Below are positions 1 through 64,000 of a DNA stretch of 64,000 nt, one piece after another. The notes under the pieces were generated by a model. That model had not been told where the DNA came from and did not search any database. It was given only the letters and a program-made list of their open reading frames with translations. Source of the stretch: Agarophyton chilense (taxonomy: Eukaryota > Rhodophyta > Florideophyceae > Gracilariales > Gracilariaceae); assembly GCA_030374765.1 (NCBI GenBank), contig JARGXX010000113.1, positions 930,001 to 994,000 of the forward strand. Direction: 5' to 3'. How positions within the stretch are numbered: the stretch's first letter is position 1; the number at the start of each line of letters is the position of its first letter. The position numbers were made by a program, and so were the translations under genes.

Positions 1-1
1 T

Positions 2-720
2 TTATCTGCATCGATAACTTGACATATTCGAAACGGCATTCTGTACCGAGCTTATACTCGGGGGCTCCATCAAACTCTTCATCATCACTGTCATCATAAT
101 GATGATCATGGTGACTGGAACGGTCATCGTGTAGTTGCTCTGGTTGGTGACGATGGTCATTAGCTGATTAGGGCAAAGCTGTATATGGTTCGGGGACTTT
201 TCGGTCAAGATTTCTGAGTCTGGCCTGAATCTGAGACTGCACGCTGATAGGATAAATCGAATGAATCTCCTTTGGAATCGCACCAGCAACCATTTCAATG
301 GTGTCCTGTTTATCTGAGTAAGGAGCCTGTTTTAGTTGTTCGGAGGCCGGTTCCTCTTCCTGTCGGTGCACGTGCTGTACATCGCTGAGCAGATGCCAAG
401 GTTGTCCCTGCGAAACGAGATCATCGCGACGCATGTGACCATGCTTATATTGAGCCTAAGAAACTTCTCGTTCACGCTCTAGTTCAGACGCAACTTCAGT
501 GTCACTGTGCTCCACAACGACCTTTCCACCATGAAAGGCGGAAAGATCGACGGTATCAGCATACTGATGCAAAATGTCAGTATTTAACAGAGTCTGAAAA
601 TGACTGGGACGAATAGAAACTCTCTCGCAAAGGGTAAGATCGTTATGGTTCTCCAGCTTGACGGGTGAGTTAAAAATTCGAGGGTTGAGATGGAGAAACA
701 AATCTCGCTCGATCTATCGA
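2..720 (-). pseudogene. Unidentified decayed coding sequence at the left edge
   Basis: Three overlapping minus-strand reading frames (about 456-701, 168-434 and 2-298) look protein-like (acidic, Gln/Glu-rich, few low-complexity runs). They are in different frames and none has a convincing ATG start, so this reads as a broken gene or transposon remnant that continues off the left end. I recognise no family. It could also be chance open frames. Confidence 0.25.
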
Positions 721-755
721 TCAAGAACTCGAAACTTCCTTGAGTCCGGCCGCGT

Positions 756-1590
756 GTGAGATGGATGAACCGGCAGATTAAATCGCTTCACGTTGAGGCG
801 CGGCGAATCTGGAGTCAAACCATTTTAGACGCACTGCTACTCAAGCAAAGAACGAACGTATCGAAACGTCGATCGCTTCTTATTGCAGCTGGCCCGGACG
901 ACAAGCGAGGATACGCGCAATATGGCGGAGGAGATGTGGTAGGCGTGATCGGTAAGGACTTCAACGTTGCCCGACGACCATGAGAACTCGAGGAAAGGAT
1001 ATGCAGCCGAAGCGACGGAGCACAAAGATAGTTGCGGCGGACAGCAACGTCGCAGGAAGGGAGTGGAAGGGGAGAGTAACGGCGCATAAAGAAAATTCCG
1101 GCAGAGAGCAGCGGCACAGCAAAAGGGGGGCGGCGGAGAGCAACGGTCCGAACGAAGAGGCGGGGTGGAGACCTCAGACAGACATGTGCGGCCCGGAGCA
1201 ACAGTGTGAAATGGGAGGCGCAATGGAACGCATCGGCGTGGAGAAAATAGTCGTAGCGGTGAGCAACGGCACGGGCAAGGATGCGCGGCCGGGAGCAAAG
1301 GCACGAGCAAGGAGGCGTGGCGGAGAGCGATGAAGCAAACAAGGGGGCACTAGAAGAGAAGAGAAATGAGGCGAACCAGAGTGAACGGTAGAGAGCGACC
1401 TGTGGAGAAGAAGAAATGGTGGAGAGCGTGGACAGAGAGGCGCGGCAGACAGCGACTCCGCGGGCAGAGAAAGCCGATTGGGTTGTGGAACCTTTGCCCC
1501 GAGATTCGCTGTTACTTGGGAATCGAAATAGCTGGGCGCGCAAGGACAGAACAGATTCCACCTCGTCCAATTGTAGAATGAAAGCATCTT
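756..1590. repeat. Purine-rich degenerate repeat tract
   Basis: The plus strand is strongly G/A-rich with loosely repeated blocks such as GGAGAGCAACGG and GGGAGCAAAGGCACG. This composition keeps several frames open on both strands, and the products are Arg/Gly-rich or Ser/Pro/Leu/Cys-rich with no fold-like pattern. I read it as a decayed minisatellite, not as genes. Confidence 0.4.
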
Positions 1591-1901
1591 GTGATCGGTT
1601 AGATCACCTTACTAAGGTGCTTTCAATGAAAGAAAGTGTGGTCAATATACATGGGCTCAGTATCTGGAGCAGGAAACTCCAGTCAATTGTACTTCTGTAC
1701 AGTGCTTTTGGGAAAAATGTCATGATTGTATTTTTATGGGGGTGATGTTCGTCAAGTTGGTGACGATATATTTATTGTACGGGCGAAAAATTTTTCGAAG
1801 TCGTGTTACAATGATATACACATGTTTGAAAACTGAAACCCGATAGGCTCTTACCAATTTTTTGAAGCATCTTGAGCAATTACAGTCACTTGTTGCGCCA
1901 T

Positions 1902-2527
1902 TGTGGCAGAAGGTTTGACCTTTGAGGTTGTCGATATACTACACTGACCTTGTAGGTGATGGATGCGAGGGATCATCGGCCATGCAGCTACGGGCGAGCT
2001 ACTATCTAGGTGTTGTCAGCCACATGTAGTGTTGATATGTACCTTCTGGTTGAGTAATTGTTAGTACTTGTAATTGTAATTATATTTATTTTAGTACAGT
2101 AGTGGAGTGGCCACCTGGCACTGTACCCAGTGCTGGCCAGGTCTCTGTCACTAGGTCAGAGACCGTGCCTTGCTGGCACCTCCCGGGTGATCTGGAGAGT
2201 GCAGACCACTGAATATAGGGAACTGCACCTCCCCCATCCTTTTCTGATAAAGACAGGCACCACTTGGGTCACGACTCTACCTTTTGGTTCATCTTTTCTC
2301 AACTACCACACAGGCTTTCCCGCGCGTCGACGGCTACCATCGTTCACCTACACGGTATAGGCTAGTTGCCCCGCCGTTTGCCCCTGCGGGTTTTCACGGT
2401 GCCCTGTTACCATCGAGGTTTACTACGTCTACCTTCAAAGATTGAGCGTCAGCACGCTCCCTACGGTTGAGCGTCACTACGCTCCCGAGACAAGACAGTA
2501 GCATACCCCAGAGGTGATTGTACGACA
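1902..2527 (+). mobile_element. LTR of the second Ty3/gypsy family (solo or remnant)
   Basis: This block matches the LTRs at 56718-57351 (same strand) and 63314-63921 (opposite strand) over nearly its whole length. It starts near TGTGGCAGAAGG and ends GATTGTACGACA. The outermost bases of the 5' end (about 1891-1902) have decayed relative to the TGTCGTATAG start of the other copies. No matching target duplication is visible, so it may be an old solo LTR or the surviving LTR of a lost element. It contains an AT-rich TATTTATTTTAG stretch near 2085-2095 that could hold promoter or polyadenylation signals. Confidence 0.75.
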
Positions 2528-3340
2528 CCGCTTTAGCGACCAGTCCTTGTGATGGTTTAGAAAGTTGCACACGAATACATCACCAGGCCGACCATTTTAG
2601 AATGAGATTTTCTGTCGGCAATACAGAGGAAGTGCTTTGACAAAGAACCAAAGAACTGCACTAGGTCTTCAAAGCATTGCCGGGAGATAGACTTGCTGTT
2701 GTTGGAAAAGTGAAGTATGTGTTGCATATAAATTTCTTTTCTGGTGGGGCTTGGAAAGTTCGGAACCTCTTCTTATTCTGCGGTCTCTGTGGAATTGAAT
2801 GGCTCTTTGAACGGTAGACTTTGTGATACCGCTGAGCCTACCTGCCTCTCAAACGTAAAGTTTCTTGCGCTGCACCAGCCCAACGGCGTGCTCGAAATTT
2901 AGCGCCCGGGTCTGGTCAGAATCTGGGGCCGTTATTCTGCTCCTTTCCATGAGGTAGCCTCCGAACCTCGTGGCCTGAAACGGCCAGTTCAGAAGGGAGT
3001 CTCGAGGTGGGTGGGTAGTTTTGGCACGGATTTAAAATACAAGGATGTAATTTGAAAGGGTTTTACGCGCGCTTTCTGGCTGTTGTGGTTACAGATTATA
3101 AATATGAGCCGCTATTCTCCCAGGGTCTAAGCTATGCTATTTTGACTACTGCAAGACTGCAATGTGATGAAATATTAGTGAAATAGTGTCCCATTTGACA
3201 TCACTGTCCCGATCTGACCACAGGCGATGATACTCGTTATTACACTTTAATAAGAGAAGTCATTTCTCTTGGCTGATGCCGTCTAAACCTTCCTTGTACG
3301 GATTACACTATGGCAGTGACTTCCGCGCATGGGATATCCG
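2528..3340. other. Non-coding spacer between LTR and MULE
   Basis: No convincing gene or repeat is seen. Its last bases include the target site of the adjacent MULE. Confidence 0.4.
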
Positions 3341-3349
3341 TACAGTAGT

Positions 3350-3604
3350 GGCTCGTGCCGAATTGACACGGCATCGCTGGAGTCAGACCCCTGGCCGATC
3401 AGAAGCAGAGGTTCAACATCCACTACCCTGCTAAAAGGCACTTTCGGGGTAGGTAGCTCCCTACTCCAATGACAGATTGGGGTTCAACATTGGCCCAATT
3501 GTCCGAAGCCAAGTCAACAGAGAAGAAAGATCGCGCTTTTCAAACGGAGAGAGGTAGAGTCATACCGATTCACAGCGTCAGCGCGACACTCTCGACATCA
3601 CCGA
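3350..3604 (+). repeat. Left terminal inverted repeat of the MULE
   Basis: About 255 bp that match the reverse complement of 10486-10740 with roughly 20 differences by eye. Similarity fades after the shared ACACTCTCGACATCA block. The short open frame here exists in both TIRs only because the repeat is shared and is not a gene. Confidence 0.92.
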
Positions 3605-3776
3605 CGCCACCATCGACCGTGGTACCATATCCTACCTATCGCCGCGAGTTCGGAAACTCCCGAACGGATATCAAGCTCCACGTTTTTCAACAGTAATACA
3701 TCTCGTCGTTCGTTGTCAACATTACCGCTCTAAACATCTACGGCTCTCCTGAACGTTCAATTCTCACCAACAAAGA

Positions 3777-4981
3777 ATGAGCGCTCTTGGAGGCTCAATC
3801 AGCGTCATATTTCAGCTTTCCTCCCTTGAACCCGAGAACGATCGGGTGATCGGGCGGCACCCCGGTGAGAGTCCAGAGGTGGGATTTGAAGACCTGTGGA
3901 GGCTCGTTAGTGCCGGTCTGGACATCTGGGAAAGTCTTCTTTTTTCACTTGACGGAGACGGTAACAGGCGAAAAGGACATAGCGAGGACGCTTGCGGGAG
4001 CGTCGGGATGCTCGAGAACGTGAGAACCAAACTAAGATGGTGCATTGTGCAGACGAAGGAGGTGGACCAATTTCTCGTCCTACAATCTTGCCTAAAAAAT
4101 ATCCACTTCCTATCATTAATGTCTCGGAGTTCTGACACCCCATCTTGGAAAGGGGTTCAGAGTCATTTGTATCAATTGATGGGCAAATTGAGAACAGTTG
4201 ATGGATCTTTAGATATTATGATCTTAACTGGTCCAAAGGTTGGAGGAAAGTCAACACTTGTTCGAAAAAACGCCATTGTCCTTGCTAGATCATGCAATTG
4301 GAGGTCGTTAGAGGATATCTATGGGCGGATGGGTGCAAGTGATGACGTCGCGCGTGGAAGGTTGACGTTCATGGTTGAAATGGAAGAAGTACTATTTTGA
4401 ATAACGCCACGAGCCGCTGTCTAGTTATGGCAGACTAAGTTGGTCGTGGAACTTCAACGCATGATGGCTATGCCGATACATACGCTGTTTTGAACCATAT
4501 TGTTAGAGTCAACAAATCATTGACAGTGTTCTCAACGAATTATTTCAAACTTGGGGACGACAATATTTGAATGGGAAATCGATAAGAGCGACTGACTGCC
4601 CAGATATTTGAAATGGCGGCTAAGGTTGACGAGAAGACAATGAGCATCACATTCTTGTACAAGCTGCAAGCCGGTAGTAGCGGGAAATCTCGAGGTGTTC
4701 ACTGTGCAAGAGTGGCTGGAATATCTGCAACAATTGCAAATGGGGCTGAAGAAGCTTTTAAAAAATTCAAAAAGTCATTGACCCAAAGATTGGTAGCGGC
4801 GAAGAAGTTGAGGATTCTTAACAGCACTTTGAATCGATATCAATCGTATGCAATGAAAGCTCTAGAAAAGCTAAAAGCAAAACTTTGCAACGCGTGCAGT
4901 CTGGATAACATAAGCCAAAGCCAATTATTCGCCTTCGTAGTACGAAAGTACGAAAGCTACAAGGTAGATGGAACTGAATGA
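3777..4981 (+). pseudogene. Captured MutS-homologue (MSH6-like) C-terminal fragment
   Basis: The translation shows the MutS ATPase core in order: Walker A as TGPKVGGKST near codon 152, then GRMGASDDVARG with a following FMVEM block (the conserved STFM.EM region). A frameshift near 4394 leads to VGRGTST of the Walker B/D-loop region, an STNYFKL block, and after 4613 the MutS C-terminal signature ITFLYKL. The last motif and GASD resemble MSH6 more than MSH2 or MSH3. It is dead: besides the frameshift, the Walker B glutamate position is a TAA and further stops precede 4613. In full MSH proteins this domain hydrolyses ATP during mismatch repair. The N-terminal mismatch-binding domains are absent. 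It lies wholly inside the MULE TIRs, so capture by the element is the simplest reading. Confidence 0.8.
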
Positions 4982-5422
4982 AATTCGTGAAAAGATAACG
5001 CCCTATAGCTAGGCCGCTAACGAGCTAGGAGTGAATAAAACTGAGGGGCACTTGATTGTCACACTCGTCTGGTAAACTACATATACTATTTGATCCCACG
5101 TTTAACCATCTCTTTTTTCTACAATACCGATTGCAAAGTTAATAGCAGCATTGACAGCAGCTCAGGTTGTCTCGTTTAGAGCATTTTGTGTTGAGTTCGG
5201 CAATAACTGCTGCTGTATATACGACGAATTTTTTGCTGACCATGAGATCCCTGCTGTCTTTGACACTGCTTTTCTTGTGAGCATTCAAACTTTTCATCGC
5301 CAAAACCTTTCACCTTTGCTTTCTTCGCCTTGAAACGTTCCGTGTAACTCTTCTTTCTCTTGACAATCTTCACATTGGCCTTGTTTGGCGGCTTAATAAA
5401 TGAAACTGAACTATTCTCCCAT
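4982..5422. other. MULE internal spacer
   Basis: Between the MSH fragment and the transposase 3' end. AT-rich, no gene recognised. Confidence 0.35.
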
Positions 5423-8400
5423 CTAATGAATTCCTTCTGTGAATGAGGATTCTCTCCCACTTTGAATGTGTTGAAGACGGAAAGTGAAGGAAGTCGCCCC
5501 TCGGTTATAGCTCTCCATAGCTATTTTCAACACATCCTGAAAGTGATCCACGGCGTAAGGGCCCATGCCCGAAGTCACTCGTTTGATTTGATCAAAGAGA
5601 GCTTGAGAATCTGACCATTTGCTGCTGGTTCCAACCTCGATCTCAGAACAAGTCTTCAGGAATGGGTCGATTTGTTGAAGTGTAAATTGGGAATCTTCAC
5701 TCACTTCCGACTGTAACTGACGTTTTAAACTGACCATGTCAAGAACACGAGCTTGCTTTCGGAGATTGCAGACGCGGAGATAGTCAAATTCCTGTGAATC
5801 GGCCTTCCAATAGGGGTCGAAGAGTCCTTTGAGTTCAATGTAATCGTCAAGAACCTCCCTGAGGAAGGGGTTCAGTTCAGCCATGTCCCCATACGCCATT
5901 GCACATTTCATGATGTGACGACAGGGAAATCCCATTGACTGGGTTTTCTGGCAGGCACACCTCGCTAATAATTCGATGTCTCCACCTTCCTTGCTCTTGA
6001 ATTTCATTCGAGCGAAAAGAACTTTCAAATTCTTTGTTCTCGTGGGGGAGGGGACTCGACCTTATGGAGCATATAAACGCTCCATGTGAGGTCAAACACG
6101 GCAACCATATCGATTTTGTTGCGATCCTGGTCGGTGAGCTCTGGCCAATCTGCATCGGCCGGAGATAGAAAGGATGCGATTGTGACCATGTAATTCTTCG
6201 AGGAAACCACGCTAATCTCCTTAAACTTCGTGAGGCAGTAGCTAGTGTAGTCTGCAACCAGACCGTCAACAATTGGGATGGGGAATGGCAACTGGCAGTC
6301 TCGGATGGATCTAAAGCGAGAGCTCGACGGGGTCATGGAGCGTAGACGAGACTCATTTCGCTCCGCGGCCCTTTTCGATGTCAGCCATTTTAGTTGCCTC
6401 GGAATAGCACTAAAGGGTACTTTTTTTGCCAATATGTAGGCTTTGTATCCAGCATTAGATGATTCATTGTATCATGTTACTTGTAAAAGGTACAGGCGTG
6501 GTACAGCAGCGTTTCTAAAACACGCAACAAGCAGCTGTGGTCTATGAACGTACAGATATGCGTACCAATTTGGAAGCTTTTCCGTAAAGCCCTGGAATTA
6601 CTTGCTTCGAAATTTTGAGCGGCGTTTTGTGAAAGAAGGAAGGGACAGAGATCTTCTAATATTGAATAGGTCCCTACTCATTTCATGGCACCATTGCGGA
6701 CGCCCAATCGTTGCACACCACGATGTAGCATTCTTCATTTGGTTTTGGTTAAGATGCCATTCATCTAACAATATGAATGAGTTCTCGAACACCTTTTCAG
6801 TGGCTGCGATGCAGGCAGCGCATTGGTCCATTGTTATCAGAAATGGTGAGATGGGAATCATCGACTTGAACCGCGAAAGAGTGCCAACGAAGTCTGCCTC
6901 AGTTTCTCCACTCATAAAAGCCATAAAGAATGTGAGAGTGACCCGTCGTTTGCTCTTCCATTAATTGTGAGAACTGGAAAGCCATAAAGATTGGCAATTG
7001 CGTTACAATCAATAGATACTCCAGGCACCACCCCGCATCATCTGTAATCCTCTATCCACTCTTTAAAAGCCCAACAGGCGGAGGTCATTCGACCGTGTGC
7101 ATCCCAAGTAAACGCAAATTTGTTCTGCACTTCTTCATCATGCAGTGAAACCAATGTCTATAGCAGCCTCGTGCATTCAAGATCCTTCGGTTTGCTGATC
7201 GAGCGATTATACCCAACCATATTTCTCACAGACTGCACATTTATGGGAACACCATATTTGTCCGACAGAAACCTGACAATGTCTCCTAGGCTCATGTGAA
7301 GAGTGCTGGTCATGTGCAAGGCTTCGGAGCGCATTTTTGGCGATAGGTATCTCATCCTGCCATTCTCTTTTAAAGGGATATGATTGTGCTTTGCTTCTCG
7401 AAAGTCCCCAACATAGCATCCACCATCCTCTTCGTTTTCTGGAACCAAAGTTTTCACCGTCAATGAAAAGTTGCAGAGGTGCTTTCCGTGGCTTTTCCGG
7501 CATTTCAAGATACATTTCCTCAGCACACGGGTATCTTTACCACTTTCACTTTTAGCATCCACCTGTACGGACTTCTCTCCTACAAACATAGAATTCCCAC
7601 AATTCAGTCTATAGCCCAGACACTCAGAAATGTACCGCACCTCTTTAACGACATCCTGACCAGGAGCGTTGACTTCCAAGCTTCTAAAAAACGAGATAAC
7701 AGCCGCCTTAAAAACTTCATGGACATCCAACTTCTCTTCCTCACAGTACTTCACCGCACTATCCTGCACTGCTTCGGAGCAGTCGCTGAAGTTACCCTCT
7801 GGGTTTAATTTCTATTTTGAAGAAGTCACGAGCTCATCTGGCAACTCTTCGTTTTCATCTAGGAACCAAAACCGTTCAATGAGTTCTGAAGCGTTTTCAT
7901 TACCTTCCACTTCCGTGTGCTCATTCATCACTAAGTCGTCGATCTCTTTGCCACCAGAAACCGCAGAAAACAGATTATGGCGTTCCTGAGAGTTGAACGC
8001 CAGGACGGAATTTGGTTCAAAATCGGACTTCCTTTCATCTAAATTCGCTATTTTCGAGATGTCTTCCTGGCTAAAGCCCGTTCCACTTTCGGCAGAGACG
8101 TCGATTTGCTCCCTGACGTCAATTATTTTCCGACCGACTCCACCGACGTCAGTTTGTAATTGCTCTGAATCCCCGTTTCTTTCATCGTTCAGAGCCTTAC
8201 TGCCCCTACTCCCCTCATGTCCATTTATTGGAAATGGTGGTACCGCAGAAGCAGGACGCAATATTGGTTTGTGTTCAACTGGTCTCGGTTGAATTGAGCG
8301 CGCCTCTGTAATCCTAAATGTTTGGGTCTCGATAGCATGAGGATGTCCGCAGACGATTTTTCCGTCTACACCAAGGGCCATTGGTAGCCGAAGGAAGGAC

Positions 8401-8489
8401 TTTTCTTGTAATATATCCAAATACTCCTGCATCTTTCCAACGATCTTCCCGCGAAAGGAATGAAAGTGCTTGAGCATTTTCTCCTCCAT
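5423..8489 (-). pseudogene. MULE transposase (MuDR/FAR1-like), broken
   Basis: The frame starts with an ATG at 8489 and runs, with single in-frame stops at 7812 (TAG) and 7158 (TAG), through an N-terminal region. That region holds a Cys/His-bearing FAR1/FLYWCH-like DNA-binding part near 7350-7600. It continues past a TGA near 7048 into the catalytic core: a SIDCNAIANLYG block holding the first catalytic Asp, then FMSGETEADF, the second Asp in LITMDQ and the DEWHLNQN block at 6924-6700. The frame changes several more times before a SWIM zinc finger (CACQ, then CRHIMKC) near 5890-5970. MuDR transposases use a DDE catalytic triad and commonly end with a SWIM finger. At least three stops and three frameshifts make it non-functional. 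Confidence 0.85.
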
Positions 8490-8889
8490 AGCAAGACGCC
8501 GCCCTTAAACTATAGTTTCAGAAACCCCATTTCAATTCGCTTTGTGCGAATGATTAAATTTGACCACCACTGACCAACGCTGAGAATTGATACTAGGTAA
8601 TTCCACCATGATACTTGCCAGACACTTTTGTTGTGCTGCGGACAACGAAAGCGCGCTGTAAGAAGACGAATATCGCGCTTTGATTACTTTTGAACATATC
8701 TAAGGTAGTGAAATGAGTACAGAAATCCTGTCTCGTGGCTTATAAAAGCAAAAAACGCAGAACATCCTTAGTTTTCCCTGAATAATGACCAAGTCAAAGG
8801 GTTGCGTCGGAAGATAGAATGCCGGCCAGAGAGCATGAGAACACATCATGCAGTACTTTTTACAAGACGGGCTCCACCACCAGTTGCCA
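8490..8889. other. MULE internal spacer
   Basis: Upstream of the transposase start. No coding potential recognised. It probably holds the transposase promoter. Confidence 0.35.
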
Positions 8890-9441
8890 TTATTTGGGCC
8901 CTATAGAATCTCGGAACCTTATCCGTTTTTCCGAGATTCTGGCAGGCATTGGAGGCATATTAGCATTTTCATGCTGAACTCTCATGCGCACTGGAATCGG
9001 GAATCGCTTCTGATGTTTCTCCAGCTCTTCCAATGGGATGGATTGTTTGTGAGAATTGTGACCGACATCATCTCCGTCCGAACCAAGCGTATTATTACTC
9101 CCAGAATAGCCGTCGTTGCCCTCCCTTTGATTTTCGCTTACTTTGTGGAAAACATTACCGTAAAGTTTCTCATATTGCACACTTCTCTCAACACATGCGT
9201 TATTCCGATCTGCCACAATGCTTTGATCCATTTTGTTTGCTCTGCGTTTCGTTTCACGTGACCATCCTTCTTCATCCGAACCCAATTTCTTCACACGTTC
9301 TAATACCATAAGCCTGATGGGTTTAGAAAAATCGGAACGTTGCAGAAGCGGATTCCGCAACCTCTTCAATCGCGTCCCGCCCTCCTCTCGACACTGAAAA
9401 AAATTATCACGATGATGAATACGATACGAAGCAACCATCAT
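8890..9441 (-). CDS. Hypothetical MULE-internal protein
   Basis: An open frame of 183 aa from the first ATG (9441). It is charged and hydrophilic, rich in Arg, Glu, Asn and Ser, with no recognised domain. It sits between the transposase and the Ulp1-like gene on the same strand. It could be an upstream exon or linker region of the transposase, or the C-terminal extension of a Ulp1-linked protein split by decay. No function is assigned. Confidence 0.3.
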   Translation of the reverse strand: MMVASYRIHHRDNFFQCREEGGTRLKRLRNPLLQRSDFSKPIRLMVLERVKKLGSDEEGWSRETKRRANKMDQSIVADRNNACVERSVQYEKLYGNVFHKVSENQREGNDGYSGSNNTLGSDGDDVGHNSHKQSIPLEELEKHQKRFPIPVRMRVQHENANMPPMPARISEKRIRFRDSIGPK

Positions 9442-9573
9442 TTCTGTGACTCTGTTAGTCTTAAAGAATGAAGAAGCCAGGAACACCTGTAGTATGCGGC
9501 CCTTTAAAGCGAACCATCTCTGACGCTCGGAAAGAGAACGGTTACAATCAGACTTGTAAGTTGTTGTTGGTGA

Positions 9574-10263
9574 TTAGCCTCTATCAGAAGCAAACTCAGT
9601 AGCCAGTGCCAACAAATAGAAACCGCAACTAAACCCGTCGAACTGTCGTTTGTAACCCAGTGTGTCAAGCATGTAGTTCTTGGTTGACACTACACCGCAG
9701 ACCTTACTCTCCAAGATTGCATATTCAAACGACTCCCTAAATAATTCCATTAGATCCTTGGTGTACGAACTCCGTAAACTGTCTCCAAAATAGACCGTCG
9801 GATTTAGTCGACGAGCGCGAGAAGATCCATTATAACGCATACCTAAAAAAACTCCCCAGTGGTTTCCATTGATATTAAAGGGCACGAAAACGGTATTAAT
9901 ATGACTAACATCTCCAGTTACGTTGAAAGTAAAGCACTTCTTTAAACTTTCAAGAAATGTTTTGCGCAGAAGAGGAGACCGTTTCAATCGTCTTGTATAT
10001 CCGTAAAGAGCCATCCCTGTCTTGCACGGGCAGAAACAGACCCCTAGTATCGGCTTCATATCCATTAACGCTGAAGTTATTAAATCGGAACAAATCATAG
10101 ATCCTGATAGGGAGCTGTGGACAGAAGAAATAGGTTGGTGTTGTTGATTTTCCGCTCGAACAATATTGTAAAAATGATTGTGTATTAGTAAACATCTTCC
10201 TTCTGTTTTTGTGATGCTCGTTCCAGAACAAATTGAAAGGTCATTGTAAAACGTTCTACACAT
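9574..10263 (-). CDS. Ulp1-like (C48) cysteine protease of the MULE
   Basis: 229 aa from an ATG at 10263. The C-terminal half carries the C48 catalytic elements in order: His in NHWGVFLG, Asp in YFGDSLRS, and the Gln/Cys pair in RQFDGFSCGFYLLA. All three catalytic positions are present and the frame is open. Ulp1-family enzymes cleave SUMO or related ubiquitin-like proteins, and Ulp1-like genes are known passengers of plant MULEs. It is shorter than cellular Ulp/SENP proteins and lacks a clear targeting region. It lies inside the MULE TIRs on the transposase strand. Whether it is expressed or acts on SUMO cannot be told. An inactive relic is possible. Confidence 0.78.
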   Translation of the reverse strand: MCRTFYNDLSICSGTSITKTEGRCLLIHNHFYNIVRAENQQHQPISSVHSSLSGSMICSDLITSALMDMKPILGVCFCPCKTGMALYGYTRRLKRSPLLRKTFLESLKKCFTFNVTGDVSHINTVFVPFNINGNHWGVFLGMRYNGSSRARRLNPTVYFGDSLRSSYTKDLMELFRESFEYAILESKVCGVVSTKNYMLDTLGYKRQFDGFSCGFYLLALATEFASDRG

Positions 10264-10485
10264 TATTGACGATTTGGCATCATTATCGCAACAAAGGATG
10301 GAATCAAGAAATACGTCATCGAACGCGTTTAGAGTTGGGGAATCATTTTCATAACGTTTTTGTCAGTTAAAGTCCATTAGAAAGCGCTTATAGGAAAACA
10401 ATTCTTACTTTGACTCGAAAACATCACTAAAAGGGATGGAAAAGAAACGATTGGAGACCGAAAGCGATCTTCCCAATTGACGTCG

Positions 10486-10740
10486 TCGATGATGTCGAGA
10501 GTGTCGCGCTGACGCTGTGAATCGGTATGACTCTCCCTCTCTCGGTTTGAAAAGCGCGCTCTTTCTTCTCTGTTGACTTGGCTTCCGACAATTGGGCCGA
10601 TGTTGAACCCCATTCTGTCATTGGAGTAGAGAGCTACCTACCCTTACGGTGCCGTTTAGCAGGGTACTGGATGTTGAACATCTGCTTCTGATTGGCCAGG
10701 GGTCTGACTCCAACGACGCCGTGTCAATTCGGCACGAGCC
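10486..10740 (-). repeat. Right terminal inverted repeat of the MULE
   Basis: The reverse complement of this block matches 3350-3604. The outer end CGGCACGAGCC is followed at once by the target duplication TACAGTAGT (10741-10749). Confidence 0.92.
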
Positions 10741-10749
10741 TACAGTAGT

Positions 10750-11071
10750 AGTAATTAGATCTTAACTTTTAACTTCTGATTGGCTTTTGAATAACGCCGG
10801 CTACGTCGTGTCGAATCGGCAATTGCCGTCACCAGGGCCTCGTGTCTGCCCATATTTTCAATGGATCACTGAAGGCATATGTTGATCCGTTCTCCGTAAC
10901 AGGACACCAAAGACACATGTTTCTCTATTTTCTGTGAAGCGTACTAAGTCAAAACACGCCCATGGGCAAACCTGCTCCACGTCAAGAAGGCAACAATCCG
11001 TCTAGTCGTCCAGCACACCCATTTGATCTCCGTGTTTCAGGACAGATATCACTTGACATCCCTCTCCAAGC
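10750..11071. promoter_or_regulatory. Spacer and presumed promoter of the SUMO E1 gene
   Basis: About 320 bp between the MULE and the AOS1 start codon. No motif is certain. It contains GCCGGCTACGTCGTGTCGAATCGG, distantly like the outer MULE TIR, and a similar block occurs near 58145-58185, so part may be old repeat. Given only as the place where AOS1 control must lie. Confidence 0.3.
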
Positions 11072-12067
11072 ATGCCGGCAACGGAATTCGATGCGAACCC
11101 CCAATCGAACCCAGCGCCGAGAGAACTTACGGGCGAAGAAGCGGCTTTGTATGACCGTCAGATTCGCCTATGGGGCTTGGAGGCGCAACGAAAGCTTGCC
11201 TCCTCCTCCGTGCTTTTAGTAGGTGCTGTATGCAGTTTAGAAGCACAAGAAGTCGCCAAGAATGTTGTCCTTGCGGGAGTTGCTCATCTGGGGCTTGTTG
11301 AACTTGAGCACAAAGCGCCCAAAACGAAACAGACCTTTCTGGGGGCTAACGTCGAGCGAATTATTCACAGCCTGACCGAGATGAATCCTCATGTTAGCGT
11401 GCAGGTTGTAGACAAGCCCTGCTTTGAGGCGGTGAAGCAGTTTTCGGTGGTGTGTGTTTTTGGACTGGGAAAAGAGCAAGAGCTCGCTTTAGCTGCAGCA
11501 TGCCGCGCGGCCAACGTGCCGTTTATGGCTGGACGGGTTCTCGGAGTTGTGGGATGGGTATTCTTCGACCTGGGAGCCCAGTACATTTATCAAAAGTCCA
11601 ATTCTTCAAATACTGAAGACGTTGAAAACTTGTCTTCTGTTTTGTCGAAAAATGATTCGTTTTGTACGTACCAGGAAGCCTTGGAGCACCCGTGGGGCGG
11701 AGAGACAAAGCGGGGTGCTTTTGGATGGCATGCAGCCTATACTATACAGGAGTTTGAGGCTCGTTATAATCGGTTGCTTTTAGGAACCGATGACGATGTA
11801 AACTTGGTGACGGATTTATACTCAGAATTGTGTGCCAGTAAGAAAAGCAAGTTGTCAGATGCCCAGCTCATTGAGCGTGTAACCAGAACGGTTGCCTGCG
11901 TGCTCGGTCCGGTGACTGCGATTGTTGGAGGCATGTGGGGAAGAGAAGTCGTCAAAGTGGTTTCTGGAAAAGGGGAACCTCTGAAAAATTTCTTCTTCTT
12001 TAACGCCGACAACAATGTGGGGTCTGTCGAACATGTTGGACCCCTTGTAAAAACGGTGGTAAAATGA
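11072..12067 (+). CDS. AOS1: SUMO-activating enzyme subunit 1 (AOS1/SAE1)
   Basis: 331 aa, close to the usual length of AOS1 (about 320-350). The N-terminal YDRQIRLWGLEAQRKL signature of E1-like ThiF proteins is followed by a Rossmann nucleotide-binding region (LLVGAV then AKNVVLAGV). Asn/Glu-rich family blocks and a C-terminal VAGG-like region (AIVGGMWGREVVKVVSGKG) are typical of the AOS1/ULA1/UBA1 N-half. AOS1 pairs with UBA2 to adenylate SUMO in the nucleus and lacks a catalytic cysteine domain of its own, which fits the length. The usual Gly-rich G-L-G-A element reads CSLEAQ here, a departure worth noting. The start ATG at 11072 was chosen because it precedes the conserved region by about 20 residues. 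The gene has no intron and converges on SDHAF3, 67 bp away. Confidence 0.9.
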   Translation: MPATEFDANPQSNPAPRELTGEEAALYDRQIRLWGLEAQRKLASSSVLLVGAVCSLEAQEVAKNVVLAGVAHLGLVELEHKAPKTKQTFLGANVERIIHSLTEMNPHVSVQVVDKPCFEAVKQFSVVCVFGLGKEQELALAAACRAANVPFMAGRVLGVVGWVFFDLGAQYIYQKSNSSNTEDVENLSSVLSKNDSFCTYQEALEHPWGGETKRGAFGWHAAYTIQEFEARYNRLLLGTDDDVNLVTDLYSELCASKKSKLSDAQLIERVTRTVACVLGPVTAIVGGMWGREVVKVVSGKGEPLKNFFFFNADNNVGSVEHVGPLVKTVVK

Positions 12068-12133
12068 CTTTTGGACTCAGAGGCTCGCATACTGATGATA
12101 ATGAACACTGTATCATAAAGGCTCAGGCTTGTT

Positions 12134-12652
12134 TTACTTTTCTTTGTACGGGTTTTCTCCAGCTTCTGTTCTTTCTTGCACCCCAACGCTGACTGCAGAC
12201 GCCCTCAATCGTTCGAGCTGTGCTTTTTGATCGTCATTCAAGGCTTCAACTTCTTTTTCTGCTAAATCGCGTCCCAGTCCAAAGAAATCCTGTAAAATCA
12301 GCGGGAACATTGGAAGGCAAGTCAGTTCTGAATGACTGTATTGGGGAAGCGGTGAACCGTAAGTAGTGAACATACAGCCTCCATGGTGAGATGGGCAGCA
12401 TAGTCCTCCCACTGCTGGAGGAATTGATTTTGCTGCTCCGGTTTCACATCACGATGTGCTCGAAATTCCTGACGGACGTACTGTGAACAAGGGTTTCATG
12501 AGATGGTCAGAAGGGGTTCAGTATGGGAAAAGAAATGTTTGCGATGATCTTCAATGTACCTGGTCGCCGATTGATCTCTGAATGTCTGGAAGTTTGAGTC
12601 GATGCAATCGCATGATACGTCGGTACAGGGACAAACGATGATTTGCATACAT
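12134..12652 (-). CDS. SDHAF3: Succinate dehydrogenase assembly factor 3 (SDHAF3/ACN9), three exons
   Basis: Spliced by eye: exon 1 12560-12652, intron 12481-12559, exon 2 12376-12480, intron 12290-12375, exon 3 12134-12289. Both introns have GT..AG ends (GTACAT..TTCACAG and GTATGT..TTTACAG) and the joins keep frame, giving about 117 aa. The protein shows the LYR-family core: LYRRIMRLHR, a GDQYVRQEFRAH block across the first junction, and WEDYAAHL. SDHAF3 is a small mitochondrial matrix protein that helps insert or protect the Fe-S subunit of succinate dehydrogenase, and its usual length is about 110-130 aa. The start at 12652 gives only a short leader, so a further upstream exon is possible; an AG acceptor lies right before that ATG. 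Confidence 0.85.
12290..12375 (-). other. SDHAF3 intron 2
   Basis: 86 bp, donor GTATGTTCACT, acceptor GATTTTACAG. The join links LTMEA to DFFGLGRDL in frame. Confidence 0.8.
12481..12559 (-). other. SDHAF3 intron 1
   Basis: 79 bp, donor GTACATTGAAG, acceptor TTGTTCACAG. The join restores the LYR-family reading GDQ/YVRQEF across the exon border. Confidence 0.82.
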
Positions 12653-13071
12653 CTGGGAGTAGCAGATGTGGCTGAATGTGTAGAGACGATGAGAAGAAAA
12701 TTTATTTGATGATGCAACTCAAGGATCCTTGCCCAGGGAGGAGTCTGTCCGTATGATGAGTGTTTCCTGGAAGGTAGTTTTACGAGAACCAACGCCCACA
12801 GCATCCAAATGGCGTTGCTAGACATATTTGGTCGAGTGCAATTGGGAATTATTTGTGAAGCACAGTGTCCAAATTCTGGGGCCCAGCAAGAGGTGCGATA
12901 GGCGTCGTGCACCAATGAACACGATTTTCCGCTTGAATGTTTCTACCATCGGTTATTGTGAGCAGGAAGGAGGACAATCAACTTGGATTGTAAAGGGTAA
13001 CTTGATCAGAATAGAAGCGAGTTTATAGAAGCAATGCCACTCAAAAAGCGAATACCTCAAAGCAAAAACAG
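12653..13071. other. Intergenic, bL17 terminator side and SDHAF3 promoter side
   Basis: About 420 bp between two minus-strand genes. Apart from a possible upstream SDHAF3 exon I see no supported gene. Confidence 0.35.
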
Positions 13072-13590
13072 CTAAACAAGCTCAATAATACCCATTGGAG
13101 CATTATCCCCCCTTCTCGGCATAGTACGCAAAACGCGAGTATAACCACCATTTCGATCTCCATATCTCTCAGGTGCCTGGTCAAACAAAGCATGAACAAG
13201 CTGCTTGTCGTAAATGTATCCAAGCGCCTGTCGTCTAGCATGTAAAGATCCATTTTTTGCCAATGTAATCATATGGTCAGCAGTCTTTCTGACAGCCTGT
13301 GCACGCGCATGCGTAGTTTTAATACGCCCGTGACGAATTAATTCCGTGGTAAGTGCACGGAGTAGAGCCTTGCGTTGATCAGCTGGCTTGTTCAGTTTTG
13401 GAATGCGTTTTCCATGGCGAATTGCGACGATATTCGGAATGAGAGGCAAAGCAGCAGCGTTTTGTGGAGCATTACCAGGCACGCTGACAGAAACGCCGAG
13501 AAACGGCGAGCGCGCGCATCGATTGGGGCGGCTCGCCGAAGGCGCCAGCGGCGCAGCCGCGGCGGCAGGTACGAATCCTGTAAAGTTCAT
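13072..13590 (-). CDS. rpl17: Large-subunit ribosomal protein bL17, organellar (probably plastid)
   Basis: 172 aa from ATG 13590. Residues from about 60 on match bacterial bL17 throughout: [20 protein letters not shown], the [15 protein letters not shown] helix, LITLAK-like MITLAKNGS, and the C-terminal GGYTRVLR and [14 protein letters not shown] blocks. bL17 lines the peptide exit tunnel rim of the 50S subunit. The ~55-residue N-terminal extension begins [14 protein letters not shown] and is rich in Ala, Ser and Pro with few acids, like a plastid transit peptide. A mitochondrial target cannot be excluded. The open frame continues upstream to 13872, but the transit-peptide-like start at 13590 is the more natural one. 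No intron. Confidence 0.92.
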
Positions 13591-14162
13591 CCCGAGCTCA
13601 ATTCGCTTACGGAGGTGGCGGTGGTGGTTGGTGACGGGGGGGTTGACGAAGACGTTGAGGATGAGATGGCGGTCCGGCAGGAGAGGGAGATCACAGCTGG
13701 TCTGCGGGCTCACAATTGCGCACGGAACGTTCTGTGCGCCCGACCACGTTCCGAGCTGCCACGTATCGTATGCGTGGCAGAGATGGCCTACTGCAATATA
13801 CGGAATGTATTTATTTGCTGCCAGGATAGAGTGGGTCCTCACCCCAATTTCACCGCATGAGAACGGGGCCATTTAATTAGACATTTATTGGGGACCGGTA
13901 ATTTGCCCATGCGTGGTGCAGATGCTCAACGGTGCTGTTTCTTACGTCGACGACGCCATGTGTGTTCGGCTCCTCCCACCGACGTGGTTTCCCTTCTCCT
14001 GATCTCCAACACCACAATCTTCCGGATCACCAACCGCATCACCGCCGCTGAAACCCAGCATTGCCACCGTGACTGGATCAATACTGGCCATTCCGCCTTC
14101 TACATTTTGTTACCATTCATTAACTTCCGTATCTTCCTCGACAGCACCCGTTTCGCACCACA
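13591..14162. promoter_or_regulatory. Shared divergent promoter region of bL17 and the LON-domain gene
   Basis: 570 bp between divergent starts of two probably plastid-targeted proteins. The downstream half is pyrimidine-rich on the plus strand (CTCTCC, TTCCTCGACAGC). No specific element is identified. Open frames here are shadows. Confidence 0.4.
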
Positions 14163-15098
14163 ATGCTCGCCGCATTCACACTCTCCCCTCTTTCCTTTCT
14201 GGGCACTCCTAAAACCTTGCATCGTCCCCTTCACTCATGCCATCAATCCCAAACCTACCCACCCCATCACCGACGACCCCGTTCAGCCCATCTCAATATT
14301 CAAGCATGTGCATCGAGGGCACAACCATCTCAAGAGCATGTTAGAAATCTCTGCGTCTTGGCCTTGCCAATGACCTCAGGTGCCGACGTCATCTTCCCAG
14401 GCGGCAGTCAGCTTCTCTCCTTATCTCATGAAAGCGCTGACCGACTGCTGCGTACGGTGTGCGAAAATACTCCTCCAGAGTTTGTATATGTCTGCGTCAA
14501 CGCTTGGGGAGATCCTGGGCCAGTAGGCACTCTTTGTCTTGTCGACGACGTTCACATAGATCCAGAACAAGAAAAGGCGACGCTTCTTTGCACCGGAGTG
14601 TCACGTCTCCGAATTTTGCATCTCGATGAACACATGTGCAATGCCCGAGTGCAAAATTTCAACGACGATGACCCAACTCCTGACGTTCTTGAAACAATCA
14701 GTGAGAAAGAACAATGTCTAGTTTCCACCATGACCCAAATCGTGCAACTAAGTATAAAGATCTCAGAAGGGAAGGATGAGCATCAACGTGCCCTCACTGA
14801 TACGTTGCAGCGAGTCAGAGCGTTTTGTGGACAAATGAATGAGGAGGAGAGCCGGAAGCTTCTACAACCTTGGATTCTACAACTCAGCCCACAGTTAAGA
14901 AGAGAACTGTTCAGTTTTATCGTCACAGATCTACTTAGCGTAAGTTTTATGGATCGCAAGAATATGCTCTTGAGCACAGATACCGGCGAGCGTCTCGAAC
15001 GTGCCCTTCAAGGACTTGAACCATATGTGAAGGAGTTGGCCGCAAAGGGCGCTATCGTCTCTGCTCTTGGACAGCGTGGCGATCAATCTATCTCATGA
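14163..15098 (+). CDS. LON substrate-binding-domain protein, plastid-type leader
   Basis: 311 aa. After a basic, Ser/Pro/His-rich leader of about 65 residues (MLAAFTLSPLSFLG start) comes a LON N-terminal (PUA-like) domain: VIFPGG and LLSLSHESADRLL, then VGTLCLVDDVHIDPE and LLCTGVSRLRIL, followed by a helical bundle to about residue 300. There is no AAA+ or Ser-Lys protease part, so this is a stand-alone LON-N protein like those of plant chloroplasts, where the role is not settled. The PUA-like domain in Lon recognises substrates. No intron. The gene converges with DENND6 93 bp downstream. The first ATG of the open frame was used because it gives the targeting leader. Confidence 0.85.
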   Translation: MLAAFTLSPLSFLGTPKTLHRPLHSCHQSQTYPPHHRRPRSAHLNIQACASRAQPSQEHVRNLCVLALPMTSGADVIFPGGSQLLSLSHESADRLLRTVCENTPPEFVYVCVNAWGDPGPVGTLCLVDDVHIDPEQEKATLLCTGVSRLRILHLDEHMCNARVQNFNDDDPTPDVLETISEKEQCLVSTMTQIVQLSIKISEGKDEHQRALTDTLQRVRAFCGQMNEEESRKLLQPWILQLSPQLRRELFSFIVTDLLSVSFMDRKNMLLSTDTGERLERALQGLEPYVKELAAKGAIVSALGQRGDQSIS

Positions 15099-15190
15099 AC
15101 CCCTTTCTGGGCTACCAAGCTGCGTGTACATGAAGCGATTGTGTCTCTTCCCGATGGGGGGTATGAACAACTCTCTTCTCTCATTTATTT

Positions 15191-17125
15191 CTACACTAGA
15201 AGCAGCGCCGATTCATTGTCCAATTGATTATCTATTGACTCGCCAACGGAATGAACCAGCTCCGTTCTTAAACTATCTACCAGAATAGTCAGTCTTTTGA
15301 ACAGTGCCGCATCGGTTTCATCCACAACTTGAAGCTCTTTTTCGACTCGCGCTACCAAATCTACTAACTGTTTTCGTCCTCCACCCACATTTCTCCTCAA
15401 CGCCCTCCGTGAACACGCGTCAAGCATCAGTTGCCGATGTATAGAATGACACTGCCTTTCAGCTGCTAATCGTGCTTCCCGCCACCATTCTCGAAAAATT
15501 GGTCCGCGTACAAATCTTTGATACAGCGCTCGCATGCGCTTGGGGTTCCCAGGACCTTTCGATACGTTGTTGTAGACACACGATAGATCTTGTGGTGTTG
15601 GAAACTTTTCTACCTCAAAATCTATTAGAGTCAATTGTCTTCCAAAAGGGTCAGATACGTGTGGTTCATCACTGAGGGACTTGCCATCATTCCAAGATGG
15701 CGCAAGGTATCTGTCGAACATGCCAAGAAAAGGTTTGGTAATGTAGTCATATATGGCGTCCCTCAATTCAAGAGACAGCTGATCTGCGTTGGCGCCACCT
15801 TTCACTGAAGCGGACAATGAGGCGAACAGCAGATTTGATATGTGGCGAGCTTTGTAAATTGAGGACCTGTGCGAGCTTCTCAGTCCAGGACGGAAATGCT
15901 TTCCAGCAATGTCTGATCCAGGAAGTACAAGAATGTGCTCGAAAGGGAGAGTTTCTACGAGATGACTATTTGTGACACCGAAAACGGCTCCGTCCGGAAA
16001 TAGCGTGGTGTTCTTTGAAGATACGAACTCGGTATACGTCGAGTCTTGTATGCAGTAATAGGGGCGCCAATCGCCAACAAAAGGAAGTGGGTGAAGCATG
16101 CCGATAATGCACAGCACGGCTGAAGCGCACTCAGAGGGCGTGGGACCAACAACAAGTAATGGTTCCCCTATGGCAACAAGTTCCCACACCGACCACAGCT
16201 TTTCGTGCACGCCTTGCAACGTACACGCGAGATTCACTTCATGAAAGGGTTGGGCTGAGGGTTTCGCGGAAGAGGCGGAGAGCGGCCACATGCGCACGAG
16301 ATCTGGTGTACCCAAACCCGCTCTACTGACGGTATGATGCTTGCTCAAAGGCGACGAGGACGGTGGTGTGAGATGAGCTGGCAACGGCAAAGCTTCAGCT
16401 GTGCATTGTATGCCTTTTACCATTAAGATGGCATCCGGAGCTGCGAAAGAGCGGAGGAACATGTGCGGTACAGACAAAGTGACGGTGTCGTCGACAAATG
16501 GCAACTCGAGAGTTTGACCGTCATGATGGACGTGAGGGTCAGGCCATGAGGCAACGTCTTGTACGGCACGCAACAAGGCGTTTTCGCCGTGCGCAAACGC
16601 TTTTGACGCCAAGCTGCAGAGCAAGACGCTGGCAAGTGTGACAAAGGACGCGGAGGTTACGACGACAAGGGCCTTTTGGAAGAAGCCTCTAGGGTTAGTT
16701 CTGTCCGGGGCCTGACGAAAAAGCGTGTGCGCAAGAAGCAAAGTGCTCCCGCGCTCCGACTGCGCGTGGCGGGTTATGCGAAAAGTGTAAAGAGCATCCT
16801 CATGGCCGGTGCCGGCGGCGGCCGAGTCCGGCATGGCATAGTAACATATGGCCTCCTTGTCTGCGTGAGTGAGCACATTATGCGGCACGCATGCCTCGAC
16901 GACCTGCCCCTTTTCCAAGTCAAACCCGATGATGAGAAAGGCTGTGACCCAGGGCTCACAGGCGGCGACGGGGGCGGCAAGGGTGTGATGATGGCGGGTG
17001 GGAGTGGCGGGAGTGCGGCGCATCCAAATGTCGAAGGGCAGGGTGGGCGGCAGCGTGGAGAGCGCGTGATGGTGCTGTGCGACGGTGGAGTCATGACGGG
17101 GCTCTGCGACGCGCAGCATGCGCAT
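15191..17125 (-). CDS. DENND6-type DENN-domain Rab exchange factor
   Basis: 644 aa from the first ATG (17125). The uDENN part reads LIIGFDLEKGQVVEACVP, then KEAICYYAMPDS, FRI, and the Arg-Gly-Phe-Phe-Gln-Lys block before a long hydrophobic stretch. The central DENN part has LWSVWELVAIGEPLLVVGPTP with the Pro-Ser element after it, and LPFVGDWRPYY. These match FAM116/DENND6 (related to yeast Avl9), which activates Rab14-class GTPases on endosomes. Family length is about 600, so the protein looks complete. The N-terminal 45 residues are basic and His/Pro-rich. The frame extends 12 codons further up without ATG. No intron in almost 2 kb. Confidence 0.88.
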   Translation of the reverse strand: MRMLRVAEPRHDSTVAQHHHALSTLPPTLPFDIWMRRTPATPTRHHHTLAAPVAACEPWVTAFLIIGFDLEKGQVVEACVPHNVLTHADKEAICYYAMPDSAAAGTGHEDALYTFRITRHAQSERGSTLLLAHTLFRQAPDRTNPRGFFQKALVVVTSASFVTLASVLLCSLASKAFAHGENALLRAVQDVASWPDPHVHHDGQTLELPFVDDTVTLSVPHMFLRSFAAPDAILMVKGIQCTAEALPLPAHLTPPSSSPLSKHHTVSRAGLGTPDLVRMWPLSASSAKPSAQPFHEVNLACTLQGVHEKLWSVWELVAIGEPLLVVGPTPSECASAVLCIIGMLHPLPFVGDWRPYYCIQDSTYTEFVSSKNTTLFPDGAVFGVTNSHLVETLPFEHILVLPGSDIAGKHFRPGLRSSHRSSIYKARHISNLLFASLSASVKGGANADQLSLELRDAIYDYITKPFLGMFDRYLAPSWNDGKSLSDEPHVSDPFGRQLTLIDFEVEKFPTPQDLSCVYNNVSKGPGNPKRMRALYQRFVRGPIFREWWREARLAAERQCHSIHRQLMLDACSRRALRRNVGGGRKQLVDLVARVEKELQVVDETDAALFKRLTILVDSLRTELVHSVGESIDNQLDNESALLLV

Positions 17126-17263
17126 GGCGCGACGACGAAGCTTCGCGGCGGACTTCAACACGGTGGCGGTGCGGTGCGGACACGACGATCATGAGCTGAG
17201 CGGACGGCAGGTGGGGGGCTGGAATATGCTCGCCGGGACGCGAAAGTTCGGCGGACGGGGATT

Positions 17264-17302
17264 CGGTTGGTGACGGCGGTTGGTGACGGCGGTTGGTGAC
17301 GG
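17264..17302. repeat. 13-bp tandem repeat (three copies)
   Basis: Three perfect tandem copies of CGGTTGGTGACGG just upstream of the DENND6 gene, in a G-rich stretch that goes on to a run of G near 17338-17350. Likely a small minisatellite in or near the promoter. Confidence 0.8.
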
Positions 17303-17607
17303 CGGTGGGGAGAAATATCGGGCGGGCGGGGGTTTGGTAGGGGGGGGGGAAGTTGGCAGTGGGGGTTACCGTTGTTTGTACAGTAAAGATATACGAAGGT
17401 AGATATGGCATGTGGACGGTAGAAACGAGCACACGTGCGCACGGCGTGTTTGTTTATTGACATTGACATGAATTGACAGTGGATAGAGCAGGTTTCGGGG
17501 TCGAGCCGGCGGTTGGTGCATGTTTTGTTGTCTTGTACTGTACACGTTTTGTATGCGCGCGTGCGCTGCTGCTGAGGTGCACGCGACAGATGTGAGAGTG
17601 TTGGTTG

Positions 17608-18207
17608 CTACGAGTGTTTGAGCTTGAGGCACTTGTCGTCGTCGTGAGGGGGCTGCATTTGGTAGTCGGTGTAGACAGGGTTGTTGGCGTAGAGGAAGAA
17701 GTTAAGGTACACATTGAACGAGACCCAGGCCAAGACGGGGGCCATAAGGCGGCCGGCGAGCAGCGACACATCGTAGAAGAGGAGCGTGGTGAGCGCGGTG
17801 GCAAGCCACAGTGGCACAATCATGAGAAACGCAAGATCAATACGTTGCAGGCCGAAAAGCACAATGATGAAAAAGTGGTTGAGCAGACACTGCGTGAGGT
17901 AGGCAACCAGACAGGGCGACAGTACGCACGGCGGGTCGGAGAGGTGATACACAACGAAGGAGGCATGCCCCATGCACACGTATAGCAGCACCCAAGTGAA
18001 CGCGATCACGGGTGTGCCCGGCGTGAGTGCCGACTTGCGCAACGACCGACGCCAGGCCACGGACGACGGCGAATTGTCGGAGGTTACGAACGAGAGCACG
18101 CCGCCTAGTAACGGGATGAGGATGAATACGGCATATTCCGAGAGGTTAAGGTTTGGAGTGTAAGGCGCAACGGCGTGCCACCACGGCCACCACTCGGCGA
18201 TGGACAT
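17608..18207 (-). CDS. TspO/MBR family membrane protein, copy 1
   Basis: 199 aa from ATG 18207, with five hydrophobic segments as in the five-helix TspO fold. Family landmarks are FTWVLLYVCMGHASFVVY (the TspO W..LY..MG.A helix) and VLAWVSFNVYLNFFLY (the W..FN..LN..LW helix), with a Leu-rich LFYDVSLLAGRL loop before the last. TspO proteins sit in mitochondrial, plastid or ER membranes and bind porphyrins and lipids, with roles in stress and tetrapyrrole handling. The usual length is about 160-190. An N-terminal Trp/Pro-rich stretch extends it here. The family's PxW loop is weakened (PGTPVIAFTW). A paralogue lies 262 bp upstream on the same strand. Confidence 0.82.
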   Translation of the reverse strand: MSIAEWWPWWHAVAPYTPNLNLSEYAVFILIPLLGGVLSFVTSDNSPSSVAWRRSLRKSALTPGTPVIAFTWVLLYVCMGHASFVVYHLSDPPCVLSPCLVAYLTQCLLNHFFIIVLFGLQRIDLAFLMIVPLWLATALTTLLFYDVSLLAGRLMAPVLAWVSFNVYLNFFLYANNPVYTDYQMQPPHDDDKCLKLKHS

Positions 18208-18222
18208 GAAGGCTGCACGGGT

Positions 18223-18330
18223 GCGAAGCGACGCGAAGCGACGCGAAGCGACGCGGCGCGGCGCGGCGCAGCGCGACGCGACGCGACGCGACGCGGAGAG
18301 GGTGAGGGGGGGGGGGGGGGGGGACGCGGA
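18223..18330. repeat. GCGAC-type simple repeats followed by a long G run
   Basis: Directly upstream of TspO copy 1: tandem GAAGCGACGC units, then GGCGC and GACGC units, then a run of about 18 G residues near 18306-18323. The G run could form a quadruplex and is prone to slippage. It lies between the two TspO genes, where the promoter of copy 1 should be. Confidence 0.85.
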
Positions 18331-18469
18331 CGCGGGACGGCGGGACGCGGGTGGCAGAGCGGAGAAAGTGTGTGGAGGTACGGGGGTTTAAAAGCAGGGG
18401 AGGGGCGGCGGCAAAGCGACGTGGAGGTTGGCAAGGGTTTTTTCCACATTGGGTTTTTATGGCATGTGT

Positions 18470-19024
18470 CTACGCTGCGCGCTTGGCGGCGACGTGCGCC
18501 GCATGTAGACGCTTCTTGGAGGCCAGACGGCGCGGGGCGCGCGCGTTGTGACGCCACATATACCAGTTGACGTAAGTAAGCACGAGCAGCCAGCACACGT
18601 ACGGCAGCGCAAGCAATGCGATGAGCGGCGTGACGCGAATGACGGACGCCACTGCACCCACCGCAGTAAGCACAGCAACGATCATGACGAAGAGCGCGCC
18701 GCCAATGCTGCGACACACGTAGAAACTCACCCCCCACGCGTGCGTGCACGCCAAGTGCGTTGCATATATTGTAGCCACAATTGGTAGTAGCGACGAATTG
18801 GCGGTTGCGCGAACTGCGTACGACGCGTAGCCCATGGAGAGATAGCTCCACGTCCACGCCAGCGCGTGTACCGGCGGCGGCGGGCGACACGGCCATTGTC
18901 GTAAAGTACGGTGCCACGCGCGCGCGCGCGGCTCCAGTAACGCGGCCTGTAGCACGCCCAGCACCAACGGGGCGAACAGTAGCGTCGCCGTCAATAGCGC
19001 CTCATGTGTCTCTGTGTATGCCAT
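18470..19024 (-). CDS. TspO/MBR family membrane protein, copy 2
   Basis: 184 aa from ATG 19024, with five hydrophobic segments. Landmarks are ALAWTWSYLSMGYASYAV and LPYVCWLLVLTYVNWYMW, lined up with the two landmark helices of copy 1, and a basic Arg/Lys-rich tail (RRLASKKRLHAA). Sequence identity to copy 1 is low by eye, so the duplication is old or the two were kept for different tasks. TspO binds porphyrins, cholesterol-like ligands and haem. The substrate here is unknown. The start codon is 983 bp from the divergent glucuronokinase fusion gene. Confidence 0.78.
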   Translation of the reverse strand: MAYTETHEALLTATLLFAPLVLGVLQAALLEPRARAWHRTLRQWPCRPPPPVHALAWTWSYLSMGYASYAVRATANSSLLPIVATIYATHLACTHAWGVSFYVCRSIGGALFVMIVAVLTAVGAVASVIRVTPLIALLALPYVCWLLVLTYVNWYMWRHNARAPRRLASKKRLHAAHVAAKRAA

Positions 19025-20007
19025 GCTGATCGTTCACAAGTACACTTTGTCAACCACGGACGCCATGCCTTCCGCCGCCTTTATGCCACTGTCGAATGTC
19101 AGCACCGATCTCAGCTCCAATCTCGGCGCCACCGCCCTTCTCATAGCGGCCGTGCCATTGGACGCTGCGCGCCACCACGCGTGCAAAATCCACGGCGCGT
19201 TGCTTCAACCTGGCTGACAGCACACTGCCGCTACGGCTTACAGCATACTGCCCATTGTTTACAGTGTTCCGCTACTTACAGCTTGATGAGCTGCTTACAG
19301 CTTGCCGAAGCGGATTGCCGGAGTGGTGTGATGATGTCAACGGTAGAAGGAGAAGAAAGGAACGTCATCGAAGAATGCAACGAAGAATGCAACGAAGAAT
19401 GCAACGAAGAATGCAACGAGCGGAAGACGCGCGGGCGTTGTGATGTGCCGGCGGGGAGCTCGTCGTCGCGCTGGGCAGGGCGCATGACGCTTTGCTTCCC
19501 TTCATTAACAAGAGTCCCTGTGGCTGCCTCGGCGCGTCTTGGTCGCCTTCGTCCGTCAGCGCGCCATCGCTTTCGTTTATGTACTGTAACATTACATACA
19601 GACACGCTCGTGTAATCGCTCTGCTCCCGCCAATACTGTTCTCAACCTTGTCTCATCACATCACGTTCGCAAAACTTGCTACTGTGTCGCCAGTCAACAG
19701 TTGTTTCACTCCAAAAATCAAAAAGTTGCGCCAAAATGGCCCGCACACAAACACCCTCCCCATACCCTGCCTGCTACACACCCGATCCGTTCCGCCCGCC
19801 CACACATCATCATCGCAACTTGTGTGATTCACAGCTTTACATAAATTCCCCATCTTGTCACCTGCGGCCCGTCCCCTTCCTCCAACTCCCCTCTTACCCT
19901 CGCCCTCAAGCAGCCCAGTGTGCGTCCTCACCGTCTAAACGCCCTCCATCGTCGCATCATCCAAACGTTTACCGTTCCTTGTGTCCAACAGTCCAAGAGT
20001 CCAAAAC
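19025..20007. promoter_or_regulatory. Divergent intergenic region between TspO copy 2 and the kinase fusion
   Basis: About 980 bp. It contains the 12-bp tandem repeat at 19370-19417 and a C-rich, Pro-coding-looking stretch before 20008 (CTCCCC, CACACATCATCATCGC). Open frames on both strands are low-complexity shadows. No promoter element is certain. Confidence 0.4.
19370..19417. repeat. 12-bp tandem repeat (four copies)
   Basis: Four perfect copies of GAAGAATGCAAC in tandem. In two frames it reads as repeated Glu-Glu-Cys-Asn or Arg-Arg-Met-Gln, but no gene is supported around it. Confidence 0.9.
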
Positions 20008-22008
20008 ATGCCCAACATGACCCCCAGCAAACGCCCGTCCGCTAGCACCGAAAAGTTCGGTGTCGTGCTTCTCGCCGCCGGCTATGGAACCCGCTTCGCC
20101 GCCGATATTGCGCCCCACCCCCAGTTCTCATCCCTGGCCGCCATCCCCAAGCCCCTCTTGCCGGTGGGCGGCGAGCCCGTTCTTTCGCATTGGCTGCGCT
20201 CCGTCTCCGCTCTGCCCGCCATCTCCAGCATCGTCGTCGTTTCCAACGCCGCCCACTACTCCTTGTACTGCGTTTGGGCCGAGCAGATTCGCGCAGTCAT
20301 GAGCGAGGCCGCCTCCCTCCCGCTCGCCGTCATCTCAGATGACTCCAGATCGAACAACCACCGTCTCGGCGCTGTCAAGGCCATGCAGACCGGTCTCGCT
20401 CATGTCGCCAAAAGGGGCGCCGAGAGAGCCTTGATCATTGCGGGCGATTGCCTCTTCCCAAACTTCTCAATCCTTTCTCAGCTGGAAGACTTTTGCAACT
20501 CGGAGCAACATGCCGCCGCCTTCGCCTATCACCTGTCTGACATGTCCGAGAGCTACAAGCACGGCATGTTCTGGGTCGAAGAATTGCGCGGTGGAACTAC
20601 CATAGCAAAGCAGCTCGTGGAGAAGCCCAAGAATTCTTCCACACTAACGTCCGATCTTGCAAGTGCGCCCGTCTACGTGCTGAAAAAGCAGTGTTTCAAC
20701 ACCGTCACAACCTTTCTTGATCAGCCCAAAAATGAGCCTCTCGAAAAACGAGATGCCCCCGGCACTTGGCTTTCTTGGCTGGTTTCCGAAACTGCCGTCC
20801 GCGTCTATACCGTGCCGCAACGCCTCGACATTGGCGACCTGTCGCACTACAAAACTGCCTCGTGGACCTACACCATTCCATCCCTGTCTCTCACTGCCTC
20901 AAAACTTCGAGACCGTCTCTCCTATGAACCTGCTGTCGGCCGTGCTTACCCTCGCGTTGGCATTCTGGGAAACCCCTCAGATGGGCTTGGCGGCAAAGTA
21001 ATATCGGTCTCTATTGCGTCGGAGGGCTTCGCTGAGGTCGTTGCCACTGCCAGCGACAAATTTGTCATCACCCCAAACCCTCACAATGAGTTCTTTGTTG
21101 AATTTGACAATCTGTCCCATTTGGTTCAGCGCGCAGATGACTACGGCCTTTCTTACTCAGCCAGACCACTCGTTGGGGCTGCATCCGTCATGTTTGCCAA
21201 GATTTATCGCAAGTACAAGTCTGAGAAAGATGGAGATTCAGTTCTTAGCTCCTTGCCAAACTGCGAGCTCACCTACTCGTCTACCATCCCTACCAAAATA
21301 GGCCTTTCTGGTTCTACTGCTTTCATTCTTGCAACGTTTCGGGCCCTGGCTAGGTTTTACAACACTAGTTTGGAAGCCATATGCCCTGACCTCAAGGTCT
21401 GGGCAGATTCGATACGAAACACAGAGGTGCAACTCCTGGGAATAGCCGGAGGGCGACAAGATCCAATCATGGGATTGATGCAAGGCCCTGTGTTTATGGA
21501 CTTTGTAACCAGCGAGCTTGGAGAATACGAGGGATTAAGGGAAAGCCTTATTCCTGAACTCTGGCTCTGTCATCATCTCACGCCCGGCGAGTCGTCCGGA
21601 AAAGTACACAGCGATCTTCGCGCTCGGTACACCAAAGGTGACAAGAATGTCGCGTACGTAGTTCAGCAATTAATCGAGATAGTGGACGAGGGCAAGAAGG
21701 CCATCGAATCTGGGGATCTCAGTCGTTTGCCAGAGCTTTTCAACCGTAATTTTGAACTTCGAACCGAACTAGTCGGAGACGCTGGAATAGGTGATGCCAA
21801 CAAGGAACTGGTGCGCGTAGCCAAGAAAGCCGGGTTCGCAGCCAAAATGACTGGCAGCGGCGGATGTGCCCTCTGTATTGCCGACCCGGTAAGAAAACTG
21901 TCGGAAGAGGAGGTGAATGATGCCAAGTCAATATTTGAAAAGCATGGTATGGTATTCAAGAAGGTTAAGGTCCTTGAAAATCGTCCTTGGTGGATCCCAA
22001 ATGTTTAA
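20008..22008 (+). CDS. Sugar nucleotidyltransferase / glucuronokinase fusion protein
   Basis: 666 aa from ATG 20008. Residues about 17-300 form a sugar-1-phosphate nucleotidyltransferase: VVLLAAGYGTRF and IPKLL-like IPKPLLPVGGEP (nucleotide binding), IIAGDCLF (metal Asp), VEKPKNS, and DIGDLSHY near the end. Residues about 308-660 form a GHMP kinase of the plant glucuronokinase type: RAYPRVGILGNPSDGLGG, the phosphate loop TKIGLSGSTAFI near 430, and KMTGSGGCALCIA near 613. Glucuronokinase makes glucuronate-1-phosphate from free glucuronate. The N-terminal domain could then make UDP-glucuronate, joining two steps of the uronate salvage route, as plant FKP joins fucokinase to GDP-fucose pyrophosphorylase. 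The nucleotide and sugar used by the first domain are inferred. Codon use is C-rich at third positions. No intron. An upstream GTG extends the frame 9 codons, but the ATG fits better. Confidence 0.87.
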   Translation: MPNMTPSKRPSASTEKFGVVLLAAGYGTRFAADIAPHPQFSSLAAIPKPLLPVGGEPVLSHWLRSVSALPAISSIVVVSNAAHYSLYCVWAEQIRAVMSEAASLPLAVISDDSRSNNHRLGAVKAMQTGLAHVAKRGAERALIIAGDCLFPNFSILSQLEDFCNSEQHAAAFAYHLSDMSESYKHGMFWVEELRGGTTIAKQLVEKPKNSSTLTSDLASAPVYVLKKQCFNTVTTFLDQPKNEPLEKRDAPGTWLSWLVSETAVRVYTVPQRLDIGDLSHYKTASWTYTIPSLSLTASKLRDRLSYEPAVGRAYPRVGILGNPSDGLGGKVISVSIASEGFAEVVATASDKFVITPNPHNEFFVEFDNLSHLVQRADDYGLSYSARPLVGAASVMFAKIYRKYKSEKDGDSVLSSLPNCELTYSSTIPTKIGLSGSTAFILATFRALARFYNTSLEAICPDLKVWADSIRNTEVQLLGIAGGRQDPIMGLMQGPVFMDFVTSELGEYEGLRESLIPELWLCHHLTPGESSGKVHSDLRARYTKGDKNVAYVVQQLIEIVDEGKKAIESGDLSRLPELFNRNFELRTELVGDAGIGDANKELVRVAKKAGFAAKMTGSGGCALCIADPVRKLSEEEVNDAKSIFEKHGMVFKKVKVLENRPWWIPNV

Positions 22009-22347
22009 GTTTTCGACTGCGAAACTCCAGTATCTACCAAAATGTTGCCAGCGGACAAAAAATTGAGAGTGGCTTCGGTTTTAGAGCATCTCTTTTTTCC
22101 CGAGAGGGCGAGATGATTAAAGCTCTTAAGGCGACAGTCACTTAGCTTGCTTTGGACGCAGTTCAGATCAACATTTACGTTGGAGAGACCTTTACCTTCT
22201 CACAGCCGGAAAGTTCGACGGCGCAGATGGATTTCAGCGAATCTATCAAGGTAGTAGAACTAGACTGGCATGCAAAAGTGTAAGAATCGACTCCTACGTG
22301 CGACCCACAGGTTCGCGTTTTATTTCGTGAGTGAAAGGTTAGCATAT
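22009..22347. terminator. Convergent 3' region of the kinase fusion and V-ATPase C genes
   Basis: 340 bp between converging stop codons. No gene or clear polyadenylation hexamer is seen. Confidence 0.35.
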
Positions 22348-23487
22348 TCAAGAAGAGCTGGTGCCGGTCGGAAGCGGCAACTCAAAATAGACATACGGAT
22401 AAAAGTCTCTATCGGCTATGATTCCGGGAATGTTAGTTACTTCATCAGATTCAGAAATTGCAGCCCATGATCCGCCCAAATGAGCAAACATTTTGCCGAG
22501 TTCCTGACGTAGGCGAGCCTCAGACTTGCCCTTGGGAGCGAGTAATGCGACTTCAAAATTAACAGGGAGACCGTAGCGTAGCACACTCTCGGCGAAAGAA
22601 CGCAATGCCTTCAGATGAACCATAGCTATGAAGGTTTCGGCGAATGCGGTTTCCGTCCACTTTGTGAAAGTTGAGAGCTGCTCTTCGGAGTCTTCCTTGA
22701 GACGCTCTTCTTCAACAGCGGATTCGGTCCTTGCATTTGGATTGAACTTGAAATCGCGAACAGTGTACCTTCGTTCCCTTGCAGCACTCTTGAAATCGTC
22801 AACACTCTTCTTGAAGACAGTAACAGCGTAGAGAACATACTCCTGGTCGGATGCAATAACCTTTGCCGAGCGAGGAACGACAAATTCAGCTAGTTCTTCA
22901 TAACGGGTGAGGAATTCATTTTCGTTGTAAGACGGAAAGACGACAAACACTGTGGTCAAATGCTCGGTTTCGACGACGTGATTTGCTTCCACAATGGTAG
23001 ATAAAGCGCGCGTCATAAGATTTCCCTGAGATCGGCGTTCAATGGCGGTTAGCGCTTGACGGGTAGTAGTGTAGTCATTAAGCCTGATTTTCATCTCTTC
23101 CTCAAGGCGCATGACTTGCTCCATAATAGCGGATCGAATCTCGGACAGTGAATCGAGTGGGGTGAACTTAGCCTCGTCCCAAAGAAATTCTGTGACATAT
23201 TCGAGGATGTCGATGCCATCGACGAGCGGTAGAGCAGTGGATGAACCCACGAGGTCGCGATATTGACGCAGAACGCGATCGACAGTTGCTTCAAGGGCTT
23301 TATCATCTCGCGAGATAGCGTCCGCGACAGCGATAAGCGAATCAAGAGTTCCAACACGAAACTGGGGGAGCTGAAGCAGATAGGCATCGCAGAGAGCTGC
23401 CTTGTTCTGGAGCGAGCCCTTTATGGAGTCGAAGGCTGAGAGCTGCTCGCCATTTGGGGCGGAGACGACCCACAGGCGAACGGACAT
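22348..23487 (-). CDS. ATP6V1C: V-type proton ATPase subunit C
   Basis: 379 aa from ATG 23487, the normal length of subunit C (about 375-390). It opens RLWVVSAPNGE and carries the family's long helical foot and head pattern: FRVGTLDSLIAVADAI, VDGIDILEYVTEFLWDEAK, the basic QGNLMTRAL element, YTVRDFKFN, WTETAFAETFIAMVHLKALR, and FYPYVYFELPL at the C-terminus. Subunit C links the V1 sector to the stator and controls reversible assembly of the vacuolar proton pump. The start is clear because the family begins a few residues before the W. No intron, which is typical for the window. Confidence 0.95.
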   Translation of the reverse strand: MSVRLWVVSAPNGEQLSAFDSIKGSLQNKAALCDAYLLQLPQFRVGTLDSLIAVADAISRDDKALEATVDRVLRQYRDLVGSSTALPLVDGIDILEYVTEFLWDEAKFTPLDSLSEIRSAIMEQVMRLEEEMKIRLNDYTTTRQALTAIERRSQGNLMTRALSTIVEANHVVETEHLTTVFVVFPSYNENEFLTRYEELAEFVVPRSAKVIASDQEYVLYAVTVFKKSVDDFKSAARERRYTVRDFKFNPNARTESAVEEERLKEDSEEQLSTFTKWTETAFAETFIAMVHLKALRSFAESVLRYGLPVNFEVALLAPKGKSEARLRQELGKMFAHLGGSWAAISESDEVTNIPGIIADRDFYPYVYFELPLPTGTSSS

Positions 23488-24019
23488 GATGGAGACGGAT
23501 GAGAATTAACGAAAAGAGGGCGGAGGATGGGAGGAAAGGCGAATCCGGAGGACTTGGGGACAGAGAAAATGGTTGGAGGCGATGAGGTCGGTCGGTTACG
23601 ACCAGGTGATGGCGATAGGGCATAGCGGCGCAATGATGCATCAGACCGCAACGCTGCGAGGCCACCACGCTGCTGCCATCTGTAACTGAAAACGACACTC
23701 TTTACGGCAAGTAGCCATGCTCCTTACACCCATTGAAACGTGGCCACGGCGACACGTGAAAGCGGTCATTCGTTGTGCAACGTGTATGGTCAGCAGATCA
23801 GATCCACGTGAACTCTAAAAGAGGTAGATATCTTTGGAGCTAACTTACACATGTCTTGTTTTAAATAATTAAAATTGGAATATACCTCAGGGCTGTCCTG
23901 GAACGGACGCATCCGAATCAAACGCATTTGTTATCTACTATGTGTTGTACAGTTCCTAAAACCGACCCAGTGCTCGATCCGGTCGTGGTCATCTCCGATC
24001 GCCTTCGCCTCCGACGAGA
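23488..24019. promoter_or_regulatory. V-ATPase C upstream region
   Basis: 530 bp between a minus-strand start and the 3' end of the next minus-strand gene. The open frames here are Ser/Pro/Arg-rich shadows. A GATCAGATCCACGTGAAC stretch near 23795 includes a CACGTG box, which could bind bHLH-type factors. This is only a sequence match. Confidence 0.3.
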
Positions 24020-24832
24020 TCAGCGCCTGTACCTCTTGTCACGCTTCTCCTTCTCCTTCCTCGCCTTAAGGCGCGCGTCCAACTGCGTGAATGACGGTAG
24101 CCTGTGATGTGAGGAGCTCCCCGCACCTGAGGAAGAGGCCTCGCCGGAGAGCAAAGTTGCGATCTCCATGGCCGTCGATGTCTTCGCCGAATGTCTATCG
24201 CCCGTGCGTGATGACGATCCACCGGACGAATTGCGATCGTTCCTGCGAGAGTCGTTCATCGACGAAGGACCAGCACGCGGCGCCTTATGAGCGCCTGATG
24301 ACGACGATGACATAGCCAGAGCGTGTGCCATTGCCATGGATGACGAACCGGCGCCCGAAGTTCTGCTCGACATTGAGTTGATCTGATCGATGTGCATTTC
24401 AAGCAGCGTCATCAGAGTGGGCTGCTTCGAGGGCTTGTTGTTGATTAACTGACGCCGGGCATTGGTACTCACCAACTTGTCTGTCTCATGCGGTTTCTTC
24501 TTGACTACCAGCGGCATTATGTCGAAGATTACATCTCGCTTCAAATCGGAGAGGCGATGAATGCCCATGTCTTGGGCCGCTCTGAGCACCTCTTGTGCCA
24601 GTTGTCGCCAAGCCGGCTCGTACTGCGCCCCGCTTATCCTCTGATTCCATCCAGTAAAGTCACGAAAATCGGCGTACAGGGAAGGAGCACCAATCTTGTG
24701 GGCAAACTCCACAATAGATTGATGCAAGTTGGCAGTCACAAGTGATTGACGTGGCTGGCGTCCCCTCCTCTTCTTCATTATTGTTGTATTTGTGGACAAA
24801 TGTGGATGATTGGGAGATGGCGGATCGCTCAT
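24020..24832 (-). CDS. Hypothetical Ser-rich basic-tailed protein
   Basis: 270 aa from the first ATG (24832); a second ATG at 24778 starts MKKRRGRQPRQ. Residues about 40-140 look folded, with aromatic and Leu-rich helices (HQSIVEFAHKIGAPSLYADF, GWNQRISGAQYEPAWRQLAQ). The middle is Ser/Gly/Ala-rich and disordered, and the tail is a highly basic helix (LKARKEKEKRDKRYRR). I do not recognise the family. The two basic ends suggest a nuclear or nucleic-acid-linked protein, which is inference only. The frame is open for nearly 900 bp and its codon use matches its neighbours, so a real gene is likely. Confidence 0.6.
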   Translation of the reverse strand: MSDPPSPNHPHLSTNTTIMKKRRGRQPRQSLVTANLHQSIVEFAHKIGAPSLYADFRDFTGWNQRISGAQYEPAWRQLAQEVLRAAQDMGIHRLSDLKRDVIFDIMPLVVKKKPHETDKLVSTNARRQLINNKPSKQPTLMTLLEMHIDQINSMSSRTSGAGSSSMAMAHALAMSSSSSGAHKAPRAGPSSMNDSRRNDRNSSGGSSSRTGDRHSAKTSTAMEIATLLSGEASSSGAGSSSHHRLPSFTQLDARLKARKEKEKRDKRYRR

Positions 24833-27800
24833 GCAAGGGCGATGAGATGGAATATGTGCGAACTTGGAAGACGGTTTTATACGGTCGCGGAAGGTGGAGA
24901 ATGCCGAGTTGTGCAAAGCGAGCAGTGTTCCTGGGCATTTGGCAAGAGTTTGGAATGTTCAATGGCTATCCGGATAACGGGAGTGGGGCGGTGAAGAAGA
25001 ACATCAAATAAGCGGCTGGTATTGCTTCGTCAGACAGTAAATGATTGTGTATCGAGAGATTTGCACTCCAAAGAATAGCGTGACTGACTGAGTGACGGAA
25101 AGGACACTCGAGTACTGACACGAGGTACGTGCGCGTAGTCGAACGGCGCAAGCGGCTGAAGGAGCGGAGGGAGCGGAAAAAGCGGAACCATGACTGACGC
25201 TACCAGCATTGATGGATAAGAAAAGAGGTTGCGACACATCGTCCAATCGGAGAGGTTGGCGAGGCGGCGGTGGAGGGTGGCATTGCTCACGGGGCGGCGC
25301 AACGCAAAGCTCGTCGAGGCTCAGCGAGCGCTGCGCCGGGTGTACGAGGGTTTTGAAGAGTCGTCACGGCGCGCGAAATTGCAAGGGCACGCTGCTCATT
25401 GGCAGCTCCATTCAGACATGGCACCGTGGACGAGGAGATGCCTTCGCTCATCGATATACGCACCTGCCCCGGAGGGGCTCCGCGCGTCCTCCAAAAAAAT
25501 GTTTTCGCAGCGCCCCGGTGCTCTGCAATTCTGTTGGTTACTCGCGGCTGCATCGCTCGTTTACGTCATCACCCACAAGATTTCGCCAGATATCCCTGGC
25601 GCTCGCAGTTGTGCCGGTGAATTCTTTCCGGTGGCACATGCTGTAGCAAACATTATCAGCTTACCTCGAAACTGCAACCGTAAACCGTTTCAAAACATTT
25701 TTCGACAGCGCCATCTCTGCCTCTCAATACTAAGTACGTTCGTTCCTTAGGTTCAAATGAGCCTCTTCTTCCGCCGCAAATACAATCTGGTCAGACCCTT
25801 TTTCAATTGGATGCACGACTGCTTTTCATCAATCCATGCCTTACACTGTTTTCTCTTTTTCTTCCGACACTGAAACCCCTCTCAGCAAACTTTACGGCCT
25901 TAACAGGTTCAAAGAGTGGACATATCGTGGATTGTTTCTGAATCATGAATCTGTCGTTTTTCCTAACCAACTCGTGCTGCTCTCTTTGAAAAAATTGAAA
26001 TTATGTGATGACGAACTTTGATTGAAAAGAAATAAAATAAGGCTCCACCCTTTGCGTGCATGCATATCAGATATGTGTATTGTGTGTGTGAGATATTAGC
26101 GATAAAAACTTGCTGCGGTACGTATCATCACCAAAACTTATCATTTCAAAAGACCTCAAATAACATTTACATCATTGTCACAACCCTTCGTCATATTTGC
26201 TTGGGTGGTCTATTTCTGTTTTGACGAATGCTGTTTTTAATCGGCAATTTAACTCGCTTGTATAGCTTTAGACATATTTGGTTTTGAGAACAAAAACCAA
26301 TGTTTAACAGAATTAAAACTCTCGAAGCTCGAGTCTTTCTTTCGGCTCTGAATAATATATTCAAACCAGTTTCTCTTCGTTTTTGAAGCTACTCTCCTTT
26401 TTAGCTATCAGGCAAGTAGAAGGTTCCATTATTCCAGAACCCTTTGTAAACCCAAACATTTTGTGAAGTTCTCGTTTTGAAGACTAGTATTCTGTCTGTA
26501 CTTGTAACAGACGAGAGCTCGTAAAAAGTTTATCAAGCAGGATCCACGCGAAAACCGCACCCGTTTTGTCGAATTCAACTCATGAACATGCTCATTTTGC
26601 TGTAGCTGTATTGGAGAATGAATGTAAGGTCATGCACGTGATCCGAGTTAGCGAGGCCGATGAATTTTGAGAACTCCCCATACGCAAGTGAACATGATTC
26701 ATGCAGGAAAAAAAAGATTTCTTGTTTCAAAGTCTCAACTGACTGAATACTTTTTCTTCTTTGTCATTGGTGTTTCATATTTATGGAACTCCTTACATGA
26801 GTACATGAAAAGATATAGAAGATAGCTTGAAAAAGAAAAGGGATTATGAGCTGTCAGAGAACTGCTCTGATTACGCACGGGAGATCTCAAAACCGACCCC
26901 AACTCTCGACGAGACTGGTGTGAGCAATTGTCTGTAATTGTGGCATATCGATGCCAACGTGTACCCCATGCAAATGCGGTTGCATTGTACTTGGAACAAT
27001 TGCTTGTATGAGCTTACGTTCCAAATTCTTCTATTTCTTCTGTTCGTCATGGGCCTGCTGACATCGCACATACGATTTAAAAGAATGAGGGTACTATATG
27101 AATTCTTATCGTTCGAAGACATGGATAGAGAAACAGACATCAAGAAGTCCTTCATTGCTGCTTTACTCACGATACCTTACTTAATCGGTACGCTGAAGGT
27201 TTTTAGAAGATATTACGAACTATGACTGTGTTTGGAAACGAAGCACTTCCTTTACAATAATCCTTCACAATTTTTTTGAAAGAAAGTTTCCCAGAAATTT
27301 GTTTTAGCCTACGTTGCACGTTCGTATGAACTGCAAAGTAAGGGACAGAGAAAAAAAAGAAAAGGGAAACGCTCTATCGAGCACGTGTCAACATCATCAA
27401 GTGAGTCAAGTTTCGCGGCATGGTGACATTCTGAGAACGGTTTGGGAGACGTGGCCAACCGCCGTGTCACAACAGAAAAAGTTTTGAGTAGGGTAAAAAG
27501 CATTCAATGGTATGCGCATGGTCAAGACGACCAATGGCAGTGCGGGTGGCAGTGCGATTTGAGCATTGTATAAGATGAAAAATGTGCGGAAGAGGGTCGT
27601 CGTATGAACTAAAAAGTGAACCCGATTCGGCGTTGGTTGTGTAATTGTCGTGGAAGAATTCGAAACTGGTATCCTGAGCCATTTAGTACGTGCACTTCGC
27701 CATTATTGTGGCACAAAGCCGTTCGAGTGGCTGTGTCATGATCGGGAAGAGTGCTCTATTGAAAAGTGTCGTTTCGCACGACGGATAATCCAAATTTCGA

Positions 27801-28609
27801 TTTTGTACATGATGCTGTGAACTCCATGAATTCATGAATATTTGCGATCCACCTCTGTTGGTGGCGTAAAATATAACATGAAAGCTTACCGAACAAATTG
27901 GCCATTGTGTGGTACAACAAGAAGCAATGATGAATAAACGATGATCGAAAGAAGGGGACCACTAGGGCGAGGAATTCGAAGAATGTATTTCAGCAGCTCC
28001 AAGTACTGGCTGCGTTTGAAAAACAAGACAGGTTTGGCGCGACCAGTGAAGGATGCAGGCGCCCAAGAATGAGCCCTGCTCAAGTACTGCATTTCCTCCG
28101 GTTTATCCATGAATATGTTGTTTGCCAACCATCGAAACGAACGTATGCAACCGGATCCATCAGGAGCAAAGAACAGCAACCAGCTCCGTCACCTTGGTGA
28201 AGCAGCTTGGGAGACATTGCACTGAACGATCTACTACTGCTCAAATATGAAGGCCATCTATGAAATCAGGGCTCAGTGCACAAAGGGAGGCAAAGTTAGG
28301 GTACATGGATACCCGAGGATAGAACTCCATTGTACCCTTCGTATAATAGTGGCTCCTACTCTATTTGTTAAAGTATCATTAACGGGAAAACAATACAGGG
28401 GAAAGGCCGCAGTATACTTGGCACCAATCGTAGACGCGCGCAGGCCAGTATGTAAGCTGTGATGGCCTACGACGTAGCTTACAGAAACATGTCTTCGACG
28501 GTGAAGACTACATTTGCTTGGTGCTTTGCCTGTCCATACCTATCGTTACCGGTCACCGGCGGTTTCCCTGGCAAAGACGGGTCTCACAGATCGGCAGAGG
28601 CTAGGAAAA
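24833..28609. other. Gene-poor stretch
   Basis: Mostly AT-rich with no confident gene. The GC-rich part at 25209-25750 has overlapping open frames without good ATG starts. On the minus strand, about 27700-28180 has a protein-like open frame (PDGSGCIRSFRWLANN, RPSGPLLS) that could splice over a 36-bp GTAAGC..CAACAG gap to a second short exon. I could not assign a family and do not call a gene. Confidence 0.35.
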
Positions 28610-29746
28610 ATGACTAGAACTAAGTCCAGAAAACCTGGCAGTGGAGACGGTCGCGGACGTAAACGAAAGCGCGAGGAATCTGCGGTAACCGCCCCCGACC
28701 GCGCCAAGTACCGACAAGCACACTCCAGCTTATCAACGTCGAAAAAATCCCCCCCGCCTAAGAATCCCCCCCAGCCCCCCAGTCTGAGCTCGGATCAGAA
28801 AAATGACGTTGAAGCCGTACAGGCTTTCGTCGAAAATGAACATGCAAAGCTGCGCACCGAGCTGAAACGACTACGAAAACAAGTGCATCGCGAGAAGACA
28901 GCACTCAAACGAAAGAGAGAGTCTTCCGAGACGAGTGGGAAGAAAATCGCGGGCATTCAGCCTTCAAAAGACGAATTTGATGAACAGGGAATCGCTTCGA
29001 ACTCAGTAAAAGAGGCTCGCACTCTGGAACGTCGTTCGCGTCGCTCTCAGTTTGAAATGCAACGAGCGAAGACAGATGAAATGATTCGCACAGCTCCACA
29101 TCAGTTTTTATGGTCTGAGTACATCAAATGGGCGAAGGAGAAGGACCTAGATATTCATGAAAGAAATCAATGGTCTTCAGATCAAGTCATCGCAAACACG
29201 GAAGACGGCCAAGAGTCACTTATCCCATTCGTGAAGAAAGCCATCGGCTCAGATTACCAGAAGCGGACAACTTTTCGTAAGGCAAAGAAAGCTACGCCAG
29301 GCATAGCGGTCATAGCACTTGCGCCGAGCGCCTTGCGTGCAGTTCGAATAGCTCCGCGATTGTATGATGGGCAACCAGTGGGAAAGCTTTTTGGAAAGCA
29401 AAAGGCAGAGTTCCAGCAACAATGGCTGCGTAGGGCGTGCCGAAAGACTGTAGTGTCAACAGCTGTTGGAACTGCGAAACGCGTGCAGAGACTACTCGAA
29501 GATGGACATATGACTTTGGAACACACGGCGCTGATTATTATTGACTTTTGGAGGAACCCCAGCCTAAGAAATGTACTTGACTTTCCCTTCGAACGTAATG
29601 AGATTTTCCAGTTTCTACATGATTTTTCTTGCGCTCGAGTAACGAATGGTATGAAGGTTATGCTAACCATTCCCGAAAACCAGCCTGTTCGCTTAGAAGA
29701 TGTTACGAACGATAAACAGAAACAAAAAGCAACGGAAGAAACTTAA
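28610..29746 (+). CDS. CMSS1: Cms1-like (CMSS1) ribosome-biogenesis protein
   Basis: 378 aa. The N-terminal third is basic and disordered (TKSRKPGSGDGRGRKRKREE) with a Lys/Arg-rich coiled coil near residues 80-130. The C-terminal part matches the Cms1/CMSS1 family: GIAVIALAPSALRAVRIA, GKLFGKQKAEFQQQW, VSTAVGTAKRVQRLLEDGHM, and LIIIDFWRNPSLRNVLDF. The fold resembles half of a DEAD-box helicase without its catalytic motifs. Yeast Cms1 is part of 90S pre-ribosomes, so a nucleolar role is expected. The start at 28610 was chosen over an in-frame upstream start (28514) because the basic nuclear-signal-like region begins there. No intron. It converges with STK19 55 bp away. Confidence 0.8.
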   Translation: MTRTKSRKPGSGDGRGRKRKREESAVTAPDRAKYRQAHSSLSTSKKSPPPKNPPQPPSLSSDQKNDVEAVQAFVENEHAKLRTELKRLRKQVHREKTALKRKRESSETSGKKIAGIQPSKDEFDEQGIASNSVKEARTLERRSRRSQFEMQRAKTDEMIRTAPHQFLWSEYIKWAKEKDLDIHERNQWSSDQVIANTEDGQESLIPFVKKAIGSDYQKRTTFRKAKKATPGIAVIALAPSALRAVRIAPRLYDGQPVGKLFGKQKAEFQQQWLRRACRKTVVSTAVGTAKRVQRLLEDGHMTLEHTALIIIDFWRNPSLRNVLDFPFERNEIFQFLHDFSCARVTNGMKVMLTIPENQPVRLEDVTNDKQKQKATEET

Positions 29747-29801
29747 ACGCAATGCTATCACCGTATTCGTCCTTTTTCGCAAAGTTTTCCGTTCTGGATA
29801 T

Positions 29802-30605
29802 TCAAAATTGCTGGAGTCGAACAAGAGCTCCCACAGAAGTGTCAACACAATCCGCTTGTCCTGATCCGACAACGTCACGCACGTGCCATCTCGCGGTGAA
29901 ACAAGTTTTCTTCAATGTGCGCAGTTCAAGCTTTGTGAGGCCCATCTCCTTGTACGGAGCTTTCCGTAGAATGGATACGATTTCATTTGCCCCCGATCTT
30001 CGGTTCCTCATAAACTCACCCATTCCCGGAAAAGCAAAATTAAAGGAATACTCGTCTTGACAGGTCAAATACCCACTTCGTACCAACTCATCCACAGCGT
30101 CATCTGTCACATCTCCATAAACTCGTCGCAAAGAGGAAATTGTGACCCATGGCATGTGATTCTGATCAAAGACGTCATCGAATAACGTTCGCACGACTGG
30201 TGAGATTGAGTTGCTAGCCCTCGCGCGAAAATCATCCAACAAGATAAAGCAATCACCACCCTTAGGGAGTTGGATGCGGCGCAAACCGTGGAGACAAATG
30301 TCATCCAAGTCACGATAAATTTCTGTTTTGTTAGAGACGAGAGCATTCAACTGAGTTCCGAGCACCAGGGGAGGTGTATTCGGAAGGTCTTGATTCGCGG
30401 CCTCTGACCAGTCTTGCCTTAGAATACGCAGCGCAACCTGAGTGTCTGGAATGGCTGAAATCGATGTTAACAAGGGGTCTTCCTCAGCTTGTGGCGGTTT
30501 CGGCTTTTGTTTTCGAAGGGGAAACTGAGCACGAGTGCGACGGCGAGTTGTCCGTCGCGGTTTCAGTTTGACGGGTAAAGGGTTGAGAGTATTAGACGGC
30601 GGCAT
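29802..30605 (-). CDS. STK19: STK19-like winged-helix protein
   Basis: 267 aa from the first ATG (30605). The N-terminus is basic (KPRRTTRRRTRAQFP). The rest matches STK19: IQLPKGGDCFILLDDFRARA (like the family's R-L-F.L..D..A..F block), ISSLRRVYGDVTDDAVDELV, the DEYSFNFAFPGMGEFM strand-turn, ILRKAPYKEM, and the C-terminal GSGQADCVDTSVGALVRL. STK19, once thought a kinase, is a tandem winged-helix DNA-binding protein linked to transcription-coupled repair, and no kinase motif is seen here either. Family length is about 250-270. The frame extends 14 codons upstream without ATG. No intron. Confidence 0.85.
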   Translation of the reverse strand: MPPSNTLNPLPVKLKPRRTTRRRTRAQFPLRKQKPKPPQAEEDPLLTSISAIPDTQVALRILRQDWSEAANQDLPNTPPLVLGTQLNALVSNKTEIYRDLDDICLHGLRRIQLPKGGDCFILLDDFRARASNSISPVVRTLFDDVFDQNHMPWVTISSLRRVYGDVTDDAVDELVRSGYLTCQDEYSFNFAFPGMGEFMRNRRSGANEIVSILRKAPYKEMGLTKLELRTLKKTCFTARWHVRDVVGSGQADCVDTSVGALVRLQQF

Positions 30606-30652
30606 GTGAAGGATAAGGCTTGCGGATTCCGGAAGCGCCTTGTTCAATTCTA

Positions 30653-31114
30653 TCAGAACCTAACCGCTTGTTTCGCAGATAGCTTCACATTCAATCCCAG
30701 GACTGCGGTTTTATTGTAGATTCCAACGTTACAACAAACGGTAGCTCTGTGGAATGCGAAACCCTCTGGTGGTGGCAAGCCAAACGACACGGGCGACGGC
30801 TGGCTGCTCCTCCCTCCTCTTCCTCCATCCGCCAGTACCGAGCGAAACGTGAAGGCTGGTCGACCAATGATGGCGCCCATGAGAGCCTCATCGATAACGT
30901 ACAGCGCTTGCAATTGATGTGAACAAGTGGCACGTTTTAATTGGAAGACAATAATGGATAGATCTTTCCGCAAGATTTGGATGAGAAATAATCGCCCTCG
31001 CTCACTTCGATGCTTGGCGTCTAATTCATGAAGCTTTTCTTTAGCTTGAGCTAGTTGAGCCGCATGGTAATCGATCGTCTCGATGGGATATTGGACTAAT
31101 CTCCGTCGCAGCAT
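30653..31114 (-). CDS. Hypothetical protein just upstream of STK19
   Basis: 153 aa from ATG 31114. The first 60 residues are helical and charged with heptad-like leucines (AAQLAQAKEKLHELDAKH). The rest is mixed, with a Gly/Arg/Ser-rich middle and a Cys pair, and is less protein-like. Its stop lies 48 bp before the STK19 ATG on the same strand, so there is hardly room for a separate promoter. Just before the ATG is a consensus donor-like GGGGTAAGTGG on the minus strand (about 31138-31150), so part of this frame may be an intron, or the exon may join to STK19. No family recognised. Confidence 0.35.
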   Translation of the reverse strand: MLRRRLVQYPIETIDYHAAQLAQAKEKLHELDAKHRSERGRLFLIQILRKDLSIIVFQLKRATCSHQLQALYVIDEALMGAIIGRPAFTFRSVLADGGRGGRSSQPSPVSFGLPPPEGFAFHRATVCCNVGIYNKTAVLGLNVKLSAKQAVRF

Positions 31115-31592
31115 CTCCGGAATATTTTGAATCACCACTTACCCCGGTTCAGAGTAGCAAGATTGGGAAAATGTTTTTGGATTGAGCTGCCTTCGACGAG
31201 GTAGTGCTCCTAACTTCACACCGAGAAGATCTGGTATTCAAGTAAACCAGACAGTGAACCTGGTTGCCATCATACCGGAGTCTTTTTGGCTTGTGAAAAA
31301 AATTCGTAAGGGACGACCCTGCTTTCCAGGTGACCATTTGCATTATCCCACAACCATGCTTAGTCCATCACCCCGCTACAAAAACTTGCTTGGCAGCTGG
31401 GGTGTTTTCAAGATCATATCCTATTCTCGACCTGGCTCAAGGTGTCAGCCATCCTTGGATATGGTTGACCGCATGTGACATTCTTAGCCTTCCCTACCTC
31501 TAATCATGCAAGCCAAACACGTGATTAATCGAATCCCAAATGCTTCTGCGACCCGAGGAATAAGTATTACTTGATCACATCTCAAGCTTGGC
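31115..31592. other. Intergenic left of the duplicated segment
   Basis: No supported gene. Confidence 0.3.
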
Positions 31593-31741
31593 TACACAAA
31601 ATGTGTTCAATTATCCAAACACCCACTGGTCCCCTGATGATCAAAACGCAAGATTCGTATCCAGAAGCAAAACATGAGGTGGTCAACCCTCATATGCATC
31701 CGTTTGGACACGTTTATTGCTACCGAAGGCATTAATCCTAA

Positions 31742-32612
31742 CTAACTACGAAGACCCATGCTCGCAGGCAGAATAACACGATCTCCTGACAGGTCGATCA
31801 TCGAGAGCTGCATGTTTTCCAACAAAAGAGTTCTTGATTGGGATAATTCTGGAAAACCACACCAACCACATTGCCATTCAGATGACAAGTCATTCGAAGT
31901 GCTCCGCCATACAAGACAGCGGCAGTTCTTGTAGGGAGCAGAAAAGAATAACACAACCGGTTTGTCGAAAACAAGGTCGCTCTCCGGTCAGCCTTCTCAA
32001 GCTGTCTTTGACATTTGCGCATGTGCATCTTCAACATCCGTGCTGCCCTATGAAGTTTTACCATTGGTTGACCCTTGCAAAGATATGTACGATGCACTAA
32101 TGGGGTGAGCGGATGCACCATTGCCAGAAAGAGAAGGAGTTGAAGTTGAGAAAAGTACTGCATCACGACAATCACACCGACTGCCTTTCGAAACTAGAGG
32201 AGTTGACGTACGGTTATTCGCATCTCTGCATCACTTTTTGTCTTGGAGGGAAAAGTGGAAGATGTGATTTGCTTCCTGCGAATCGCCATCGCCTTGGCCC
32301 ATATTGCTTGATGCGCAACATGTCACTCCAAACTGTTGAAGGGAAGGCAACCCGCAGATTGCACCCGATGGTCTTATGCCATCTGATGCGAACGGTGGTG
32401 TGGCATAACGCGGACAACTACACCTCCACAAGTTCGCTTTTTGATCTTTCATCGCATCGGTCATGCCGCCCTTCCGAGTCACCGGCCCGAATGTCCAGTG
32501 GAAGTTTGCTATCCTTTCCGACTCGCCTCTCGCTTTTCTTGAGAATGGTGCGGTGGCTGTCGTCAAACCCGTATGGATGCACTTCCACCACGGGTCCCAC
32601 TCTCATCAACAT
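31742..32612 (-). other. Conserved minus-strand open frames in the duplicated segment, copy A
   Basis: Frames at 31798-32175 and 32231-32566 stay open in both copies of the duplication (also 58404-58781 and 58837-59172) with few amino-acid changes. One has a basic coiled-coil-like part (RMLKMHMRKCQRQLEKADRR). They may be exons of an unrecognised gene or a decayed transposon ORF. I cannot assign a family. Confidence 0.25.
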
Positions 32613-32724
32613 GACACAAGTCCTACAACGTTTATTACAATTTATGGCGGGATCTATCTAATATTCTAACTCTACAGCTACTGATATGTCACGCATAAGG
32701 TTACATCAAGAAGATAATCGCACT

Positions 32725-33988
32725 CTACTTCTGCTCTTCTTCTACCTCCTCTTGTTTGTCCGCCCTGTTCCTTGGCCTGAACACACATCCATGCACACAG
32801 TCATGGGCTTCGTCCGCCCCGAATATATCGTTGTGCATGTTTTTGCAATGCCTTGTGAGAATGCTCTTTCGAGCAAACGCATCTCCGCAAACCTGGCATT
32901 CGAAGTTGCGAATCTTGTTGTGCACTGCATCGACGTGTCTTGTGACATCCCCACGTGCACCGAAGCGTAGCCCACATTTGTGAGGACATTCGAAACGCTT
33001 CTCTCTCAGGTGCACTACGCGATAGTGGCTATCTACCCCGCTCTGTTGGAGAAATCGTCTTTGACACGACGGACAAGAAAAGGGTCTATGCCTATTGTCC
33101 CCATTAGGACGACCTCTTCTGTGCGTTCTTTGCTTGGTCACTCTGCCACTTCTCGAAACGGTGGGGCTCAGGCTCTTTCCATCTGCTCTTGTAGGAGTTC
33201 GAGTCCTGTTTGGAGCTCTGTCCTCTCCCTCTTCCTCTGCTTGGGACGAACTGGAGCCTCCATCCCTCTGCACTTCCTCTCTTCGACTTTTTCGCCCGTT
33301 CACGTAACGTCCTAATGAGACTTTCAATCTCCGGTTGCGTGGTTATAGGTCTGTCACGTTCACCCCGAGAACGCTTTCGGCGCAGCGTTTTTGGCTCTCT
33401 GGGAGGTTCGTTGTCGGACAGATTGTTTCCATTCTCCGAAGGTTCTATATTCTCGTCTCCGACATCTCCATGATTCCTGTCGGGCTCTAGCATAGACGGT
33501 TGCTCTCGAGAGGGATTGCCATCAGCTGACTTTGTCGAAGAAACACCAAGCGTCTTTGTTGCAACAATACCAGCCGCCAGTTCTTCACAGGAAAGCAATC
33601 CAAGCGACGTTATTGACGGTAGAGTGCCATTCACGGACCTGTCCTCTAGCTTCGTCGCAAACTCTGACATTTGATAGAGAATAGACGGGAACTTTGGCCG
33701 TCCTGGAGTGACCGGATCGACTTGAATGGGAGGCAAGAAGGCAACCGTGTAGGAACACGAGATGGGGGTCTCTTCGTTCTTCTCATTGACGAGAGCGCTC
33801 ACCGGGAGACCCCCCACCCGTCGGCGTTTCTTCTCCGGCTCGCCTTCGACCAGTTCCGTTTTTGCCGGTTCCGTTTTGGCAGGTTCTGTTTTCTTCCCCT
33901 CTGTGGCCGGCGTCACTGGGGAAGTCAGACTCTCTTCATTCTCAACCTTTAGAAGATTGTCAATGTTTAGTTTCGGTGGAGAGCTCAT
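32725..33988 (-). pseudogene. C2H2 zinc-finger protein gene, copy A, frameshifted
   Basis: Near-identical to the intact gene at 59331-60608. A one-base length difference near 33275-33300 changes frame after the RTLRERA stretch, so the first ATG (33988) yields a 294-aa product without fingers. The finger region survives in another frame ending at 32725. All three C2H2 fingers still have their Cys and His residues. It is either a pseudogene or it now makes a truncated protein. Confidence 0.75.
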
Positions 33989-36525
33989 TATTGTTTAAAG
34001 AGAGTATGTGAAATAAAGCGTCCTAAACAACAGAAACGTAACTGGTGCCGAAGAGTGATTCAGATGTTCTCAGCGAGTAGTAGTAGTGATACTTTAGTGT
34101 GCGAAGGGCAACCTTACAACTATCGATGGGAGGAGCAAAGTAAGAACCTGCCTTTTATACAGAAGATGAAGTTTCCATAAATGGTACCACGTACACAAAT
34201 AACCGCGACATTCCTGCTTGGCAGAACGCGAGCGGAGGAAGTATGAAAGTGAGGCAACATCAGCAAAAGGTGAACATGACTATCAGCAAAACATGACATT
34301 CACAAGCTGTAGTTGGAGAGGCAAAAAGGGTGCGGCGCATTTCGAAAGGCAACAAAATGGTTACCATGAGCCTCCACGAAATACGCCAGTGATTGATTTC
34401 CCCCAATACCTTGACAATTCATTAACAGGTATTCTCATCGGCGCAAACGCGAACAAGCTGAAGCATTTTGACGGAAGCTTGATCAAATGAGTACGGAAAG
34501 TCAGATCAACCATTAGGGCTGCTTTGAATTCTGGTTTTCTGTTTCAAGCAGCAACACAAAGTACTGAATTGTATGGGTCTTATTGTAGAAACCGAGGCTG
34601 AGATTTGACGCATCCAGTGGCTCTCGGATCAGATGGCCGAGATTGTGCGAAGCCGACCTGTACCAGCTTCCTTCATTTCACTGGGTAGGAAAACACTTTC
34701 CCGGACATACATGTGGACGAAGTTGAAGAGAAGTGTAGTGGAGCACAAGCCAACCATCGTGACAGGAACCAAGGTTTAGTTGCGGATGGCCGATCCTCCC
34801 AGATCTGAATCACAATGAATTGATGTTTCTCCAAATAGATGATACATGGGCTATTTTATCATGGAATGCATCACTAATGTTCAGAAGATGAGCCCTGGGT
34901 AAGAAGATTCAAGTAAGGGATGAGATAATAAGCACAAGCTTGACATCCACGCAAATGCAAAATCTTCCTATCATAAAGATTGTAAGCTTTCAGTAAGCAG
35001 AGTTCTCGGAAGTTGCCCGTAGACCTGTACGCGCGCAAAGCAGTGAGTCTGAGCGGCAGTAGGCCAAATTTATCTCCTTATTGCCAAGTTTGCATTCTAC
35101 AAGATCATTACAGGGTATTACTGCAGGAAGATTATTCATTGACACGTTCTTTTCCACTCATTTCATCTGAGATTATCTGAGGAAGACCACCTGCTGGCCG
35201 TGCGATTCACCTCTGGCCGGCATCTCCATGAGCCAACCGTTGAGGGATGCGTCGACGCTTGCAGCGGTACGGAAATTCTAGAGGCACGAAACTGGAAAGA
35301 GCATTGACGACAGAGCCAAGAGAGAACTATGAAGGGAAAGAGAGTGTTAAGATGGTCTCTACACTAACGGGTAGGCAAAACCGACACCAGGGATGCAAGT
35401 TCATGGCGTAATCGACGTACAAATAGTAGCCAATAAAAATACCGGGGCTCAAGCGCACATGCGCTGTTGTACCTTCGATATTCGCACCAATCTCTTTGTT
35501 ATATTCGAAATCGCATTCTATATGTTGCCCAAGACGCAGCCACATACTGTAGATCGCTTGTAGCCCAACTGAACACATGCAGGCCACTTCAAACGCGTTC
35601 AAAAGCGTGCAAAAAGGGCGTGCAAAAAAACACAAAAAACATTCTGAAGCAGTTGTAAGACTAGCACCTCGCGTTTTCGTCGTTATTCTCTCAGCTTAAC
35701 AGTTCAGTTTTCTTTTAGTTTTTCAAACTACAAAAATTATGTGGTTTGATAGTACATATTAGAGTCTGCGATTAAAAGATGAGCTCTGAAGAATTCTCAA
35801 CAAGCAATTTTCCATTCTGAATCGGACAAAAGATTTGCTCCGCTTTGTTAAAATTCTTTTTATGGCTTTCTCTACCTTTTTTAATTGTTTCTGTTCTTCA
35901 GTCTTATCAGAGCTCTTGAAGTCTTCATAGACAATAACGTAGAAGTCTAAAGCTATTTACTTGCTTCTTTTTTTCATTAAAACTTTTATGGTGATGCGCC
36001 TTTGTTTTTTATCATTAATAAAACAGTCATGCTTTGGATGAACAATTTATCTCAAAACGACATCGTATGAGACTAAACAATTTCAGAAACCTGTTTTAAG
36101 CGTTGAAAATTTAATTAAAAAACCAGAAACATGAAAATAAAGCAAGAGCCTTCAATGGAAAATTCCTGAAAACAAAAAATTGTCCTCGCGAAGTAATACG
36201 CACATTTTACTTTCGTACGACAATAGACCACGGATGGGATGTGTAGTGTTCTGTGAGTAGACGTTTCAAACCCTTGTCAATTTCAAACAAGTTCTACGCG
36301 GAACAACTCTCAAATGACCGTTACAAACTTGGTCTCTATTTATTACCTACTTCTCATCACTCTCTTACATCTTCGAAGAGCCACCCCGCCGGACTTTTTT
36401 TTCGGAAAAGAATATCTGATACAGCCCACCGCTATTGCTACCAGTGCATCACACAAGTCGCTCTCCAAAATCCATCGCAATCATTTTTTGTAATCTTTTA
36501 TGGATCTAGATAGTATCAAGCCCTT
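33989..36525. other. Non-coding part of duplicated segment A
   Basis: The zinc-finger promoter region then AT-rich sequence. A minus-strand frame near 35327-35635 encodes a hydrophobic peptide whose counterpart in copy B has an ATG; here the ATG is put out of frame by an insertion of about 13 bp. No other gene seen. Confidence 0.4.
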
Positions 36526-36747
36526 TTCAAGCTTACTGCTCTGTATCATCGAAGTTTTCGTATCTTCTTTTTTTGCTTGAAGACGTTTAGTTTTGCTACT
36601 CGCCGTACAGTGTGAACAGCAGAATTAAAAAGTTTGTTTTTCGTGCTGTGAGATTAGAAACGCTCCAATCAATGACATATATGCAGTGCTCCGCTCTGAC
36701 GCTTTCGTTTTATCGAAGTAAAGGTTTAGAGATGGCTTTATTCTCAG
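36526..36747. other. Short spacer before the copia LTR
   Basis: AT-rich, nothing recognised. Confidence 0.3.
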
Positions 36748-37000
36748 TGACTACGCATTTGTAATGCCTGTATATTTTCATTTGTATTTTATTTGCAATT
36801 GCATCACGAGAGCATTGTTATATTTACATTTGCAGCACAAGAGCATCAGAGAGCATCGTTGAATTTCCATTTGCAGCACGAGAGCATCATAGTACAGTTG
36901 CTCTCTCGTTAGTATCATTCTTACCTATAAAGAGAGTACTTCTGTTCTGCCTCACTCAGAACAGAAGTCCTCAACTCACATCGTCTTGTTTTCAACCGGC
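36748..37000 (+). repeat. Copia 5' LTR (3' border approximate)
   Basis: The first ~115 bp match 52054-52165. It contains three loose copies of a 35-40 bp unit holding CAGCACGAGAGCATC, and a TATA-like CCTATAAAGAGAG near 36925. The LTR end near 37000 is a guess from a TTTTCA ending. Confidence 0.6.
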
Positions 37001-37117
37001 CGACCTTCTAGGTGATTATGGGCCCAAACTTCGCTGATTCGCCCATATCGTACACTTTATTTCTCTACTCACTGTCATTAGAATTTCATTTGTAAATAGT
37101 CTAATTTATTTGCAACA

Positions 37118-40100
37118 ATGGAATCAAAAAGTCTAAAGATACGCATTCAACCCTTTGAAGAGAAACATGATTACAAATTGTGGCGAATTAGCATCGATTC
37201 TACTTTTCAAGCAAAAGGAATCTGGTATGTTCTTTGGCAGGTTAGAAATCCCTTCACCTCAGATGAAGAGAAGAAAGCCGAGTGAGAGTTCAGTAGAAAG
37301 AGAGCTAGTGAACTGATTGTCTCTGCTCTTTCGGATGAAGCTCTGCGCGTAGTTCAGGGCGACATTGGAAACCCGTGCAAAATGCTGAAACGTCTATACG
37401 ACCGCTTTGCGTCGAAAACAGCAGCTTCTCGCATTTTGAAGATGTGCGAGGTAATCAACATGCGGTATTCTAACATCCAACAGAATATTGGCCGCCATAT
37501 TGATAAAATGGCTGGCGTTATCGACCAACTGGCAGCAATGGATACAAAACTTCCGGATGAACTCTCAGTAGCTCTCTTGGTATCTTCCATCTTCGCAACT
37601 GAGCTCCATTCTGTTTGTGCTGCAATGAAAACCCTATCTTCGGAGAACACGACTTGGGAATATGTTGCCTTTTGTCTGCTTGACGAAGTCAGAACAATGG
37701 ACACACACAATTCCGAGCAGTCGACTGCTGCGCGCCCAAAGTGCGCTATTTGCAGCAAAATTAAAAACACAACTGCTCGGTGTTACTTGAATCCTTTGAA
37801 GCCAAATAATCGTCTCAAAAGGTCTGACGATCTATTGGATAAGAACCAGAATGAGAACTGTAAAGAAAAGGTCTCTAAAGGTAAACAGAAACCCACAAAT
37901 CGTGCCGCCGTATCAAGAGCATATACCATGACTGCCAGAGCTCCCAAAAACAATGGTTTGATGCTGGACTCTGGTTCGACGGCTCATTTGACTTCTTCTT
38001 CTAACCAGCTTGAGAAAAGCTCCCACTGTAATGTTCCGATTGCATTGGGTGACAACTCCGAAATCACGGCGTTAGAGAAAGGTGTGATGCCAGTGAATTG
38101 GTCACACGATGGGGTGACCACCATGGTTACTCTCAGCAACACACTTGTCGCCCCGTACATTGCCATGAATCTTCTACCGAATCCCGCACTCACGGCGAAG
38201 AAGCTAGCTGTTCTTTTCCTTCCAGAAGTTGCACACATTATTGATCTTACGGACAATCTAAGAATTATCGGGAGCGCTCCACGCAGTACAGATGGGCTGT
38301 ACTACATTGCTGTAGATTGCTCAACAGCAACTGATTCCGCTGTGTCTCATCCCTCTCAGCAAACGTCCGCTATGATGGCCCGTGTACAGGACATTTTAGC
38401 AAGTCCTGTTGACAGTGATCTTGAGTCGGACTCGGAATGCGCTTCAGGTCCAGATTCTGCTTCTTCCATGGCCACGGAAGACAACTCTACATCTAAAGAT
38501 GTCACCGAGGAAATTAATGTTTCTAATAACGACCAAAATATAAGTGTTCGGGCAGGAGATGTTGCCCTTTGGCATAATCGTTTTAGACACACAGCAACAA
38601 AGTCAGAAGTAAAGATTTTGCTTCAAAAGCAACTACTTCCGATTATTAGAAACCGAACACCGGAGTGTATCCCCTGTGTTCAAGGAAAGTTTCGTCGAAG
38701 TTTTAATGGTTCTCTCACTTCAGCGTCACGACCAGGTCATCTTCACATGGATATCGCCTACGTTGGAACTGAGTCTGACAGAGGACATGCTTACTATTTG
38801 GTCATCGTTGATGAATGCACTCGATACCTTTTCTCTGCACCTCTTGTCAGAAAAGCTGATGCCTCCGCTATCATCATAGAGTTTGTCAAATGGTTTAAAC
38901 GTCAGTCGGAACATTCGGTGCTGTCCTTTCATTCAGATGGTGGTTCAGAGTTTTTCAAGGCGCAGAAGGCCTTAAAACGCGACGGCATCGAAATCACTAC
39001 AAATTCAGCGTACTCTCCGTCATCCAATGGTTTGGCCGAAAGAAACGTAAGCATTCCCATGGGACCAATTCGTGCATGTTTGCAACAGGCCAACCTTCCT
39101 CTTTCATTCTGGCCGGAGGCTCTACGCCACGCAGTATTCTGCAAAAACGTGAAGATTCATCACAGCACTGGAAAAATTCCCTTTATCTATTTATTTGGGG
39201 AGCTTCCCCATGATATAAAACACCTCCGCACATTTGGCTGCAGAGTGCTTGTCGAATCTAATCCAGATACTCGGAAGAAAATGGAATCTCGTCTTCTTGA
39301 AGGTATCAATCTTGGACATATCTGTGGTGGAATGTACAAAACACTCACTAGAGATGGAATTAAGCATACCAAACATGTCCGCTTCCTTGAAGAAGAGTTT
39401 CCAGGCCTATCACTTGTCAATGAGACATCACCTCATTCACGATTCACTTCAGAATTTGTTTCTGCTGGATATGAGTCAAGTGATAATGAAGATGATACAG
39501 CATCAGAACCCAGAAACATATTAGTCTCCACCAATGAAACTGACAATGATTCGAAGGACTCCACATGCAGTGCTTTGAGTTGACTCACTCAATACCCCGA
39601 GAATCCTTCCACCTACGATCCCGACTTAGGTGGGTACCCGTCTGACTTTGCAGACGAGACTGTTAATGCAGCCCGTACTCTTCCGAACACGATCAGCTCT
39701 GCAGACGAACCTACTTTGAAGCAGGCACTTTCTTCCCCTTAAGCGTTTCACTGGATGGATGCCATTCGCGCAGAATTCGAAACAATTCGTGCATTGGGAA
39801 CGTATTAAGACGCCTCTTCCAACCATGGTCAACCCATTCCTTCAAGTTTCATATTCCTCTTGAAACGAGATCACTTTGGAAAACCTATTCGATTTAAGGC
39901 CAGATTGGTTGCTCGAGGAAATTTCCAACACATTTCCGATTCAAACAGCCTTTATGCACCTGTGCTAAATTTTGAAAATTTTCGTGTGATACTGGTAATC
40001 GCTACGGCTTTGAAGTGGGATCGTCAACACATCGATGTAAAGGGTGCTTTTCTTCATGCAACCACGCCTGCGGACAATCCAGTTTGGATCAAACTCCCTA

Positions 40101-40390
40101 GAATTTCTGGAGCGGACGAAGCCAATGGACGAATTGTCAAACTCGTGAAGTCCCTGTATGGCACAAGGGAGGCCCCAAGACTCTGGTTTGATAATTTATC
40201 TGCTTATCTATGTTCCATTGGCTTTACTCTTCTGCAATCAGCACAGTGCGTTTTCATAATGAAGGAAGGTGACGATATGGCCGTTGTCTTGGCTTACGTA
40301 GATGATCTCAGCATCTTTGGCCCTCCTAATCTGACAAAATGGGTCAAAAAGAAGCTTTGTGAACATTACGACATTTTGGATCTAGGGAAA
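37118..40390 (+). pseudogene. Copia gag-pol, 5' part (gag, protease, integrase, RT start)
   Basis: Starts ATG 37118. Gag of the UBN2/copia type has a TGA near 37282. A CX2CX4NX4C knuckle (CAICSKIKNTTARC) has Asn where His is expected. The protease site is DSGSTAHL near 37972. The integrase has the HHCC zinc region (LWHNRFRHT and CIPCVQGK) and a DDE core with HLHMDIAYVG, FHSDGGSEF and SSNGLAERN. RT has ARLVARGNFQ, DVKGAFLHA and the catalytic YVDD in VLAYVDDLSIFG. Stops at 37282, 39581, 39740 and near 39806 break the frame. Reading stops at 40390, where the nested gypsy element begins inside the DLGKT/LYLG region of RT. Confidence 0.9.
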
Positions 40391-40395
40391 ACCGA

Positions 40396-41111
40396 TGTAG
40401 TATTCTACTATGTCGGGGAATCCGATATGTTGGTTTTTCGCGAAGTCGCGGTTGGAACTCATAAGTGAGTGATGTCATCAAAATTGTGATATGAAACGGC
40501 ACCCCGCATAGGATGCCTAGAGGCAGAATGTCTTAGTGGAACATGTGGCGTTATGGGTCGAGTAGCTTACCACGGCGCGTGCATAGTTGCGACCCTTCCT
40601 AGGGGAATGCCATATTGGCAACGGCGCATGTAGTGGCGATCCACGTGGAGGGCTTTACTACCCTTTGTAGCCAGACGTCCATTAGGGACCATACCCATAC
40701 AGTGGTTTGGCTAAGTGGCTGACCACTGGGTATTATTTATATATTTATTTGGGCACTCACCCTGGTACACAGTATATAATGTACCAGAGGTGAGCGCCGA
40801 CTCCGAGTAAAGGAGACAACATGGGCATCATGACTATTCTGTTCCTCGCTTAGGATTCCTTAACCGGAGATCCGGACAAGCTATAATAGATAGTCAGCCC
40901 CCAACCACTTCACGAGCCGTCTCGTACCTACGTTCCATCAACGTTTTACAGTTGCACGGTTCACCCTCGCTGGCGAGTAGTGGCCTTACACCACACTTCC
41001 AGCTCGCTGGTGTTGTAGCTCTACCATCCCTTTTCCTTCGCCGCAAGCGACCCATCGGCAGTCCGAACGCTGTCGCAGGTGTCTGCTCTCTCCGTTAGAG
41101 CGGATACTACA
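40396..41111 (+). repeat. 5' LTR of the nested Ty3/gypsy element
   Basis: Starts TGTAGTATTC, ends GGATACTACA, an 8-bp inverted pair. It contains TATTTATATATTTATTTGGGC near 40733 as a possible TATA region. Most of its differences from the 3' LTR lie in the first 350 bp. Confidence 0.95.
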
Positions 41112-41441
41112 AGTGTTCTCCCCGACTTAGAACCACTGTGGTCAGCTGCACTGAACAATTCGTTCCTGGAACGTGGAATCGATATCGATACTTGGAAAAA
41201 GTGAAATCACTACAGTTATTGTTTATCGAACCACCTCCGGCAATTGCGGAATTCATCGTGGTTGAACACGTGTTCGAGAAGTCGAAGACAACATTTGGTT
41301 CGCACCTGGACTCAGGTATGGTCTAGGGTGCCGAAGACCCGAAGCCAGTGGAGTACTGGTCGCCCGGGTCCTGCGGGACCACCCCCGAAACCGAGGCTCG
41401 CCTCATCTGTTGAAGCCGGAGAGCGGCTGTATCGTCAAGCG

Positions 41442-43480
41442 ATGTCGCGCTCACGCTCGGTGAATGATGAACGAGATCTCTCGGATGTACCGGCCCCTGT
41501 GGCAGCGGCAGTCGCGCTCACCACAGAATCCATAGTTGACCCTGAGGTCGTCGGACCTCAAGAAGAGGATGATTTGCGCAGGGAAGTGCGTCGTCTCAAG
41601 TCTGAGTCAAGCGCTTCGCGTGTGCGCATGGTTGCGTTGGAATCGCAGATCGCTGCTCTTATCGCTGATGTCGAACAATTACGCAGTGCGCATCAATCAC
41701 TCGTTCGTCAAGACGATGGGAAGCAGGTCTCTGCATCAGTGAATACATTACGTGAGGATTTGAACCATCTACTGGAGAGGTACGGGAATACGCCCGATGC
41801 GCTACCCGGCTTAACCGTGGATGTAGAGGAAGTTTTTACTCGAGTTAACCCTCGTTTAGAGCGCTTGGAGGCGGCAGTTCATGCGCAGAATGCTGCTAAA
41901 CCAGTCGTGTGGGAAGAGGAAGGAGCTCCTTTGAAGGAAACTCGTTCGAAGAAGTCGAAGTCACGACGTAAGACGCGGAAGTCCGCACGTGATTCGAGTG
42001 ATGAATCGTCAAGTACGGAGGGCTTCAGTTCCAGTACTGATGATTCTGATGATTCAGATACGTCAGATGATGACGACAGTGATGATGGTCATCGAAGGTC
42101 CCGATCTCGGAAGAAGAACACGTCTTCGTGGTTGGTGAGAAAAAAAAGGCTCACCTTACAGAGGATTGAACGTGCTCCCGTGCACGAATCCACTTTATCG
42201 GAAGGTCCTGAATTACAGGTACTACCGTCTGAAGGTGAAGAGCAAGAAGCGCTAAGGACGCAAAACCGCGAAGGTGAAGGATCACATCAAACGATTGAAG
42301 ATCGGCCTTAATGATTTAACATTTGATGGGAAAACCCCCATTCTCGTTATCGAGTTTCTCACTCGATTCGTTGCCGAAGCAGACACTCTAGAGATGAGTG
42401 AACCACAGGCATTTGTGTCTTTACCACACTTCCTGAAGGGTTTTGCTTTAGAGCAATATCGTTCCGTATGCGGATCATTGACAGCCGATGAAGGCGGCGT
42501 TACCTCATGGCCAGAGGCGGTGCAGTATTTGCTGCGCAGTTACGCGACTTCAAACGTGATACGTCAAGCGATCCTGGACCTAAGGGATGTGACCCAAAAG
42601 CCTGAGGAGGGCGAAGCTGAGTACAGCTCAAGGCTTAACAAAGCTTCAGTCCGCTATGGAAACGTCCAATCGACGGAAGACAAGATTACCTCGTACATCG
42701 ACGGGCTGGACCCGAGCATCAAGTCGTTGGTAGCTCGATATAGAGAGAAGCATGGAAGAGTCTCCTTTGGAGTTAGTTCAGTTTGCGAAAGCTGAAGGAG
42801 ACGCAGCCAGAGCGCGTAGTAGCCCCCGTCGTTCAGTGGCTTTTGGAACCTCAATGGGTAAGGAGAAGGTCTCCGCCAGAGTTAATCAGCGCAGCAAACT
42901 GCTACATCTGGAATCTTCAGTTGACTCGCGAGATTCGTCGTTGGCACCCAAAGGGAGCGACTCGCATGAAGAGGCTGTCTATCTAATGGAATGTACGGAC
43001 TCTTCTGTACCTACAGTGGATCTCCCACACTCGGAGTCTCAAGACGACGAAGCCCTACTGGCTATGGAGGGCCGTCTCCCTATGTACCGTCCCTACACGG
43101 TGCCTCCACAGGGAGGTTTTAAGAACGGGAAACCCGTATGGGTGGATACTCGCACGGCATACCGTTCACAATTTATGTTGACCAACCGTCGTGACGGTTT
43201 GATATGATATTCATGTTATGGAAAACACCATTTGAGTGCAGAATGCATGCTTCCTGCAAAGGATTTGAGTCGTATCATGACCAATTATGAAGCCCTCTCA
43301 GAAGAGGAAAGCAGTCGCATACCGGCGGGCATGTATTGGAAAGCGAAAAGTTGGTTTTCTCATACCCCAATGCGCCGGACGGACAAGCCGGTTGCTCAGA
43401 AAACTGAAGTGTTACAACCCGGAACCCCGGTAGGAAGAGGCGCCTTTGAGGGGAATAAGCCTGTGCAACCGGAAAACTAA
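41442..43480 (+). pseudogene. Ty3/gypsy gag, broken
   Basis: The first frame (ATG 41442) gives a coiled coil (EEDDLRREVRRLKSESS) and a Ser/Asp-rich acidic plus Arg/Ser-rich linker. The capsid-like part is in the next frame from about 42274 (FLTRFVAEADTLEM, LPHFLKGFALEQYRSV, EEGEAEYSSRLNKASVRY), and a second frameshift near 42750 moves to the frame ending 43480. In that last frame a CX2CX4HX4C knuckle reads YSCYGKHHLSAEC. The position of its first Cys is a TGA (43205-43207). Gag would form the particle and bind RNA. Two frameshifts and one stop prevent a full product. There is a 132-bp leader after the LTR, and no clear tRNA-binding site was found. Confidence 0.85.
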
Positions 43481-43521
43481 GTGAGGGAGCCCCTAGGGGG
43501 TCGGCAGTAGTCGATCCCGTA

Positions 43522-46188
43522 GTGCTGACCAGGGAGAGCTCGCCTCCCTGCTCCCGCGCTTGGAAGCCCAAGATTCTCTTGAGGCCTCCCAAATCTCCGC
43601 CGTACGGAATCAATACGCCGGACGGAAAGCGAGTACAGTTTGACTGTGAGTTACATCGTCCTTGGAGATGTTATACTTGTCCGTCAAAACGGGAAAGTTA
43701 CCTCATGGTAATGTCTAAAGGAAACTATAAGGCCTATGCCGACATCGGCTCTGACAGGAATCTGTTATCTCGTCGATTGACTATCCTGGACACAGGTGCT
43801 GGTCCGAACTTTATACGGGAATCGGAGCTCGCTCCTGCTGACTTACAACGTATTCGATACGGTCCTTTACCGGACATCCGGGATGCCAACAAAAACGCTG
43901 TGAAGACACTGGGAACAGTTCGACTCGTGGTGCGTTTGGGACGCTTTGTAGTCCTAGTCGACTTCATCGTCTGTAAGACGTTAGCTGCACCAGTGGTACT
44001 GGGATGTGATTATTGCGACAAGTTTGTCGAAGCCCTTCGCCCGCGAAGAAACCTAGTGGAACTAGATGATGGATCAATGGTACCAATTGTTCGCAAGCCA
44101 ATGCGTCGTTGCTCTGAAGCACCTTCACTTCCACCATCTATAGAATACGGGAAATCCCGAGGACATGTCTCGCCAAGGATTCGAGTAGCGAAGAGTGCCA
44201 TGCTGAAGGCGCAAACCCAAACTTGGGTTCAAGTAAGAACAGAACGACACGGACTCGTGGTAATTCAACCGAATACTCGGATGTACGAATCCCGTGGATT
44301 GCTAGTCGCTAACGGCATTGCTCAGGTTGATCCTGGTAGCCCCTTTTGGATACTAGTGAGTAGCTTCACCGATAAAGATTATCATATACCGAAGATTCAG
44401 GTTGTTGCAACAGCTTTGCCTCATCCCACAGTGGTGGTCCCTACTCATATTTCTACCGCAGAAGTATTGGGATTAACCCATGTCGGTGACACAGACGAAG
44501 AACTGCAAACTCTGTCTGGAGATCAATTGCAAACGGCAAAGGATCCAGAGAGCCTGATCGATGAGCTAGACTTAGCACATGTGTCGGAACCCTACAGAAC
44601 GATGATCAGGTCTATGCTGAAGAAGTATACATCCATGTGGAGTGGAAAACTAGGAGAGATCTCCGCTACGGAACACCACATTGATTTGGTCCCAGGGTCA
44701 CGACCCATCTCCCAACCACCCTACAGAGCGGGACCGCGAACTTGCCAAATCGAAGAGGAGAATGTCAGCAAAATGCTGGAAGAAGGAGTAATCGAAGCAG
44801 CTCAATCTGCTTGGGCCTCACCAGTGGTGCTGGTTCAAAAACCTGATGGTTCTTTACGATTCTGTATTGATTATCGAAAACTGAACGCAGTTACAGTTCG
44901 AGATACATACCCGTTGCCTCTAATGGACGAATGTATTGAAAGCTTAGGAGAAGCGAACGTGTTCACCACGTTGGACGCCAACTCTGGCTATTGGCAGGTG
45001 CCTGTAGCGGAAGAAGACCAAGATAAAACCGCATTTGCGTGTCACGCCGGTCTCTACCATTTCAAAAGGATGTCCTTTGGCTTAACGAATGCACTGGCTA
45101 CTTTCCAGCGTACTCTAGACATCTTGCTCTCAAGATACAAGTGGAAGACTTGTTTAGTGTATTTGGACGATGTGATCATCTTTTCCCAGGATGTGGAAAG
45201 CCATTTACGGCTTGTCGAGGAGATCATCAAAGCACTACAGAGCGCAGGTATTACCTTTAAGTTCAAGAAATGCGAAGGGTTCGCTGGTACCGTCCGGTAT
45301 TTAGGACATGTGATCAAGCCGGGACAGCTTGCCATTCAAGAGACACAAACAGCGGCTCTCCGCGAAGTACAACCTCCGTCGACACAGAAGCAATTGCGTT
45401 CTTTCCTCGGCTTGTGCAACGTCTACCGACGATTCGTGCCGCGATACTTGCATATAGCGGCACCGCTCAACGCCAAGCTGCGTAAAGGACAACCAGTACA
45501 GCTGGAACAATTCAGACAAGCGGAAGTGGAATCGTTCGACACGCTGAAGACAAAGATTATTACATCTCCAGTCTTGGCGCTGCCCATCCCCAACCTGCCA
45601 TACTCAGTGGATACCGACTCTAGCGAGTACCAAGTAGGGTGTGCCCTTTTTCAAACACACCCTGATGGTGAACGCAAACCCATTGGTTACTGGTCAAGAT
45701 CGCTGAATGCAGCTGAGAAGAAGTATTCAGTTTCAGAAAAGGAATGCCTTGCAATCGTTTGGGCTCTAACCACACTGCTACTGTATCTCCAAGGAGAACC
45801 TTTTACCGTCAACACGGATCATTCGTCTCTACGATGGTTACTGTCCATGACAGACCCGTCTGGTCGTCTCACACGATGGCGCTTGCGCCTTTCTGAATTC
45901 GATTTCGAAGTGAATTATAAGAAGGGATTGGCCAATGTCCAAGCTGACGCGCTATCGCGACTCAAAACACTGTGCGAAACCCAAGGCGAAATCGATGAAG
46001 AGATACCTTACTTCTACATGGAGACCCATTCACCATCTTTTGAAGAAGAAGAACAAAAGACCATTGATGATTATTCGGATGCAGACCCGTTCCTTGAATT
46101 AGCAGACACTGACCCTTCAGTTCAACTTGAGCGAATCTCGTGCATTGAGCTTCTCAATGAGCAACACGCCAATACCTTTTGTGCGTAG
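43522..46188 (+). CDS. Ty3/gypsy pol: protease, reverse transcriptase, RNase H
   Basis: 888 codons open, in the -1 frame relative to the last gag frame, and open upstream so that the two overlap. Protease: ILDTGAGPNFI with the flap and VVLGCDYCD. RT: VQKPDGSLRFCIDYRKLN, FTTLDANSGYWQVPV, and the catalytic YLDDVIIF, plus the thumb LGLCNVYRRFVPRYL. RNase H: VDTDSSEYQVGCALF, SEKECLAIVWAL, NTDHSSLRWLL and ADALSRL. All the catalytic Asp residues seen are in place. The stop at 46186 (TAG) then interrupts the link to integrase. The first listed start is GTG; translation more likely enters by frameshift from gag. Confidence 0.93.
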   Translation: MLTRESSPPCSRAWKPKILLRPPKSPPYGINTPDGKRVQFDCELHRPWRCYTCPSKRESYLMVMSKGNYKAYADIGSDRNLLSRRLTILDTGAGPNFIRESELAPADLQRIRYGPLPDIRDANKNAVKTLGTVRLVVRLGRFVVLVDFIVCKTLAAPVVLGCDYCDKFVEALRPRRNLVELDDGSMVPIVRKPMRRCSEAPSLPPSIEYGKSRGHVSPRIRVAKSAMLKAQTQTWVQVRTERHGLVVIQPNTRMYESRGLLVANGIAQVDPGSPFWILVSSFTDKDYHIPKIQVVATALPHPTVVVPTHISTAEVLGLTHVGDTDEELQTLSGDQLQTAKDPESLIDELDLAHVSEPYRTMIRSMLKKYTSMWSGKLGEISATEHHIDLVPGSRPISQPPYRAGPRTCQIEEENVSKMLEEGVIEAAQSAWASPVVLVQKPDGSLRFCIDYRKLNAVTVRDTYPLPLMDECIESLGEANVFTTLDANSGYWQVPVAEEDQDKTAFACHAGLYHFKRMSFGLTNALATFQRTLDILLSRYKWKTCLVYLDDVIIFSQDVESHLRLVEEIIKALQSAGITFKFKKCEGFAGTVRYLGHVIKPGQLAIQETQTAALREVQPPSTQKQLRSFLGLCNVYRRFVPRYLHIAAPLNAKLRKGQPVQLEQFRQAEVESFDTLKTKIITSPVLALPIPNLPYSVDTDSSEYQVGCALFQTHPDGERKPIGYWSRSLNAAEKKYSVSEKECLAIVWALTTLLLYLQGEPFTVNTDHSSLRWLLSMTDPSGRLTRWRLRLSEFDFEVNYKKGLANVQADALSRLKTLCETQGEIDEEIPYFYMETHSPSFEEEEQKTIDDYSDADPFLELADTDPSVQLERISCIELLNEQHANTFCA

Positions 46189-48300
46189 ATACGCTCTCGT
46201 CTTAACGGGGGGGATGAGCTCCCGTTTTCACTCGATTCAAGGGGAATACTGTTCAGACATGTCGAAAAGCATGATCAAATCGTGATTCCACACGTCTTGA
46301 AGAGTCGAGTACTTCATCTGGCACACTACATCAGGCTGTCTGGTCATCCAGGAGGAACGAAGTTGTTCATGACTCTAAGAAGAGATTTTTACTGGCCTAC
46401 TTTGGCAATAGACTGCCATGCTACAGTGAGGTTGTGTACAACATGTGCGAAGAATCGCGTGAAGCTTTACAGGAAGCGGAAACCGATGACGTTATTCCAG
46501 GCGAAAGCGCCTTTACAATACGTCAGTATCGACATCCTAGGGGAATTGATTCGCTCAAGGCGAGGTTATCGCTACCTATTGGTAATCACCGACCGCTTCT
46601 CGAAGCTAGTGCGGACTTTGCCGCTGAAGCGGATAACCGCAGCCGTAATCGCACAGGAGTTTATCAAACAGTGGGTATTTATATATGGACTACCAGAAGT
46701 TCTGTTATCAGATAATGGGAAGCAATTCGTTGCGAAGTTCTTCCAGAATGTTTGCCGCATTATGGGCATTCGAAACGTGTTTCCCACGACCTATCATCCG
46801 CAATGCAACGGTCAGGTGGAGCGTTTCAACCGCACGCTGATAGCAGCATTACGACACTACATCGCGGACCACCCGAAAGAATGAGACATGTTTACAGATA
46901 CTCTGTGCTACGCATACAATACGCAAGTGCATACCTCTACAAAGACGGCACCGTTCGACGTCGTGCTGTCACGTAACCCTCCGGCTTTACCGGTTGCGCT
47001 TGACGACGAGACAGAATTGGATGCGCCGACCCCGGCTAAGTACCATCTGAAATGGAGGAATGACCTGAAGGCCAGAGCGGAAGAAGCCGCTAAGGAGTTA
47101 TCAAAGACGCAAGCTCGCTAAAAGCGAAACTATGACGCCAGAAGGCGAAGAGGAAATCCGGCAATCCGAGTAGGAGGTCACGTCTTCGTGCGAGTCGAAA
47201 GACCGGACGAACAGGAAGAATCTCGTCATAAGTTGTTTCCGATAGCGGCTGGACCCTGCAAAGTGGTGGACCTTAATGAAGACACATTGGTCATCAAGAC
47301 AGGTGAGGACGTTGAACGTGTATCGCGCGATCGCGTGGAAGTCGCGCCTGACCCGCAAGTGTAAGTCGAGGTATCTGGTAGAACTAAGGAAGCAAGTGCG
47401 ACGGAACGTCAAGGCAAAAGCCCAAGTGACTCTGGGGAGAGTGAACCGTCACCAATGGCTCGAGCGGAGGAGAAAGCTCCTGATCTCCCACCGCCGGCGG
47501 TTGCGTACGCCAATCACGGACAGCTTCCGAAATATCGGGATATGCCCCGTGGCACGCGCACACCCGTAAGTACAGAAATGGAACCTGAAAGCAGGAAAGA
47601 TGTTTTGGACTTTGGCGCCAAGGACTTGGAAACGAGTGCACGCGAAAACGCGCCGTTGCTGCTTTAGGCTGATCCGTCAGGTGAAGCGCCACTCGCTGTT
47701 CCGCCGATATCGGCTCCCATCCCTCGTGGGCAAGAAGAAGAAGAGGTATCGCCTCCTGTCGTGGTGCAAGCACCATCGTCCACCCAACAGTGGTCTGAAT
47801 CGGATACACCGAAGGAAGTTCATCCACGAATGGAATTGAGAAGTAGCAAGAAGTATGCTTCTATGGAACCTGGAAAACAGGATAGATCTTTATCTGAGAA
47901 AGGTTTTCAAGGAAGGAGTACACTGCCCCTGCGGGCAGAACGACAGTTAGTCGACGAGCGAACGCTTAGAGACGCTGAGGCTGCTAACACAGAGACGCTT
48001 GGGTCAGCCCTAAGGCATTTCAAACCTGTGAACAGGCGTCTCGCGCCAACAGCGAAAGCATTGGGAAACGCCCAGGAATATGTTATGGATCGCATATGTG
48101 AACATGGCGAGCATGAAGATACTAGAGAATTTCTGTATCGAGTCCGTTGGTACGGTTTTCCTCCGGAAGCGGATACGTGGGAACCTATAGCTCATATCCC
48201 CCGTTCGCAGCTCGTGCGATATCATAGACGCATGCGATTACCACTCCCCAGTGAGATCGACTCCTCGATAATCGGGCTCATGGGCACATCCCATCTCTAA
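46189..48300 (+). pseudogene. Ty3/gypsy integrase and chromodomain, with stops
   Basis: The HHCC zinc region (LAHYIRLSGHPGGTK, CTTCAKNR) precedes the DDE core: SIDILGELIRS, LSDNGKQFVAKFF and HPQCNGQVERFNRTLIAAL. A TGA at 46882 follows HPKE. The C-terminal part continues (FDVVLSRNPPALP) to a TAA at 47119 and a basic KRNYDARR stretch with the GPY-like GPCKVVD. Near 48080-48240 lies a chromodomain: FLYRVRWYGFPPEADTWEP then IPRSQLVRYHRR. Chromodomains on gypsy integrases direct insertion to modified histones. Here the stops and frame changes break the polyprotein. Confidence 0.87.
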
Positions 48301-48410
48301 GTATGAGCTACAAAGGTAGTAAAAACTCGAAAGGTGAGAAGAAAACAAGAATTCATGTGGAAGAAAAGTGAAAACACGCAAGCACAGGACATTTACTGAT
48401 TATCACCTAG

Positions 48411-48490
48411 GAAGAACTCGAGAATCGAGAGAAGAACGATTGAAGAACTCGAGAAGCGAGAGAAGAAGGATTGAAGAACTCGAGAAGCGA
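48411..48490. repeat. 31-bp tandem repeat in the gypsy element
   Basis: Nearly three copies of a unit starting GAAGAACTCGAGAAGCGAG, between the chromodomain and the end of the antisense frame. Confidence 0.8.
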
Positions 48491-48638
48491 GAAGAGATGA
48501 AGACTAGAAGATAAGAAGGGAACGTGAAGACACGAAGTCACCGGAGTTTTATTGGTATCAAGATACCACCGCAAGGTTGACTAGGAGTCTTTTCTAGGAT
48601 CATCAAAGAGACGTGCGAGCACGCAGGTTCGCAAGAAG

Positions 48639-50429
48639 CTATGCGCGAATACCCTCAACTTGGTCCACGGGAAAGCCCGCGTCTAAGAAGAACTGCCTCA
48701 GCGGATCCAATCCTGGATCTTCGACCGGCACTGCAATCGGTTGTTGGGTAAACCCATGAAAGTTTTCTTGAGCAACTCCCACCGCTGCGGATTGATCGAC
48801 GGAAGTCGCTACGCCTGCCAGCTCTGGCTCGTCCTCGTAACCGAGTTCAGCCTCAGCTCCCGGCGCTTCCTCATACAGTTCCTCTCCGTTCTCGGATGGA
48901 GTACCATCGTACACGTATCCAGTAAGCTGGTTCGGTTGCATTTCACGCAGGTTCTCCCGAAGAAAGCGAGCCTGCTCGGAGGTGATCAATTGGCGCGTCC
49001 AGGGATCGTACCAAACGAAATCTCCAGCACTTGCTGTTCGTCCAGGAGAATGGTCGTGGTGTCTTGCACGGGTTCCGCGAGCGGATTGATCAGCTGGCAC
49101 TACAGACCAATCGACACTGTCGATCAAATCCACTAGATGGAGGAAGTCGGCATGGTTTGCACGGGATCCCAGGACAAGGGAATGATGGAGTTCTCTCACA
49201 TACTTTCGCGCTGTGGGCGACATGTACCAAACTCTAAAGGTATCATAAGCATCCCACAGGAGGAAGAAGGCCATCTTGGCGATAAACGCGGTATAAACCA
49301 CCGTCCAATATCCCGAGAACGGGTTGTTAACCAACGCGAACCCGATGTAGGAGATAACCGGTGGGAGCTCCACAGGGTAACCACGAGGACTCTCGATTGC
49401 CGCCCAATGCTCCGGAATACCGATGTAGCGCCCGAAGCGCGCGTTCCACCGGATGCGGTGAATCTCGATTATTTGATACGGCACCAAATAGCCCAAACGT
49501 GATCGAGTACGACGTTCCCAACGGGGATAATCCCAATAGGGAATGTCACGATTTCGAAGGAAGCGGAACTCCGCACGGAGAAGAGGTTGCTGAAAACAGA
49601 GAGCTGCATCACGCACACCGCGCACACCGCGCCAACCGCTAACATCGACTTCAACGAGTGTCTCGATATACGAGTAACCTTCACCGTCGGAACGGTCTTT
49701 CCAGGTATCTAGTTCCCAGTCCTGCGGGAGGAGAACCGTACTGATGAATCAGTGAAGACGCTGGTAAATCAGCTTGGTGAACCGCGTACGGGCTTCGGAC
49801 AAGGTTTCCGTTGAATATCGCGGAATCGCGTTGTCTGGCAAAGCAATATGGCTCGCCCAGTCGTCGCTATAAATCGCATGTTCCGGAATACCGTCAGGGA
49901 AGTACCCACCGTGTACATACTGCTGTATCGACGCGTCATCGCGGATAGCAACTGGATCAAACCAGGGCGCTTGCGCGAAAAGTTCAACGTTGTCGAGAGG
50001 ATCTCGTCCATAGAAATCCGCAGGGCGCGGGTAGATCCGCTCAGCACGACGAGAAGGAGCTCGAATCACACCCGCAAAGGCGACGTAAGCCACGTTCGGC
50101 ATCGGAGCCACGGTTGGCTGAGGTAACGGTACCGACCGTAATCAGGTGTACGGTGTGGGGAACGAACGGTATGGACTGATTTGAGCAGTAGACTGCGACG
50201 CATAACCAGCAGTATTAGACGGAGCCCCAGAAGGCACATGCTCAGGGGAGTTCTGAAACGGGTTGGACCCGGCGTTCGGATCCATCGCGAGAGATCGAGC
50301 TGAAGAGCGGTGAGGAACAGAATGCTGTTGAGAACTGTAAGAGTTGGTCGGGCGGCGAGGAATTCGTGATGACGATGAGTACCCGGAACACCGGTCCGAC
50401 TGCGTATAAACGCTTCTTGCGTCCCCCAT
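48639..50429 (-). pseudogene. Antisense reading frame (596 codons) inside the Ty3/gypsy element
   Basis: On the minus strand a single frame runs from ATG 50429 to TAG 48639, broken only by TGA at codons 96 (50142-50144) and 227 (49749-49751). It starts 25 bp inside the edge of the 3' LTR. The product has a Ser/Pro/Gln-rich N-terminus (about 1-95) and a globular middle with many Trp, Tyr and Arg (IPYWDYPRWERR, WNARFGRYIGIPEHWAA). A hydrophobic stretch follows near residues 355-391 (WTVVYTAFIAKMAFFLLW), then an acidic C-terminus. The sense strand here is closed. Antisense ORFs are known in some plant gypsy lineages, but I do not recognise this one. Both stops could come from CGA by C-to-T change. 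Confidence 0.72.
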
Positions 50430-50443
50430 GGTTCGCGCTTAAC

Positions 50444-50450
50444 GAGGGGG
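50444..50450 (+). promoter_or_regulatory. Polypurine tract of the nested gypsy element
   Basis: GAGGGGG, followed by TTA and the 3' LTR start TGTAG at 50454. This is where plus-strand DNA synthesis should be primed. Confidence 0.75.
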
Positions 50451-50453
50451 TTA

Positions 50454-51168
50454 TGTAGTATTCTACTATGCCTGGGAATCCGATATGTTGGTTTTTCGCG
50501 AAGACACGATTGGAACTCATAAGTGAGTGATGTCATCAAACTTGTGATATGAAACGGCACCCCGCATAGGATGCCTAGAGCAAGAGTGTCTTAGTGGAAC
50601 ACGTGGCGTCATGGTTCGAGTGGCTTACCACGGCGCGCGCATAGTTGCGACCCTTCCTAAGGAATGCCATATTGGCAACGGCGCATGTAGTGGAGATCCA
50701 CGTGTAGGGCTTTACTACCCTTTGTAGCTAGACGTCCATTAGGGACCATACCCATAGAGTGGGTTGGCTAAGTGGCTGACCACTGGGTATTATATATATA
50801 TTTATTTGGGCACTCACCCTGGTACACAGTATATAATGTACCAGAGGTGAGCGCTGACTCCGAGTAAAGGAGACAACATGGGCATCATGACTATTCTGTT
50901 CCTCGCTTAGGATTCCTTAACCGGAGATCCAGACAAGCTATAATAGATAGTCAGCCCCAAACCACTTCACGAGCCGTCTCGTACCTACGTTCCATCAACG
51001 TTTTACAGTTGCACTGTTCACCCTCGCTGGCGAGTAGTGGCCTTACACCCCACTTCCAGCTCGCTGGTGTTGTAGCTCTACCACCCCTTTTCTTTCGCCG
51101 CAAGCGACCCATCGGCAGTCCGAACGCTGTCGCAGGTGTCTTCTCTCTCCGTTAGAGCGGATACTACA
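50454..51168 (+). repeat. 3' LTR of the nested Ty3/gypsy element
   Basis: Same ends as the 5' LTR and followed at once by target duplication ACCGA (51169-51173). Its start region lies just upstream of the antisense frame, so an antisense promoter for that frame would lie here. Confidence 0.95.
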
Positions 51169-51173
51169 ACCGA

Positions 51174-52056
51174 CTTGTATCTTGGAGTCTCTATTGAAGA
51201 AAAGCCCACGGGAATTATTCTTCATCAGTGTCCTTTGATTTTGCGAATCATCAACATGCGTCGTCTGAATGAAGCGTTACCGTCATCGTATCCACTGCCG
51301 CAAACGCATTGTCTCTATGATGCAGTAGTAGCTCCTACTGACTCCAAAAAGACCTTTATGCTGAGTGTACCATACAAAAAAGTACTTGGATCTTTATTCT
51401 TTTTGAGCACGCTCACCAGACCCGATCTCGCCACATCAGTTTCCATGCTTAGCAAATTTGCTTCTAATCCTTTGCCTCAACATTGTAATCTTATGAAAAG
51501 GGTGGTGCGTTATCTGATCCACACTTTCAAGTACGGTTTGGAGATTCCGCATTCTTCGTCCACTACTGTAGCCGCGTGGTCAGATGCAGATTGGGGTCGT
51601 GATCTGGACAAACGTCGTTCAAGGGGAGGTTTTGTTATAACCATTGGTGACGTTCCTGTGATTTGGAGCTCAAAACTGCAGAAGTTTACGGCTCTATCCA
51701 CAACGGAAGCTGAGTTCTACGCAGTTTCGGAATGTATCAAACAGTTATCCTGGCTTAAGAACATTATCTGTGAACTTGGAATCAATTGGCATAATCCTGT
51801 ACCATTATATCAGGACAACTTAGGAGCCATATCTTGAACGAAGACCTACTTGGGAATGCGCAAAGTCAAACACATTGAACTTCGTCATCATTATGTATTG
51901 GATGCCGTGCATAACCAGTTTTTTTCAATTCATCATGTCTCGTCTGCCAAAAACCGAGCATACATTTTTACGAAGTCTCTGATTGGCAATGGGTTTACAT
52001 CACACCGTGACGCATTGCGGATTGCGCCCTTAGTGGTCGAGGGGGGATCTCAGTGA
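51174..52056 (+). pseudogene. Copia pol, 3' part (RT end and RNase H)
   Basis: Resumes after the nested element at LYLGVSIEE. RT ends with TRPDLATSVSMLSKF. RNase H has AAWSDADWGRDLDKRRSRGG, LSTTEAEFYAVSEC and LYQDNLGAIS, then a TGA at 51835, then HIELRHHYVLDAV and the C-terminal KNRAYIFTKSL. The active-site Asp and Glu residues are present. The stop interrupts the last third. Confidence 0.88.
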
Positions 52057-52165
52057 CCACCTACTTATAATGCCTTTATATTTGCATTTGTATTTTATTT
52101 GCATTTGCATCACGAGAGCATTGTTGAATTTACATTTGCAGCACAAGAGCATCAGAGAGCATCGT
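52054..52165 (+). repeat. Truncated copia 3' LTR
   Basis: About 112 bp matching the start of the 5' LTR. Similarity ends abruptly after GAGAGCATCGT. Confidence 0.75.
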
Positions 52166-53248
52166 CCAATGTTTACAAAGTCGCCAAAGTCTTGAAGCTT
52201 CTGGTGCAGCAAGCAGTCGATTGTTTCATTAAAACCTTCTTTGACAATGGCTGGACCCATGACCACTATGATGGAAAGGTTTTCGTTTTCGTCTTTTAAG
52301 TGGTGGCATAATTGCTTTTGCAACCAATGCTCTACGCTCCGGGCACTATTCTACTATTTTGGAATGGGTACCGTTTCCAAAGAAGGTTGAGGAAGTTTTC
52401 ACCCCCACGGGAGGAACCCCTCTCGTCTAATCAGCGTTCTGTTGAGCTACATATTTCTTTCTACTCAATTCGTCCCAGGATGTTCCTGCCATTAACTCTT
52501 ACACGACAATCGTTAAGCTCGAAAGTTTTTAAGACTCTACAGACCACCTCGGCGAAACAAGTCTCAAAATGGGACATGCATGCAATGAAAGGATCGTTCC
52601 TGTGGTATAAACCAAAACGATAGCGAGGGAGTAAGACCTGACTGTTCTTTGTAGAACGCCAAGGTCTCGAACTAGAAGGAGGAGATTGAGGATATCTGTA
52701 AGGTGTGGCAGCAACAGCCACTAAGAGATGCAACAGGAACGGCAGGTTTTCTGAGACCACGTTGGTAGACAGTGATGCACAGTGCACGTCGGTCCAAAAA
52801 ACGGTAAAGACACAAGGCTAACCTTTATGGTCAACTGTAGAAACCAAAAGGGGTGAAAGTAGTCTAGGAGGTGCTTGTCATTACAATATTGAAAGGGGTG
52901 GCCATGCTTGGTGAAGAAATCTCTCACCGGCCACCCAATCCACGATGGCGCTCCTCACCACGTTGCTACGAGGAGGTGCCTCTGAGGTGCGCCCCCCTAT
53001 CTACTTACTCTTATCTAAATAATACTAAATTAACGAAAAGCTAAGCTAATTCCTAAATAAACTACTTTAGTACACGGCGCATGCAGGCAATCATCCAGGT
53101 CCACCACCTGGCATAATTACCTTATCGGTGCAGCTCACTATACTATAGATCTCCCTCCTAGCGAAAGCCACGCTCCGTGCCTGTACCTTGGTTCAGCTTT
53201 CGCCAGTGCAGTGTGCCACAGTGCAGCAGTCGCCAATCCCAGACGTAA
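52166..53248. other. Unassigned sequence between copia and the second gypsy
   Basis: Overlapping short frames on both strands, none convincing. A minus frame near 52030-52323 (GPAIVKEGFNETIDCLLHQKL) may be a gene or transposon remnant. The stretch 52980-53090 is AT-rich. Confidence 0.3.
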
Positions 53249-55913
53249 ATGCACGTACGCACCATACTAACCCTCCTAGCTGAGGCGGGGGTGACGCTGA
53301 AGCTACGCAAATGCGTCTTCTTTACCAGAACGGTTGAATACCTGGGCCACATCATAAGCCCTGGCACCCTAGAGGTTGCGCCGAGCAACATTAGAGCCGT
53401 ACAGGAGATCATGTTGCCACGATCCCAGACAGACGTACGATCCTTTATAGGTTTATGTAACGTCTATCGTCGCTTCGTGAAGGGATTCGCGAAAATAGCG
53501 GCTCCCCTCAACAAGAAGCTCCAGAAAGGTGAACCAGAACGGTTTGATAATCTATCGAACGACGAAATGGATACCTTTGAGGAGTTGAAACGAGCGCTGT
53601 TCTCGCCGCCAATCTTAGCGTTACCGAAAACAGGTCTACCGTACACGCTGGATACAGATGCATCTCATGCCCAAATTGGTTGTTGTCTCATGCAGGAGCA
53701 GCAAAACGGAGACAAATTACCTATAGGATACTTGAGCCGTACTATGAATGAGGCGGAGCAGAACTACACGGTAACTTAGAAAGAATGTCTAGCAGTAGTG
53801 TGGAGCATGTTGATGTTCCGTCCATACCTGTATGGTGAGCGCTTTACGTTGCGCACGGACCACGACGCCTTAAGGTGGATCCTCGGACTCGCAGATGCGT
53901 CTGGTAGACTTTCCCGTTGGAGGTGGGAGGTTGCGACTGTCGGAGTTTGAATACGACATACAGTACCGTCCAGGTATCAAGCACAACATAGCTGATGCTA
54001 TGTCACGCTTAAACACCTCAGGGTTAGAGAAAGAATCTGTGGACGATGACATCCCTTGCTTTTTGGTGTCATCAAACCAAAATGGTACCGACAAACACCT
54101 TGAAGGATGTTGGGACTTACCTGAAGAAGGTGCTTTGCGAAACATCGACATGGCAACGCAGATACTGACCCTAGAGGAAACGAACGTCATGCCCGTAACC
54201 CGAGAGGATTTTCTACGAGAACAGGCCCAGGATGCGTACTGCAGAACCCTGGCTGGCCAAATTGGTTTCAAAGGATCACCGTTCGATGTGTACCACATTG
54301 GATACATCGTGAGAAGGTCAACCTTGGATGGTAGCCTTCAAAAGGTGGTTCCGAAGGCACTACGCCCGAGAGTATTGTATCTCGCGCACTATCCGCGACT
54401 ATCGGGACACCCCGGTGCCACCAGGATGTATTACACCTTCTGGCAACATTTCTATTGGCATCATATGGCCCATGATGTCTATACCTTTGTAGGTCAATTC
54501 TAATCCTGTGTTCGTACCTGCGGTGGTATTAGAAAGCATCGAAAGTACCTCAAGCTGTTTCCAGCAGCGGGTCCGCTTGAGTTTGTTGCGATAGACCCTC
54601 TAGGACCACTTCCCAAGACCAAGAACGGGTATCAGCACATTCTAGTGAACACCGACAGGTTCTCGAAGCTCACGAGAGCGATACCTTTAAAGAAGACGAA
54701 GTTAACAACGCTGGCGATCGCGTTCTTCAACAATTGGATCTACCCGTATGGTGCACCACTGTACCTACTTATCGATAATGGTTCAAACCTGGCATCGAAG
54801 TTCTTCGAAGTAGTCTGTAACCTCTTGGGTATCAAGCACTATTTCACTACTGCCTACCACCCACAGACGAACGGACAGGTCGAGCGCTTTAACCACACAT
54901 TGGTATCAAGGATACGGCACTATACGGAAGAGAACCAAACTGGGTGGGATGAGCTGGTGCAACCGCTCACCTACTCCTATAACCTTCAGGTACGCCGGTC
55001 AACGCAAACCCCTCCCTTTGATTTGGTTCTTTCGCGACAACCCCCAGGTATTGTAGTGCAGGGAGATCATACCACCAGCACTGCAGCTGGCGCACTGACC
55101 CCTGCCCAGGTCAAGCGGAATACCCTTGTGAGGTTGAGGAGGGCTCTCAAACATGCAGAGAGCCTCCTCACTGCAGCCCAGAAGCGGTACAAGGCCGAAT
55201 ACGACCGTAGGGTAACCAAAGTGGTCTCTGTATCCTCGTGACAATATGTCTACATCGACAACCCACCTTCATGTAAAAGACCACGACCGGGAGATGAAGC
55301 ATACGATGAAGCTATTGACAGAGATTTCAATTCGAAGCTTCTACCCAAATCAGTGGGACCTTATAAGGTATTGAACACATCAGACCACACCGTTACGGTT
55401 GACCAAGATGGAATACCGAATACGATATCAATTGACCGTATTACGGTAGCACCTGAAACGGTTCAACATCACATGGAGGCGGACACCTCAGCCCAAGAGC
55501 CCAGAGCGGTAGCTCTGCGCACTCGACCCTCGGAGGACCCCACCCCAATTGAGGTGAACGATGACCGTCAACGTGATGATCCGGATTACAACCCTCTAAC
55601 AGGGACGCAAATTGAACCCCAAACGGTAACAGCGGAAGGTCCCGACCCGGCTCCCACACACGAAGCTCCCAACTCGGAACATATGAACCCTCGAGGTAGC
55701 GTTCCCCCGAAAGATCAGGACCAAACCTCAGAGAAATTTCCCGTTGACCGTTTGGTGGGCCAAACTCGAACCGACAATGGTCTGAAGTACACCGTCAGGT
55801 GGTACGGCTGGGGCCCAGAAAGAGACACCCTCGAACCCCCAGCCGCAATACCCCCACACTTCCGTATCAGGTATTGGCGCCGTCGAAAGGAGCCAATGCC
55901 TGCAGACGGCTAA
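53249..55913 (+). pseudogene. Second Ty3/gypsy pol remnant (RT thumb, RNase H, integrase, chromodomain)
   Basis: RT thumb: LRKCVFFTRTVEYLGHIISP and FIGLCNVYRRFV. RNase H: LDTDASHAQIGCCLM, a TAG at 53777 before KECLAVVWS, and LRTDHDALRWIL. A frameshift near 53925 leads to LRLSEFEYDIQY and NIADAMSRL. Integrase: LAHYPRLSGHPGATRMYY, a TAA at 54501, the core FVAIDPLGPLPKTKNGY, LIDNGSNLASKFFE and HPQTNGQVERFNHTL. Near 55760-55900 a chromodomain-like YTVRWYGWGPERDTLEPP precedes the stop. At least two stops and one frameshift, so inactive. Confidence 0.87.
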
Positions 55914-56717
55914 CCTTAGACCTTCGTGGTACTCAGGCCTAAGGAAGGGGGAGAAAAGACGTCGTTTCCCGCAGAAAGTGGACGCATATGCGTGTCAGAT
56001 TACCTACAAGGGAGGACACGAAAGAACAACCGAATGTAACAGTAGAAGATACAACAAGAGACAACAATTTTCTTTGAAGAAGGAGACACTAAGGAAGTCA
56101 AGTGGCAGGCGGCCGTCACAAGAACCTCAATGGATGTATCGACGCAGGCTCAGGCCCAACAGGTGCCACGAATCAATCCTTAAAAGGTAGAAGAAACCTG
56201 AAAGGTCGAGAAGCCAGGAAACCTTCAAGGAAAGCCGGAAAACACGATTACGGTCGCGATGTCGCCAAGTAAGGGCAGCAATCCCTGAAGAGTTGTAGAG
56301 CCGTGGGAACGACCAGGCGGGAAGGCGCGCGCAGGGACCTAGGAAGAAAATGAAGTTTGAGCACCTGAGAAAGATGCAATATCCACTTTGTTAAACGGTG
56401 GGCTATGCGGAAGCCAAATCGCAAGCACGCAGGGGCCCACTGCCGAAAAGGTGTCTGCGAGCGCGCTATTTACACTACAACGTTTTGATGACAGTCCCTA
56501 CCTGAATGGTTCTTGCATAATTCGTGCGCCGCCGTCGTCGCTCGCACTCCCCAACCGACACTGTCACCGAGTTCTGAACCTCAAGGGATCGCGCGTCGCG
56601 CACAGTGAGCAACCGCCGGCGTACACCACTCCGATGCCCGCGCCGCTGTCGCTCGCTTTACCTTTATGGTTTGATGGAAGGAGATACGGCGCGTGTCTCA
56701 CGGGTAGGAAGGGGGTC
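55914..56717 (+). other. 3' untranslated region of the second gypsy element
   Basis: Purine-rich on the plus strand up to about 56380, then mixed. Ends with the purine tract GGAAGGGGG at 56707-56715 and TC before the LTR. No ORF is supported, and there is no counterpart of the antisense frame of the nested element. Confidence 0.5.
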
Positions 56718-57351
56718 TGTCGTATAGTGGCAGAAGGTTTGTCCTTTGAGGTTGTCAATATCCTATACTGACCTTGTAGGTGATGGATGCGAGGAATCAT
56801 CGGTCATGCAGCTCCGGGCGAGCTACCATCTAGGGGTTGTCAGACACGTGTAGTGTTGACATGTATCTTATGGTTGAGTAATTGTTAGTACTTGTAATTG
56901 TAATTATATTTATTTTAGTACAGTAGTTGAGTGGCCATCTGGCACTGTAGCCAGTGCTGGCCAGGTCTCTGACACTAGGTCAGAGACCGTGCCTTACTGG
57001 CACCTCCCGGGTGATCTGGAGAGGGCAGTCCACTGAATATAGGGAACTGCACCTCCCCCATCCTTATCTGATAAAGACAGGCACCACTTGGGTCACGACT
57101 CTACCTTTTGGTTCATCGTGTCTCAACTACCACACAGGCTTTTTCGCGCGTCGACGCCTACAATCGTTCACCTACACGGTATAGGCTAGTTGCCCCGCCC
57201 TTTGCCCCTGCGGGTTTTCACGGTGCCCTGTTACCATCGAGGTTTACTGCGTCTACCTTCTATGGTTGAGCGTCGACACGCTCCCTACGGTTGAGCGTCA
57301 CTACGCTCCCAAGACAAGACAGTAGCATACCCCAGAGGTGATTGTACGACA
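56718..57351 (+). repeat. 3' LTR of the second gypsy family
   Basis: 634 bp, TGTCGTATAG to TTGTACGACA, with a 7-bp inverted pair TGTCGTA/TACGACA. It matches 1902-2527 directly and 63314-63921 inverted. The adjoining purine tract shows it is a 3' LTR and not solo. Confidence 0.88.
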
Positions 57352-58189
57352 TCCGTTGATTTATTTGCACTCGACCCTTCAAATTCAAGAATTCATTTTT
57401 CGTTTTCCATTTTGACGAATAAACTACCAAAAAGCTGTCTTGAATCTCGCTGTTTTTTACATTAAAAGGGATTAATAAATTCACTTTGTCACTTTTATTG
57501 TCATCCGTGACATTAGGCTGCTCTTAATTGTTCGAAAATTTGGTAGTAGTAGCGGCACCATTTATCTTCACGTTTAAATTGATGGCTTTCTGAGCAGTTT
57601 CTTGAACCATAACATGATCCCAGGCTATCACATTTCAATGCTTGACAGTGTACACTTTATAGCCACCAGGTAGCTCGAAGTTTATGGTGGCGAAAGTGTG
57701 TCTATGATATATTTTGACAACAAATCCAACTTTTGTACCACGTTTTTTGACCCTTCTCTTTTTCTATGGCGTTCGAAAGAAGAGTTTACAGTCTCTCTTT
57801 GATGTGATGTGACGCGGGCGAATGTTTGCTTTGTTTTTCACTACACGTCAAAAATCTATAGATGATGATATATTTGATACACTATGAGAAAATGGAGTAA
57901 AGATGATGTTATTTACAGGTTGTGGACGATCGTTCGTGATCTTTGGGGTGGACGCCAGAGAAGAAGAGAATGTTGACAGCGTCCAGGCACACAAATTTAA
58001 GGAAATTGACAAAGTTCACAAAAATTATCGATGTTGGAATTTTGGCCTCATATGAGGCCAGAATTACAACTATAGACACTAGGAAGTGCAATGGTAGTGG
58101 GTACCAATGTCTGAGCCTAGGCCTCTGGTTGGTCACATCTGCAACGCCGGCGACGTCGTGTCAATTGGGCATTTGCCCTCTTTTGGCTA
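57352..58189. other. AT-rich spacer
   Basis: No supported gene. Near 58145-58185 a CGCCGGCGACGTCGTGTCAATTGG stretch resembles part of 10793-10830 and distantly the MULE end, perhaps an old repeat. Confidence 0.35.
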
Positions 58190-59330
58190 CTTGGTCACAT
58201 ATCGCGAAATGTTTTCAATTATTCAAACACCACTGGTCCCTGCTGATCAAACCGCAAGATTCGTACCCAGAAGCAAAACATGAATTGGTCATCCCTCATA
58301 TGCATCCGCTTGGACACGTTTATTGCTACCGAAGGCATTAATCCAAACTAACTACGAAGACCCGTGCTCGCAGGCAGAATAACACGATCTCCAGACAGGT
58401 CGATCATCGAGAGCTGCATGTTTTCCAACAAAAGAGTTCTTGATTGGGATAATTCTGGAAACCCACACCAACCACATTGCCATTCAGATGACAAGTCATT
58501 CGAAGTGCTCCGCCATGAAAGACAGCGGCAGTTCTTGTAGGGAGCAGAAAAGAATAACACAACCGGTTGGTCGAAAACAAGGTCGCTCTCCGGTCAGCCT
58601 TCTCAAGCCGTCTTTGACATTTGCGCATGTGCATCTTCAACATCCGTGTCGCCCTATGAAGTTTTACCATTGGTTGACCCTTGCAAAGATGTGTACGATG
58701 CACTAATGGGGTGAGCGGATGCACCATTGCCAGAAAGAGAAGGAGTTGAAGTTGAGAAAAGTACCGCATCACGACAATCACACCGACTGCCTTTCGAAAC
58801 TAGAGGAGTTGACGTACGGTTATTCGCATCACTGCATCACTTTTTGTCTTGGAGGGAAAAGTGGATGATGTGATTTGCTTCCTGCGAATCGCAATCGCCT
58901 TGGCTCATATTGCTTGATGCGCAACATGTCACTCCAAACTGTTGAAGGGAAGGCAACCCGCAGATTGCACCCGATGGTCTTATGCCATCTGATGCGAACG
59001 GTGGTGTGGCATAACGCGGACAACTACACCTCCACAAGTTCGCTTTTTGATCTTTCATCGCATCGGTCATGCCGCCCTTCCGAGTCACCGGCCCGAATGT
59101 CCAGTGGAAGTTTGCTATCCTTTCCGACTCGCCTCTCGCTTTTCTTGAGAATGGCGCGGTGGCTGTCGTCAAACCCGTATGGATGCACTTCCACCACGGG
59201 TCCCAGTCTCATCAACATGACACAAGTCCTACAACGTTTATTACAATTTATGGCGGGATCTATCTAATGTTCTAACTCTACAGCTACTGATATATCACGC
59301 ATAAGGTTTCATCAAGAAGATAATCGCACT

Positions 59331-60608
59331 CTACTTCTGCTCTTCTTCTACCTCCTCTTCTTTGTCCTCCCTATTCCTTGGCCTGAACACACATCCATGC
59401 ACACAGTCATGGGCTTCGTCCGCCCCGAATATATCGTTGTGCATGTTTTTGCAATGCCTTGTGAGAATGGTCTTTCGAGCAAACGCATCTCCGCAAACCT
59501 GGCATTCGAAGTTGCGAATCTTGTTGTGCACTGCATCGACGTGTCTTGTGACATCCCCACGCGCACCGAAGCGTAGCCCACATTTGTGAGGACATTCGAA
59601 ACGCTTCTCTCTCAGGTGCACTACGCGATAGTGGCTAACTACCCCGCTCTGTTGGTGAAATCGTCTTTGACAAGACGGACAAGAAAAGGGTCTAGGCCTA
59701 TTGTCCCCATTAGGACGACCTCTTCTGTGCGTTCTTTGCTTGGTCACTCCGCGACTTCTTGAAACGGTGGGGCTAAGGCTCTTTCCATCTGCTGTTGTAG
59801 GAGTTCGAGTCCTGTTTGGAGCCCTGTCCTCTCCCTCTTCCTCTGCCTGGGACGAATTGGAGGCTCCATCCCTATTCCCTTCCTGTCTTCGGCTTCTCTC
59901 ACGTTCACGTAACGTCCTAATGAGACTTTCAATCTCCGGTTGCGTGGTTACAGGTCTGTCACGTTCACCCCGAGAACGCTTTCGGCGCAGCGTTTTTGGC
60001 TCTCTGGGAGGTTCGTTGTCGGACAGATTGTTTCCATTCTCCGAAGGTTCTATATTCTCGTCTCCGACATCTCCATGATTCCTGTCGGGCTCTAGCATAG
60101 ACGGTTGCTCTCGAGAGGGATTGCCATCAGCTGATTTTGTCGAAGAAACACCAAGCGACGTTGTTGCAACAATACCAGCCGCCAGTTCTTCAAAGGAAAG
60201 CAATCCAAGCGACGTTATTGACGGTAGAGTGCCTTTCACGGACCTTTCCTCAAGCTGCGTCACAAACTCTGACATTTGATAGAGAATAGACGGGAACTTT
60301 GGCCGTCCTGGTGTGACCGGATCGACTTGAATGGGAGGCAAGTAGGCAACCGGGTAGGAACACGAGATGGGGGTCTCTTCGTTCTTCTCATTGACGAGAG
60401 CGCTCACCGGGAGACCCCCCACCCGTCGGCGTTTCTTCTCCGGCTCGCCTTCGACCAGTTCCGTGTTTGCCGGTTCCGATTTGGCCGGTTCCGTTTTGGC
60501 AGGTTCCGTTTTCTTCCCCTCTGTGGCCGGCGTTACTGGGGAAGTCAGACTCTCTCCATTTTCAACCTTTAGAAGATTGTCAATGTTTAGCTTCGGTAAA
60601 GAGCTCAT
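59331..60608 (-). CDS. C2H2 zinc-finger protein (three fingers), copy B
   Basis: 425 aa from ATG 60608. The N-terminal half is disordered and charged, with a short Lys-Thr-Glu-Pro-Ala repeat (residues about 32-50) and a basic KKRRRVGG stretch like a nuclear signal. Two more basic regions follow (LRRKRSRGERDR, HRRGRPNGDNRPRP). Fingers: CPSCQRRFHQQSGVVSHYRV then H, a CX3C variant CPHKCGLRFGARGDVTRHVD ending AVH, and CQVCGDAFARKTILTRHCKN then MH, all with the C-C-H-H set complete. The acidic C-terminal tail is Glu-rich. This is a DNA-binding-type protein, probably nuclear; its target is unknown. Being in a repeated segment, it may be a transposon-linked gene rather than a host regulator. No intron. 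The paralogue at 32725-33988 is frameshifted. Confidence 0.82.
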   Translation of the reverse strand: MSSLPKLNIDNLLKVENGESLTSPVTPATEGKKTEPAKTEPAKSEPANTELVEGEPEKKRRRVGGLPVSALVNEKNEETPISCSYPVAYLPPIQVDPVTPGRPKFPSILYQMSEFVTQLEERSVKGTLPSITSLGLLSFEELAAGIVATTSLGVSSTKSADGNPSREQPSMLEPDRNHGDVGDENIEPSENGNNLSDNEPPREPKTLRRKRSRGERDRPVTTQPEIESLIRTLRERERSRRQEGNRDGASNSSQAEEEGEDRAPNRTRTPTTADGKSLSPTVSRSRGVTKQRTHRRGRPNGDNRPRPFSCPSCQRRFHQQSGVVSHYRVVHLREKRFECPHKCGLRFGARGDVTRHVDAVHNKIRNFECQVCGDAFARKTILTRHCKNMHNDIFGADEAHDCVHGCVFRPRNREDKEEEVEEEQK

Positions 60609-61947
60609 TATTGTTTAAAGAGAATATGTGAACCAAATCGTCCTAATCAACAGAAACGTAACTGGTGCCGAAGAGTGATTCAGATGTTCTCAGCGAGTAG
60701 TAGTAGTGAAACTTTAGCGTGGCGAAGGGCAACCTGGCACCTGTCGATGGGAGGAGCAAAGTAAGAACCTGCCTTTTATACGGAAGATGAAGTTTCCATA
60801 AATGGTACCACGTACACAAAGAACCGCGACATTCCTGCTTGGCAGAACGCGAGCGGAGGAAGTATGAAAGTGAGTCAACATCAGCAAAAGGTGAGCGTGA
60901 CTATCAGCAAAACATGGCATTCACAAGCTGTAGTTGGAGAGGCAAAAAGGGTGCGGCGCATTTCGAAAGGCAACAAAATGGTTACCATGAGCCTCCACGA
61001 AATACGCCAGTGATTGATTTCCCCCAATACCTTGACAATTCATTAACAGGTATTCTCATCGGCGCAAACGCGAACAAGCTGAAGCATTTTGACGGAAGCT
61101 TGATCAAATGAGTACGGAAAGTCAGATCAACCATTAGGGCTGCTTTGAATTCTGGTTTTCTGTTTCAAGCAGCAACACAAAGTACTGAATTGTATGGGTC
61201 TTATTGTAGAAACCGAGGCTGAGATTTGACGCATCCAGTGGCTCTCGGATCAGATGGCCGAGATTGTGCGAAGCCGACCTGTACCAGCTTCCTTCATTTC
61301 ACTGGGTAGGAAAACACTTTCCCGGACATACATGTGAACGAAGTTGAAGAGAAGTGTAGTGGAGCACAAGCCAACCATCGTGACAGGAACCAAGGTTTAG
61401 TTGCGGATGGCCGATCCTCCCAGATCTGAATCACAATGAATTGATGTTTCTCCAAATAGATGATACATGGGCTATTTTATCATGGAATGCATCACTAATG
61501 TTCAGAAGATGAGCCCTGGGTAAGAAGATTCAAGTAAGGGATGAGATAATAAGCACAAGCTTGACATCCACGCAAATGCAAAATCTTCCTATCATAAAGA
61601 TTGTAAGCTTTCAGTAAGCAGAGTTCTCGGAAGTTGCCCGTAGACCTGTACGCGCGCAAAGCAGTGAGTCTGAGCGGCAGTAGGCCAAATTTATCTCCTT
61701 ATTGCCAAGTTTGCATTCTACAAGATCATTACAGGGTATTACTGCAGGAAGATTATTCATTGACACGTTCTTTTCCACTCATTTCATCTGAGATTATCTG
61801 AGGAAGACCACCTGCTGGCCGTGCGATTCACCTCTGGCCGGCATCTCCATGAGCCAACCGTTGAGGGATGCGTCGACGCTTGCAGCGGTACGGAAATTCT
61901 AGAGGCACGAAACTGGAAAGAGCATTGACGACAGAGCCAAGAGAGAA
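60609..61947. other. Non-coding part of duplicated segment B
   Basis: Zinc-finger promoter side. The plus-strand frame near 60839-61111 is open in both copies but starts only with a non-ATG codon, so it is not called as a gene. Confidence 0.35.
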
Positions 61948-62250
61948 CTATGAAGGGAAAGAGAGTGTTAAGATGGTCTCTACACTAACGGGTAGGCAAA
62001 ACCGACACCAGGGATGCAAGTTCATGGCGTAATCGACGTACAAATAGTAGCCAATAAAAATACCGGGGCTCAAGCGCACATGCGCTGTTGTACCTTCGAT
62101 ATTCGCACCAATCTCTTTGTTATATTCGAAATCGCATTCTATATGTTGCCCAAGACGCAGCCACATACTGTAGATCGCTTGTAGCCCAACTGAACACATG
62201 CAGGCCACTTCAAACGCGTTCAAAAGCGTGCAAAAAAACACAAAAAACAT
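61948..62250 (-). CDS. Hypothetical small hydrophobic protein in segment B
   Basis: 100 aa from ATG 62250. It begins with a signal-like hydrophobic stretch (MFFVFFCTLLNAFEVACMCS) and continues with Tyr/Cys-rich sequence. The DNA is almost identical in copy A, so the conserved frame is not evidence of selection, and copy A has lost the ATG context. No family recognised. It may be a chance ORF. Confidence 0.25.
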   Translation of the reverse strand: MFFVFFCTLLNAFEVACMCSVGLQAIYSMWLRLGQHIECDFEYNKEIGANIEGTTAHVRLSPGIFIGYYLYVDYAMNLHPWCRFCLPVSVETILTLSFPS

Positions 62251-63130
62251 TCTGAAGCAGTTGTAAGACTAGCACCTCGCGTTTTCGTCGTTATTCTCTC
62301 AGCTTAACAGTTCAGTTTTCTTTTAGTTTTTCAAACTACAAAAATTATGTGGTTTGATAGTACATATTAGAGTCTGCGATTAAAAGATGAGCTCTGAAGA
62401 ATTCTCAACAAGCAATTTTCCATTCTGAATCGGACAAAAGATTTGCTCCGCTTTGTTAAAATTCTTTTTATGGCTTTCTCTACCTTTTTTAATTGTTTCT
62501 GTTCTTCAGTCTTATCAGAGCTCTTGAAGTCTTCATAGACAATAACGTAGAAGTCTAAAGCTATTTACTTGCTTCTTTTTTTCATTAAAACTTTTATGGT
62601 GATGCGCCTTTGTTTTTTATCATTTATAAAACAGCCATGCTTTAGATGAACAATTTATCTCAAAACGACATCGTATGAGACTAAAGAATTTCAGAAACCT
62701 GTTTTAAGCGTTGAAAATTTAATTAAAAAATCAGAAACATGAAAATAATGCAAGAGCCTTTAATAGAAATTCCTGAAAACAAAAATTTGTCCACGCGAAG
62801 TAATACGCACATTTTACTTTCGGAAAATAAAAGACCACGGAAGGGATGTGTATTTTTCTACGATTAGACGTTTCAAACACTTTTCAAAATTTAAACAAGT
62901 TCTACCCGGAACAACTCTCCACTGACCGCTACAAACATGGCCTTTATTTATTACCAACTTCTCATCACTCTCCAACATCATCGAAGAGACACCCTAGCAA
63001 GACTTCTTTTTTGGAATAGAATAATAGATACAGCCCGCCGCGACGGCTACCGATGCATCACACAGGTCGCTCTCCAAGCTCCGTCGCAATTTTTTTTGAG
63101 ACCTTATTTGGATCTGGGCAAGATCAAGCT
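62251..63130. other. AT-rich end of duplicated segment B
   Basis: No gene seen. This is the part that differs most from copy A (from about 62660). Confidence 0.35.
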
Positions 63131-63313
63131 ATGAATTTCATGGACTAAAAGTACTTTGCACGAGAGAATAGATATTACATTGAAACAGCCTATTCCAATT
63201 GAGATGTATCATAAAGCACTTCTCAGTAGATTGAACACTGAACTATATATAAACACAGCCTCTGTCGCCCAAAGTCATCTTAATACCGCGACACACGGAA
63301 ACAGTTCGATTAG

Positions 63314-63921
63314 TGTCGTACAATCGCCTCTGGGATATGCTACTGTCTTGTCTCGGGAGCGTGGTGACGCTCAACCTTAGAAGGTAGACGTAATAAACCT
63401 CGATGGTAACAGGGCACCTTGAAAAACGGCAGGGGCAACCGGCGGGGCAATTAGCCTATACCGTGTAGGTGAACGATGGTAGGCGTCGACGCGCGGGAAA
63501 GCCTGTGTGGTAGTTGAGAAATGATGAACCAAAAGGTATAGTCGTGAGCCAAGTGGTGCCTTTTTTACTATATTTGGATGGGGGAGGTGCAGCTCCCTAT
63601 ATGCAGTTGACTGCACTCTCCAGATCACCTGGGAGGTGCCAGCAAGGCACGGTCTCTGACCTAGTGTCAAAGACCTGGCCAGCACTGGCTACAGTGACAG
63701 GTGGCCACGCCACTACTGTCCTAAAATAAATATAATTACAATTACAAGTACTAACAATTACTCAACCAGAAGGTACAGGTCAACACTACACGTGGCTGAC
63801 AACACCTAGATGGTAGCTCGCCCGGAGCTGCATGGCCGATGATCTCTCGCATCCATCACCTACAAGGTCAGTGTAGTATATTGAAAACCTAAAAGGTCAG
63901 CCCTTCCGCCACTATACGAGA
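63314..63921 (-). mobile_element. Solo LTR of the second gypsy family
   Basis: Inverted copy of the LTR at 56718-57351, from TGTCGTACAATC (63314) to CTATACGAGA (63921). It is flanked by an exact 5-bp duplication ATTAG at 63309-63313 and 63922-63926, which proves an integrated LTR element reduced to one LTR by recombination. Confidence 0.93.
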
Positions 63922-64000
63922 ATTAGCTTGACTGATGACTGTCACAGTACCCTATTACTGATCAATACATAGTTATGTGCCCATCACCAGGTTCTTCAAT

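Follow-up and report, generated by a model that had tools for sequence, protein, structure and literature searches.

We identified a long protein-coding frame that lies antisense to pol, between the chromodomain and the 3′ LTR, in Ty3/gypsy elements of the red alga Agarophyton chilense; comparison of sequences between element families makes it nearly certain that this frame is a protein gene under purifying selection. Taking all the evidence together, we favour the reading that it encodes a lineage-specific accessory protein of chromodomain Ty3 elements, like the antisense genes of plant Retand/Grande and fungal Boty elements. In the window (the whole 64,000-bp stretch of contig JARGXX010000113.1 that was analysed), this antisense accessory gene, annotated by homology and selection, occupies 48,603-50,429 on the minus strand. 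A first-pass annotation, made from the letters of the DNA, had proposed a real coding frame there, and homologues in other families with dN/dS well below 1 bear it out.

The host element and the antisense frame in the window

The gene's host, at 40,396-51,168, is a Ty3/gypsy element with a chromodomain by its domain content, its LTRs and its target-site duplication, as the first-pass annotation had said. Pfam cut-offs are passed by PF00078, PF17917, PF17921, PF00665, and PF00385, giving reverse transcriptase, RNase H, integrase and chromodomain, with integrase downstream of reverse transcriptase. The duplicated ACCGA is found at 40,391-40,395 and 51,169-51,173, and the element is inserted within Ty1/copia-like coding sequence (ORFs at 39,860-40,468 and 51,136-51,837; copia-type gag and integrase Pfam matches in 37,286-39,580). 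The 5′ LTR (716 bp, 40,396-41,111, forward strand, TGTAGTATTC...GGATACTACA) and the 3′ LTR (715 bp, 50,454-51,168, forward strand, with TATA-like motifs on both strands at about 50,791-50,835) share 95.8% identity over 718 aligned columns (29 mismatches, 1 gap opening). Between them, on the forward strand, are a gag fragment at 42,274-42,795 (PF03732, E = 2.8e-8) and a pol frame at 43,459-48,297 that runs from a protease-like part through reverse transcriptase, RNase H and integrase to the chromodomain; its Pfam matches lie within 43,522-46,185, 46,282-46,881, and 47,761-48,297, and its RNase H matches profile positions 2-105. This copy is broken, since the pol frame has five in-frame stops (at 46,186, 46,882, 47,119, 47,362, and 47,665).

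The antisense frame begins with an ATG at 50,429 and runs on the minus strand to 48,639, over 597 triplets: 596 codons, including two internal TGA stops (50,142-50,144 and 49,749-49,751), and a closing TAG (48,639-48,641). The family frame is 608 codons long and continues to 48,606, with a TGA at 48,603-48,605; thus the TAG is itself premature, and the antisense gene of the window copy carries three premature stops. The first-pass annotation had the coordinates and the two TGA stops right, and the distance from the ATG to the LTR, which it gave as 25 bp, measures 24 bp. This spacer (50,430-50,453) has a purine run that, from its position, is likely the polypurine tract. The pol strand opposite the frame is closed, also as had been claimed, its longest ORFs (ATG, GTG or TTG starts) being 131 and 121 amino acids long.

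The antisense frame exceeds what chance allows. In 1000 dinucleotide-preserving shuffles of the stretch, with the longest run taken over six frames, runs with two stops or fewer had a mean length of 237 codons, with 522 as the longest, compared with the 596 observed; the longest stop-free run in the window copy is 369 codons (shuffle maximum 306), and an unaltered copy elsewhere in the genome (L039) is open for 608 codons (shuffle maximum 270).

Several other features of the window and the genome deserve mention. Pieces of 40,396-55,910 recur at 100% identity 82,480 bp further along the same contig, C113 (978,639/1,061,119, 974,880/1,057,360, and 984,504/1,066,984), which points either to a large duplication of very recent date or to duplication in the assembly. 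The forward strand at 53,255-55,910 carries another chromodomain Ty3 element; it is 49% identical to the first over 223 pol residues and belongs to another high-copy family (at least 150 places in the genome), and a search of the window found no antisense gene next to it. The window also contains a 665-codon open frame (15,194-17,188, reverse strand) that matches nothing in Pfam at E = 0.01, a V-ATPase subunit C frame (22,351-23,505, reverse strand) that covers nearly the whole Pfam model without an intron, and a single 689-codon frame (19,939-22,005, forward strand) with nucleotidyl-transferase and GHMP-kinase domains, which we take to resemble a bifunctional fucokinase/GDP-fucose pyrophosphorylase. 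The assembly totals 79.8 Mb. The red-algal setting, a guess of the first-pass annotation, agrees with 15 phycobilisome-family matches in the genome, 14 of them on contig C39, where same-strand phycobiliprotein genes are repeated at a distance of 185,684 bp; this contig is probably a circular plastid genome of 185,684 bp assembled past its own start.

Copies, homologues and selection

The genome holds at least 41 DNA matches to the antisense gene stretch, and a 24-mer of the gene occurs, with up to two mismatches, at 224 places (its reversed control at none). We fetched 40 copies of the window family (family A), and then 20 more. Across the aligned 1.79 kb, ten of the 40 loci (seven distinct sequences) are free of stops; one of the ten, L028, lacks the ATG. 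By a hand count among the matches listed, 37 of 111 places are stop-free in the range matched by the C-terminal 369 residues. The private and shared variants were counted in 33 of the 40 copies (leaving out the gapped L035, L037, and L048 and four duplicates), which have a median pairwise divergence of 5.2%. Private variants fit neutrality (629 nonsynonymous, 249 synonymous and 36 stops, against 633.9, 239.8, and 40.3 expected), so inserted copies decay freely. Variants found in at least four copies comprise 16 synonymous and 19 nonsynonymous changes and no stop (N/S 0.53 of expectation), and for those in two or three copies N/S is 1.13 of expectation. In a test on 56 of the 60 copies, with only duplicates removed, variants in at least five copies gave 22 synonymous changes, 33 nonsynonymous changes and two stops in the antisense frame, a synonymous enrichment with an odds ratio of 1.84 (Fisher p = 0.031, uncorrected for six frames); none of the other five frames was significant in the same copies (p = 0.06-1). 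By itself, therefore, family A gives a weak sign of selection on the antisense frame. The gap counts of the 40 copies (3 in 1827 gene columns, 311 in 501 columns towards the LTR, and 206 in 208 downstream) were set aside as evidence, because the copies were the best matches to the gene, and because terminal gaps, together with a low-complexity stretch, raise the flank counts.

Two outcomes had been named in advance as counting against the frame: copies with stops at the rate of non-coding sequence, and the lack of any open copy. The first is what the private stops of family A display (36 against 40.3 expected); the second is contradicted by the stop-free loci. Inserted copies gain stops at the neutral rate; the conserved frame belongs to the propagating lineage rather than to dead copies.

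We also searched for the gene in other Ty3 families. Loci were chosen from an RNase H profile search (at least 150 matches), and the stretches beyond pol were searched with tblastn using L039 as the query. Two loci matched, L079 and L080 (the latter 37% identical over 438 columns, E = 2e-77), and further homologues reached E-values down to 2e-85. Homologues, antisense to pol, were thus found in four families beyond A: family B (L079, L080, L082, L086-L089, and L092), family C (L083 and L084), family F (L085/L101 and L098), and family G (L081, L090, L091, L097, L099, and L100). A homologous frame, open or decayed, is therefore present in sampled copies of five families. Fully open stop-to-stop frames span 651-652 codons in B (L082, L086, and L087), 626 in F, and 639 in G; both copies of family C contain a stop. 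By hand counts among the matches listed, 49 of 70 places in F and 7 of 69 in G are stop-free in the matched range, and F is the freshest set. Three F-family antisense genes of equal score lie 9,197 bp apart at C68:3,138,100-3,158,347, as a tandem F array or a local duplication. A chromodomain stretch in sense orientation was found by tblastn upstream, in the direction of pol, in B, F, and G loci; its identity is 45-51% between A and G, B, or F, and 53-72% among G, B, and F, so that family A stands apart in this stretch as it does in the antisense gene.

Among the sampled loci, all 18 with an RNase H match to profile positions 2-105 yielded the gene (these were selected by hand from the at least 150 matches, the last 16 once the first two had proved positive), and none of 10 loci with a match at 1-105 (L069-L078) did so over the roughly 2 to 6 kb beyond RNase H that were examined. 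This suggests that the antisense gene is tied to one pol lineage, as defined by an RNase H alignment trait and not by a tree. Seventeen of the 18 genes are directly antisense. The last, L098, looks like an exception, with its F-family gene on the pol strand of the RNase H used for picking it; we infer that it is an inverted F copy nested inside a G element, since a G-family gene at C86:494,558-496,474 is antisense to that same RNase H. A 490-residue antisense frame at L077 was rejected as another such gene: it matches an FAD-binding domain, and is probably a neighbouring cellular gene. As a separate observation, on contigs C44 and C49, equally scoring Ty3 RNase H matches (three and four, respectively) are spaced 6,523 bp apart, like a head-to-tail array of one element.

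At the protein level, family A shares 31-35% global amino-acid identity with B, C, F, and G, which are 46-54% identical among themselves. Across all six pairings of these four families, NG86 dN/dS is 0.22-0.31, and in the core alone three pairings (B-G, F-C, and B-F) give 0.22-0.26; comparisons with family A are saturated at synonymous sites. The first-pass annotation had asked for an intact frame and a dN/dS below 1 in other copies, and it is between these four families, more than within family A, that such values appear. Two F copies compared with each other give 0.71, a value of the kind that recent decay produces. When the B, F, and G copies (selected as open) were aligned and ungapped columns used, the other five frames contained 5-24 stops, with pN/pS of 1.2-1.4 in four of them; the fifth, on the pol strand and sharing third positions with the antisense frame, has a pN/pS of 0.62-0.70 but 18-22 stops. 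Codon usage was no guide to which frame is the true one.

These values bear on two readings in which the protein would not matter. A chance open frame in GC-rich non-coding DNA would gain something from the 55% GC of the frame, which makes long frames less rare, and from the neutral rate at which family A copies gain stops; it is refuted by the comparison across families (596 codons beyond every shuffle, homologues to E = 2e-85, and dN/dS well below 1), and we give it practically no weight. Alternatively, the antisense transcript could act as RNA, through double-stranded RNA or small RNAs, with the open frame incidental. Antisense retroelement transcripts are reported to be able to work in this way (PMC7264820), and convergent transcription with pol could also yield double-stranded RNA here; this would not conserve amino acids, and the amino-acid selection seen (dN/dS 0.22-0.31, with the compared open B, F, and G copies free of stops) makes the RNA reading very improbable.

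The antisense protein and its possible role

Counted from the first ATG of the frame, which outside family A was assumed to be the start, the proteins of the four families measured are 598-645 residues long. Their N-terminal region is basic and Ser/Pro-rich (pI 9.9-12.0), their tail is acidic (pI 4.1-4.4), and between the two lies a conserved core, some 350 residues long, that is rich in Trp, Tyr, and Arg; each protein has 53-67 arginines against 1-7 lysines. The Trp/Tyr/Arg-rich core and the acidic tail described in the first-pass annotation thus hold; its hydrophobic stretch does not stand as a clear membrane segment, with a best 19-residue Kyte-Doolittle mean of 1.2-1.6 in the four families.

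The profile searches that it had proposed returned no relative. No Pfam family exceeded its cut-off for the antisense proteins scanned, there was no PHROG match and no sequence match by profile in PDB, and the viral and prokaryotic collections contained no relative. Up to E = 1, PF04195 matched none of L039, L042, L100, L086, L101, and the 342-residue piece of L083 (HMMER filters discard most matches above about E = 0.1), so the proteins of families A, B, F, and G and the family C piece are not placed in that family. Two AlphaFold2 models, from 12 and 11 alignment rows, have a mean pLDDT of 30.6 and 30.4. L039 had weak PDB matches to heme-degrading monooxygenases (E = 0.06-0.81); these disappeared with a profile (which included L095, one partly out-of-frame piece) and are considered chance, as is an E3_binding match (E = 0.24).

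An accessory role for the element is quite likely. Such a role would require an antisense messenger with its 5′ end in or beside the 3′ LTR, and the LTR would supply or adjoin the promoter. The antisense leader in the window copy's LTR (the one LTR scanned) contains 15 upstream ATGs, the nearest two of which (50,536 and 50,520) are not in frame with the gene and meet no stop ahead of it; the start is therefore predicted within about 90 bp of the gene, or else splicing or reinitiation would be involved. The protein would then help the element propagate, most likely as a nuclear nucleic-acid-binding or regulatory protein, by analogy with Grande and from the charge pattern. We put the chance of a nuclear regulatory activity at a little under even; the collections searched yielded no relative in sequence or fold that points to nucleic-acid binding.

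The accessory protein could instead have another role, as an envelope-like or movement protein, or in host interaction (e.g., against silencing). The gene occupies the position of env-like genes, and homology gives no pointer to a nuclear role; we consider this alternative possible and clearly the weaker one. For an envelope in particular, the proteins lack the expected features: env-like genes are described as sense-oriented (PMC7264820), whereas these are antisense, no hydrophobic N-terminus is visible in the family sequences inspected, and the hydropathy peak stays at 1.2-1.6 in four families.

It is also conceivable that a cellular gene, or a gene of another element, was captured as cargo and kept for its own enzymatic or other activity. 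Gene capture by retroelements is reported in plants and animals (PMC11963269), and the long, strongly conserved Trp/Tyr/Arg-rich core would suit it. Searches of Pfam, PHROGs, PDB, and viral and prokaryotic collections turned up no relative outside these elements; in the alga's own genome, the result lists are taken up by high-copy relatives. In addition, the divergence of the five families to 31-54% identity implies an old, stable association rather than a recent capture, and we regard cargo as improbable. We thus retain the accessory protein as the preferred reading. In practical terms, annotators should be aware that such a frame may be repeat-masked or mistaken for a host gene.

Comparison with known antisense genes

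Flowering plants and the fungal Boty element both provide known examples of a gene that lies antisense between pol and the 3′ LTR (PMC11963269, PMC7264820, PMC8365987). The first-pass annotation had mentioned plant gypsy lineages, which the literature confirms, and the fungal cases mean that such genes are not solely a plant feature (PMC7264820). For decades, antisense accessory genes have been recorded in LTR retrotransposons, chiefly those of flowering plants, with no settled function. We found no description of a red-algal one in the literature titles and abstracts searched, a set covering few subscription papers. A conserved gene under selection that has no detectable relatives, from a distant host and from chromodomain elements, would be an independent case, and its presence in at least five families, with many open F copies (49 of 70 among the matches listed), allows comparative tests of its properties and of the repeated antisense position.

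The closest layout is that of the Retand-lineage plant gypsy elements, whose antisense gene encodes TRP28 (PF04195), a protein described as having no known function (PMC11963269). As in Retand, the red-algal gene lies between pol and the 3′ LTR, antisense to gag-pol, and is kept across a lineage (PMC11963269); unlike it, the window family has a chromodomain, a red-algal host and no PF04195, whereas Retand is a non-chromovirus lineage of flowering plants, and we make no claim of a common origin. Grande gene23 and rice RIRE2 likewise have an antisense gene in the 3′ internal region (PMC7264820), a likeness of layout in which Pfam was the only sequence comparison; the Grande protein is reported to be nuclear, with its gene driven by a promoter lying upstream (PMC7264820). 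Outside plants, Boty of Botrytis cinerea carries brtn antisense between pol and the 3′ LTR (PMC7264820, PMC8365987), in a fungal host and again comparable by layout, not by sequence. The HBZ gene of HTLV-1 is expressed from a promoter in the 3′ LTR and encodes a nuclear regulator (PMC11963269, PMC7264820), and the analogy with it and related antisense retroviral genes is one of layout only. The red-algal proteins probably constitute a new family, antisense in a chromodomain Ty3 lineage, unrelated to TRP28, brtn, and the retroviral antisense proteins, and of independent origin; if so, the same gene layout has arisen convergently, recurring in plants, fungi, red algae, and retroviruses.
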